Assembly (NCBI GenBank): GCA_019055375.1
Contig: JAHQIW010003758.1
Coordinates: 391,101-455,100, forward strand
Source of the DNA: Parelaphostrongylus tenuis
Taxonomy: Eukaryota; Nematoda; Chromadorea; Rhabditida; Metastrongylidae
Length of the DNA: 64,000 bases
Direction: 5' to 3'
Shown: one piece after another, positions 1 through 64,000 of the stretch
Numbering within the stretch: the stretch's first letter is position 1
Layout: the number at the start of each line of letters is the position of its first letter
Notes under the pieces: model-generated
What the model saw: the letters and a program-made list of their open reading frames with translations, nothing else
The model's database searches: none
Told to the model about the DNA's origin: nothing
Program-made: the position numbers and the translations under genes

Positions 1-990
1 CACGGCCTCAAAATCAATCGATTATAAAGATCTACGAAGGACTTTTGAATAATTAAACTCTTTGCCCATTTTCTAACAAGACTTAGTGATATCTGATAGC
101 CTGAATTTCGCTCATTCCCTGCGAAAAGTGTCCACCAAAAGTGACATTAGGCATCACTTTTTTTTTGGCTGTTACAGCACACTAAAAAGATCTTTTAAGA
201 AATAGAGTGTGGTGTTGAAATCGCTGATTCGCGCTATCGAAGAGCTACTGAAAGTTTATGGTAAAAGCGAAAAAGGTTTCTTTTCCCTTTCCCAAAGAGT
301 TGATGGACTTAGAACGGTTGCGAGTATATTCCACTTTATTCATTACATGCATTGATAATTTGAAACTTTTGAAGTATTTAAACAAATTCTCCAAGCTTCC
401 TAACATCGTTTAGTAGATGAGAAAGTTTAGTACATGACAAAAGTATAACGAAATTAAGGAACACAACATAACGAACCGTTGAGCATAGCCAAACTTCATA
501 GCTTCGATGAACTGATGCATAACCTTTGGATCGCTAAGAATATCAGCCTTATGTCCTTCTGGATAGAGACCTGAAACTTGTGAGTTATGGAAAGTGTAAG
601 ATGTTGGAAACTTCATGACTGCCCATTTTGAACAATTCTTTTCATAATTTACTTTTTTAATAATTTACTTTTTACTTAACAACTTGTTGCTCAGATAACT
701 ATACTGCAACTTGCAAAATATGACCAATACAGAAGTTACGTTCTCGGGATTTTGATAGAGAACTCTCAAAGTACTTTCAACTGTACCACTTTCTACAAGC
801 CCCTTTCCTTATTTGTGAGTCGAACTATAGAACGACGATTTCAGGAAAGTCGTTCACCACATTTTTACTAATTAGTAATTATGGAATAAGAATTGGTCAA
901 TGCATAACCAGTTTTTACTTCAATTATAAGATTTGATGATCATAGCATGTAAATTTTGAAGCACCGTCTTGATTAGCAGACGTTAGGTTG

Positions 991-1026
<36 letters not shown>

Positions 1027-4000
1027 AAGTAGTCGCATTTCGATGGCTGACACCTTGGTGATCTCATCTTCTTCGGGAGCCTGCACATACGCTGTATTTG
1101 AAAATTCAAATTTTTTTAGTCTTCAAATACAACGCACATCCAGGCCCCTGTAAAAGGTGAGATAGCCGAAACGTTAGCCATCGACATTACTACTACTATT
1201 GCTATTAACTTCTTATATGCCAATGAAATTAGGTTACTTAAGTTTTACACAAATCAACCATTGATGCCAAGAGTTATAGAAAATCGGCTTTTGTGAATTT
1301 TTACATATTCGATTTTTGGCTAGCGACGCAGAACTGACTGCGAACGAGAATGTAAACGGTCGAAAATAACGAATTGCCACATATGATTATAAATGACGTG
1401 TTGGATCAGTGCAGGGGAATTTTTTTGGCATTTACTTGTTTACAGCACATTATCGTAATATCAAAGTCATTATTTTTCACAGAATATTCTCAACAGCCGT
1501 TTCTGGATTTCCTTTTTCAATGTGTTCTGTGATGCTTGTTAACAGCTATTGTGTAAACCGACAATAATCTGAAGAGGGTCACCGACGTACCAGACATCAC
1601 TGCGACAATGAGCTGAGTGACGGAGAATGACGACGGCGGTGGTCCTCCACACATAGCGAGATCACCACGGAAACGAATGTGCTCCATTCCTTGGTAAACC
1701 CTTGGTTTGTAGTTAGTCAAATCCTCCTTAGTGATGAAGCCACCTGAAACCCTCTAATTTCATTTGCTTTTGAAAAACGAAAAAAATTTGAACAAGGAAA
1801 CTAACTACATTTCGATTTTGAATTATCTTTATTGGAAGCAGAAATTTCTTTACCGAGAAGTCTTCTGGTAGGTATTCTTTATTTCTCTTTATCAATTAGA
1901 ATAAGAACTTTCCGTTAGAGTACAACCATTTCTTGCTAATTAGGTCGCCTGGTATGATGGTGATGATGAATATCAAGACAGCCATATCTCATACCATATA
2001 CCACGACACAAAAATTGAATAGCATTTTGTTAATTCTAATGGGAAGACTCCAATTTAGATAAGCGGGTGATTGCTGGTGGACAATTGGCGTAGGTTCAAA
2101 ATTGGAGATAGGTACCTCTTGTGCACTTCACAATATTTCTTACTTAATGCTAAGGTTTCTTACTAGAATGGTAGTTCAACGACTGTTGCGCTTGTTTCCC
2201 AGTTTTGACTATGAGTGCATAATGATCCTACTTGTTTTGCTGACTATCCCGAAGATAAACCCAGAAAAACTAATTTTTCTATTTTCTAGTTCTATTTTCA
2301 AGTTAGGTGTGCCTGGATGTTGAAAAGTATGGCTTATTTACGTATCGTGTTACCACACGATCACTCAAAATGAAAAATGTCAGATATATTCATATATAAG
2401 TTCGACCAAAAATAAGTCTGTTTCAATTATCCGACTATGCTGAGTGATATGCAAAATATTCGACCTCAGGCAAAAATCGAACCTGCGTTTCCGCTAGTAC
2501 TCTTACTCGATATAAGGCATCACACTGATTAAATTTGTTGGTGATATGTCTTTACCAGGGCAAACCCATTTATAGTAGTTTACTGGCAGCTGTGGTATTT
2601 ACATCGAAGAAAGAATAGTAAAAGGACGGTCGCCTTTGCAGTGCAGTTGTAGAAAGCGCCTTCAGTATACTGAAACGCAGGTTCAACTCCCACTTGGAGT
2701 CGAGAGATTGTCGCTCAGTAATCGTGGATTTGCAATTATAACTCATATAGCAGCTCTAAGAGCGACAAAATGAAAATTTCTGTAGTTCAGTTAGTCGTTG
2801 TCATCCAGACAGAGGCATGCCACTAGTATCACTTGGTAGGGACGTGGGATCGTTTTGGCACTACTTCGAAGACTCCAGGCAAAGACGATAATGTCCAAAA
2901 ATTACTACCAGTGAAGTCGTTGGCGTAGACTGGGCATTCGAATATTGAATTATTCAATTGTGTTTGCTAGTTAGTTACCATCGATTGACTTCCCGTTCAA
3001 GAACTCATAATAAAGAATCCATAGATTCGCCAATCTACAGAGATACCACTTGCCCACTGAGTAGCTGATCGTCAACTATCTTGATTTACTCCTCATTGAG
3101 CTTGATGATTTATCTAGTGAAATAAGTGAAAAGCCATGTAAAGCAAACTAAACAAATGATTCTTCGGATGTACCGACGCTCGAGTAATTTTGAGAGTTTC
3201 CCATATATTATTTGGAGCTAATCATTTTCGTTAGTTAAGGAACGATATTTTGTGACGAAGACAAACACTGACTTCTTCTTGAATATTTTATCACAAAGCT
3301 GAAAACTAGCGATCAAAGCAACTCAAAATTGAAAAATGGATAGTACAAAATAACAGACTTTAAGAATAAGTAGAGAACAAACCTTCTTCCGCCATCTCCT
3401 TAGCAATCGTGTCAGCCATTTTGCCCCGATAGAACAGTTTCACTGGGTCATGTGATTTCGCAATCATCTCCAATGTTTTGGCTAGTTTTAGCCGAGGGAG
3501 CAGATCGCCAGCCTTGTAGGTTGAGTTTGTAAGTGGATTGATCCATGATCTGACAATTCAAAAGTTCTAAAAGATCATGGCAATGGTAAACATTGATCAC
3601 AGTAATAGATGAGTGATTTTCTGTCCTTGCACTCTGAAAACTCTTCCTTTTTCACATTGGCTAACAAATTCATTTCTTCGATGAATATAGGCTCCCCACT
3701 TCATACTGGGATATTGGCGGAAATGAGTTTTTTTCACATCCATCACATAATCGAGATACACCGATACTGGAACTCCTTTCCGGCAAAGTTGAATTGACGG
3801 TCGAATAAGATCCTCCCAAGAAACACGACCTAAGAAGAGTTTTGAGAAAGCGAAGTATATGAGCATTAGAACTGAATCTTTTGAAAAATCAATTTTTTTT
3901 CACCAGATATCCTACAACGGGACTTTGCAAGTTAACCGTAGCTAGGTCGGAAGTTCAAAAAATAAGAAGCCTTGTACCAAAAGTGTACAGCGAAGTGCGA

Positions 4001-7000
4001 ACCAGTCAAAGGTCGGTATATCTGACCTATCCCACCGATCCCATTACATCAGAGCATTCAGTTTGCTTTTTACTGCTACAGTTAGTGTAAAGAGCCTACG
4101 CCAAGTAACGATGCTCCTGACACTTGGGCATACTCATGTGTAGAATAAAATGATGATTTATGAACGATGGGATTAGAGGCGCAACATTTGACACTGATAT
4201 ATATTTATAATTCTTGTATTACCAATGATCTGTTTATTTTACTCAATTCTTTGCTTCGAAAACTCAGAAATGAATTACCAGAGCCGTACTGTGTAAATGC
4301 TTGCCAATATCCAGCCAATTCTCCTGGTGTCGCAACTGCTCTGAATCCTAAAATCATTAATATTTCTGCCATCTTGGGAATCTTAAATTTGCTCTCTCAG
4401 ATCACTCTCCTACTACTTCTTGGGTAATTATGAATTCTAATCCAAGTTGTCTGCAGAGCAAGTAATTAGCTGACTGTTTAATCAATATTTTCAGATCATG
4501 AATATTAGGCCAACATGGGTCGATCTATGTTTGGTTTGCATTTACAATAAAGAGAAGTAAAACGAATATAATGAAGGACTTCTGATGGTTTTAATGGGGA
4601 ATTTCTTAGCATCAATTCATAGGAGGCAGGCAATAGAGTGGTTTTCCATAATCCACTTCGAGAAGATTACTAATTCAAATAGTAAAACGAATGGTGAAGG
4701 AATTTCCGTAATTTGTTGGTCTGTGGCAGACTGCGTCGATAAGTGCGATTTTTGTTTTCTATTGCACTTTTTAGAATTTGGTAAAAATTTAGGACGAGAC
4801 TGACACTGAACTGAAAAACACTTGTATACATCTTTCAAAGGGGTTGACTTTCTCCATAAGCAAGTCGTGGAGTCCTCAATTATATTCGAAATTATTGCCT
4901 ACACTCTGAGAACAAAGTTCAATGAGAGTCAATCAATATTATTCTCAATTTATATAACTCCCATCACATCAACTGTACGGATTCCAAGACATCTAATATT
5001 TGATTCTTCTCTCCGTGTTTATCCGGCTGCTGCTTGAGAATTCCGTCCTCTTAAAGAATGTAATGAGGGCCCCGTGGCAGAATGGCTGTGATGTTGGTCA
5101 CGGCACGCGTGGAATCGAGCTCCACTCCCTACTTCTCTTCGGCAGCCAACAACAACGTCCTATGGAACGCCACAGCAATGTTATCCTCGAGATTGCTAGG
5201 AGACTCGCTCGACCAGTATTTCACGTCGTTTAAAAAGAAGAAAAAACAACTGGAATGCTTGAAATATTGTGCTCCGCACAGTGAAAAAAAGAAAAAAATA
5301 CACTGTGATAACGAATCAAACAAAGTGATAAAGTAAGGTGGAAAAATGAATGTAACAGGATGTTGCTTGAGTTGATTATCCTTCTAAATGTCGGAGATAG
5401 ACGAGTTATGGTGTTCTCACGACGACTGCAAGAGAGCTCTGGGAAGAGGATGAAATGGTACCAAAATTTCTGACTTTCACCAATACTCCGATATGCTCGA
5501 ACAGGTTGATACAAGGCATAAAATTGCAGTTAGAATGGTGTGTTGGATATCATAACTTTTCGTGATCCATTTTCCGCTTAATGATGACAAATCTCCAATT
5601 TTATCTCCCTGAATTATGCTTATTTCTGTTATGTAAATAACAAAATCTCAAAAATGAATTGAAATTGACTAAATGCAGGTCACATTATGACGTAAAACTA
5701 AACTGTAGGGAAAAGTACTCAGGTTAGCAGTCCATGGAACAATGAGCGCAGAAATTGTTGTTGGAAAGCTTTGCATTTGAAGAAATTTTTAATTACTCTA
5801 AATTACGCTCTCAATTTTACTTATCAAATTTCTCGCATGTCACTTGTTTGTTGTGTATCCTAGAAGTTGGAACATATCTACAGTAATAGAATCTACCAAT
5901 TTTTGATCCAGCGGAATCCTGATGGAACATATCCCGATGTGCAGCAGCAGGAGCGGACTCTCTCGCATCAATAGCAATACATTTACCATTGGTCCTGGAA
6001 AATTTTGGCGCACTCATAAAGGATTTCGCTGGGTTTTTGAAAGCATATAAAAATTGTAGGTAGAATAGAACATTGTGGTTCTCTTTATGTCCGTGAGTAG
6101 CGCTGATATACGCAGCTAAGAACGTGAGTTTTGTTGGTGCTTTTTTAGCTGGTAATTAACGGAGTGCATGAAAAAAAGAAAGCTTTCTTCGTTATTAATC
6201 CCTTAGTAGGGAGCTTTGCACCTGGCTCTATTGAACCTCGAGAAAACTGGGTGTGAATTTGACTTAATTTGACTTATAATGTGATTTACCAAAGCTTGCT
6301 GATAGTTCGAACACGCCTAGTGTTATACGTTCACGCGGGAGGTATTTACGTCTTGATTTTTTCCGAAGCATGAGGTCAAACCACTGATCGTGTTTTCGTT
6401 ACAAAGTGTAATTAGGCAATGCGCCACATCAGCTCAGCAAAGGAATGTATAATAGCAATGCTTGATTGAAAAAAGGGAGAAGGAACTAATTAGAAGTAAT
6501 AGTAAGAAGCAAAAACTTAAGATTGTAGTGCTCACTTGTTGTATATCGTCATAAGAAATCCACCTCCTAGTCCGCTTGACTGAGGATTTGTCACTCCCAG
6601 ACAGAACATCGCAGCCACTGCAGCATCGATGGCATTACCTCCACGTTTCAAAATATTACTAGAAAAATAGCTTTGAATTCACACATTGTTTGGCTTGAAG
6701 TATTTTTCTTCTAGAGCTGAATGAAGTGGATTATCACTAACAGTTTATGTACAGAAACTGACAGTTTCAGTTATTTAGTTGTCAAATGCACGTGTTACAA
6801 AAGTGATTTTGGAAATATTAAATTTGAGAATGACAAAATTTTTAGCACAGAGTGACCTAAACGCGGTCCGACTGCCTACAGGGCAACAGGTAGCCAAAAG
6901 AGTATATTTAGTTAGTGTTAGAAATGGGTATCCTAGTATAGATGATCCATAGTAATGTTCCAGATACACATAAAATACAATTAAGCAAAATGCGACTTGA

Positions 7001-7327
7001 GTGCAGCACTTTCTTCTACGGAATGTCCATTACCGTACCCTCCAATTTCTGAGCAGATCTGATGATCAGTTGTAATAGCAGCTTTCCTGAATTTTTCTTC
7101 CACACTTGCAGATGGCGGTGGCCAGTCAAATGGCACATCATTTTTGATAAACTGAAAAATATTGGAGAAAATCGTACTTAATCCAGTGAATACCATAAAT
7201 AAAGGCTATAAATGTTTATTCGCCTTACTCAGACCTACCGCTTCAATTGTAGGATAAGTGAAGAATAACACCAAAGTGACAAGAATGAGCATCTCCAACA
7301 ACGCGGCGCAGAGAGACAGGACGAAAT
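1..7327 (-). CDS. ggt: Gamma-glutamyltransferase GGT-B, 5' part (exons 1-9), truncated by the window edge
   Basis: Paralogue of GGT-A in the same orientation. Exons, high to low: 7327-7239, 7151-7039, 6658-6536, 5994-5897, 4347-4279, 3829-3700, 3549-3383, 1743-1591, 570-477. Every exon after the first has exactly the length of its GGT-A counterpart (113, 123, 98, 69, 130, 167, 153, 94 nt), with conserved splice phases and no stop. It encodes the signal anchor, [10 protein letters not shown] (Gly intact here), IDARE, the APGE-like TPGELAGYW segment, [25 protein letters not shown] and [12 protein letters not shown]. The catalytic Thr and small subunit would lie left of base 1. It looks functional as far as it can be seen. 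The first exon is 1 nt longer at its acceptor than in GGT-A, upstream of the shared Met (7292). Confidence 0.92.
571..1590 (-). other. GGT-B intron 8
   Basis: Holds the foldback and GTA microsatellite at 985-1200. Nothing else recognised. Confidence 0.8.
985..1200. repeat. Foldback with (GTA)n microsatellite in GGT-B intron 8
   Basis: A GTA/TAG run at about 992-1026 precedes CGATGGCTGACACCTTGG and ATCTTCTTCGGGAGCC. The inverted counterpart GTGAGATAGCCGAAACGTTA, CCATCGACATTACTACTACT follows at 1158-1200. Arms are imperfect. Confidence 0.6.
1744..3382 (-). other. GGT-B intron 7 (empty site of the retrozyme)
   Basis: Matches GGT-A intron 7. At about 1885-1910 it reads TTTCTCTTTATCAATTAGAA where GGT-A carries the retrozyme. 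Degenerate tRNA-SINE remnants with AATCGAACCTGCGTTTC (2.49 kb) and GCAGGTTCAACTCCCACT (2.68 kb). Confidence 0.7.
4348..5896 (-). other. GGT-B intron 4
   Basis: Contains the private family-1 SINE at 5069-5340; the remainder aligns patchily with GGT-A intron 4 (for example GACTGCAAGAGAGC at 5.43 and 49.43 kb). Confidence 0.7.
5069..5340 (+). mobile_element. tRNA-derived SINE, family 1 (GGT-B intron)
   Basis: Head GGCCCCGTGGCAGAATGG resembles a pol III A box, followed by GGTCACGGCACGCGTGGAA and a GTGAAAAAAAG-type tail. The same family is at 54724, 60850, 25375 and 40130. Absent from the homologous GGT-A intron. Confidence 0.7.
5995..6535 (-). other. GGT-B intron 3
   Basis: No repeat recognised. 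Lacks the foldback found in GGT-A intron 3. Confidence 0.7.
6659..7038 (-). other. GGT-B intron 2
   Basis: Aligns with GGT-A intron 2 (51049-51439). Nothing else seen. Confidence 0.7.
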
Positions 7328-7549
7328 CTGAAATCAGTGCTACTGTAAAAGATATGTTCACATTGAAATACATTTTACAATTGTATGATATTTAGCTACT
7401 ATTCTGGAAAGATGAAAATCGATGAAGTCATACGCGTCAAATAAATCGAAATGAGAGCACTTATGCGGAGGGTACTGCACAAAATACTGCAGGGGCGATA
7501 TTTTTCAACTTGATTTTTTATTATCTGGAATCTGTGTATTTATTTGTTT

Positions 7550-8720
7550 ACTTTCAATTATGCTTAAGACATAGATCGTAAATAGTTAACGTATCGCGGT
7601 AACTGAGTTGCACAAGACGGGGATGAAAACGGCCAACATTGTTAAGTGACTGGTTTGAAAACATCAAGTGTTTACAGAGCCGTGAAATGTTGCAAACATT
7701 GGAAGGATTGGAGACTATACTCGGAAAGGTTGTCCAACCTTTCGTCTACAAAAAACATTCAGAAGATCCAATGGTCAAGCTCACTAAGTGCGGAGCACTT
7801 GATGGGCGAAATGGCTCGTGATCAATGAGTGGAGCGTAAGAAATATGGCCAAACTAAGCTGAAGATGCACTGCTACAAAACCTGTCGCTTTCACTTTCTC
7901 CACAAGAATATGAACGAAGAACGGCCTTTGAAAGTTCGCCGAATGATTCGTTTGACGCTGGGTGCCCATCTGGCAAAAGTGCTTATCACGAATGAGAAGA
8001 AATTCACAGTTGAACTCCTCCACAACATCCAGAACCGATATCAACTTTTCAAGAGGGCCAGAAAAAGTATGCAGTAGCGAAAACCGTCGACGTAGTTACT
8101 TTACGACTTCCGTCATGGTCTGGAACGAATTTGCGTCGCTGGAAGGACGCCGTTGGTTTTCATCAACGGAAACGCTAAAATCAACGCTACCAACTATCCG
8201 TAGCAAGCTTCACGGAACCTATTGAAGCCTTAGAGTACTCAGCGATTTGGCGGCAACGAATTTACGCTTCATCGGGACTGGGTTCCTGCGTATTCAAACC
8301 CCCCCTCAACAATTCCATTTGTCAAGAGCTTTTTCCACACCCGTTTAGGACAAGGACATTTTGGCAGTTAAAGTCGCCGGATCTCAACGCAGTGGATCAC
8401 TGCGTGGTCCACACTGAAGGAGAAAGTCGTAGCTTTTCACTACACTACGTAGACGCGCCCAAAGCGGCTTTAACACTCGTTTGCGGTAGAAGTAAGGTGG
8501 GAACGTGTGGGAGCCGTTGAAAGTTTCCTCAAGTGACTTCGTAAATGTGCAGAGGCCAAGGGAGACAAAGTTGAGAATTTATTGCACAATTTTTTGCCTA
8601 CTGTTATAACTGATGATTTGTAAACGTAGTCATTCTTCAAAATGAACGAAGGCATTTCTTTATGTAGTAGATCTTACTGTAAATATCTGAAAAAATTACC
8701 ACAACTTTTTACACAATCTG
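7550..8720 (+). pseudogene. maT/Tc1-mariner-like transposase relic, copy 1
   Basis: Broken translation still shows the order of the family: the helix-turn-helix entry MKTANIVK, the HSEDP/MARDQ linker, TNEKKFTVELLHN (start of the DDE domain, compare SDEKLFTIEQAHN in relatives), SVMVWNEFAS (compare SVMVWGGVCAS), GRTPLVFINGNAKINAT and, near the end, KSPDLNAVDH (compare SPDLNPLDY). Many stops and frameshifts, so inactive. It lies just upstream of GGT-B exon 1. Terminal inverted repeats were not resolved. Confidence 0.8.
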
Positions 8721-10589
8721 TGTATAAGGTTGCTAGGAAGTCAAAACTTATTTTACACTCCATTTTTTTCTGCATACGTTTAAGAAATGGTGTTTGAAAA
8801 CTCTGCTAATATGTTCTTTAAGGAGGATAGCTGTTTCCGATGCTTTGAGAAGAAAAGATGAAATCAGTCCAACAATTTCAAACATGGAATCACTCAGCTA
8901 AGCCACGACTCTGTAGTTCAAGTTTGCTTCGGTAAACTCCGTCGTGAAGAATTTGAATGATGGTATGGAACCGCGCATGCGTTCCTGTTATTGAACGATT
9001 CAATGGAGGCAAGTAAACGCATAACTGTCAGGAATTCCAAAGAAGGGCTCAGTGTAAACATCTGAACTATTTATAGCATCTGAAAGAGACTTTGAAGTTG
9101 ACGAAGGTCAATCAGCAAGAAAAAAATTGTTGTTACGAGGTGCCACCCGGTGCCTCTCATGCGCAACTAAATTTCTTCTCTTCCGTATTGTGATACACGA
9201 CTAAAAATAGTTCTGTGGGCAAAAAAATATGTTCTCTACGATGATAAGCCACGATTGGTAGGGGAATGGTTGATCTTGGAGGAAGACTTACAGCACATTC
9301 TTGTTTCTAAATTGCACTAATGAAAGTTATAATAGTTATAATGAAAGGTGCTGTTGATGATCTGCTTCTATTGTGATCCATCGAAGGTTTCCCAGTCTGA
9401 GCACGATTACGACGAAAATACTTCCAGGATATTAACGAAATGCACTGAGAATAGCAACTTACATTGGTCAACAGAAAGCGTCAATTCTCGACAATAACGT
9501 GAACAAGCACGACTTATTGGCAATGCTGCAAAAGCAGGGAGAGTTGAGCTACGAGACTCCTCGCGAGCGCCGCACAATGGCGGAATGGTGGCCTCATGAG
9601 ACCAACTCACCATGTCGAAGATGATTTTCGATCGCCAAATAAATGCCAAAATCAGTACAACAGTGTATTTGGGTCGAATTTTACGAGTTGAACCAAGTTA
9701 TTTAGTGGTTTCTGCTTTTGTGATATTCTAAATGGCCTTCCGATTCGTCTCACGGATCTCTCAATATCCAGTGACTCAAAGTTGGATATTTAAATCTTTT
9801 TATCTGACGCCGATAACACAACGACAACGACGTCACGGATATCATGAAGCTCGGTTTCAGAAATTATAAACACTAACTTGCCACGTAAGTAGAGAAGACT
9901 AAGTTGCAAGTAGGAACAACAATGGCAAAGAATCTCTTTCAGTAGTGCTTGAGTAGTATGAGAAAAAAAAAGTGACATCATTGATTGTGAACTATGGAAA
10001 TATGGTTAGCACCAAGCTGTTTTGCGAAGGACTGGAGAATACAGTCTTTTCCAAATTATATATTTATGAGAAGTACAAGGTTAAACCAGAGTGCTTTGAT
10101 CATGATGAAAAATTTTGCAGAGATACCGTGAACATAGCTGAACCGTTCTCGTCATAGGCAGAGATGGTAGTGAGCGATCGAAGTACGGATTTTGCACCAA
10201 GTGGTCGGAAGAGCTTGCGGCAGTAATCAACTTTGTAATAAATTAGACAAATTAGTGAGCATGGAACAGTGGCGAGGTAATATATAAAGCATGAGGTATT
10301 GTTAAAGATAAAGATTGTCATTACGAGGTGTGAAAATCTCCACAATTCATTCCGCTATTTACATAGTCGAGTCTGTTGCTGGAGATAGCGATATATTTGC
10401 GCAAAGCTCATAGTTCTCATTTGAGTTTCAGCTGCATAATAAAAAATTAATTGGAAAATTACATATCAAAAATTTCGTTCCGCTATCTTTGTTTTGGACC
10501 TCGAAATTCCTATTGCGAGAAACCGCTCGAGGTTCCAGCTTCTAAAGTTCGAGTTGCGATTGTCGTTCTCGCAATACTTACGATGTCAT
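8721..10589. other. Intergenic, decayed repeats upstream of GGT-B
   Basis: Collinear with 53.1-55.46 kb. Includes the broken version of the 72-codon ORF (8880-9062) and GKAGRVELRD-like fragments near 9.53 kb that may be the 5' part of the RTE. No intact gene. Confidence 0.6.
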
Positions 10590-11840
10590 ACCTTTAGGAA
10601 GAAAAAAGTCCCAATCCAGTGGAGAGCCTCGTGCATAGTCATCCTACCCAAAAAGGGCAATGATGGGTTTTAGGAACTACCTCCTAATATGCCTGTTGAG
10701 TGTACTCTACAAGTTTTTACGAAGACCATCCTTTTGAGCATATCGAAGACCTTGAATGAGGCACAACCGCTTCAGCGAGCACGATTCCGGAAAGAAATTT
10801 CGTTGCCTGCACCACATTCGGATCTTGTCACGGATCGTCGACGTCTGTCCGGAATACGGCATGTCGCTTATTCTAACCTTTACTATCTATGAGAACTCGT
10901 TTGACATCGAAGTGAATGCAATCCTATCAGTACTCGTCCGTCACGGTATAGAGCCGGCCTATATAAGGACATTAGCTGACTGCTATCAAAACTGCAGCAC
11001 GAAAATGCGGCTCTTCCGTCGACCTCTGAGCGTATCCATGAAAGGAGAGGTTCGACAAAGCGGCACTATATCGCCGAAGCTGCTCACTGCTGCATTGCCA
11101 TTGATGATGATGTCTCTTCATTGGGTCGAGAAAGGCTACGTATCGATGAATAATTTCTATCAAACATTCGTTTCACAGGTGACATCGCTATCATCTTGAA
11201 AAGTGTCAGTGAGAAGAGATAGTGCTCATTGAACTCAGCGAAGCGGAAAAAGATTGAGCAGTGCATGAACACGACGAAGACCCAGCTCATGAAGAGTCCA
11301 CAGCGCGATGCTGAATAAATTAAACTGAATGGTTTCTTGGATTATCACTTTGCACGTGTACTTCGACGCTCAATGAACGTAGGAAATACCATGAGAGAGG
11401 AATTAGACAGAAAGTCGAGCAGAATGAGCCACATTCCAGCCTCTCAAAGAACTCATCGACCAGGTCGATAGTACACTCTGCATTATCCTTTTCAGTTCAG
11501 CAGTCCTCTTAGCCCTCTGTTATGCAGCAGAGACGTGGGATGATACTGCAATCAAGTTAACTACGCATCATTCGCAGGACGCTTGATCCATCTCTGTTTG
11601 AAATTAGTCGATGTTCACAACGTCCAGCTGGCTTAGACAGCTCAAATCTCGAAATCTGTCTCATCTTCGTGATACAGAATTCATCAGATTGATAGCGAAA
11701 CAGAGATGGTTCGTATACATAATAAGGAGAACAAATGACAGATGGACAAAAGGAACAGTGATGTGGACAATAGTCTGTGGTCGACATTACACCTGCATTT
11801 GCAAACGGTAACGAGTTTGGAATCACGGAGTAACATCGCA
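10590..11840 (+). pseudogene. RTE-type LINE reverse transcriptase relic, copy 1
   Basis: Fragments in shifting frames follow the order of nematode RTE reverse transcriptases: KKGND (10.65 kb), a QPLQRARFRKE segment, LILTFTIYENSFD (family LTFVDYEKAFD; the catalytic Asp is lost), GEVRQSGTISPKL (family GVRQGDTISPKL), RFTGDIA (family RFADDI, first catalytic Asp lost), LCYAAETWDDTA (11.52 kb) and RRTNDRWTKGT (11.73 kb). Dead by substitution and frameshift. The 3' end seems to continue at 12240-12350 after a foreign-looking segment. Confidence 0.85.
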
Positions 11841-11841
11841 T

Positions 11842-12239
11842 ACGTCGTCATGTTTAGGACAGATCACCTTTATAGACGACTATTGCGCGAGAGAGAAGTT
11901 ATTGAAAACCATGCTGCGGCACGCACTCCCACAGAAGACGGCCGACCAAGTAATAAAGCAATAAAGGAGCAGACCCTTATCAAACCTGGCAAAAGTTGTT
12001 TGAAAAATTTGGCTTCTACACCAAGCGTGATTTCGGTTTCCACATCATCTGTGAGCAGTCGGTTTATTTCCTTTCCTACCTCTGCTTTTGATTTCGCTCT
12101 AACACCATCTCCAAATCAACTAGGAGGAAGCCCGGCTCCTCGGCTTCTTCGTCGAAACCCATCCTTGGAAACGAAATCATCAAGACCTGAAGAAACCAGC
12201 CCTTGCAAGGTTACATCAGGAAGCCAAGTAATATCATAA
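11842..12239 (+). CDS. Ser/Pro-rich open segment inside the RTE relic, function unknown
   Basis: An open frame extends from 11742 to the stop at 12239; about 130 codons of it (11850 on) match no LINE protein I know. Composition is protein-like: repeated Ser/Thr/Pro, LLRRNPSLETKSSRPEE and KSCLKNLASTPS. It is preceded by an acceptor-like TTTAG at 11858 and ends near AAGTAATA, a weak donor. The string GACGACTATTGCG occurs at both about 11876 and 12491, so the segment may be a transduced or captured exon. Unit 2 shows only normal RTE tail sequence at the equivalent place. It could be chance. Confidence 0.35.
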
Positions 12240-12350
12240 GCATGACCAGCAATAAACCATATGGAATTTTTGCTGGGGTCCCCACAACTAGTGAAGACGG
12301 ACCATCTAAGTATCTGAGTAAGTAAGCAAGCAAGATTTGATTTTAGCAAC
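12240..12350 (+). pseudogene. RTE 3' end relic
   Basis: Translates as a WNFCWGPH-like RTE C-terminus followed by the CTAAGTATCTGAGTAAGTAA tail. The same tail is seen at 56.83 kb in unit 2 and mirrored at 58.95 kb. Confidence 0.6.
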
Positions 12351-12674
12351 TCAGTTAACGGAGTTATTATGGAAGGCCCAAGCGTAACTCACGCTGCCCA
12401 TCTATCCTATACAACTTCGCCTCACGTAATTCCCTATGCCTGCTGATTCTTCTGAACTACCTTTATCCCAGTTGATATTTTTTTGTAGAAATGTGGACGA
12501 CTATTGCGCTAGAGAGCTTTCGCTTTTACTCAGTGGCACTTAAAAAAAAATATTACGTTGGAGTCAAGATTTGAACTGAACTTTGCCCCAAGGTTATGAA
12601 ATTTTGGTCACATTATCTACTAGTCTAATTAATCAGAAGATCATCGTTTATGGTGTCATGTTTCATATTATTTA

Positions 12675-13000
12675 TAACGAAATAAAAGGACAAAGGATAA
12701 AGCTCTTGGCGCTGATCAATCCCTGAAGGATGCGCCATGCATTTGTCTTCAATTTTTTGAACTTCGTTTGAAAAGATAGAATGCATATCTGATCTTTACA
12801 ATGACTTGCGGTGGCCTCCCGCTGAATCGAGTCAGTGCTGCTTATCCTCCCAGACAAGTCTGAGATCGGTCTGGTATCAATTTACCGACTGCGGAGGAGT
12901 GGATGGCTTATCGAGCCATGAGCGCGAGATTGAACCATTGACCTCGTATGCGACGCAGAGCACCTCTAACCACTGCGCCACATGCGCTCTTGAACGGCAA
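12675..13000 (-). mobile_element. tRNA-derived SINE, family 2, near full length
   Basis: On the minus strand: A box GTGGCGCAGTGGTTAGAGG, B box GGTTCAATCTCGCGCTCATGG, a body with GATCAGATATGCATTC, and a 3' tail TGGCGCATCCTTCAGGGATT plus CTTTATCCTTTGTCCTTT. A 3' partial copy of the same family is at 24885-25022. Confidence 0.8.
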
Positions 13001-14778
13001 TAAGATTATAAAAACATCCATTTTTCTTCATTAAGTTGCAATGGCAATGGAGCAGTGTCATTGTGAAAACTCAAACTCTTGTGTGATCACTTCGGTAGCT
13101 TTCATACAGTTTTTGTTTGAATGTGAGAATAATATGCAAAGAGCTTGCGAGTCGCGTTTTGCCAACAAATTGGCCATTTGTGAAAAAGTCTTTGATCACC
13201 CTTACTGACAGAAAACTTAATACTTTGACTATACCCTATTGAGTATTCTTTACTATCTTTGCTAAGGTGATTTAGCTAGTGAATACGACGTTGCTGTAGT
13301 AACACAATAAGTATGAATAACATGTGAGCGCCTTCTTGATGAAAGAGGAGAAAGTTGTCGTCCTTTAGTTGAGATGTGAGACTGGGCAGGATAATTGTGA
13401 AACGAGAAAATTCAGGGAATATCCTTTAGCAAGCCTTGAAAATTTTTTGGCACATCATTATTTAGTAAGGATAACAAAAACATCCTACGCCGACGAAGCT
13501 ACCAGCAATGACCTAGTTGTGAAAGAACGCTATTAGTCGTTTTAAACGAACACTTGGACCGTATGCGGCTTGGTCAAGGAGCCCATCAGAAGTAGCAACG
13601 CTCTAGTTTCCTCAGCATGACAGTACTCAACAATGAAACAAGTCAGGACGTTATCATTTTAGACGGACTGTTTTCTTCACCACAGACCCTGCTCGCGTTT
13701 GAATTGAATTATCGCATCTCAAAGTCGGATACCAATGCAGAGCATTAATACTAAGTTTTATAGACACAAATCCTCCTTGCCACGATATTTTTTTATGCTT
13801 TTGAGTATCACTAAACAAATTACAGATGATAAAAATCTTTCACGTGGAAGGTTACTTTTCAGGAGATATAAACATGAGAAAGTCTCACTGGACTTTTTTA
13901 TGCGTCTTAACTATCATGTCCGGGGCAGATAAGCAGTGATGACGCTATCACTAGAACGGTGCAGCTGCGACCACCATCGGGCCTAATCGTCATTCAAGCT
14001 CGGGAAATTAATACTAGATTTCTCTATGCCCATCCCTTTCTTTGCTGCAACTGGAAACGTGTTGGTTCGGTTGCATGAAAAATCTAGAAAGAAACTTGAC
14101 TGACATTCACGATATCCCTGCATTTGGATTGGTGAGTTGCGCTTCTGTCCTATCGCAGCGTTGATCAATCAGTAGTCACTTTTGAATATGTCACTTTTCA
14201 TCGAGAGAACTGCTTTAATGATTTATGCATCAAGATTTCCATCAGTAAATTTCAGAGAAAATTTTTTTGATGTCATCGCTGTTACAGGAATGTTTACTGC
14301 TGCAAATTGCACGACGTATCTGTCAGTTTTAAAGAAAATGCGCTCGAGAATTGCATTATGGTAGCGCAAAGAGTTCACAAGGCGTGATCGGCAGCTGAGC
14401 ATATTGAGGCTGAGCATATTTGCACGCTTCTATTTGCTTGCAGTGGATCGTTATATAATGAATGAGGAATTTTGTCCGTGCAAGTAGAAAAAGAAGAAAG
14501 TCAAACGATACGGTGAACATACAAGTTGCTGAAACATATTTTTCGGCATTATTCAATAGTTTAATTATTGCAATGGAAATAGCGGTGGAAAGCTATCATA
14601 TAAATGATTCCATCTTCAAAGAATTTGTGTTAGTTGTAGAAGGAATACTAGTGTAACTTAGGTTGCTGCTTGAAGTATCAGTGGTCAGTTAAATGACACT
14701 GTGGGACTGAAATAAGAGTCATAATTCTTTCTATTTTGACTGCCATTTGCAGTGGTATGATGTTATTAGTATACCCAT
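13001..14778. other. Intergenic, end of duplication unit 1
   Basis: To about 13790 it matches 57.3-58.0 kb (TGCCAGC/TTGACTATACC spacer and ATGCAGAGCATTAATA). Beyond that nothing recognised. Confidence 0.6.
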
Positions 14779-14952
14779 TATGTGGAGTACTGTGCAAAAA
14801 CGTTTTGCGTCAGTCGGGATTCGAACTCAGATCTCACTTTCCGGGAGCGTATGCTAGTGTAGTGCAAAGGTTAGCATACGCTCCCGGAAAGAGTGAGATC
14901 TGGGTTCGAATCCCGGCTGACGTAGAACGTTTTTGCACAGTACTCCACGTAA
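14779..14952. mobile_element. Palindromic tRNA-SINE dimer, hairpin 1
   Basis: Arms of about 80 nt (14779-14863 and 14870-14952) are reverse complements: TGTGGAGTACTGTGCAAAAA, GATTCGAACTCAGATCTCAC and CCGGGAGCGTATGCTAG mirrored as CTCCCGGAAAGAGTGAGATC, GGGTTCGAATCCCGGCTGAC and GCACAGTACTCCAC. Each arm holds the B-box half of a tRNA-like sequence. An AGTGTAGTGCAAAGG-like loop separates them. Confidence 0.85.
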
Positions 14953-16187
14953 TGAAATAAGAGTGTTTTTTGGGACAAAGCATCGCTTGAAAGTATCTAT
15001 ATATGGACATATTGTCCAGTATGCGCGATTTTGGTACACTACTGAAAAAAATTGAGAATTTTGCGCTCGTTGTCATTCCAGTGACTCTGGAGGCCCACTG
15101 CTGATATACAGGACAATATCAATGGAAGAACTTGGAAAATTTAAGAAGTCAACCATACAGATGACTATAGAGCGGCCTTTTTTGGCAAGTATCGATCCAG
15201 AAAGTACAATGCATTGATTTCACAGCTTGTTGGAGATGAGTAATCTTTTGACTCTATTCATGTCCGGTTTCACCACAAGAATTCATAATTCACCTTTTTG
15301 TGATCAGAAATTGAACAAATAGAAAGGCAACTACGTAATTTCAGTTACCACAATAACATAGGCTTCCTCATAAGCATCGATTCAAATCACGGCGAAAGAA
15401 TAACGTAAGGAATGAACGTGTTACGATGCTCGGACATAGCTGCTCACAAGAAAAAAACCCATACTGTATTTCAATAGGTAGGAACATCTATTGGCCACGT
15501 ATTTCTTGTATCACTCTTCAAGCCAGAACACACAAACTACTCAAAATGTTTTTTTAATACCTCTACATTTGACGGTTTTCATAAAACCCGCTCAAAACAA
15601 TATATAATCTGATAACATATCGTGAGCCTTTCAGGAGGTCAGACATGTCACTTATACAGTAACTGTAATGTTGGGGAATCTTATTACCTGACATCCGGTA
15701 ATTTGAAATAATTCGGCGTCGATTTCTCTACATGTAAGAGGTATATCGTTGTGCAACAGATAGCCTGATCCTAGAGAGACACCGTGCTACTGACTACGCT
15801 GCAATGCAGGAACACGTGCCTAGTACTGTATAAGTTTCATATTAGACATCATAAAGGGCTCAACATTTGTTATCTGGTTATACATTGTTCTATTGGTTCT
15901 ACTTATTTATGACTGTACGCAAAAAAAGTACGTGACATTGCGCACTTAAATCGAAATTTTGCCTAAATATCACAAAATTATAACAATATTTCAAAACTAT
16001 AGTATTTTTACTGCTTATTTCGCAGTGTTATGATGTTACTTATATAACCTAGAGATTGATATAAACAGAATAGAGGATACCAATATTTGCGGAAAACGAC
16101 AACAATCCCGTTTACAGTTTTTTTTTTTTGCTTGAATATCTGGTGTTAGAAGCTGAAGTTTTGTGTATAATATATTTCCCACAACAT

Positions 16188-16233
<46 letters not shown>

Positions 16234-19200
16234 GGCAATGTAATACGATATTTCATACAACTTATATTCTATGTATAAGCAAATGTATAATATCTCTGTA
16301 CCAAAGACAATGAGTGCACTAAACTTAGTGACCTTTACACCACGGAAGTTCAACTGTGTGACTCAGTTCGTACAGTGCAGTGCAACGGAAAAAAACTAAG
16401 CAAACACTTTGTCGTAATCTTCCTGTTCTTTAGTGACGTCTCTGGTTCTTTCTACGTATAAAGATATAAATCTAATCTTAAATGCAGCTCTCTCAATATC
16501 GATTTTCCGCCATTAAAAATATGGCGTAATTCCCAAAACTGACATATCAATCTTATGAGAAGAAAAAGTATAATCAAATATTTTTGACAAATAACATCAG
16601 CGAATTCCATCAATTATGAACCGAACATGAAGGTTTAGCGACAGCGAAGTGCATAGAGATTTGAGACGAGAATACGACGAGAAAGTGCTCTGACAGAATA
16701 AAAGATGCCTGCCTTCAAAAAACTACTGCACAGTAATTACATTCGCATTCTAAGGGAATGGAAAACTTGATTATCGGAAGAAGTAGCAATGGTAGCTGGT
16801 AATGGAACCTTTTCTTTCTTTCTGTAATTAATTACGTCAAAAATTGAAGGTTTCGTTGCGAGACGTCTTGCATAAATCCGGACAGAGTGGAATTAACTAG
16901 CAATGGATTAGAATTAGGTACTAAAAGTGGTAATACCTTTATCATTGTCAATAGCATGAGGTACAAGTAAATACCAAACTTGGAGCTGCTTTGAAAAAAT
17001 GACAATTTTTTTGACCATCACAATAGCTAATGAGCTGAAATGTTTGCAGATTTAAAGAAGAAACTCCGCTACATTACTCATCTTAAGCTCCTCGTTATCA
17101 AGTACGTCAAATGCCGAAATTCTCAGAAAAAGATGTATATAAATCACGTTTGCAAAAATCGGACTTTCATAATGTCAGTGCAAGTGCAACAACCTTCAGC
17201 CAGTGCGCCGGACAGGGCGGCGATCCACTTGATGGTATCTCGTTTGTTCCTTTGCTCTCGTGTTTAAATTGCGATCATTAATGAAGTTGAACGGAAAATG
17301 CACCTCAAACTCAAGAATATGGGAGTTCAATATGGGTAGATTGTGGGAACGTGCACTTCAAGATTCATGTCGTAGTCAATAATTTAAGTATGAAAGCCGC
17401 CATTTGACTCAGCGTTCTTTCATACCAATGTCAATTAGCAAAGGATATTTCACTAATGAACCTTTTTTTCTAAATGGCTGTACATATCGAGTGAACCCGC
17501 TGTAAAACGAGCGTGCCAGTGGGGAATGAGCGGGTGAGTGAATGAGTGTCGGAACAAGTTGCTTATCCGACGAGGTTTTCTACAAATTGTCGTGAAGATA
17601 GACCGGTCTTTTACTGTATAGCCAGCTCGAAATGTTTGGCGTGTAAATGTGTTTGATGATGTAGAACTATTCCAACAACCAAAACTGGTCACTTCAAACA
17701 GCTAACTAGATTGTAGACTGTACATTACGGTCTGGACAAGAGTCAAAAGAAGAGGACTATAAATTTTTACTATCAAATATTCCAAGAAATAATAATGGCA
17801 ATAACAGTAGAATGTATTTTTTGCGTCCTAAACTGAGCAAACATAAAAAGGCAGCATATTGGAGTTACTGTTCCAATCCAGTTGTCTTGTCGGCAGGTGA
17901 AGGGCGGCGTTCTAAGTTGCTCGCATAAGTGACACCGATGTCTGAAATTGTACCATCCGAACTTCGTCGAAGAGATAGTTAGGTAGTGTTCATAAACCGG
18001 CATAGAAGTGAAATGTAGTTGAACTATTAAAGGTTAAAAATTTCACAGATCTTTAACACATGCGAATGCTAACCGCATGTCAAGGATTCTAAGACACACC
18101 TGCATTCCTATGAACCAGAAAAATTCCATCAATTGTGAACTATAAGTGACTATAAAAAATTTGTCAATACATGTACGCTATATTTTGGAACGGTTCACTT
18201 CCCATGCTCCTTCAATTCATTCAATTAATTCATTTAACTAAAAAGCTACAAAAAATGGGAATGTGAACACGCTGAAAATGCAGTATTAGAATTCTGTCAT
18301 TTTGTAGTACACATCGATTACTGTAGCTAATATTGTATTTTTGAGGTCAAGTACTACTTATGCTAAGCAAAGCCCCAAAGAGTGCTGTTATTCACGAGGT
18401 GCCGTAACATTGAACTGTTAAAAGTTTTTTTTTTCAAAATTCTGACACTTCTCGTGTCGTTTAGGGTTATTGACACGAAGTAAAAAGAAATTTCTACGAT
18501 TTTTGAAATTCTTAATGATCCGGCATCAAAGACGGCTCTTGCTTAAACATTTTTTACTGGGATTTTCCAGTATTTGGATGAGCCTACTCCCCTGACATTT
18601 AAAAATAGCCAATTTCCGGCCCAGATCACGCAGTCGCCAGTTATCGTAAAGTTCTGTTGAAAGAGAGGTGACACCACCAAAATGCGCCACCACTTTTCCG
18701 ACTAGGGAACGATCGGTGAGCTGGGTTAACACGGTAAAGGGGGCAAACAGGGATCCTGCACATACTGATCGATATTACTGCTACTGCTCTACTCCCGTCC
18801 TCATATTTGCCGCAAAAGGGGAACGACTTTTCTTAGATATGAAAGGTTGAGAAGGAGATTTTGTAACGCACTCAAGATCGTCATGGTTCCTGCATAATAT
18901 GGAAAGCGCATAAGTGTACAAGACGGCCAAGTCATGGTTTATCGGCGATTAAGCTAAAGTCATTCTACAGAGTGATCGTAACCTTGAAGCTGTACAACAT
19001 CGATAGAATCACTTAAAAGTTTATTCGTGAAATCGAATATATAAGCAAAAAAAGAAAACAATGTATGAAATACTTTGCAGTTTTATGGTTGGAAACAATG
19101 CTCTTTGTCATCAAGCAACATTTCAACTATTTCAAATAAGCATGACGCTCTGTCAACAGAAAAACTGTACTTACTTGTGCGAGACTTCACCATTCAGAAA

Positions 19201-19459
19201 GCCAGTGTGACTTGTCTACGTAAAAACTTTTGCTGGATTAGCGATGCCAAGTAGTTTAATGAGATTGTCTTGATATCCCACTCCTTATCGGATCGCGCTC
19301 ACAACTACTCCCAAAGATTTCATCGTGTTTCAGCTATAGAAGATTGTGGCATAACTATTTGGGCGTGTTGGACTGTCGCTCGAACGCAAAACCTATTAGA
19401 TCAAAACCAGTAAGGCTACTCGTTGATTGAGAATGAATTCACACACAATAATAGGTCAA
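14953..19459. other. Intergenic, AT-rich, no gene recognised
   Basis: Contains an (AT)n run at 16192 and a small GTATGAAAG/CTTTCATAC hairpin at 17.39-17.43 kb. Several ORFs of 60-105 codons have biased or repeat-like translations and are not supported as genes. Confidence 0.6.
16192..16230. repeat. (AT)n microsatellite
   Basis: Uninterrupted TA dinucleotides. Confidence 0.9.
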
Positions 19460-19645
19460 CCCTTTTAGGACCAGCACTGAAAGGTTCTAAAAGGGCTGGC
19501 GATCAAACAGGCGGCTCTGCATCTTGTGCATGCATGTTTGGCTGTCTGCCGGTTTACCACGAGACACGACGTCGCTATTACAGCAGCTGAGTGAGATGTG
19601 ACACCGTGCGGCGAATATCAAATCACTCTCATGGTCCTTAGAGGG
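19460..19645. mobile_element. piggyBac-like MITE
   Basis: 186 bp with ends CCCTTTTAGGACCA and TGGTCCTTAGAGGG, inverted repeats apart from small changes. Flanked by TCAA on the left and TTAA on the right, as expected for a TTAA target duplication with one mutation. No ORF. Confidence 0.6.
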
Positions 19646-20285
19646 TTAAAAAGCCGTTTAATTCTGATACATTCAACACTCGTGCAACGACACCTATATT
19701 TGGTTTTCCTGCATAGAGGACGGTACCCACATTTCTGTACTGCTAGCTGAATAACCTACGCACATCACATTCCACTCCAGTAGCTTTTAGTTACCTCTGC
19801 CTTCCTCACTAGTTCTCCGCTCCACAAGTCAGACTTTTTCTCCTTCTGTAGAAATTTCTGCATTTCTCTCATTATGTGTATGATCCAATTTTCCCAACAC
19901 ACCCTGTTATGTTTTTGGTGTATATTTATCTCTTACATGTAATGAAACACTCGACCATTATGCTACCAACTGCTCTCAACATTTGATAAAGTTGCATAAA
20001 TCATACAAGGATTGTTATAATGCTCATCGATCTAGCTTTTATAATTCCTCATTTCCAGTAGGAGCAAAAGGTCATTGTAACTGATGCAAATTAGAAAACA
20101 ACGATTACCTGTAGAAAATGAACCCACACACTGCATGTGAAGCCACTTTCCTAATCATTCTCATATCTAAAGCAAATCATTTCTGCAGCTTTCAATGCAA
20201 GTCCCATAAATGAATAAATGACTAAGGAAAATCAGTCTAAATTCTTTTCATTTTTGACTGCCATTTGCAGTGGTATGATATTACA

Positions 20286-20467
20286 GTATACCCAATATGT
20301 GGAGTGCTGTGCAAAAACGTTTGCGTCAGCCGGGATTCAAACCTAGATCTCACTCCTTCCGGGGGCGTATGCCAGTCGTTGCACTATATGATCTGAAAGA
20401 GTGAGATCTGGGTTCGAATCCCGGCTGACGCAAACATTTTGCTTAGCACTCCACATATTGGGTATAC
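20286..20467. mobile_element. Palindromic tRNA-SINE dimer, hairpin 2
   Basis: Same structure: GTATACCCAATATGTGGAGT at the left end is mirrored by ACTCCACATATTGGGTATAC at the right. GCGTCAGCCGGGATTC pairs with GAATCCCGGCTGACGC. A TGCCAGTCGTTGCACTATAT loop lies between. Confidence 0.85.
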
Positions 20468-20744
20468 TATGACTGAGGATATATTAGCAATACGCTTTCC
20501 CATGAACGACGCCAATACAGCGCCATGGTTAGGTAAGTCAACGTTCAAGTGCAAGAAATCTGGAAAAAACTTCCGTGCTACAATATAATCTAGTGAAGAG
20601 AATAATGACAATCAAACAAAATTCTTTTTTTCAAGTCCCGCCTGGTGCAATAGTTTTGTACATCACTCAACATCACTGAGAATACTGTCGCCTATAGATG
20701 ATATACCGCTAACTTGATGCTTCATTGGATCCTTTTAGAGCGGT

Positions 20745-20880
20745 GGCAAAACGGGCGTTAGTGGTGCAGCGGATTGAAGCACGTGTCCCCCGGATAGGAC
20801 AAATCGCGGATTCGAGTCCCGCGTGACGCGAAATTTTTAAGCATTGCTCAACATCTAGGTTATTTATAACATGATGCCAC
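20745..20880 (+). mobile_element. tRNA-derived SINE, family 4
   Basis: TTAGTGGTGCAGCGGATTGA (A box) and GCGGATTCGAGTCCCGCGTG (B box), tail AGCATTGCTCAACATC and TTATTTATAACATGATGCC. Related to the hairpin dimers by the tail. Confidence 0.65.
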
Positions 20881-21039
20881 CGCTAGAAGCGGTTAAATTA
20901 GAACGAATTCTGTTGATTTTTTATTACCTAATATCTGTCAGCATGACTGGGTTTGATGTCAGTATGAACACCCAGACCAAAACGGCTGAAGCTTGGTTGC
21001 TGACAGATAGATGGCTGTAGAGTAGAAAGGTTGATGTTG

Positions 21040-21175
21040 AAACGGCCTTCGGTAGTGCAACGGGTTTGAGCACACGCCCTCAGACAGGATGGCTTACGGG
21101 TTCGAGTTCCAGCTGACGCAAAGATTTTGCATATCACTCAACATCACTGAGAATAATGACGCCTATAGGTGACAT
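21040..21175 (+). mobile_element. tRNA-derived SINE, family 4
   Basis: CGGCCTTCGGTAGTGCAACG and ACGGGTTCGAGTTCCAGCTG, tail TTTTGCATATCACTCAACAT. The upstream GATGTTTATAGG/GACATACCGC words recur near 20.70 and 21.17 kb, suggesting nested copies. Confidence 0.65.
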
Positions 21176-21766
21176 ACCGCTCATTCGATGCTTCATGCAA
21201 TGTTTATAGGTCTCGTTCGTCAGGAGAGTGTTGAGAATATTAACACTTACTCAACGGGACTACCGATATGAATTAAACACTGCGAAAATAATAGCTGCCA
21301 TCAATATAAAACAACACGTCCCGACTTGTAGTGAAATTACATGATTCTCAAAATTGTTAAAATCTACAGACATTGCCCAGCAATATGAATCTCTTTTGCT
21401 TCACAATGGTCAGTCCTCATTTTTGGGAGCTTTTAACGTGTAATTCCCATTTTATTGCCTCAAGACTCGTTTTTCCGCAAGTAGACCCAAGAACAAGCGA
21501 TAATGTCGTCTAATGTGACAGGATGTATTCCCTTTAAATTGTTCATATTTGCAATTGCCGCCCTTCAGGTTGTATTTTCAAGAACCTAAACTATAGCAAT
21601 TCAAGGACTTTTCAATTTTACACTGATATGAAGCTGAGAAAGGTGCTATGTAATGACTATAAATGCAATTTACTACAAGGCAAAGTTTCTTATACAAATT
21701 CTCAAAGCTCCAAATTCTTCAATAATTGAATATAATCTGATGTTTCGCTAATATGACCGTCTCTGT

Positions 21767-22084
21767 ATGATGAAAGATTGTAAAATATGTCCTAACGATA
21801 GAGACGGTGATTGTATGAGCGTAGGTACAGTTTACCTAATCTCCTGCAAAGCGTGCAGCGATAAATATATTGGCAAGACCGGTAGGTCGCTCTATCCTCG
21901 CATAGAAGAACACCTAGCTGACAAGCGTCACAATAGACGAAACACTCCGCTAGGTACCCATAGAATAATACAATACGACGGAGTTGATTTTGAGGTTGAA
22001 GTCACCATCTTTGCGCAAAAACAAAAAACATCAGTGCACAAATTCTGGAAGCACTTTGGATTAACACCACCAATCCGGCTGTAA
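21767..22084 (+). CDS. Penelope-like retroelement fragment: GIY-YIG endonuclease domain
   Basis: 105 codons, intact. Residues 5-8 CKIC and 27-30 CKAC resemble the Cys-pair linker of Penelope-like elements. Residues 22-24 VYL and 34-36 YIG form the GIY-YIG core, followed by GKTGRSLYPRIEEHL with the active-site Arg and the EH pair. The frame is closed upstream, so reverse transcriptase sequence is missing or broken. About 300 nt downstream lies CCGAAACGTCAGCTGTTGAA (22.37 kb), a tail motif I associate with Penelope-type 3' ends. Probably a 5'-truncated copy. Confidence 0.8.
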   Translation: MMKDCKICPNDRDGDCMSVGTVYLISCKACSDKYIGKTGRSLYPRIEEHLADKRHNRRNTPLGTHRIIQYDGVDFEVEVTIFAQKQKTSVHKFWKHFGLTPPIRL

Positions 22085-22470
22085 ACCGCAGGGAAGAATG
22101 ACTCGTTATCACTTGTGATATGAGTCAGTAAATAAGACTGTTGTTTTTTGATGGGTAAGGTGCATAACGAGCCTATATGATCTCCTTCCGGTGATCTCCA
22201 GTTGAATTATTCAGTGGAGCACATATAAAAGCGGTGAGTATATTTAAGTTGATTTCGTGCTTGATGCGATTGAAATCTAGATCTGGTGCGTAATTCTAAA
22301 ATAGTAAAGGAGGTGTTTGAATGATTGGATTGCAGACAATTTGACCTTTCCAGGCTCTGAAGTAGGTGAACTACCGAAACGTCAGCTGTTGAATGAATAT
22401 AGAATTTGTATAACAACTTGTACTTGACATAAGGAAGAAAAATAGAATGCAATCCAATATAATTTTTTGA
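22085..22470 (+). mobile_element. Probable 3' untranslated end of the Penelope-like copy
   Basis: Follows the GIY-YIG stop. Contains GGCTCTGAAGTAGGTGAACT and CCGAAACGTCAGCTGTTGAA. Similar CCGAAACGTTAG words occur at 1.16 kb and 44.35 kb. The limits are a guess. Confidence 0.4.
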
Positions 22471-24884
22471 AAACCTTTCAGAGGTTTGTTTTTTAAAAAC
22501 CTTTCAGAGGAACCTTGTTATGGTAACTCGAGTATGAGATGTACGTTCGGCTTTCTCGCAGCCTCATTAGCAGCACATTCTATTCGGCTGATTGCCTCTA
22601 CCATTGTTGGAAATTGTCGCCGAAAAAGTTACACTCTGCGTCAAGTTTCTTTCAAAATGTGCTAGTTATTGAACACTGTCATCAAATAGCTCAAGGCCAG
22701 TTTTGGTGGACGAGTTCATTTCATTGGAAATAGAAGCACTCCCAGAGTTTTCTTTCAGAGAGCCAGGCAATTTGTAGATAATCGCAATTATTGTCAATTA
22801 ACAGGTTCAAATATGAAATGGAAAATACTTGAACATTGAACGCCTAATTGGTCCGTCCAGAAGAGTAGTGTGGGCGCCATGAACGAAGATGGTAGACACA
22901 AACCACAAAATGTCTTCATTCTGTGTAGATGATCGTTCAGAGGAAGCTTCAGTCGAATAGGAATCCACTCCACAGTTCTGTTAGCTCACTTAATATATAC
23001 TTTTCTCTATAACTCCCTTATCTATTTTTTACTTTTTGTGCATAACCTTTGGGGAAAACGCTGATTTCTCGCGCTATGGGAACAGAGATTGCGTGGCGAG
23101 CCCGGCGAGTTACAATGATATTGCAGTGGTTTTCTAATGAAATTTGAACTTCTACTGTCACTAAAGAGGGTTTAATCTTACTAAATGATGGAAACACGAT
23201 AGAGATGACCTCAATAGGCTGTGGATCCAAAGTTAGTGCCAATGCTTCCTCTAAAACCACGGATTTTTGAAGGGGAAAACCGAATGCTCCCAAAAAGATC
23301 ATGTCTCTTAAATTTTTCATGCGCTCTTGATAACATTTACTCATGTCTTTCATTTATTGTATCAGCAACAATTTGCATTTACAGTTACACTAAAGTGATA
23401 AATCGCCAAATAATCAACTACATAACTTTTTACATTATTGAAAATAAAAATTACGGCATGAAACTTCAATGTCTACATATACTCAATCCATTTAATACAC
23501 AAAAGTCATTATAGTGCTCAGAAATCACAAATTTGAATTGGGTGAAAAAGATGTACAAACTTCCTCAATGACTATCACTAATTTTCCGATTGTTAGTGTA
23601 ATTCAGGAGTTGAAACCTCCACAGATTTACGAAGAGACCTTATTCTATCGTAGATGAATCGTAACTTTTTATCACCCGTTTATTTTGCACTATAAACCAA
23701 ACTTATCTTGGAGATTTTGATGATGGGCATATGCACCGATTTAACGCTCCTTTACCTAGTCCCTTTAGGTCGAATGTCCTGAAAACGATTTTCTGCACCT
23801 CGTACATATCGCCATCTCTCAAAGTAACTTAGCATGTATGCAGGCCCTTGTGGCAACCCATCAGTATGCCCTAGTTCTCGTTGTCCGCCCAACTACTTCT
23901 GATGGATATCCTCTTCTACTTATATCGAAAAGTCTTACGCATTAAAGGGTCAGCACTTTACAAACTATTGTAAATCTACTATCAGTAGAAATAGTAAGGA
24001 AAACTATACATACGCAAACACATTTTGTGTATAAATTTTTTATGCTGCAGAAACTTGGAAATTCCTGTTCAATAGCTTTTTGAGTACACTGAAAATTGGG
24101 GAGGCCGATAATGGAGACACAGCGCTATGGAAAAGCGATGCGCTCGTTACAGATGCTGGCTTTCGGGTGGTGACTCGAGCGATTAGAACGGTTATACTAC
24201 GAAAATGAGAGGTAATCTCTAAGTGCGAAAAGATGGCGGTCGCTGAGATCACTGTCTTCTGATGAGCGACAAGCAGGTGCTCAAAGCGACGTAATGCTCA
24301 CGTTGCAAGGAAACAGTCTACTTCAACGGAATATTTATGACCGCACTTACACCACCGTAAATCTGCCAAAACATTGGTGTACACAGGTACAGGTACAGTT
24401 CTTAGACTTAGTTTTGTTGAATAATGTAAAGCTACTAGTCGTGCTTATTGTGAAAAGAATTTTCTGAGGATAATTTTCTGAGTAAAAGGTCTCGAACATC
24501 AGAAATTTGTTAAATTGAATTATGCGCTTCCTTCAAAGACGTAGTTTACACTGCTCATGGTTCGACCACTTGACTTTCACGGTCTTCGGAGGTCCGCCTT
24601 CAGAAATTTTCTTCAGAAATCAAAAATTCAGAAGAAAAGAAATTTTTTACTAAAGAAAAATTCAGAAATGGTTGCAAAAGAACATTGCCACCCAAAATTT
24701 CATCCTACGCTTTTTTGACGAAGAGTGGTGTTCAAAGCTACGTAATGCTCAGATGCACAAAATCAGTCGACCTATTCTAGCTGTACATACCAAATTTTGG
24801 CAACTAAGTGTAAAACAAATAAATTTCTACCGTGATCAGAAGAATGATGAGAGGTAAAAAACGGTTTCACTTTCACAAGATAGG
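22471..24884. other. Intergenic, no gene recognised
   Basis: A dispersed repeat at 23245-23300 (GGATTTTTGAAGGGGAAAA) recurs inverted at about 42.00-42.05 kb. YAAETWKF at 24.04 kb faintly recalls the RTE C-terminal part. Two related words, TGCTCAAAGCGACGTAATGC and TTCAAAGCTACGTAATGC, lie 450 nt apart (24.27 and 24.73 kb). Confidence 0.5.
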
Positions 24885-25022
24885 TGCCACCGCGCCGGTC
24901 ATTGTAAAGGCTAGATAGGCATTCAATCACCTCAAAAAAAGGTCGAAAATTGAAGACGGATGCATGGCACATCCCTCGAGGATCAATCAACACCAACTGC
25001 TTTATCCTTCATCCTTTTCATC
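24885..25022 (+). mobile_element. tRNA-derived SINE, family 2, 3' part
   Basis: Shares GTCATTGTAAAG, AAAATTGAAGACGGATGCAT, TGGCACATCCCTCGAGGAT and CTTTATCCTTCATCCTTT with the copy at 12675. A poly-C run follows at about 25.04 kb. Confidence 0.7.
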
Positions 25023-25374
25023 CTTCCTGCCATCCCCCCCCCCCCCTCCCCCTATCTGGTGGCTCTATGAGGTTCAAGTGCGTCCCATGTTTGTCAGTAT
25101 TCATATGTGTAAATCTTCTCACTAGTTCTCCGCAGTTTTTGCGACAGCCAATAGTACAGTACTCAGTGGTTTCTGTGATCGAACACCCAAGAAATTCGAT
25201 GGTTTGACCTTTTATTGATGGATTTTCTTCACGTGGAAACGTTATGAGAAAAATTGAAATTATCATCCGCAACCTTTAAACTGACTCTGCATAGATTAGT
25301 TGGTCTCAATCACATTTATGTATTTCTCAACTGTACAAAATCTCAATTGGTACTTTGGCACTTGATTGACCACT

Positions 25375-25598
25375 CTTTAGAGTGCTTTTTGCTGTGCGGA
25401 TCCCAGTACTTCCAGCATTCAATTTGTTTTTTTGTTTTCTTCTCAAAAAGAATATTGGCTGAGGGCGCCTTCCTGCCACCTCGTGAACTGATTGTAACGC
25501 TCCTTAGGGCGTGCGCCATTGACTAACGAAAGTTTTGGAGACGCGATTTAGCCTGCGCGCTCCGCGACGAGCATCATAGCCCTTCGGCGATGTAGGCA
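25375..25598 (-). mobile_element. tRNA-derived SINE, family 1, diverged
   Basis: On the minus strand reads CATCGCCGAAGGGCTATGAT then GCTCGTCGCGGAGCGCGC, with a GAATGCTGGAAGTACTGGGA body. Diverged but recognisable order of head and body. Confidence 0.55.
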
Positions 25599-27999
25599 CA
25601 CATTACATAATTAGCCTTGTATACTAAACCTCTTCAGCGCGTATACTAGTGGTTTATGAGTTGTTCACTAAGATGACCAATCCTTGCATTCCTTTGCGAT
25701 CACTGACTTGTTGCCGGACTTGTGCGTGAGTCCAAATCTCGCCCCTTGAGGCCACTGTATAGGCAAAATATGCACTCAAATATCGACTGGTTGCCTAAGA
25801 GTCGAATATGCACAACGCATTCATAAGGGACTGGGCAACGTCTAATCACATATTTCATCCATCACCAACTCAAAAGAAAATATAGGATTAAATCAAACAA
25901 TTTTTAGAGATCTCCATATACCAAAAGGCATAGTTGTTTCCCTAAAAGTCAGCTCAGTAGTCTATTTCGAATAAGGAGAATGAGTTGCTATAAAAAACAT
26001 GATAAGGATAATTTACGGATATTACAGAAGACTTCGTTTCCTCAAGATATGTCCGTCATCCCGTGGGTGAAAGCCTCATCCAGCTTCATATAGCAGCATT
26101 AACCACTACAAAAAATGCATTCTATGAAAGTCCTCTTCGTCGACATTGTCAGCAATGAGAAACAGAAGTTTCATTGGTGCCCTAAGAAACTCCATGTTTC
26201 ATAATTTTTTTGGCGTGGAAAGGCTTGAGAAATAATCCACCACTCACTTTATTCTTTTCCGTTTCGGAGAAATTCTATAAATTTCATAAGATTGATAAGA
26301 AGTACGATTAAAAACAGAGCAATAATCATCTAATTAGATAATCTTCTGAAGACGGGCTACTACTCTTAGAAAAAAGTTCTCACCTGATTTTGAACATTTA
26401 TTTGTGTCAGTCACTTGATTCGGGAGTGCCTGTGTCGAAATGTGTTTCTAGAATATTGGAAATGAGATGATTAGCAGTAAAACTCGAAAATAAGTATCTG
26501 AATGTAAAGCTTGCAATTTTGATCATTGTCATCGACATCTAATTATTTCCAATTCGGTGACAAGTAACAGTTGCTTACTCTGATAAACATCTACTCTGTT
26601 TTATCACTATCACACTTATTACTATTATTACTGCTTTCAACAGAAAATTTTCAATGCCATTTTTATTACATTCTCTTTAATTCAATTCCATTCTGTTCAA
26701 TTAATCGTTCATTATGACTCAGCGTTCGTCAGAGTCGAAGTATGATTTACTTCACAGAGAAAAACCATCCTTCTATAGGACCACCTCGACTGACAACGAT
26801 TTACTGATAAATATATGGTACTACCAACAAGTTCAACTTAATAGATTGTCGAAGTTCAAGTCAGAGAACTTTATCAAGCCAGTACCATAAGCGAGGAGCA
26901 TTATTACAAGACTCGTAACTTTCACATGATGGCATCCCCCATGCGAGTGCTCTAATATGCGCACTGCTGCTACTGTTTGATCAGGAAGCCAAAAATTCAT
27001 TTCCTATTTCTTACTTTAACGGCAGTGTACGATGTGAATCATGACCGCAAGAATAGTGGAACACAACTTGGCTGAAGCAATGTTGAGAGAAAGGCAAAGC
27101 AAAGACCCCCGTAGTATCGGATAAGCACCCGTTGCTCCGAAAATGCCTACTTGTAAACGGACTTATGATACAAAAACACCAGGTTCCAAATTTAGCTCTG
27201 AGCTCATCACTTTTTCCGGTCCACTGCTGATGTCGATTTTCTTTCACTTACGATTACCTAACTAGCTCTCATCGATCGTAATCAAAAAACATTAATTCAT
27301 GACTGTGAGATATTTCATAAATACCAGCTAGGAGCAATAGAGTGTAACACTACCAATTTAGTGATTTTTTATGGCACGTGTCTCTTCTATGTACGGGGCT
27401 TTCTCTAAGAGCGTTTCTGGCTAAGACGAAAGGCACCGTGCAACTGACAAGCCTGCAAGGCCGGCAAAAGTGCTCACAACAGACCACATGCATGGCTCGA
27501 AAATAATATATGAGGCATATTGAAATTTGAGCCTGCGCTTATGAATACACTCGGAACAAACGGTATTACTGCATGACCTTCTCTATACAGTCACAATCTT
27601 GGCGGCGTTTATACCTGTATATATTAGAAATTTATTTTCACATGTCACCTCAATTATCATCCAGTATTGCGGCGGAGCGTTTTCCATATTTTGTATTCCA
27701 GTGTGTGAAGTACAGTGGGACTGACTACAATCGGTCTACAATGAGCTTCTGTAAATACAATATGCATATGACAGCTTTTCTTGTGATTTGGAACATTGCT
27801 CTGCATAAGCCGTTGAACGCTAAAATGAGACATTTGCCCGACCACTCATTCCTCAACGTCTCTATGTTTTATCAGGCACCCAACTTCAAGAGGTTGGCTC
27901 GGGAATGCAATTTCGCTCTATGAACCCTGTTGGGCTAACAGCCACTGTTAATAAAATACTCTGAAATTCTAGGAAAAAGTAGTAACAGTACTAGATAGG

Positions 28000-28062
28000 A
28001 TGAAACGCGGGTTCGATTCCCGCCGAGGCTGTGTTCTTGCTCACCACTCAATGCTCTTAGGT
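28000..28062 (+). mobile_element. SINE family 3, short 3' fragment
   Basis: GATGAAACGCGGGTTCGATT (B box) then CCGCCGAGGCTGTGTTCTTG and CACCACTCAATGCTCTTAGG. Confidence 0.55.
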
Positions 28063-28889
28063 ATGGAGATTTGTCTAACCCTTACCGGCTGTAGTTTTTT
28101 TCCAGACTTTTAAAAATCACTGAATAGCTGAAATTTTGGAGATTTTAGCAGTATCTTTGCTTTTGAAATGCTCTCTCAGTGAGCCGTGGCAGTAGGAAGA
28201 AATTACATTTTACCTTAGCCGCGCATTATTTGTACAACTGGCGCCTGTCATGGCTTTTCGCCAGGCATTTTGAACATATTCAATAGCTCAAAAAACAATG
28301 GTTTTGAGGCAGGTTTGATTTTTCAAAAATGCCTTCATATGCTGCAAAAGCTAAAGGAATACTAAGTTTTTGTTTTCGGAGATATATGCACCAAAACCAT
28401 ACGAGAGCGTAAAGGAATTCACAATCTATAAGAATATCGAGAGAATGTCAAAATTTTTTGAAAAAATCTCCAAATAAATAACGACAATTGCTTTGTGTTC
28501 AGCAATTTGAACTAACATTTGTTATGGTCTAGTTTTCGTTACTTATTCGGTAGTTTTTTATGAAAGTTTTTAGGTTTTTCTTGCAAGAATTGTAGAACAG
28601 ATTTTGTTTCATCGTCCTACAGGTATTGAATCCTGTTGAACTAGGAACAGCACTGAAATCGCTATTTTTCAAGCTAACGAATGGTTACTAAAACATCAAT
28701 AGAAAATTTGAGTTCAGTTGAAAAGGCTCATAAATGATCATGTTATAAATTTGGTATAAGTGATTCCCAGAAGGTTATCAAAAAAGGAAAGCGCTTGAAA
28801 TTTCTGAGGTTTCTTCCAGTTATTTCCGCAGAGACTGACCAACGAAATATAGAAAATTTTTTTCATTGAGCCACTTCAAGCGATGTATG

Positions 28890-29000
28890 ATGTTGTGAAT
28901 ATATCCATTGATGCAGGGAGAGAATGAGGTGTCGAGTCCCGACTGGCGCGAAAATTTTGCACATCACTCTACATCAATGGTTATATTTGAAAATATCAAA
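28890..29000 (+). mobile_element. tRNA-derived SINE, family 4, fragment
   Basis: GAGGTGTCGAGTCCCGACTG (B box) and TTTTGCACATCACTCTACAT tail. Confidence 0.5.
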
Positions 29001-30458
29001 TCTATGTCATCGAACATCACAACGGGTTAGGGATAATTGTTATGAGAATACTCACCTCGTGAGCGCTTATTGTTAGCGAGTTGTCATCGATACGGCCGGA
29101 TCATCTGAAAGCAGTCTAATGACTATTCACCTATAGCTACTTCATCAAGTAGAAATTTATCGGCGATTCATAGCAATAACATTATTAAGCGTTTTGAGAA
29201 GGATTTATCGAATTCCGCATGAAATGCAACACTTCGGAGTGAGATGTTTGTACTATAAATTTATGAGAGCCATCATTTTCTACCTTAAGCTCCGAATATC
29301 CATGCTAAGTTAATTTTATTTTCTTTTCGAATTGTCAGACGCCCAAATGTGGCTTGATGGTGTCGAACAGCAGAGCCAAACCTTCATGACTGCCGGATAA
29401 ATGATTGCGCAGTATATTTTGCGGAACGAAGACTAATATCGCGGCGATTTCACCTTAGTCAGAGCCGCTAAACTACTTATTTGAAAGAGTACAGCTACTC
29501 GCCGCCACACACTTTTTCACAATAAGTTAAGCTCCCTCAAGCTTTATAGAAAAAAAGGACAGTTTCTGAGACTATTTTCTTTCTTCATGCCAGAGTTCAA
29601 TGAAAGTCGACTTTTTTAACCTAACTACTGTTACAGTATGAAAAATAGTTCCCTAACAATGCAATTTTCAAGGGGTCGCCTGTAGGTATAAAGAAACACT
29701 GAAAATAAGTGGTTTTAGAAATGTGTAAAGTGATATTCATTAATGCAAAGTTTCATAGAGGGTCGGTCTTTCGAAATACATTAAATTATGCGATACTAAT
29801 CATAGCTATGTGCAATGTAAAATCGAATCACTCATACAATACACTCAACATTTTGTTACTGAGATGCTTTTTCATTGTATTTTATGGGAAAACACTAGGA
29901 AATTAGATATAGGTCTAAGCTTACTGGTGCAATGATAAAGTGTGAAAGAATAACAATGGAATGTTAATGATAAAATGATGAATAATTGGGCATCAAACAA
30001 ATGACCGTCAAGGTTAAACTGATGCGTACTCAAAACCTCAAAGAATACAAAAAAAAATGGAACTGGAGAATGGAAGGAGACAGACATTGTGATAGAAACA
30101 CATTCGCAACTTTATCGAAAAACTGGCTCTGTGACTCATAGCTCATCTGATGCGTTAATAGAAGTAAACCAGAACTAACTGATTGTAACTGGTGTCGATG
30201 GCAGAAGAAATACAAATGTCATTGCTGTTTCAGCAAAAATCGCCATACTTCCGTGATGTCCGATCGTCAAACGGAATCCCTTTCTGAATTGCGTCACCAA
30301 AAAGCATACAGATTACTTCTCCGAAGCGACCACTCTCGGCACTGGGCGAAAAGTATCACGGCTTTGCCATGAAATACCAACGCTGATGATTCCGCAAAAA
30401 ATCATCCACACTGGAAAATTGGCACTATAACGTTCATATAATTCGTTGGTTTCCCCAG

Positions 30459-30586
30459 TATCATCTATTCTCAATCGCCAACTTGGAGCAGTTGTGAACT
30501 ATTTGGACAAGACGTTATCGGTGATCGTGATTCGTAATGGAAAGCCATTCCATACATTCGTTGCCGGAGACTTCAGTGGCAAAAAG
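30459..30586 (+). CDS. Exon-like open segment A, unassigned
   Basis: Acceptor TTTCCCCAG at 30458 and donor AAAAAG/GTAAGC after 30586 bound an open frame containing LNRQLGAVVNYLDKTLSV and NGKPFHTFVAGDFSGKK. The last piece is faintly like the VVGDFNAK motif of LINE endonucleases, but a host exon is equally possible. Confidence 0.3.
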
Positions 30587-31236
30587 GTAAGCGTCTATGT
30601 TAATGTGAATATATGATTGAAACGGGCTGTAGGAAACCGAAAAGAATACAGCAGTAGTCCTGGCCAACCTTTACTAGTAAAGGAATCTCCTTCTAAAAGT
30701 ACTTTGCCACAGGAAAGAATAGTGTTATATGATGTGGAAACAGCATTCTTATACAGTTTATGCGAAAATTAATCACACGCCTGTAGAAAAGAGATGCCCT
30801 TTCTGTAATATTATCCCAGTTCAATTTCTCAGTACCGGATTGATCACTGGCTCATCAGCATAAAGATTCTATCCACTCGTCAAATTGAGCTAATGGTTTA
30901 GCCCATGGATAGATACAACTCGATTGTATCTAACATATTCTGAATGGAATCTGTTCCCAACAGTTTTTGAGAACAGAGAGAGAAGTTCGACCGAGAACTG
31001 CTAGTTTATAGCAAAAGGCAAATCCACTCCACGTCGCAGAATGTTCTCAAGAAACTCTAACTACCAGTGTCCATTAACTACAAAAGTTAGATTGAGGTTT
31101 CACTGTATAAAAACTCCTGTCGTCATCCCTAAACAAAGGGGGAACTGTGCATTTGATAAAAAGCGAGCGATTTATTGAAGAATTTGTGTATTCTACAGAA
31201 CAGACATCAGTTCTTGGAAGAAAAAATTTTATTCAG

Positions 31237-31436
31237 GCACCCACCTTTGCAATGACATTCAAGAAGGATGGAAACCGAATCTTTATTCAAGCCTGATAAT
31301 CCGTATTAACTGTGGCTACAATAAATACCACTTGGAAAAGATCTGTCAACACGAAAAGTTCGTTTACGATGAGACTGGTTTGATAAACACATATCGCTTT
31401 TATATCGAATGTTTTGCCTACTACTCGGCAATTCAG
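31237..31436 (+). CDS. Exon-like open segment B, unassigned
   Basis: Acceptor TTATTCAG and donor CAG/GTATGT bound 66 open codons: HLCNDIQEGWKPNLYSSL, RINCGYNKYHLEKICQHEKF and YRFYIECFAYYSAIQ. Four Cys and many aromatic residues look protein-like. Its phase does not join segment A directly, so an intermediate exon would be needed. Confidence 0.35.
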
Positions 31437-32589
31437 GTATGTGATTGAAACGCAAACCTCTTATAATATTAGGAAATAAGAAATTCAGTCCAAATACTTT
31501 TGAAACAGTTGTAAAACCTGGCGCGAAGAAATTTCACTGCATGTTTTGCCAGTGCAATGCTCTTTTATTAAGAGTGACCAAACAGAGGTAAAATTACCAT
31601 CATCTTTCTTCTATTGATCATAGGAGAGCACCACGTCGCACTCAATCATCTTGAACTAGTTTGTGAATGAAATGTTGTACGTACATAGGAAAAAACTCTA
31701 TATTTCACCGTTCTATGCTCTTATGACTATATAATCAAGAATGATAACGATATGTAAAAACTCGGACCCCAGGCGGGAGTTGGAACCTGGGTTTCACACT
31801 CACCGGTGAATCATTACCATAGCCCTCAATTCTTACCACTCCTTTTGCGATTTAAGAATTAACAAAGCTACTAGCAATCAACTGTCAATATTGTTAGCAT
31901 GCGCTCACGGTAAGGGTGAACGCTGGTTCACCTCCTCTTTGAGGTTGCGAGTTTCGTATACCAATCACCATTTTTCAAACAAATGTAGTTCACCTTTCCT
32001 CATTAGGGTCTACGCTGCGAAGCATACCTTAAATGAATATGCAAATAGAGGGAAAGTAACAACATGGCCCACTTTCCTACGCTGCTTAATGGTGCCCTGA
32101 TGCTAGATATATATATATATATCTATATAGATATAGATATAGATATAGATATATATATATATAATTGTGTGAAAAAGCAACATGCGTGATCTGAGAAGTC
32201 TTCATCTGATAAAGCTTTGTGGCTGATTTGTTCAGCTCCAGAGAAAGCATTTATGGCTGAACTACCGTTTTTCAATGTCCTGATTTCGTGATAGCATGGG
32301 CAATTGAATAGTTGACTCCAATTGGCTTCAACTTTCAAGGCACGTTTCCACTATTATAATTAGCAGTATTAAAAAAATCGTAGAGAATGCCTGAAACTTT
32401 AGAACATAGGGCATAATAACTTTTTTATGATGTGCATTCAATTTCATGGAAGCTTCGCATGCGTCCATATTCGTGACACTTTTGTGGATGTCGTAGTCGA
32501 ACGTCATTAAAAATGTGTTTTTTGTTGTATTTTGAGACCAAGTCAAACAAACTAATTGAACAGTTGAAAAAGTGAGTGTTGAGCGCTAA
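31437..32589. other. Intergenic, possible further exon fragments and microsatellite
   Basis: 31.51-31.59 kb is open in two frames behind an AAACAG acceptor but neither joins segment B in phase. A tRNA-like B-box complement (GGGAGTTGGAACCTGGG) is at 31.77 kb. Microsatellite at 32106. Confidence 0.45.
32106..32163. repeat. (AT)n/(GATATA)n microsatellite
   Basis: TA dinucleotides flank a block of GATATA hexamers; nearly symmetrical, so able to form a hairpin. Confidence 0.9.
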
Positions 32590-32712
32590 TGTACCTCGGT
32601 GGTGTAGAGGTAACACGCGTTTCCGGTACGGACGAAGCGGCGTGGTCGACTAGCGTCTGAGGTCGCGTTTTTGCCCACCAATGCTGTCAAGCACATCAGG
32701 AACATCATAACA
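32590..32712 (+). mobile_element. tRNA-derived SINE, family 3, tRNA-like part
   Basis: ACCTCGGTGGTGTAGAGGTA then AGCGTCTGAGGTCGCGTTTT and a CACCAATGCTGTCAAG end. Tandem to the next copy. Confidence 0.6.
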
Positions 32713-32990
32713 CTGCAAAAAATGCAGTAAAAAATACTAGAAATTTCGAGTATTAGTTATTACAATGGCGTCAGCCCAACTGGGTTTATAAAGCGAAACC
32801 TCACACCCGACCAATCATGTTAAAGGTTGGTGGCAAGACAGTTAACACTGGGATGTTAGGTGGTGGCGCCAATGTACTTGGTGGTGTAGTAGTAGCACGT
32901 GTTCCCGGTATGGATGAAAACGCGGGTTTGTCTCCTATCCGAGGTCGTATTTTGCTCATCCATTCAATTCTCCATTTGATTTAGTTTAAG
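32713..32990 (+). mobile_element. tRNA-derived SINE, family 3
   Basis: Begins near ATAACACTGCAAAAAATGCAG, runs through AGCCCAACTGGGTTTATAAA and CCAATCATGTTAAAGGTTGG, then a tRNA-like part TTGGTGGTGTAGTAGTAGCA (A box) and CTATCCGAGGTCGTATTTTGC, ending near CATTCAATTCTCC. A partial copy of the tRNA-like part lies immediately upstream (32590-32712). Confidence 0.7.
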
Positions 32991-33194
32991 AACGAAAGCG
33001 ATACATCAGACTCCGTTGTAGTAACATAGACTTTCCAAGCTTGGCTCAGCTTCTGGTTTGGTTAATCCCCCTAGAAAGTCCGCACTAGCGCCTTCTTTCA
33101 GGAAGGTTTTCAAATAGTTGTGTGCAGGACTAATCGCGCCAACATATTCAAATGCACGTTGTTGGCGGTAATGGATTGTAATCGGTCCTTGTCG

Positions 33195-33698
33195 TCATTG
33201 GGTGTCCATCTCCCTAAGAAAGCACTCAAAACCAGCATCGTGCTTTACTCTGGCGCTTGACGACGAGCGCCGATGATATTCCCACTCTTCTGAACAAGGT
33301 TCAATGTCCAAGTTAGAATCGTCAAAAGTAAATGCTTTTCTCCGTTTCTTTTGCGTAAGTATGAAGGATTGACAATGCTTTGAACGAAAGCCATTATACA
33401 AAAAGGTAGAGCAAACTTTACACACCAACTGATTTGTAGATCGCTGATGTAAAATTATGTCAAATAAATGGAACTTTTGTTCTTTAAATAATGGGGGCTT
33501 TGTAAGAGCTTCAATGCATTTAGAATAATTCATTTTCACATAGATGGAGTTATTGATAGAAACGATGAAAACATAAGGTTTTTTTGTCACACTAATTGCA
33601 TTCATTCTGATCTTACTAGCCCATCCACGATCCATCACATTGATGGTGGACAAGCCATTACTCAAATCCTGTCCCGTGAACGCGATTCTCTTGTGCAT
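33195..33698 (-). CDS. Unassigned 167-codon ORF
   Basis: Longest uninterrupted frame of the window, ATG to TGA. Not recognised. It has a CKVCS pair (about residue 94), a basic KKRRK patch followed by acidic DDSNLDIEP, and EEWEYHRRSSSSARVK near the end. No signal peptide or membrane segment is obvious. Family-3 SINEs lie within 150 nt upstream and 200 nt downstream. No promoter, splice site or poly-A signal stands out. It could be a decayed gene exon or an unknown transposon product; chance is possible. Confidence 0.3.
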   Translation of the reverse strand: MHKRIAFTGQDLSNGLSTINVMDRGWASKIRMNAISVTKKPYVFIVSINNSIYVKMNYSKCIEALTKPPLFKEQKFHLFDIILHQRSTNQLVCKVCSTFLYNGFRSKHCQSFILTQKKRRKAFTFDDSNLDIEPCSEEWEYHRRSSSSARVKHDAGFECFLREMDTQ

Positions 33699-33835
33699 CA
33701 GATCAGTATTTATCTAGCAGTTAGTATGAAAAACTCTAAGTTTCTCCAGTACTTTCACGTCACAATACGAAGCGACTACCCACTTTTCTAAGGAAATATT
33801 ACTCATATTCCGAATTTTCAATAATTTACTGCATT

Positions 33836-34115
33836 TTGTCGCAGTGTTATGATCAATCATGCATTCCAAAGAGAATTGAGTGGTGAGCAAAAACACGGCC
33901 TCAACTGGGTTCATAAAGCCAAATCACATACCCGACCAAACCTGTTTAAGGTCGGTGGCTGATAGCTGACACAGAGATGTTGAAGAATGAGTGGTGGAAA
34001 AAATGTGCCTTGGTGGTGTAGTAGTTAAGCACGCGTCCCGGAATAGGATGAAACGCGAGTTCGATTGCCGCCGAGGTCGTGTTTTTGCTCGCACTCAATT
34101 CTCTTAGGAATATAG
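33836..34115 (+). mobile_element. tRNA-derived SINE, family 3, with an inverted 5' fragment
   Basis: 34005-34115 holds the clearest pol III boxes of the family: CCTTGGTGGTGTAGTAGTTA and GCGAGTTCGATTGCCGCCGA, ending CACTCAATTCTCTTAGG. The first ~65 nt (GCAGTGTTATGATC ... GAGAATTGAGTGGTGAGCAA) are the family's 3' end in reverse, so the copy is a head-to-tail inversion chimera. Confidence 0.7.
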
Positions 34116-35787
34116 GAAAATGATGCTTTTTCCAAATTTATTCGTTTTGATAGCATACCGTTTTTGTTCAAACACTTCGATCATGATTCTTTACTCCACG
34201 ATCAGCTCTCAAGAACACCGCGAAATAACTTTGAGAAAACTTCCATAGGACGCATAGGATTGTTAAGGACACAAAAAAATCTCTAAAAATCTTCTATACA
34301 CCAATGATAAATGAAACATACTATTGATTGAATTATTGAAATTTGTTCAGAATGCTTTGACAGCTAAACGCTCTGAAGTTTCAAATCCCGTTACATGGAT
34401 AACAACTTTTGCCTCAAAATCCTTACCCTATAGTCTCTGTGCTGTATGCGCGCCCTTTGGGGCATCTGTACTGATTCCAAAATCACCTTTTAGGTGATTT
34501 TTTGGAGGGACGGGGAGTGATTTACCTTCCTTGCCGATGTACTCATACCCTTTACAAGAGGTTAAAGTGAGGAGTACCTAAGGAATATCGCTTTTTTTCC
34601 TGACAACACCAATCATCAAGTGCTGATTTCTTGGACATTGCCTCCTGTAGATCCCAAGTGCAAGATATTGCCTCGTATCTCAAGGCGTCTAGGAAACTGC
34701 TGATCAGTAGCATCTACAGAGGAGTCAACAACATAGCTTAGTTTGCTTCGACTATTGGCGAGTCTATTTAGCGCTATTATTGCACGTTCAGTAGTCTTAG
34801 ATACTCGTTGAAGAAATAATTACGGGCTGCACACTATGGTCGATTAAAGATTAAATTTATGCGGATATTATTCTAGTAACAAATCATCAAAACAATAGCC
34901 ATAGAAACTGCACAGAACACGATTGCCCCAAGAAGAGATTCAATTTATCGGATAGAGAAACGAAACTTTGAAAAGACTGTTGAAATACAAAATTACGTAA
35001 TGTGTAGGACAAATAATTAGGAAACTGAAGGCACAGATCCTCAGAGAAATTTTAGAGAATAAATATAGAGAAAATCTTTGACATAGCATTGGAATTTCAA
35101 GAAAGATATGAGAAATTCGTGATAGCTTTTCAAGTAGTCTTCCTGGAAATAGATTCGTGCACTTTTACGTGCACGTTTGTAACACACAAGGCTTCTTTAT
35201 TCTAACGTATCAATATTATATGTTATAACTATGTTTCCAGGAATACTGAGTAATATCTGTAAATCAGAATCCTAGGCGGGGGTTGACTCCGCGTTTCAAC
35301 CTAACCGGGTGTGCAGCTGTTCAGCACGAATTGGCATCCAAAGAAAGGTGCCTAAGTTCCCAATGTCGCAAATCTTACTTAAAAAACGATTTCGCTGCTA
35401 TTTTGAAAATATCAAATATCACAACGCTTATTTTGAAAGATCTGAAAATAAGGTGAACCAAAAGCGTTGTGGAAATTGATGAATAAATTATAAATTTCTG
35501 GTGATTAGGCTTTTCTAATGATTGAAGAGGGCTAGTCAGTCATACCGCATTACAAAAACAGCAATAAAAGAAGTGCATCCATTGTTGACAATAATGCAGT
35601 AACAAAAGAAAAAAAAACGCCATTTTCTAACCAACTGATGAACGAGCAATTACACTACAGCTTGTCCAGTATGCCAGCTAGTGGGTATTCAAATAAATTA
35701 TTACTGTCAAAGAAATCTGCTAGAATTGCAAGTTCAAATGAAGCTGAGTCGTATTTTTATGGGTTTTGTAGTCCACCCGCCGATGAC
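34116..35787. other. Region downstream of GGT-A
   Basis: No gene recognised. A tRNA-like fragment (CTAGGCGGGGGTTGACTCC) is at 35.27 kb. GGT-A 3' UTR should lie just left of 35788 but its end is not visible. Confidence 0.5.
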
Positions 35788-35943
35788 TTAATATCCTGAA
35801 GGCATCTGATTGGTTCTCCTCCTAAAATCACCACATGCACGGATTCCATCAGAATCTACTGTTATTCCTTGCACGATTCCCACGAATCCGCTTGTGTTAC
35901 GAAATCTTTGGCCAAATTGCGTCTGTAGAATGTTCTTCAGTTC
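35788..35943 (-). CDS. ggt: GGT-A exon 16: C-terminal exon with stop
   Basis: Fifty-one codons and TAA, ending [11 protein letters not shown]. The Pro-x-Gly-Tyr ending is the usual end of eukaryotic GGT small subunits. Preceded by acceptor TTCCAG. No clear AATAAA could be tied to it with certainty. Confidence 0.9.
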   Translation of the reverse strand, partial: ELKNILQTQFGQRFRNTSGFVGIVQGITVDSDGIRACGDFRRRTNQMPSGY

Positions 35944-38900
35944 CTGGAAATTCATTTTGCTTCAAGAGATAGACAATAAGTATGCCAAACTTTTACCAAT
36001 GTACTTTAGCTGAATAGGTTTACGCTAATTACTTAAAGTTTCTAGTATATTAACTACATTTTTCGCACTGTTATGACGTATATACTCTAGAGAATTGATT
36101 GGTGAAAAAACACAGCCTTAGCCGGGAATCGAACCAGCGTTTCATCATTATCGCTGACGCGTGCTCTACCACTACACCACAGAGGCACATTTGCACCACC
36201 AATCATTCTTCAACATATCTATGTTAGCTATTAGCCACCAACCTTTGAAGGGATTGGTCGGCTATGCGATTTTGCTTCACAAACCTAGTTGGGCTGTCAG
36301 CCATCGTAACAACTAATACTCGACATTTTTAGTATTTTAACTACATTTTTCGCAGGTTATAATGTTTCGTATAGGTCGCGTTTTTGCTCACCACTCATTT
36401 CTCTTAGCTGACTAGATTTTTGCTCACCACTCAATTCTCTTAGTTGACTAAGTAGTCAAGTAATCGAGTTTTTCATTATTTTTTTCGTTTTTTCGTTCAA
36501 AATTCTCAAAGTCGATATGCGCTTATCAAACCAGATCAGTGGAATGTGGTTGCTAAGAGCTACGATATTTCATATCAGAGAAAGAGTGGTAGCAGAGCGG
36601 TGGTATGGGTGAAGTAGTTGTGGCACGTCCACCCCCGCCCCGATATGGGTGAAACGTGGGTTAAATTCTCGCTTGATGTTGAGTATCCTGCATAATACTC
36701 AGTTTTCTAAGATTCTCAACGCATTAACTGATCATTTGCACTGTTTTTCCGACATCCAAGCTGTACTTTACCTTTGGAAAAGAATCGTCGATTTGTGTGA
36801 TATCGGGTGTGAACTGATTATGAACAAGTGGTGAATCGATGGCTTGTTTGATAGTTTCGCCAAAAACCAACGATCGCACAACTGCCTGCAATTCGATCAT
36901 TCAATCAGATCGTTCTCTAACCTCGTTCAGTCAACTCTCTGTCGATGATTTGCCTCACCTTTGCCACTGAAGAAATGATTCTCGAGCCACCAGAGCCACC
37001 CACTACCATTTTTGGCTAAACGAGCACAACTTAGAACATATTTACAACCAGGAAAAGAATTTATCAGTTTAATTACTCATTGAATTTTTTTGTATATTTT
37101 CTCGTATTCAAATAGAAGTGCAATTTATTGTAATATTATATGGCTTATAATTGCTCTAATAGCCTATGACGTAATAACAAAGCTCAAATATTTAGTCGGT
37201 GCTTTTTGGGTGAAATTATGACGACTGCGAAGTTATAAAAAAGATGGTGACATTTTTTGAAGCTGCCCTTTATCGTAGAAACTTTAGGAAAAGCTCATCC
37301 TCTGTTGAAGACGTGGTTTCACCTCACAGGCTAACAGTCAGTTCATGGAAGTCACTGTTATCTCACCGGACGTTGAAATGAACTCAACTCAACTTTCATC
37401 TTCCGTGATTTTTTTTTTCAAAAAATACATTTAGCGACAATTGAAATGGAATTGATAAACACTGGCAGCTTGCCAAGTCGTCGAGTTGACTAGGAATTTA
37501 CTTCGAGTAATCAGTGCTGTTAAGATGGTTGACAATGACGGTACAGTTGACTGACAAAAGCGTTTGTAATAAATTCTCACAATATTTGTTTCGAAATTTT
37601 ATACCCGTAATTATATGGATTTTTAATATATTTGTCACTAGCTCCTGAGCCATAAAAAATAAATCAGACTGACATCTCCCGTGCGTTTGTTAAATATGAC
37701 CATCGGGCTCATGCTGCTCATCGGCCGCTTTCCTGGTTCGATAAAGTTCGTTTCCGAAGGAGCAAATCCGAACCTTAACATGATCTCTATTAATAAATGG
37801 TCACTTCCAAGTGTCCTCACAAGGATTATGTGAATAAAGTATAGTTTTGGAAAAATATTGTGCACAAAAGAATATACAGCTCATTTTAGAATGATGAGCA
37901 AGAATCGTTGATAATTCTACTTGATCAGTATGAAATGGAATAAGCCTAGACATCTTAAATTAAATGAACCGGTGACTATTTGGCTAGAAGTAACCTAATT
38001 CTTAACCTCGAACAAAATGTCTTAGCTCATGGTGAACTTCATCCGTTACACTGAAGAGCAAAGATTTAACAGCGAAAGCGGCCTCTTGGAAAGCTATCTC
38101 AGTATTAAAGCGATAGGGAGAGTTTTTTCTCGGTATGTTCATGAGTTTTCTGGTTGATGCTTGTCAAAAATCCTGCATTGTCACCGACATAATATTAAAT
38201 TAATATTGGAAAGGATTATCAGACGTTTCGGAAGAATACTACTCGCGTATACTTGCGACGATAGAAATTGTCCATACGTAAAAAGAAGTGCGAGTAAGAA
38301 ACAGTTGAGTGAACTGAATGACAAGTGCGAAATAGACGGAGTAGCCGAGCCCACTGCCTTATAATGCCAAGGTGAGTCCAATGGACTTTTTAACTGGATG
38401 GACTTATAACTTTGGACATTGAGCAGTCTATCTTAATGCACTGAGCTTTTTTACTGCTCTTTTGCTGTCATTTAAACTCTTGCCCGTACATATGCTGTGG
38501 TTTACTCTATATCACAGGATTAGATGGTGTCTTAATAAATCCATACATAAAATATCATGCACCAGTATTAGTGGGTCAGTGATGACTATAGATTTCAACA
38601 TAAAATAGGGACGAGAGTTGTGTGGAACAGAAGTGTTGACAAAATTTCAATTGCTCTGTCTTGTAATTGCTAAAGTTGTCGCCTCAAAAAAATTTCCTTA
38701 AAAATTTTTAGAATACGCCTGACATATAGCGGTGGGGGGTTACTGTTTGGTAAGCATAAGGCTCTGTTTTGACCGCTTCCCAAGGACATTCGAGCACTTC
38801 ACCTTTTTCCGAGGTGAGTTTTTGGGATCACTTCGCTTATTCCGGCTCGCACAAGATCACGTCGGTTTGCACTGAAGATATGAAAACCTCTTTGCCCGGG

Positions 38901-41900
38901 TACATCGGTATTCTTGGGTGAATGGACTAGACCAGCTTTAAGGGGCATCCATAGAGAAAGAAAGAAAAATCTTCAAGTAGTGGCCAAAACGTAACAGAAA
39001 TACAAAGTTCCTCGTGGAGCATGCACATGAGAAAAATCTCGCAATGTAGGTAACCAAGTTTTCGCACGATATGTTATAACGAGTATGTATGATGTGCTAT
39101 GGAAAGAAGTCTAACGAGAGATTTAAAAACCAAACCCATTTGCCATGCCTGGCGTCGAGAAATCATCCATCTCATCATTCCAAACGATTCCGTAAGCATT
39201 TGATTCGACTGTGGCTCCAAACCTAGACACAAAAACTTCGTAGTATTTTGGTTACTTTTTCGTTCATTTTGATTTTTTTAATGATCTTCTCCATAATAAA
39301 CATAATTTTGATACCCGATGGCCAGTTTCTAATGTATTGCTCTAGTCACGACTCCGCTACTTGAGAACTTCTGATTTTATTAATCAAGTACTCAAATAAA
39401 GCAAGTCTGCCGAATCGTTGTCAGGCGTAAAAAAAAGAAGTAACTACCATTGATTTATTGTCGAAGTTGCGGAGACTCCATTACCATATTCATCAAGTAC
39501 TGAGATATGTGATGTCCCATAGTCTGGAACCTGTAATCCATGTCAAAATTCTCTAAAGCTATTTTTCATTTGCTTCATACTTAAGAAGAAACGATAATAA
39601 AGATAATAAAAAACGAAAATGGTATGAACGCTGGTTGATTTCTTTGAAATACGCCATGCATTCTACTTCACTAGGCATTTTAGAGGTGATTAATCAAATG
39701 TACGTCCTATTCAAAGACTTATGAGAGTCGACTTACCTATCATATCAGTTCAAATCTTTATCCTCTCAGTCATGTCTACTAGCGATATCGAATGAACTTG
39801 GGGCTTTGCTACTTGCGACCTGTCGCAGCAGAAAGCGATACAAATCTTATAGTCTCCTTAGGTGACTGTCTTGGTTATAAAAGGAGTGTACGACTCAAAT
39901 TTGGCAGATAAACTCATCTAACCATAAAAGTAAGGTTATCATCATAAAACCTAGCCGATGAAAATAGCGATTATTGATACGTGATAAACGAATTCATTAA
40001 TTTAATCTGAAGGATAGGCATTTTTAGTCAAAGTCTCCTACTTTTTCATTCGTGAATCTACCTATTTTCGCGATTGGATGCATTAATGATGCAAACGAAT
40101 GTCTGAACCATACCGATCATCACTTTATTTGATTTGCATCATACTTTTTTCAACTGTGTAGTTTCCAGTACTTCTAACTGCAATTAGTCCCCTAACATGC
40201 GTCGCATGTTGAAGATTGCTTTCTTCACGAACACTGTAAAATAGTGGTTGAAAACACCTCTCTTTGCCTTTAGAGGATAAACAGGCTGGGGTGGTCTGTA
40301 GAACGTTTGTTATTAATCGCAAGAGAGTGTTTGGTGTGAGGGTTATCAACCCCGTGTCGAGCATCACTAACCACACGGCCATCGGCCCCCTAAACCATAA
40401 TTGATGGAGAAATATTTAAGTTCTCACTTTTAACACTTGACAGAGTAGTTAGCGGTATTTATTAAAAACTAAGTCCTTCGTTTAGCAGATCTTTTGTTGA
40501 TCGCTTACACCGTTTTCTTGTGAGAGTCGGTATCAAACAATTCGCTGCACTAAAAATAATGCAATGTATTTAAATGCTAAAAGAGCAAATATGACTGAGG
40601 TGTAAGAGATTCCAATAGGGTAAGATTGTTAGAATGCAGGTTAGAGGTAATTTCCCGGAAAAGTTGACACGCTAATCGTGCAGCGCGGTGGTTAGGAGTG
40701 CATAGCAATACATGATAGTTGACTAAATTCCACCTCTCAGCCTCACCATGCCTTCCCTTCTTCCGGGGCCGACGATCAATCTATAGGGCAGATATGGATC
40801 AATCACCTCTTACAGTGCTTGATAAAGTCAAATGCATGATGCGTTCCTGACAGAATGATCAATGCTGACAGCTTTATTCCTATCCTAATACCTGTGACTG
40901 GGCATTTCCTCCATAGTAAGGCGCTGGCTGTGCTACGCTTCTCATACGTGTAAGTACCCACTTAGTGTACTCATTCGTCGTCAAATTCTTTGCTAGCGTA
41001 TAAGCAGACGGTACAAATGCTACATCACCAAGAAGTGTTCTGGAAGTGAGATTTTCTTATATTGTTTATGAAGGCAAAACATGTAGCAGATAATCAATTG
41101 GAATTCATTTATTTGACCGCCTCCTGCGGTGTTATGGTCTTAAAATATTCCCGATAATGTGGAGTGCTGTGCAAAAACGTTTGCGCCAGCGGGAATCGAA
41201 CGCAGATCTCATTGTTTCCGCGAGCGTATGCTAGTCGTTGCACCACCGACGCTCGTTTTGCACAGCACTCCTTTCACGCTACAACGCGTTATCTGTCAAC
41301 AGCCAACCGTCGACGGTCTGGCGGGGCAGCCGCTTCCAATGCAGCAGATAAATGAACTGAATGAATTCGTAGACGAAAAATTTTGAAAAAATAATTTAAA
41401 TTTTCCGCTGTATCTGGAATTGGACTTCATATTATGTGATCAAGAGAGTTCATACTATTCACAATCGGCCGGTTGGCTTAACGCACTAATCGCTGCCCCT
41501 TTAGCAAATAGTGCTGCTCGAAAAGAATCTTCGTTGCAAGGCATACACTCTGCTGCACAAAGTCATCTTTCTATGATGAGACATTGGAGGGACACATAGA
41601 AACGTCTTTCTAGTAAAAAAAAAATGCTAAGGTATCTTAAAAGTCAAAAATTGTCGGAAGTTGTCGACAAGGTGCCATCGCATGTAGTGAGCATCACTAT
41701 TCTTCGTAAACCATTCAATATTTTTCAATTCAAAAGCATTATGAAAACTTTTGGCCATTATGAGTCAGAGAATCTGAGAAACGGATGATTTTATTGTAAT
41801 ATTTGATTACAGAAGTGGGGAGTGATATTATACAAGACTATGTGGCCATTCATTTATTCGTGGCAATGAACGATGGTGAATTGTTGCTGTCATAAAAAGA

Positions 41901-44900
41901 AACAAAAGATATTCATAATTGACATATGACTGGATACAAAAAATAACACGTGGATGCCCAGTGACAGTTCAAAATACAATTTTTTCGCAAGATGCGGCTT
42001 TTCCCCTTCAAAAATTCGGGATTTTAGAGGAAGCGTCTTCGTTGCTTCCAGCTTCCAGCGATGAATAACGTTCGTAGTTGAGTATAAGTGGATGTACAGA
42101 ATTATTACCCAGAAACGACAAAACAAAGCCCTTCCACGTTTCTATAGCAGTCTCAACTCGTAAGGTTCACTATTAATAATAAATTTCTCCTAATTATCAG
42201 TGATGGCATCGTATTGCAAGGTGCAGTGTAAGTTTTGATGAACATGTCATTGTTTTATAAATGTTTTGACATATTTCAACGAAAAATACCTTTATTGAAG
42301 TTTCATCTATAAACTCCGCCTTTTAGTGATAACAGATTCACTTCTATTGATAAAAAGTTTGCATTCACTACGAAATAATAACGTGGTGAAGACTACGTGT
42401 TCGATGGCAAGGTCGATCGCGCCAACTGCCGCGCGAGCGACCAGCGCGACGCCGCTTCCTTTCAACGGCCGAAGTGAAAGAGTTAATTCAGTTTCGAGCA
42501 ACATCTTTTGAGGAGGCAATGCAATAGCCATGTTAAAGAATTATTTTTCATCTTTTACATAAAAAAGGAGCAATGACCCTCCAATGATTTATCACCAAAC
42601 CGTTTAACGACTGTTAGCACGTACTGGACTGCATTGAGTATCAACCTGCGGGGTCATCCAAGCCGACGAGATGGACATTTTTTTCGGTAAACTCTATTAC
42701 GAGTAAACACCAGCCAGAAAGTGCTACTGTTTTAAACTGGTCTTGGCCAGTCCCCATCTTCATAAAAAAGCCAATATCTGTGAATGAAAAACACCCTGGA
42801 ATGGATTGAGACACCAAAAGAAATCTTGTTTAGGATATGAAGTGATAAATAGTGTAGGAGCTTTTTGGTCCTTGTGATCACGGGAAATCCAAAAATAAAG
42901 TTTAGCGGCCACGAAAATGGATTAACTCTGCGAAAACGGCCACATTTCGTGGAATATACACAAGCTGTGCCTGGATCTTTTGCCGCTTAGAGGATTTCTA
43001 TCAGGCTTTTAGTCGTCATTCGATAGCTTAAAAAACGTAAATGTGATGCCGTACTTCTTCCAAAAGGCTTTTTTAGGAAGCTGTACTAGCAAAAAGAAGC
43101 TATGTTTCACTTTTGCCCTTCTTTGTTTGCACGGTTAGGGTCTGTGGGATTGCTTTTTACCAGCTTTCAGTGGCTACTTGATAGCTTCAGTTTCAGTGAT
43201 TTTGCAACTGAGATGATGTGAAACGAAATTTTTAGGCGTGATCTAAAAAACAGTCGATTGAAAAAAATCTACAAAGGATTTTCAAAAACCAAACTCGTTT
43301 TCAAAATGGACGAAATTTGAGTCATCTGATATCACTAAAGCTGTTGTGAAATTAGAGCACAGACGCCAAACATGCGAAAAATGTCCGCTAAACGCCATTT
43401 TTTTTTTTGGCTTCTAGCGTGCGCAAGAAAGGCCTTTTCAGAAATCAACCGTAGTTTCGAAATCGCTGATTCGAGCTATCAAATGGCTACTGAAAGTGTT
43501 TGATAAAAGAGAAATTGGTTCCTTTCCAAAGAGTTGATAGACTTAAAACGGGAACTTATCCCATTTCGTTTATAACATGCATTAGTAATTTAAAACTTTC
43601 AAAATACTCAAACGAGTTGTGCAAGCTTCGTAATATTGCTTAGTAGATGTGAAAGTTCGGAAAATGACGAAAGCATGACAAAATTGATGAGCAGAACACG
43701 ACGAACCGTTGAGCATAGCCAAACTTCATAGCTTCGATGAACTGGTGCATAACCTTCGGATCGCTATGAATATCAGCTTTATGTCCTTGTGGATATAGGC
43801 CTGAAACTTGTGAGTTATGGAAAGTGTAAACTGTTAGAAAAGTTATGACTGTCCACATTCATAAACTCTCTTTTAAATTTATTTCTTTAGCAACTTGATG
43901 TTTATACATTGCAACTTGCAAAATTTGACCACAACAGAAGTCAAAGTCTCAGGATTTTGGCATGGAACTCTCAGAATACTTTCAGTTGTGCCTCTTTTTG
44001 TGAGCCCCTTTCCTAATTTGTGAGTCGAACTTTAGAACGACTATCTTAAGAGAATAGTCTACCTTGTTTTCACTGATTACTAATTACGGAATAAAGAGGT
44101 ATTGATACACAATTGGTCTTTACACTAATATCATGATTTGATGACTACTGCATGTAAATTTTAAAGCATTTTCTTGATTAGCAGACGTTAGGTTGGTAGT
44201 AGTAGCAGTAGTAAAGAAGTCGCAGTACAATGGCTGACACTTTGGTGACCTCACCTTCTTCGGGAACCTGTGCATAAGTGGAAATTTGAATTTTTTTTTA
44301 GTCTTCAAATACAACGCACATCCAGGCCCCTGTAGAAGGTGAGGTAGCCGAAACGTTAGTCAGCGAACTATTACTACTAGTACTGCTATGAATTTCGCAA
44401 GTGCCAATGAAAAAAGTTTTTTAATTTTACACAAATCAATCATTAATGCCGAGGGTAATGAAAGGACGGCTTTTTGAACTATTACATACCTCGTAATTAC
44501 TATTTGAGCCAACATGTGATGTGGCCCGTAAAATGGGCTGACTTATAGAGCCCGCTATATGCGTTTCAACCTTGACGGTCTTATCAGTTGGGCGGTACAG
44601 TTCGTCTTTAGCCAGTTCTATCGGGAAGCTCAGTCCCCTATACTAAGAGTAGGCAACGCCGAACATCTCACACTGTCTGTCAAGTGGAATTATCACCGAG
44701 TAGACAGTGTTATGCACCCGATTGCTCTTGGATGGTATCCTTTTTTTGGCATTTACTTGTTTACAGCATATTATAGTAATATCAAAGTCATTAATTTGTA
44801 AAGGAAGTTTTCAATAGCCAATTCTGTGTTTTTCCCATCAATGTGTTCTGTGGTGCTTGTTTAGAGTTATTTGCAAAGCGACAAAAGGAGGGTCAGCGAC

Positions 44901-47900
44901 GCACCAGACATCACCGCGACAATGAGCTGAGTGACGGAGAATGACGACGGCGGTGGTCCTCCACACATAGCGAGATCACCACGGAAGCGGACGCGCTCCA
45001 TTCCTTGGTAAACCTTTGGTTGGTAGTTAGTCAAATCCTCTTTAGTGATCAAGCCACCTGAAATCCTCTAATTTCATCTGTTTCGATCGAAAAACGAAAA
45101 AAAAAACAAAACGAAAACTAACTAAATTTCGATTTTAACTTATCTTTACTGAAAGCATAAACTTCTTCACTGGAAATATCTTTTGGTAAGTATTTTTGTT
45201 TTTCTCTAAAACCCGATTCCGATTCCTTTAGAGGATTATTTAACCTCAAGGGATCGACGGAACCGAGGGAGGGTGCTACTGATGAGTCCCAATAGGACGA
45301 AATAGGCGCCTATATAGCACTAGACCTATGGCTCAAAATAAGTCATATCCTTATCAGATTAAATAATTTTGAGCGGGTCTGTAAAAAAGCAGTCGATAGC
45401 AGAAGTATAGTTCATTTTAAAAGCCGTAAGCTCGACTGCCGGTCACCACAAAGTCAGGTAAGACCATCATCCGACTTTGGGTGATTAGTTTTTACTCGGC
45501 GCCGATTCCTTTAGAGGATTATTTAACCTCAAGGGATCGACGGAACCGAGGGAGGGTGCTACTGATGAGTCCCAATAGGACGAAATAGGCGCCTATATAG
45601 CACTAGACCTATGGCTCAAAATAAGTCATATCCTTATCAGACTAAGAAGAAAATTTTTCCGTTATAGAACAACCATTTCTTGCTACTTAGGTCGTCTAGT
45701 ATGATAGTTAGATGATCATCAAGACAGCCATATCTCGTACCATATACCATGACACAGATATTATATAGCAATTTTGCTACATCTAATGGAAAGACTCCGT
45801 TTGTATAAGCGGATGATTGCTGGTGGACAACTGGCTTAGGTTCGAAATTGGAAATAATGTACCTCTTGAGCACTCCAAAATATTTCTTACTGATTGCTAA
45901 GGCTTCTGCTAGAAAGATAACTCAACGACTGTTGCGCTCAATTATTGACTTTGACTTTGTGTGCATAGTGACCCCAGTTACCCCGTTGACTATTCCAAGA
46001 TTAAACCCAAAGAAATCAACCTTTCTTGATTTTCAGGCTAAGTTTTCCTGGAATTGAACGATATCGCTTATCTAGGGATCCGTGTTACCACACATCTTTT
46101 AAAATTGGAACTGTTGGATTTATCCATACGTAAGCTTGGCCAAAAACAAACTAATTCAATTATCCAACGATGCTGAGTGATATGCAAAATATTCCACCTC
46201 AGGCAAGAGTTGAACCTGCGTTTCACGCTTAGTGCGGAAGTGTGATGAACTATTTTGCAACAAAAAACAATCGCTGGCTTCTTTTTGATCACTTTTTTTC
46301 ATTGGTAAGAACTACCAAACAAAACAACGCAATATTGCAGAAATAGTTTTCAAAAACCTTTGTAATGACTTTGGTGATAAGTTAAGAACTTACCTTCTTC
46401 CGCCATCTCCTTGGCAATTGTGTCAGCCATTTTGCCGCGATAGAACAGTTCCACTGGATCTTGCGAATCTGCAATCATCTCCAGTGTTTTGGCTAGTTTC
46501 AATCGAGGTAGAAGATCTCCAGCCTTGTAGGTTGAGTTTGTAAGTGGATTGATCCATGACCTAATTATTAAAGGGATCGAAAAATTCGTACTATGATAAG
46601 AATCGCTTACAGTAATAGATGAGAAAATTTTTGTTTTTACACTTTATAACACCCACCTCATACTGGGATAATGACGGAAGTGAGCTTCCTTCACTTTCAT
46701 CACATAATCGAGATAAACCGACACTGGAACTCCTTTCCGACAAAGCTGGATTGACGGTCGAATAAGATCCTTCCAAGAAGCACGACCTAAAAAGTTTTTA
46801 GAGAGCGAAACAGATCAGTTCACCAGATGACTTACGGTGGAGACTTACAAACCTTAACCGTAGCCAAATCGCAAGTAGAAAAATTAAGAAGTCTTGTTTT
46901 AAAAGTGCGCAGTTAAACACAAAACAAGCTAGAGGTTGATCTATTTAACCTACTATATATATCCCATTACATCAGTGCTTCCACTTAGTTTTTTTACCTG
47001 AAGCAATTAAGGTGAAAAGCTTCTCGCCAAAAGTAGCGATGCCCTGGTATTTGGGTATGCTCAGATAAGAACTCCATAATGAATAATAGGATAACAGGTC
47101 TATCTGATCACACTGATATATTTATAGCCCTCAAATCAGCCGCGGGTTGTCCACTTCACTCAGTCTTTGACATCATTAACTTAGAAAATATTTACCAGAG
47201 CCGAACTGTGTGAATGCGTGCCAATACCCAGCCAACTCTCCAGGTGTAGCAACTGCTCTGAACCCTAAAATGTCTTTAATTTTTGTCATCTCATGCATTG
47301 TCAGTGTAATCTCTCAGATCATTCTCTTAACACTTTTGACGTAATTAATTTTCATTTCATCAATTTTAGGCCAATATGGACCGAAACTGCCGGTTTGGTT
47401 CGCATCCATAAGAAAAAACGTAAGAGAAAAACATAAAGAGCTATCGATGGATTTATAAAAAGAATTTCTAGCATTTTTTTGACTGAACGCCATGATTTCA
47501 GTGCATACGAGGCAAACAACAGAGTTATTTTCGAGAGTTCTTTCTTGTGAAGGCTACCACTTTGAGTAGCAAACAGTGAAGCGAAATTTCGTACAATCGT
47601 TGTTCTGCGGGCTGCGCTGAAATCTATACATTTTTTGTGCTGACTTTTTGGGAATTAGGAAAAAATTAGGACAAAAGTAACATTACGAGAAACATATTTA
47701 TACATCTGTGTTGAAACTGGTGATAGTGGAACGGTTCGTGTACATGACCCCGATAGAGTAAAATGTGGGTCCTAGCTGACGCAGAAGTTTTGCACATCAC
47801 TTTACATCACTGGGTATATTATAACGCCTTAGCACTACCAAAGTCGATTAATTGAGAAGAATTTTATCTGTACTTTATTGACAGGGTGGAACATTGCTTA

Positions 47901-50900
47901 TAAGCGAGTCGTATCGTCCCATGGTACACGTGAAAAATTACTGCCTGCTGTCTGAGAACGATTACTTTTAAGAACCGATCGATATCATTTTTATTTTCTA
48001 TGTCCCCTACACATCATTTGTGCAAATTCCAGAGCTTTTGACATTTCACAACCCATTTCGGCTTCAGCTTGGAAATTTTGTCCTCTCAATGAATGTAGCA
48101 AAATATTATTCGAGGGCACAAATCGGTTAACGGGAACAAGTAAATATTCGGCTCCATTTTTTGGACAGGAACTTTTTATGCGAAAGTTGGCAATCATTCG
48201 ATAGCTTAAATCTCTGGGTAAAGCAATATGTGTGCAGATTTTCAAAAATGGATGTTTGCAACTTTTTTAAAGAGAGGGAAACTTTTGTGTTTCACACACG
48301 AATTTTTATTCGCAAGACAGAGCTCTTTCTTTAGACCATCAGAAATTTCAATAGGGTAAGATTTGAAGATCCCAATGACATGTTTATTTTTTGGAAACAC
48401 CTCTTCTCTGCAGTGCGGCAGGGAGAGGAAGATACATATGCGAGCACGTGATCTTTGGCTAATTCACGGGCTGAGAGGTTAGCAGGGAGACTTGCCGCGA
48501 TCACCAATCGGTGAGGCCTACGTGAAGTGCGATTTCTGTTATCTGTCCAGAAATTCTTATTACGCTTTGGGAGAAACTCCATATTAAACGTTTTATTCTG
48601 ATACTAAAAGATTTTTCTTACACGTGAAGTGCCTTTCTTGCTTCCAGCGAAGTAAAAGGCTAATTGTGCAGCTGATGTAAAGTATAATTTTATTTTGAAT
48701 TTGACACCGTTATAAAAGGGCGTTATAAAAAGTTGGCCCTAGGCCGCACTAGCCAGAATCTTAAGCTATTAGGATTACTAACGTTCCTGTGAAAAGTCCT
48801 TATTGAGCGAATAGGGTCGAATAGTGATTTGTTCTCCTATAATCAAATTGAACTTATTCGAGCTTTTAGGTTGATACAAAAGTAATCGCGGTTTATGCAT
48901 TGTTGAAATCTGCTGTTCGACATTAAAACACCTTCTTAAGCATATATTGTTTTGTTACACATCTTTTAATGCGCATTTCTCTTTTCATGTTTCGTTGTTG
49001 ATAGCGTAATACTTTCTGCCTATTTCCTGTATATTTCAAACTACACAGGATGTTGACATAAAGCAAATCCGAGCAATTGACTTGTTCAATGTTAAAAGTC
49101 GTTGTAAAACAGTGGAGACAACTCGCAATATCAGTAACGCATTCGATTGAGGAATTACTAACAAACGTTTATTGCAGAGTACTCAAGAAGTCTCGTTAAA
49201 AAAAGGGGAAAGCCTTGAAGATGATGAACATAGTGACCGGCTAAAATATGTTGACAACGATCATTTGCAGGCGAATGACCTATGCTGATCCTTTCAAACC
49301 TACACGAGATGCTGCAGAAAAGCTTAATGTCGTTAATCCTACATTCGTTCGCTATTTCAGCGTATTGCAAAAGTGATTCCCCTCCCAATGTTGAATTTGG
49401 CCTAGTAAAGGCGTTCACACGAGGACTGCAAGAGAGCACAGGGAAAGGGTTGAAAAGGCACGGAATTTCTTGATTGACCGCATCAATAACTACTCAGATA
49501 TATCCAAATAGATGAATATTATGGAATGAAATTGCTGCTGAAGTGTGCAATAGATTCCAACTTTTGTTGATTCGTTTTCTTTCTAACGAAGAAAAATCTC
49601 AAACTTTATCCTTACCCCCTCCGCTCACAATGCTTGTCGATTTTCAATGTGTTAACTACCAAACTCTCAAAAATTGCGTTGACATTGACTGAGTGCTGAT
49701 CACGCTATGAGAAATAAATTCAATTGCAAAAAAAGAGATTCAGTTTGCCAGTCCATAACATAATTTGAGTATGAAAATAATTTTTGAAAATCTTCGTGTC
49801 TAAATAAAATCTCAAAAGATACAGGTTATGCTTTCAATTGTTCTTATCAAATTTCCCGCACGTCACTTGTTTGTTGGGTATCCTAGAAGGTAGAACATAT
49901 TTTCAGTTATAGAATTTACCAAGTTTCGATCCGACGAAATCCTGATGGAACATATCCCGATGTGCAGCAGCAGGAGCGGACTCTCTCGCATCAATAGCAA
50001 TACATTTGCCACTTGTCCTGCAAAATTTTGGCGAGCTCGCAAAGGATATTGTTTGATTTTTGAGGGCTCATGAATTTCGTAGGCAGGATAGAGCACTACG
50101 GTTCTCTTTATGTCTTCGAGTGGCCCTGATCACGGCATCTAAGAATGGGAGTTTCATTGACGCCTCTTCAGTTGGCAGTTATTAGAGTTTATGAGGAAGA
50201 GAAAGCTTTCGTCAGTGCGATTTTGACTGATGAAGTGGCTTACCGGCAACGTATAGAGCCCAATACACGCGTTCCGGCCTTGGCAGCCTCGTCAGTCAGG
50301 CTGTACTCTTCGTTTAGCCAGTTCTCTTGGAAAAATTAACCCTTATATAGAGTTGACGACGACGAATATTTCACACGTGCCATTGAGTCAAAAAATCATT
50401 GAATGGCAGTGTTTAACACACGACTGCTCTTGGCTGGCATTGTTGAATATATCATGCCTTAAATTTCGAGTGTTTCAAGGACTACGCTCAAGTTTCAATA
50501 TGCCTGATAATCATTTTTAAGGATTGGCAAAGGACGAAGGTACTGCTCGACTGACGAGGCTGTCAAGGCCGAAGCACGTGTGTCTGGCTCTATAAGTTGC
50601 CTTATAACAGACCACATGCATCGCTTAAAATGATTATCACGTTTACCGCAAGTTGCACATAGTCCTAAGAAAACGCTCAAAGCGAAGGGTCATTTCAGAC
50701 ATGTCTAGTGTTATATTCTCATTCAGGAGGTAATTACGTTTTAGTTTTGTCGGAGCATGAGATCAAACAACGGCCGTTTATTCATTACAGAGTACCCCTG
50801 CCCAGTGCGCCACACTCCGCTCAACAAGCGAATGTGCCATATCACCGCTTGACTGCGAAAAGGTAGGCGGAAAAACAGAATTAATAGTGAGAGGCAAATA

Positions 50901-51712
50901 TCAAAGACTAGATGATAGTGCCCACCTGTTGTATATCGTCATAAGAAATCCACCTCCTAGTCCGCTTGACTGAGGATTTGTCACTCCCAGACAGAACATT
51001 GCAGCCACTGCAGCATCAATGGCATTTCCTCGACGTTTTAGAATATCACTAGAATAATAGCCTTCAATTTATACATTGTTTAGTATAAAGTATTTCTTTT
51101 TTAGAGCTGAATGAAGTGGATTATCACTAAGAGTTTATGTATAGAAAATAAAAGTTTCAGTTATTTTGTTGCCAAATGCACGTGGTGCAAAAATAGTTCT
51201 GAAAATAGTCTATCAAAGAATAACAGAATTTCCAGCACTCAGTGATTTAAGCGCTGTCTGACTGCCTACAGAGACGGCAGATTGCCGAAAGAGTATCTTT
51301 AAGAATGTTAGAAATGAGTATTTTAGTCTAGATCATCTGAAGAAATGCTCTAAGAGCACATAAAAATTTAGTATATAAATTTGAGTAGAACGCGGTTTAA
51401 ATACGATACTTTCTTTTGCGACAAGTTTGAATACCGCACCCTCCAATTTCAGAGCAGATCTGATGATCAGTTGTGATAGCAGCTTTCTTGAACTTCCCTT
51501 CGACACTTGCAGATGGTGATGGCCAGTCAAATGGCACACCATTTCTGATAAACTGAAAAATATTGAAGCTAATCGTAGTTAGATCTAGTGAATACCATGA
51601 ATAGAGGACGTCGCTCAGACCTACCGCTTCATTTGCAGGATAAGTGAAGAAAAACACCAGTGTGACAAGGATGAACATAACCAACAGCGCTGCGCTTAGA
51701 GTGAAGACGAAT
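35788..51712 (-). CDS. ggt: Gamma-glutamyltransferase GGT-A, complete 16-exon gene
   Basis: Membrane ectoenzyme that hydrolyses or transfers the gamma-glutamyl group of glutathione and its conjugates. Exons, read high to low: 51712-51625, 51552-51440, 51048-50926, 50017-49920, 47264-47196, 46786-46657, 46560-46394, 45057-44905, 43800-43707, 41039-40892, 39530-39448, 39222-39136, 37773-37674, 37015-36959, 36885-36772, 35943-35788. All have GT/AG borders and phases join without a stop. From the ATG at 51678 the product is 581 residues (human GGT1 569): signal anchor 3-13, substrate-binding Arg108 in IDARE, nucleophile Thr389 in DYGTSH, Asn409 in STIN, Glu428 and Asp431 in NDEMDD, Ser459-Ser460 in PMSSM, Gly482-Gly483 in GGSGGS, and C-terminus PSGY. 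These match human residues with an offset of 1, then 8, then 9. Oddity: Arg62 replaces the first Gly of the usual RGGN motif. Start and an upstream 5' exon are inferred; the family call is firm. Confidence 0.94.
35944..36771 (-). other. GGT-A intron 15
   Basis: Occupied largely by the family-3 SINE and its tandem tail copies, plus a B-box-like fragment GTGGGTTAAATTCTCGC at 36.65 kb. Confidence 0.7.
36060..36360 (-). mobile_element. tRNA-derived SINE, family 3, in GGT-A intron 15
   Basis: Minus strand copy with GAATCGAACCAGCGTTTCAT (B box complement) and GCTCTACCACTACACCACAG (A box complement). The word CATTTTTCGCA(C)TGTTATGA-like occurs at both ends. Two extra tandem copies of the tail (TTTTTGCTCACCACTC) follow at 36385-36460. 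Confidence 0.7.
37774..39135 (-). other. GGT-A intron 12
   Basis: Holds the unassigned open segment at 38.0-38.1 kb. Nothing else recognised. Confidence 0.6.
37994..38143 (-). CDS. Short open segment in GGT-A intron 12, unassigned
   Basis: ATG-to-stop frame of about 45 codons with [20 protein letters not shown] and [15 protein letters not shown]. It is not part of GGT: exons 12 and 13 join in frame without it. No family recognised. Confidence 0.2.
39448..39530 (-). CDS. ggt: GGT-A exon 11: autoprocessing site and catalytic Thr389
   Basis: Translates as [16 protein letters not shown] followed by [11 protein letters not shown]. In GGTs the proenzyme cleaves itself just before the Thr of the G-T motif, and that Thr becomes the N-terminal nucleophile of the small subunit. 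Cleavage here would give subunits of about 388 and 193 residues. Acceptor TTACAG, donor GTAGTT. Confidence 0.93.
40130..40395 (-). mobile_element. tRNA-derived SINE, family 1, in GGT-A intron 10
   Basis: Minus strand head GGGGGCCGATGGCCGTGTGG then TTAGTGATGCTCGACACGGG. Lies antisense-neutral within the intron, in the same strand sense as the gene. Confidence 0.6.
41040..43706 (-). other. GGT-A intron 9, longest intron
   Basis: Contains hairpin dimer 3, the inverted dispersed repeat at 42.0 kb, and a GC-rich patch at 42400-42490 (GGTCGATCGCGCCAACTGCC). The left edge of duplication unit 2 falls within it. Confidence 0.6.
41150..41275. mobile_element. Palindromic tRNA-SINE dimer, hairpin 3, partly deleted
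   Basis: GGAGTGCTGTGCAAAAACG at the left is mirrored only by CGTTTTGCACAGCACTCC at the right; the inner part of the right arm is missing. In GGT-A intron 9. Confidence 0.7.
44185..44395. repeat. Foldback with short microsatellite in GGT-A intron 8
   Basis: Counterpart of the 985-1200 element: GGTAGTAGTAGCAGTAGTAA, CACCTTCTTCGGGAACC, then GAGGTAGCCGAAACGTTAGT and TATTACTACTAGTACTGC. The microsatellite is much shorter than in unit 1. Confidence 0.6.
45273..45320 (+). ncRNA. Type I hammerhead ribozyme, copy 1
   Basis: Stem I GUGCUA (45273-45278) pairs with UAGCAC (45315-45320). Core CUGAUGA is 45279-45285. Stem II GUCC/GGAC (45286-45289, 45295-45298) closes a CAAUA loop. Core GAAA is 45299-45302. 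Stem III UAGG/CCUA (45303-45306, 45309-45312) is short with a minimal CG loop, and the terminal A-U pair is followed by A, giving cleavage site AUA at 45312-45314. All invariant core positions are present and predicted cleavage is after 45314. A short stem III in a type I fold is typical of retroelement hammerheads that work best as tandem or dimeric forms. Confidence 0.95.
45556..45603 (+). ncRNA. Type I hammerhead ribozyme, copy 2
   Basis: Base-for-base repeat of copy 1, displaced by 283 nt: stem I 45556-45561 with 45598-45603, CUGAUGA 45562-45568, stem II GUCC/GGAC, GAAA, short stem III, and AUA cleavage after 45597. Two intact ribozymes in tandem are what is needed to excise a unit-length RNA. 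Confidence 0.95.
47715..47832 (+). mobile_element. tRNA-derived SINE, family 4, fragment in GGT-A intron 4
   Basis: GGTGATAGTGGAACGGTTCG, then GTGGGTCCTAGCTGACGCAG and TTTTGCACATCACTTTACAT with the GGGTATATTATAACGCC end. Confidence 0.6.
48866..49480 (+). mobile_element. mariner 5' end: terminal inverted repeat plus N-terminal transposase relic
   Basis: TTAGGTTGATACAAAAGTAATCGCGGTTT-type mariner terminus begins at 48866. Downstream (49.06-49.37 kb) the broken translation [39 protein letters not shown] and LQKSLMSL follows the two helix-turn-helix motifs and the acidic linker of mariner transposases. No DDE domain and no right terminus found. Sits in intron 4 of GGT-A; no equivalent in GGT-B. 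Confidence 0.75.
50220..50670. repeat. Foldback repeat in GGT-A intron 3
   Basis: 50230-50340 and 50520-50640 are diverged inverted copies; both translate in mirrored frames to an IEP-x-TR-x-x-AL-x-ASSV signature. Single diverged relatives occur at about 44.54-44.74 kb and 27.40-27.50 kb. Probably a MITE family with no coding role. Confidence 0.5.
50926..51048 (-). CDS. ggt: GGT-A exon 3: glycine-rich [12 protein letters not shown] segment
   Basis: Encodes [18 protein letters not shown], then the Cys-Leu-Gly-Val-Thr-Asn-Pro-Gln stretch and [14 protein letters not shown], the hallmark N-terminal GGT block. The matching GGT-B exon is 6658-6536 and reads KRGGN. The two exons share long runs of identical bases, synonymous sites included. 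Confidence 0.93.
51625..51712 (-). CDS. ggt: GGT-A exon 1: signal-anchor exon with probable start Met
   Basis: Acceptor CTTCAG precedes 51712 and donor GTAGGT follows 51625. The ATG at 51678 opens [18 protein letters not shown], an 18-residue hydrophobic segment that fits the very short cytoplasmic tail plus transmembrane anchor of GGTs. Because an AG acceptor lies only 34 nt upstream of the ATG, this may be the trans-spliced first exon; a cis-spliced upstream 5' exon is the alternative. The GGT-B counterpart is 7327-7239, with Met at 7292. Confidence 0.75.
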
Positions 51713-52004
51713 CTGAAGTCAGTGTTATTGTTAAAAAAATATTTTCACAATGTAATACACGTCACAGCTGAATAATATTTCGCTATTTTTCCAGAAACAT
51801 AAGTAGCGACAAAGTCATACGCTCTAAACGATCCTAAAAGAGAGCAGTTATCCGGACGATATTGCAAAAAATACTGCAAAAGGAAAGATCTGAAAATTTT
51901 GTAGTTCGTTGATTTCAGCATTGATACAATTTTTTCTTCCCACTAACGCTTATAACTCTATTCAATTCTTTGTCAAGTTTTGGTCTAGAATCTGTCATTT
52001 ATCT

Positions 52005-53095
52005 GTTTTTTTTTCAGTTCTGCTTAAGTTTTAGAGCGATAGAAGTCAACGTATCGCGCTAGTTGAGTTGCACATGAAGGGGATGAAAGCGGCTGACATT
52101 GTTAAGTGACTGGTTCAAAAGCATCAAGTGTTTACACAACAGTGAAACGTTGTTAAAAGACTGAAGGGACTAAGGACCATCCTCGAAAAGGTCGGCCAAT
52201 CACCTTATCTACTCCACAAAACATTGCGAAGATTCAATGGCCAATTTCACGAAGTGCGGATTACTTGATGCGCAAAATGGCTCGTGATCAACTAGTAGGG
52301 CTTAAGAAATACTGTTGAAAATATGCTGAAGATGCACAGCTACAAAGTATCTCACGTCACAAGACACACTTTCCGCACAAAATTATGAAGGAAGAACGGC
52401 TTTCAAAATCTCGCCGAATTATTTGCCTAATCGTTGGGTGCTCGTCTAACAAAGATGCTTTTCACGAATGAGAAGAAATTCACTGCTAAACCACTCTACA
52501 ATAATCAGTACTGGCGTCAACTTTTTCATAGGGTTAGAAAAAGTCTGCCGTATCAAAAACCGTCAACCGCAGTTTTTTCTCCTATTTCCATGATGGTTTG
52601 GAACAAATTTCCGCCTCCGGTAAGACGCCGTTGACCTACATCAACCGATACGCCAAATCAACGCTGCCAACTATCACTAGCAAGTTTTACACGACCTCCT
52701 GAAGCTTTGGAGTACTCAGCGATTTGGCGCCGATTTACGCTCTAGCAAGACTGGGCTCTTGCGTATTCAACCCGCTCAAAGATTGCCATTTGTCAAGAGC
52801 TGTTCCCCGACCCGTTTAGAACAAGGACATATGGGCATTCAAAGACGCCAGATCTCAGTTCAGTGGATAAATTCGTGGTCCAAACAGAAGAAGAAAGTCA
52901 CGGGCACTCGCTACAGTACCGTAGACGCGTCCGAAACGGCTTTAACACTCTCTTGCGACGAAATTACGGTGGGAACGTGTGTAAGCATCGTTGGAAATTT
53001 TCACAAGCGACTTGGTAAATGAAAGGAGGCAATTTTAGAAGTTTGTTTTAAGATTTTTTGTTACAAGTGCTGATCTAGTAAACCTATTTATTCCT
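52005..53095 (+). pseudogene. maT/Tc1-mariner-like transposase relic, copy 2
   Basis: Same element in unit 2: MKAADIVK at 52.08 kb, STPQNIAKIQWP at 52.21 kb, MRKMARDQ, TNEKKFTAKPLYN at 52.45 kb, SMMVWNKFPP at 52.59 kb and a C-terminal RWERV segment near 52.97 kb. Frames are broken. It was present before the duplication because unit 1 holds it at the same place. Confidence 0.8.
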
Positions 53096-53344
53096 TGAAC
53101 TCAATAAACTTTATTGTTTATGCAGTAATTTTTCTGCAATTAAAAAATCTGGAAAATTATCAAAACTTTTACTCATGCTGTATATAAGGATATTAGACAA
53201 TCAAAATTTATTTTGCAGTCCATTCTTTCTGTTTATGTTCATGAAATATTCTTTTCGAAAACTGAGCTATCATATACCATTTCAAGGAAGAGTGTTGTTT
53301 CAAGGACATCGAGAGCAAAAAATTTAATTCAACAATTTTAAATA

Positions 53345-53563
53345 TTGAATCACACAGTTACATGCATTGGAGCATCAATGGAATATGCGGGCGGGAAGTA
53401 CCATGACTCTGCAGTTCAAGTTTGCTTCGGTAAATTCCGTCGTGAAGAATATGAATGGTGGTATGGAAGCGGGCACGCGTTTCTGTTTTTGGACGATTTA
53501 ATGAAAGCAAGTAAACGCATAACTGTCAGGAATTCCATAGAAGGGCTCAGTGTAAACACCTGA
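53345..53563 (+). CDS. Short ORF shared by the three duplicated segments, function unknown
   Basis: 72 codons, with SAVQVCFGKFRREEYEWWYG and KASKRITVRNSIEGLSVNT. A diverged version with a stop is at 8880-9062 in unit 1 and an indel-broken version at 62281-62485 in the inverted arm. Probably part of an old transposon. It lies between the maT and RTE relics. Confidence 0.3.
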   Translation: MNHTVTCIGASMEYAGGKYHDSAVQVCFGKFRREEYEWWYGSGHAFLFLDDLMKASKRITVRNSIEGLSVNT

Positions 53564-54723
53564 ACTATTTTTGGCATCTGAAAGAGATTTTGAAGTTGAC
53601 GAAGGTCGATCACCTAAAAAAATTGTTGTTATGAGGTGCCTCTTGGTGCTTCTCGTGCGCAGCTGAATTTCTTCTCTTCCGTATTGTGATACACGACTGA
53701 AAATAGATCTTCTAGGGGCAACAAGAAATATATTCCCTACGATGATAAGCGACGATTGGTAGGGGGATGGTCGACCTTGGAGGAAAACTAACGGCATTTT
53801 CTTATTCCTAAACTGCACTAATAAAAATAATAACAACTGTTTGGTGATCTGCTCCTATTGTAGTCCATCAAAGCTTTCTCAATTTAAGCACAAATACAAC
53901 GAAAGTACTTCTAGAATGTCGACGAAATGCACTGAGAAGAGCAGGACGGCGCTTACAATAGTAAACAAAAAGGGTCAATCAACAATAACGTGAATCTTCA
54001 CGACACATTGGCGACATTGCAAAAGTAGGAAGTGTTGAGCTACGAGACCTTCGTGAACGTCGAACAGTGAAACGGTGACTCAAAGGGTCTAATTCGCCAC
54101 GTCGAGGACGATTTTTGATTACCAAGTATATGTCGGTGTCAGTACGGCATTGTTATAAAGTTGAATATTATGAGTTAAACTAAGTTATTCAATGGTTCGG
54201 ACTTTCGTGATATTTGCAAATAGCCGTCCGGCTCATGTCATAGGTCTCCCAGTATCCAATGGCTCAAATTTGTGTGAATAGATCTTCTTATTTGAGGCTA
54301 ATAATGCAACGACAACAAGATCACGGTCATCTTAAAGTTCAGTTGCAAGAAATATGAACATTAAGATAGCCCGTAAATAGAGATTGTATACCTTACAAGT
54401 AGGAACAACAAAGGCAAGGTTTCTCTTGCGATAGCCCTCAATTAGTACGATAAAAAAGAGTGGTATCATTGATTGTCAACTGTGAGAATGTGGTTAAGAA
54501 CAATTTTGTGAAGGAATGCAGATGCGGTTTTTTCGAAATTATTCATCAATGAGGATTATAAATTGCAAATAGAGTATTTTGACAACGAACAAAATCTGCT
54601 GAGATACCTAGAGTAGTAAAACGTTCTCGTCATAAGCCAGAGACTGTAGGGTGCGATTTAGGTACGATTCGCACTCAGTGGTCTGAAGAACTTACACCAA
54701 AAATTTAATTTGTGATAGAATAG

Positions 54724-54975
54724 ACAGGGCCGCCGTGGCCGAGTGGTTGTGATGCTTGTCGCGGCGCTCATGGAGGCGAACTCCAAACCCAACTTTCTTT
54801 GGCTGTCAACAACAACACCCTATAAAAAGCCACAGCAAGGCTGATCACGTGACTGCAAGGGTACTCGCTCAACGAGCATTCTAGGACGTTCAAGAAGAAG
54901 CCCAAACAGCGTTTTGAATGCTCGAAGTACTAGCATTCGCAGAGTGAAAGAAAAACACTGTGAAGATAAATTAAG
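54724..54975 (+). mobile_element. tRNA-derived SINE, family 1
   Basis: Starts GGCCGCCGTGGCCGAGTGG (A box) with GATGCTTGTCGCGGCGCTCA, and the tail ends near GAGTGAAAGAAAAACACTGT. Best preserved copy of the family in the window. Confidence 0.8.
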
Positions 54976-55459
54976 GAATGTCTACAAATAGAATAGACAA
55001 AACATTGAGCGTGGAGCAGTAAAAAAGGAATATTCAAAGGGCATTGTTTGAAGATTTAGATTGTTCGTACTGAGGTAGAGAAAATTTATATAGTTCATAC
55101 CGATATTTTGGCGGCGTCGATTCTGCTGCTGAAGATGGCAGCATATTTTCGAAAACATGATATAATACATACTTCCCAGTGAAGTGCATAAGAGCCTGCT
55201 ATACTTCTTATCTCAGTTCCACGTGCATAAAAAAGTATTGATTGGAAAGTTTTATACCAAACTTTCCTTCCACAACCCATCTAGGACCTCGAATTTTTCA
55301 CTGGCCAGGAATCCCCCGATTCTAGTCTCTGAAGATCCACTTGCGACTGGAAGCATGAAAAAAAGATACAGATCCAGGAACTGCCAACATCACTGCTTTC
55401 CCTTACATCTGGTGGCTACCATCTGCGTATCGTTCTCTCAGGACATGTGACGTTATACT

Positions 55460-57050
55460 TTTAGGAAGTAAAAATCCCACATAAGTGGAGGACTTCGCAC
55501 GTCGACATCCTTTTCAAAATAAGCAGCAGAAAGGATTTATGCAATTGTCGCCTATATGCCTGTCAAGTGTTCTCTACAAGCTTTTTGCGAAGATCATTGT
55601 CTTGCGCATGTAAAGGCCTTGCACTAGCAACAGTCGGTTCAGCAAACAGTTTTGAAAAGGATTTTGTTCCATGAACAACATCCAAACCGTGTCAGGTCGT
55701 TGAAGTCTGTCGGAATAAGCGTGTGGCCTCTGTCCTAAACCTTTCACTATGAAAAAGCGAGTGACAGCTACGAAACAAATGCAATCCTGTCAGCGCTCGT
55801 CCTTCAAGGCGTGATGTATTCTATACACGAACATCAGCTGACTGCCATTGAAACTGCAGCACAAGAATACGGCTATGCTTTAGACCCTTCACCGTGCCTA
55901 CAGAAATTGGGATTCTGTAAGGCCGCAGAGACTATATCGTCAAAGCTATTCACTAGGCACTAAGATATATAACGAAGTGCTTACTAAGACGAAAAAGGCA
56001 TACTTTTTGACTGGAAATTTATCACTGAAGCAGAGACGATCTCCAATGAACCCAACGAAGTGAGAAAAAAAGACTAAGCTGCGCAAAAACAGGAAAAAAT
56101 TTATTTCATGACAAATCTATAGTGCAAAGGTAAACAAATTGAAGTGGATGGTTCTTTGAATGCGGAGACCACATCGTACATGTACTGCGGACGTTCAGTG
56201 ATCATGGAGAACAACATGAAGGAGGGACTAAGCAGAAGAACGAGAGCGTGGCCGCAGTTTCGCCTTTTATAAAACTTTCCGGCCAAGTAGTGAACCCCAA
56301 ACTTCGCGCTCACCTATTTGATTTAACAGTCCTCCGAGCGTTTTGTTATGAAACGGAGAAACGAGCTGATACTGCAACCACGTCAAGAAATCTGAGCAAT
56401 ATTCACACAGGAGCTTGAGCGATATCTTCTCATTTTAGCGGCGCTCATAACGTCTAGTCAGCTTGCGCAGCTCAGAGATCTCAAACCTTTGCCGCCTTCG
56501 TAATCCAGAAATACATCGCAGCGGAATAGAAGTGGATTATCTGCATAATAAAAAGAACATCTTAGAGATGAAGGAAAGGAACAGTGATGTAAACTCCAAA
56601 AGAATGCAGACACCTCTTCGAAGGCCATCCAAGAAGATGGGAAAACGTGTATAAGGCTGACGACAACCATATTCAAGCACAGATGGCAACTAGTTAGAAG
56701 CACGGAATTGGCCTCGCGTACATTGCCATGGGCGAAACAGACCACCACCACGGACGGCATTTATAAGAGAGCAAAATGTATAAAAACTATGCTGTGGCTC
56801 GCAATACCAGTGAAGACGCTTGTCTAGGTATCTGAGTAGTAAAGCAACGAGAAAGCCAATCCTAACTGAACTGGGAAAAGTTGCTCACAAAATTTAATTT
56901 TGCCAATTGAGTTTATGGCGCTATTACAAAGGGCCTGACGCAACACATGCTGTTCATCTACTCTACACACGTTTGCAAGATGTTCTCTCTTAAATCTGCT
57001 AAATCTTTCATATGCGGTTGTGATATTCACTTTATATCGGACACCCTAAC
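55460..57050 (+). pseudogene. RTE-type LINE relic, copy 2
   Basis: Equivalent of the unit 1 relic. Recognisable pieces are KIPHKWRTSHVDILF (55.49 kb), RLYACQVFSTSFLRRSLS, the YTRTSADCH strand, KRADTATTSRN (56.36 kb), HPRRWENVYKADDN (56.63 kb) and the 3' tail near 56.83 kb. No intact frame over 100 codons. Confidence 0.75.
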
Positions 57051-57647
57051 CTGATTTGTCGACCTTTACACTGGAATCTACCGAACTGATCAAACAAGAT
57101 TTCGGAACTTCATGAGAACTTTATTCCACTGCTATCGCGATCAAATGAGGACAATAAGTAATGTTATGGACTGATTGCCATTTTTAGAGGAAGTATGTGA
57201 TACCATACACTGCAATCCTCTATACAATCACACTAATAGACATTGCGGTGAAAATGTCAGAGCGTTAGTGCAAAGTTCTTTTTCGAATCATGACTTCAAA
57301 GAGAGTAAAGTCGGCTTTCTATTTCAAGAATACCAGGATAATATTTTTGAAGAGCTTGCAAATCACGTTTTGCCAGCTTTTGACCATCTGTGAAAAGCCT
57401 TTGATCACCCTTGCCAGCAGACTATTACCACTAATAAGTAATCTTTATTATGTTTCTCGACGGTGATTCAGCCAGTGAATACAAGGTTTCCGTAGAAAAT
57501 ACAATGATTATGAGTCAAATGTGGTCGCATTTTGATAGAAAAAACCAATTAGAGAATTGGAAATGTTCTCTTTTGAGAGAAATGCGAGAACCGGCACGAT
57601 AATTGTAGAATTAAAAACTAATAAAGGCAGCCTGTTATTACACTTCA

Positions 57648-58136
57648 AAAATGGTTGAGTCATTGTTATTTAGCAATGCTGTCGAGTACACAGTACGCTG
57701 ATTCGCTTATGGAGCTACCAGCAAAGACATTATAGTCGGATTAATGGTAATAATCTCATGAACGAATGCTGGACGCATACGGCACTGCTTGAGAGTCCAC
57801 AAATAACAAACTCCACCTTTCCTAAACATGACGGTCCTCAAGAGTAGAACCGGTTACAACGTTATCACCATAAACGCAATGTTTCCTCCGCTACAGATCC
57901 TGCTCGTTTCTGAATTGATTTATCGCGTCTCAAAGTCGAATAAAATGCAGAGCATTAATATTAAGTTTTATAAGGCATTCATAATGTCGGTGTTACCAAA
58001 ATATTCGTAGCAATCAGAATCAACACTAGATCAGAGTTAAGCTACGTCCGATAGACTCTATGAGTATTCTATAGCTAGAGCAGGCAGCTTCCCCTCACAT
58101 AGTATACGATAGACTATCATACACTTAGTATGGGGC
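57648..58136. other. Spacer at the centre of the inverted repeat
   Basis: 489 nt between the arms. The left part (to about 58010) continues the duplication unit and resembles 13.44-13.79 kb. The last ~125 nt (58011-58136) match nothing else I could see. No gene is recognised. Confidence 0.7.
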
Positions 58137-58739
58137 TGAAGTGTAATACAGGCTGCCTTTATTAGTTTTAATTCTACAATTATCGTGCCGGTTCTCGCAT
58201 TTCTCTCAAAAGAGAACATTTCCAATTCTCTAATTGGTTTTTCTATCAAAATGCGACCACATTTGACTCATAATCATTGTATTTTCTACGGAAACCTTGT
58301 ATTCACTGGCTGAATCACGTCGAGAACAATAATAAAGATTACTATTAGTGTAATAGTCTGCTGGCAAGAGGTGAGTCAAGGCTTTTCACAGATGGTCAAA
58401 AGCTGGCAAACTGTGATTTGCAAGCTCTTCAAAATATTATCCTGGTATTCTTGAAATAGAAAGCCGACTTTACTTCTCTTTGAAGTCATGATTCGAAAAA
58501 GAACCTTTCGCACTAACGCTCTGACATTTTCACCGCAATGTCTATTAGGTGTGTTGTATCGAGGAGAATTGCAGGTGTATGGTATCACATACTTCCTCTA
58601 AAAAATGGCAATCAGTCCATAACATTACTATGTCCTCATTGATCGCGATAGCAGTGCGAAATAAAGTTCTCATGAAGTTCCGAAATCTTGTTTGATCAGT
58701 TCGGTAGATTCCATGTCAAAGGTCGACAAATCAGTGTAG

Positions 58740-60330
58740 GGTGTCCGATATAAAGTGAATATCACAACCGCATATGAAAGATTTAGCAGATTTAAGAGAG
58801 AACATCTTGCAAAACGTGTGTAGAGTAGATGAACAGCATGTGTTGCGTCATGGCCCTTTGTAATAGCGCCATAAACTCAATTGGCCAAATTAAATTTTGT
58901 GAGCAACTTTTCCAGTTCAGTTAGGATTGCTTTCTCGTTGCTTTACTACTCAGATACCTTAGACGTCGTCTTCAACTGGTATTGCGAGCCACAGCATAGT
59001 TTTTATACATTTTGCTCCTCTTATAAATGCCGTCCCTGGTGGGTCTGTTTTCGCCCATGGCAATGTGTACGCGAGGGCCAATTCCGTGCTTCTAACTAGT
59101 TGCCATCTGTGCTTGATATGGTTGTCGTCAGCCTTATACACGTTTTCCCATCTTCTTGGATGGCCTTCGAAGAGGTGTCTGCATTCTTGGAGTTTATCAT
59201 CACTGTTCCTTTCCTTCATCTCTAAGATGTTCTTTTTATTATGCAGATAATCCACTTCTATTCCGCTTGCGATGTATTTCGGATTACGAAGGCGGCAAAG
59301 GGTTTGAGATCTCTGAGCTGCGCAAGCTGACTAGACGTTATGAGCGCCGCTAAAATGAGAAGATATCGCTCAAGCTCCTGTGTTGAATATTGCTCAGATT
59401 CTTGACGTGGTTTGCAGTATCAGCTCTGTTTCTCCGGTTTCATAACAAAACGCTCGGAGGACTGTTTAAATCAAATAGGTGAGCGCGAAGTTTTGGGGTT
59501 CACTACTTGGCCGGAAAGTTTTATAAAAGGCGAAACTGCGGCCACGCTCTCGTTCTTCTGCTTAGTCCCTCCTTCATGTTGTTCTCCATGATCACTGAAC
59601 GTCCGCAGTACATGTACGATGTGGTTCTCCGCATTCAAGAGAACCATCCACTTCAATTTGTTTACCTTTGCACTATAGATTTGTCATGAAAATAAATTTT
59701 TTCCTGTTTTTGCGCAGCTTTGTCTTTTTTTCTCACTTCGTTGGGTTCATTGGAGATCGTCTCTGCTTCAGTGATAAATTTCCAGTCAAAAAGTATGCCT
59801 TTTTCGTTCTTAGTAAGCACTTCGTTATATATCTTAGTGGCCTAGTGAATAGCTTTGACGATATATAGTCCCTCTGCGGCCTTACAGAATCCCAATTCTG
59901 TAGGCACGGTGAAGGGTCTAAAGCATAGCCGTATTCTTGTGCTGCCAGTTTCAATGGCAGTCAGCTGATGTTCGTGTATAGAATACATCACGCCTTGAAG
60001 GACGAGCGCTGGACAGGATTGCATTTGTTTTCGTAGCTGTCACTCGCTTTTTCATAGTGAAAGGTTAGGACAGAGGCACACACGCTTATTCCGACAGCTA
60101 CTTCAACGACCTGACACGGTTTTGGATGTTGTTTCATGGAACCAAAATCCTTTTTCAAAAACTGTTTGCTGAACCGACTGTTTGCTAAGTGCAGGCCTTT
60201 ACCATGCGCAAGACAATGATCTTCGCAAAAAGCTTGTAGAGAACACTTGACAGGCATATAGGCGACAATTGCATAAATCCTTTTCTGCTGCTTATTTTGA
60301 AAAGGATGTCGACGTGGCGAAGTCCTCCCA
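58740..60330 (-). pseudogene. RTE-type LINE relic, copy 3 (inverted arm)
   Basis: Mirror of copy 2; reads HPRRWENVYKADDN and STELALAYTLPWAKTDPPG on the minus strand. Frames differ from copy 2 because of small indels. Confidence 0.75.
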
Positions 60331-60849
60331 CTTATGTGGGATTTTTACTTCCTAAAAGTATAACGTCACATGTCCTGAGAGAACGATACGCAGATGGTAG
60401 CCACCAGATGTAAGGGAAGCAGTGATCGTTGGCAGTTCCTGGATCTGTATCTTTTTTTCATGCTTCCAGTCGCATAGTGGATCTTCAGAGACTAGAATCG
60501 GGGGATCCTGGCCAGTGAAAAATTCGAGGTCCTAGATGGGTTGTGGAAGGAAAGTTTGGTATAAAACTTTCCAATCAATACTTTTTTATGCACGTGGAAC
60601 TGAGATAAGAAGTATAGCAGGCTCTTATGCACTTCACTGGGAAGTATGTATTATATCAGTTTTCGAAAATATGCTGCCATCTTCAGCAGCAGAATCGACG
60701 CCGCAAATATCGGTATGAACTATATAAATTTTCTCTACCTCAGTAAGAACAATCTAAATCTTCAAACAATGCCCTTTGAATATTCCTTTTTTACTGCTCC
60801 ACGCTCACATGTTTTGTCTATTTCTATTTGTAGACATTCCTTAATTTAT

Positions 60850-61098
60850 CTTCACAGTGTTTTTCTTTTCACTCTGCGAATGCTAGTACTTCGAGCATTC
60901 AAAACGCTGTTTGGGCTTCTTCTGAACGTCCTAGAATGCTCGTTGAGCGAGTACCCTTGCAGTCACGTGATCAGCCTTGCTGTGGCTTTTATAGGGTGTT
61001 GTTGTTGACAGCCAAAGAAAGTTGGGTTTGGAGTTCGCCTCCATGAGCGCCGCGACAAGCATCACAACCACTCGGCCACGGCGGCCCTGTCTATTCTA
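60850..61098 (-). mobile_element. tRNA-derived SINE, family 1 (inverted arm)
   Basis: Mirror of the 54724 copy; head CCACTCGGCCACGGCGGCC on the plus strand. Confidence 0.8.
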
Positions 61099-62799
61099 TC
61101 ACAAATTAAATTTTTGGTGTAAGTTCTTCAGACCACTGAGTGCGAATCGTACCTAAATCGCACCCTACAGTCTCTGGCTTATGACGAGAACGTTTACTAC
61201 TCTAGGTATCTCAGCAGATTTTGTTCGTTGTCAAAATACTCTATTTGCAATTTATTAATCCTCATTGATGAATAATTTCGAAAAAACCGCATCTGCATTC
61301 CTTCACAAAATTGTTCTTAACCACATTCTCACAGTTGACAATCAATGATACCACTCTTTTTTATCGTACTAATTGAGGGCTATCGCAAGAGAAACCTTGC
61401 CTTTGTTGTTCCTACTTGTAAGGTATACAATCTCTATTTACGGGTCTATCTTAATGTTCATATTTCTTGCAACTGAACTTTAAGATGACCGTGATCTTGT
61501 TGTCGTTGCATTATTAGCCTCAATAAGAAGATCTATTCACACAAATTTGAGCCATTGGATACTGGGAGACCTATGACATGAGCCGGACGGCTATTTGCAA
61601 ATATCACGAAAGTCCGAACCATTGAATAACTTAGTTTAACTCATAATATTCAACTTTATAACAATGCCCGTACTGACACCGACATATACTTGGTAATCAA
61701 AAATCGTCCTCGACGTGGCGAATTAGACCCTTTGAGTCACCGTTTCATTCATGATGTCGCCGTTCACGAAGTTCTCGTACTCAACACTTCCTAACTTTTT
61801 GCAATGTCCGCCAATGTGTCCGTTGAAGATTCACGTTATTGTTTGATTGACCCTTTTTTGTTTAACTATTTGTAAGCGCCGGTCCTTGCTCTTCTCAGTT
61901 GCATTTCGTCGACAATTCTAGAAGATACTTTCGTTGTATTTTGTGCTTAAATTGAGAAAGCTTTGATGGACTACAATAGGTAGCAGATCACCAAACAGTT
62001 TGTGCTATCTATTTTTATTAGTGCAGTTTAGGAATAAGAAAATGCCGTTAAGTTTTCCTCCAAGGTCGACCATCCCCCTACGCAATCGTCGCTTATCATC
62101 GTAGGGAATATATTTTCTTGTTGCCCCTAGAAGATCTATTTTCAGTCGTGTATCACAATACGGAAGAGAAGAAATTCAGCTGCGCACGAGAAAGCACCAA
62201 GAGGCACCTCATAACAACAATTTTTTTAGGTGATTCGACCTTCGTCAACTTCAAAATCTCTTTTCAGATGCCAAAATAGTTCAGGTGTTTACACTGAGCC
62301 CTTCTATGGAATTCCTGACAGTTTATGCGTTTACTTGCTTTCATTAAATCGTCCAAGAACAGAAACGCGTGCCCGCTTCCATACCACCATTCATATTCTT
62401 CACGACGGAATTTACCGAAGCAACTTGAACTGCAGAGTCCATGGTACTTCCCGCCCGCCTATTCCATTGACGCTCCAATGCATGTAACTGTGTGATTCAA
62501 TATTTAAATTGTTGAATTTAAATTTTTTGGCTCTCGATGTCCTTGAAACAACACTCTTTCCTTGAAAATGGTATATTGATAGCTCAGTTTTTCGAAAAAG
62601 AATATTTCATGAACATAAACAGAAAGAATGGACTGCAAAATAAATTTTGATTGTCTAATATCCTTTATATACAGCATGAGTAAAAGTTTTGATAATTTTT
62701 CCAGATTTTTTAATTGCAGAAAAATTACTGCATAACAATACAAGTTTTATTGAGTTCAAGGAATAAATAGGTTTACTAGATCAGCACTTGTAACAAAAA

Positions 62800-63890
62800 A
62801 ATCTTAAAACAAACTTCTAAAATTGACTCCTTTCATTTACCAAGTCGCTTGTGAAAATTTCCAACGATGCTTACACACCGTTTCCCACCGTAATTTCGTC
62901 GCAAGAGAGTGTTTAAAGCCGTTTCGGGACGCGTCTACGGTACTGTAGCGAGTGCCCGTGACTTTCTTCTTCTTTTGACCACGAATTTTATCCACTGAAC
63001 TGAGATCTGGCGTCTTTTGAATGCCCATTATGTCCTTGTTCTAAACGGGTCGGGGAACAGCTCTTGACAAATGGCAATCTTTGAGCGGGTTGAATACGCC
63101 AAGAGCCCAGTCCTGCTAGAGCGTAAATCGGCGCCAAATCCTTGAGTACTCCAAAGCTTCAGGAGGTCGGTAAAAACTTGCTAGGATAGTTTGGCAGCGT
63201 TGATTTGGCGTATCGGTTGATGTAGGTCCAACGGCGTCTTACCGGAGGCGGAAATTTGTTCCAAACCATCATGGAAATAGGAGAAAAAAATTGCGGTTGA
63301 CGGTTTTTGAATACGGCATGACTTTTTCTAACCCTATGAAAAAGTTGACGCCTAGTACTGATTTATTTGTAGAGCTGAGTTTTAGCAGTGAATTTCTTCT
63401 CGATTCGTGAAAAGCATCCTTTGTTTAGAGACAGCACCCAACGATTAGGCAATAATTCGGCGAGATTTTGAAGCCGTTCTTCCTTCTATAATTTTGTGCA
63501 GAAAGTGTGTGTCTTGTGACGTGAGATACTTTTGTAGCTGTGCATCTTCAGCATATTTTCAACAGTATTTCTTAAGCCCCTACTAGTTGATTCACGAGCC
63601 ATTTTGCGCATCCAAGTAATCCGCACTTCGTGTGAAATTGGCCATTGAATCTTCGCAATGTTGTGTGGAGTAGATAAGGTTGATTGGCCGACCTTTTCGA
63701 GGATGGTCCTAGCTCCTTCGTCTTTTAACAACGTTTCACTGTTGTGTAAACACTTGATGCTTTTGAACAGTCACTTAACAATGTCAGCCGCTTTCATCCC
63801 CTTCATGTGCAACTCAACTAGCGCGATATCGTTGACTTCTATCGCTCTAAAAACTTAAGCAGAAACTGAAAAAAAAACAGATAAATGACA
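62800..63890 (-). pseudogene. maT/Tc1-mariner-like transposase relic, copy 3 (inverted arm)
   Basis: Mirror image of the 52.0-53.1 kb relic, including STPHNIAKIQWP and MRKMARESTSRGL. Broken by the same lesions plus extra one-base indels. Confidence 0.8.
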
Positions 63891-64000
63891 CGATTCTAGA
63901 CCAAAACTTGACAAAGAATTGAATAGTATTATAAGCGTTAAGTGGGAAGAAAAAAATTGTATCAATGCTGAAATCAACGAACTACAAAATTTTCAGATCT

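Follow-up and report, generated by a model that had tools for sequence, protein, structure and literature searches.

Judging from its sequence, the element at 45219-45645 of the window (the whole stretch of 64,000 nt analysed, from the nematode Parelaphostrongylus tenuis, the deer brain worm) is a metazoan (non-LTR) retrozyme. Its RNA, a multimer that would be cut to 283-nt circles, is quite probably copied by the protein of a Penelope-like element (PLE) from both strands of one DNA break. The evidence consists of the anatomy of the element, its copy number, the end positions and inverted layout of its arrays, target duplications, locus-specific variants, and an end rule that is also found in PLEs; from these we infer the RNA cleavage, the circularity, and the responsible enzyme. 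The near/far layout of the inverted arrays, described below, is the new part of the finding.

The retrozyme unit and its host intron

Direct-repeat analysis of the window resolves the insertion into a 283-nt unit in 1.5 head-to-tail copies on the plus strand, comprising unit 1 (u1-u283, 45219-45501, 43.5% GC) and partial unit 2 (u1-u144, 45502-45645). The repeat 45219-45362 / 45502-45645 has a period of 283 and an identity of 143/144, with its sole mismatch (T at 45359, C at 45642) at the right border. The true right end is placed at 45641-45645 by the direct repeat and the empty-site comparison given below. It lies approximately 43-47 nt beyond the ribozyme cut, not at the cut, and this position is a clue to how the retrozyme moves.

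Type I hammerheads are located at 45273-45320 and 45556-45603 of the plus strand, identified by Rfam RF00163 and by a strict scan of both strands, in which they are the only two in the window. Each scores 29.5 bits (E 6.5e-5) against RF00163, below the curated cut-off of 34, so that neither appears in a default Rfam scan. Stem I is GUGCUA/UAGCAC, stem II is GUCC/GGAC, and the cleavage site is AUA. Stem III is short, with a palindromic loop region. The predicted cuts follow A45314 (u96) and A45597 and would delimit a monomer or circle of 283 nt (45315-45597, plus strand). The predicted fold of this circle has an energy of -83.6 kcal/mol versus -62.3 for shuffles (sd 4.9, n=200). With tertiary contacts left out, the energetic penalty for imposing the active hammerhead fold is 3.0 kcal/mol for the circle and 9.8-12.8 kcal/mol for the 1.5-unit transcript. 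As for protein coding, the unit holds one 62-residue frame with no Pfam match, and no longer plus-strand frame is listed. It codes neither reverse transcriptase nor endonuclease and is thus not itself a PLE.

The insertion lies in an intron of a GGT gene encoded by the minus strand. The minus-strand frames match PF01019 in order, four of the six at or above the Pfam cut-off and two (43643-43858 and 47179-47313) below it. The best database match is the P. tenuis protein P0001, the exons of which map to the minus strand here, several of them at 100%. The exon 3' of the intron (44903-45058, minus strand) is 100% identical to P0001 residues 252-303, and the frame holding the exon 5' of the intron (46353-46643, minus strand) covers PF01019 positions 144-198. 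Since the gene is on the minus strand and the hammerheads are on the plus strand, the ribozyme is antisense to GGT.

A paralogous GGT intron in the same window (1420-2498) lacks the retrozyme and provides an empty site at about 1888-1898, in a comparison with a diverged duplicate. The left flanks agree to 45207/1888 and the right flanks from 45645/1898. An 11-nt filler (45208-45218, plus strand), including an extra CCGATT, occupies the left border, and no target duplication is visible at the window copy against this empty paralogous site. The empty site is supplied by a diverged tandem duplication, 158-11012 / 43400-55874 (71-88% by block), which holds the second GGT-like gene. Two other repeats in the window should be noted. 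An inverted repeat of nearly 6 kb (51886-57647 / 58137-64000; 96% identical, 188 gaps) reaches the contig end and is probably an assembly palindrome. A dispersed repeat with inverted parts is found at 14717-14954, 20234-20469, and 41102-41246, the first overlapping a tRNA-like Rfam match at 14853-14924.

The original prediction of a nematode host and a GGT intron is borne out by the P0001 exons and the PF01019 frames, with the minus strand as the gene strand. The period and identity of the repeat agree with its 283-nt unit in 1.5 tandem copies. Its full type I hammerhead in each unit is recovered by RF00163 and the strict scan, and its cuts after 45314 and 45597, bounding 283 nt, coincide with the predicted sites of both hammerheads. 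Its span of 45219-45641 is correct on the left, and the right end has to be widened to 45641-45645. The statement that a transcript across the locus would release a circle does not stand as made: it would hold only for the plus strand, because the GGT pre-mRNA reads the other strand, which is free of hammerheads in the strict scan.

Genome copies and the ends of their arrays

The P. tenuis assembly searched comprises 481.5 Mb in 5105 contigs and differs from the published genome of 491 Mb in 7285 scaffolds (PMC10940269). The exact 42-nt hammerhead core occurs 1167 times, whereas the reversed control pattern occurs 0 times, so that the hammerheads are more than chance would give; this count supports the retrozyme identity first proposed. 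A search with an RNA covariance model does recover further copies. RF00163 gives at least 31 matches in the genome, 20 of them over the cut-off (best 74 of 119,811 candidates scored), and no match in any of 14 control genomes. Exact-pattern scans of collections of viral contigs and genome contigs give no match, as is expected for a worm element.

A DNA search with the retrozyme yields at least 192 pieces (best 40 of 2435 candidates scored). All 40 regions read from this search (39 and the window) were taken. On contigs C1308 (L051/L052) and C4390 (L048/L049), the same retrozyme locus appears twice, mirrored, with flanks 97-100% identical, which represents palindromic assembly. L049 and L052 were dropped because they are the mirror images of the other two loci, leaving 38 distinct copies, which are the best-scoring among the matches and not a random sample. 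The copies are dispersed single-insertion loci with unrelated flanks, and hammerheads are strictly intact in 134 of the 153 ribozyme-like stretches.

Other hammerhead repeats are also observed. The sequences at six loci (L001-L004, L007, and L008) are related to the retrozyme but diverged from it (about 73-85%). Their stem III shows compensated changes, as does stem I of L008, and inverted parts are also present in L002, L003, L004, and L007. Another hammerhead repeat family (L060:2048-2508, L046:307-413, and L065:20-136) has a very weak stem III around ACGU, and a diverged relative is located within the neighbouring GGT intron, at 44487-44674. A third hammerhead type, with stem I GGGUCA/UGACCC, is present in both arms of a short inverted repeat at L054:940-1260.

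Among the 38 distinct copies, 25 are inverted arrays, with the minus arm first, the plus arm second, and the RNA 3' sides facing outward, and 13 are head-to-tail only. The arms are unequal in length, the longest being 1990 nt (seven units), and their junctions lie at varied positions; the inner ends are scattered, whereas the outer ends are in fixed phase. In 22 of the 25 inverted copies, one outer end lies at u134-152 (near) and the other at u186-206 (far); for L065, which has a third short arm, the ends of the first two arms were used. When these ends are paired at random, 22 near/far combinations are reached in 0.015% of trials. The exceptions are L048, L062, and L064, with both ends at u120-140, and none of the 25 has two far ends. 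The head-to-tail copies have a near start in 12 of 13 cases, the window copy included, and a far start in one (L056). All 63 outer starts fall in u115-160 or u180-210, zones that make up 27% of the unit and the bounds of which were chosen after inspection of the ends. A free 5' end at the ribozyme cut (u96/97) is found in 0/13 head-to-tail copies, these ends being scattered, and arrays ending at the ribozyme cut were rejected on this ground.

In a check that depends less on selection, the first 100 core positions listed represent 58 loci. Cores of opposite strand lie within 1 kb of each other at 20 of these loci, without exception in the minus-then-plus order.

The copy ends and the predicted fold together suggest a near start zone of reverse transcription at 45351-45370 (u133-u152) and a far start zone at 45404-45424 (u186-u206), both on the plus strand. 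The near zone is largely within the loop region of a predicted hairpin, a region that holds a small helix, and the far zone is within the loop of a second predicted hairpin. We have seen no description of inverted arrays with the near/far rule, and the word "inverted" is absent from the available text of PMC7229834.

Target duplications are indicated by words of at least 8 nt common to both borders at 34 of 38 loci, versus 3.3% of 2000 mismatched border pairs. By reading of the border output, the common word abuts both borders at 28 of the 38 loci and is mostly 10-15 nt long. No common word is found at L041, L058, L071, or the window copy, and L043 sits in an AAT repeat.

The units of one locus diverge by a median of 0.7%, whether the 190 pairs from the same arm or the 115 pairs from different arms are taken, and those of different loci by 2.2% (10,605 pairs). 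Rare variants were counted with one of the 176 units excluded (<90% identical). Among the 123 variants covered by at least two units, 11 are fixed in all units of the locus and 103 are singletons. Four of the 11 are fixed in both arms (L051 u232, L061 u23, L062 u203, and L077 u246), and at sites covered in both arms, 8 of 79 are present in both. Most of the variants not common to both arms are singletons, which we read as later changes or as copying or sequencing errors. The variation between units fits a single template per insertion, as in rolling copying of one circle. We infer the circularity rather than observe it, because fixed variants could also arise when the template is transcribed from an array that is uniform beforehand.

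Penelope-like elements of P. tenuis

The P. tenuis genome is rich in PLEs that carry RVT_1 and GIY-YIG domains, a GIY-YIG search giving at least 150 matches (best 150 of 1723 candidates scored). In the copy on contig C87, a frame of 902 residues matches both RVT_1 (6e-11) and GIY-YIG (1.4e-7), and a direct repeat resembles a pseudo-LTR. A candidate short hammerhead core of the type reported for PLEs, with a short stem I, was read by eye in this copy, with the cut placed after position 788; Rfam reports no hammerhead in it. The 3' regions of 31 PLE copies were compared, and the core is readable in 30 of them (not L099); the automatic end of L105 is only the point where matching to sister copies stops. 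The first two subfamilies account for 27 of these 30 copies; their ends lie at +55-66 past the putative cut in 13 cases and at +100-124 in 12, and two shorter ones lie at +33 and +41.

Among the GIY-YIG matches listed, PLE pairs within 5 kb are minus-then-plus in 20 cases and plus-then-minus in 0, though some of these pairs may be on palindromic contigs. A near end and a far end are joined in all seven inverted pairs examined (+117/+55, +55/+120, +103/+66, +62/+109, +63/+105, +103/+66, and, in the third subfamily, +117/+178). Their common border words, taken as target duplications, are, in the same order, 12, 8, 12, 13, 12, 12, and 12 nt long, and a word of at least 8 nt is present in 8 of 268 mismatched PLE borders. 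The position of the seventh pair, on C4986, should be noted: the automatic ends are +116/+117, and further reading gives +117/+178 with the far end placed via the flank word common to the partner, so that end and duplication are not independent. Inverted parts and a 34-bp extension are known from Penelope copies of Drosophila, and the end rule may thus be partly known for PLEs.

The retrozyme start zones are two adjacent internal zones, as in the PLEs. The start regions have no sequence likeness, shuffles being as good in 949 and 933 of 1000 cases for subfamily 1 and in 476 of 1000 for subfamily 3, and homology of these regions was rejected. Two 7-nt words common to both (AGAAGTA and CTTATCA) are post hoc and were not counted as evidence. 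Unlike PLEs, the retrozyme codes no enzyme, and it has no detectable sequence in common with the parts of the P. tenuis PLEs examined.

In 2020, PLEs were named a strong candidate for retrozyme mobilisation on the basis of co-occurrence, tandem copies, and shared hammerheads, according to the available text of PMC7229834. The purified Anolis PLE (PAc) has two adjacent internal sites at which it begins reverse transcription, and it both cuts the two DNA strands and extends them; the "tail" of genomic PLE copies corresponds to the stretch between the two start sites (PMC11167929). PAc and the P. tenuis PLEs agree in their domains, and the P. tenuis retrozyme shares with PAc the two adjacent internal starts past a hammerhead and the tandem copies (PMC11167929).

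Modes of spread and relation to known elements

Several other origins of the arrays have to be weighed. That the retrozyme is moved by a LINE-type enzyme, with inversions arising by L1-like twin priming, is unlikely. Twin priming yields inversions with short junction homologies such as are seen at some arm junctions, and among the repeats reported for the P. tenuis genome, LINEs form the largest class (PMC10940269). Against this stands the confinement of all outer starts to two fixed internal zones (with bounds set post hoc), mirrored by PLEs of the same genome. Spread at the DNA level, as a satellite by unequal exchange or as a DNA transposon of the foldback kind, which has inverted arms and duplicates its target, would account for tandem and inverted units, and DNA transposons also make target duplications. 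The dispersed single insertions with unrelated flanks, the unequal arms meeting at varied positions, the fixed phase of the outer ends beside scattered inner ends, and the high proportion of intact hammerheads (134/153) make such spread very unlikely.

It is more improbable still that the inverted arrays are artefacts of assembly or sequencing. Palindromes do occur in the assembly, at 51886-64000 of the window and on C1308 and C4390. However, the left flank of an array has no match in its right flank at E 1e-8, unlike what a palindromic artefact would show; most borders have a duplication in common; and every locus with cores on both strands among the first 100 cores listed (20/20) is minus-then-plus, where an artefact would give both orders. 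Assembly artefacts were rejected in view of the differing flanks and the target duplications. A ribozyme serving the host gene, for example in processing GGT transcripts, is scarcely credible. Such a role is suggested by the location in a GGT intron, but the hammerheads are antisense to GGT, the paralogous intron has no element, and this is one among more than 1000 dispersed cores; a GGT-serving ribozyme was rejected on the antisense orientation and the paralogous intron.

In the favored reading, copying of retrozyme RNA by a PLE protein, a multimeric transcript would be cut by its hammerheads into 283-nt monomers, and a host ligase would close these into circles, both steps as expected from the family. 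A PLE protein would take up the RNA and cut both target strands about 12 bp apart. Both DNA 3' ends would then prime inside the RNA, one in the near zone approximately 38-56 nt and the other in the far zone approximately 90-110 nt past the ribozyme cut. Copying would proceed round the circle, often more than once, until the two cDNAs meet, leaving an inverted array whose 3' sides both face out. A product from one strand alone, mostly from the near zone, would give a head-to-tail copy, as in the window. The copies carry the two-site, two-strand signature of PLEs without coding an enzyme. The original prediction that the element depends on the machinery of another is supported by the lack of a coded protein and the PLEs with RVT_1 and GIY-YIG in the genome. 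Some observations speak against the PLE mechanism: the start regions show no likeness, the near/far rule fails in three of the 25 inverted copies, rare variants are in both arms in only 8 of 79 cases, no target duplication can be seen at the window copy, and Rfam reports no hammerhead in the PLE. The Anolis PLE also shows no start-site difference between strands (PMC11167929).

The P. tenuis element resembles the metazoan non-LTR retrozymes, as described in the available text of PMC7229834, in type I hammerheads, short tandem repeats of about 170-400 nt, GC content below 50%, the lack of coding sequence, and target duplications of more than 4 bp; it differs from them in host, sequence, and the inverted near/far arrays. 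Plant LTR retrozymes, in the available text of PMC4918200, are likewise non-autonomous and hammerhead-bearing, with a circular RNA that the element here would share, but have type III hammerheads, LTRs, a length of about 700 nt, and 4-bp duplications. The Schistosoma hammerhead repeats and W-elements (PMC8490949, available text) are also satellite-like and hammerhead-bearing in a parasitic worm; their host is a flatworm, and they are likened by description, not by sequence. Among the titles and abstract openings covered, no report of a nematode retrozyme was found, which is a weak negative. The word stem "nematod" is absent from PMC7761336 and from the available texts of PMC7229834 and PMC4918200, and the words "hammerhead", "ribozyme", and "Penelope" are absent from the P. 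tenuis genome paper (PMC10940269).

The enzyme that moves animal retrozymes had been an open question, and the end rule adds positive genomic evidence for PLEs. It is also a cheap test applicable to any other genome. For PLE integration itself, the rule suggests that both strands are primed in one event, at two different RNA sites. We lean toward the view that the retrozyme is to the PLE as a SINE is to a LINE, with a pair of PLE enzymes on one circle, each primed by its own strand of a single DNA break, constrained to separate loops, and copying round the circle until they meet. If this is true, paired enzymes on one circle would fix the one-near-one-far rule in retrozymes and PLEs alike, and each insertion would be a readable record of one copying event.
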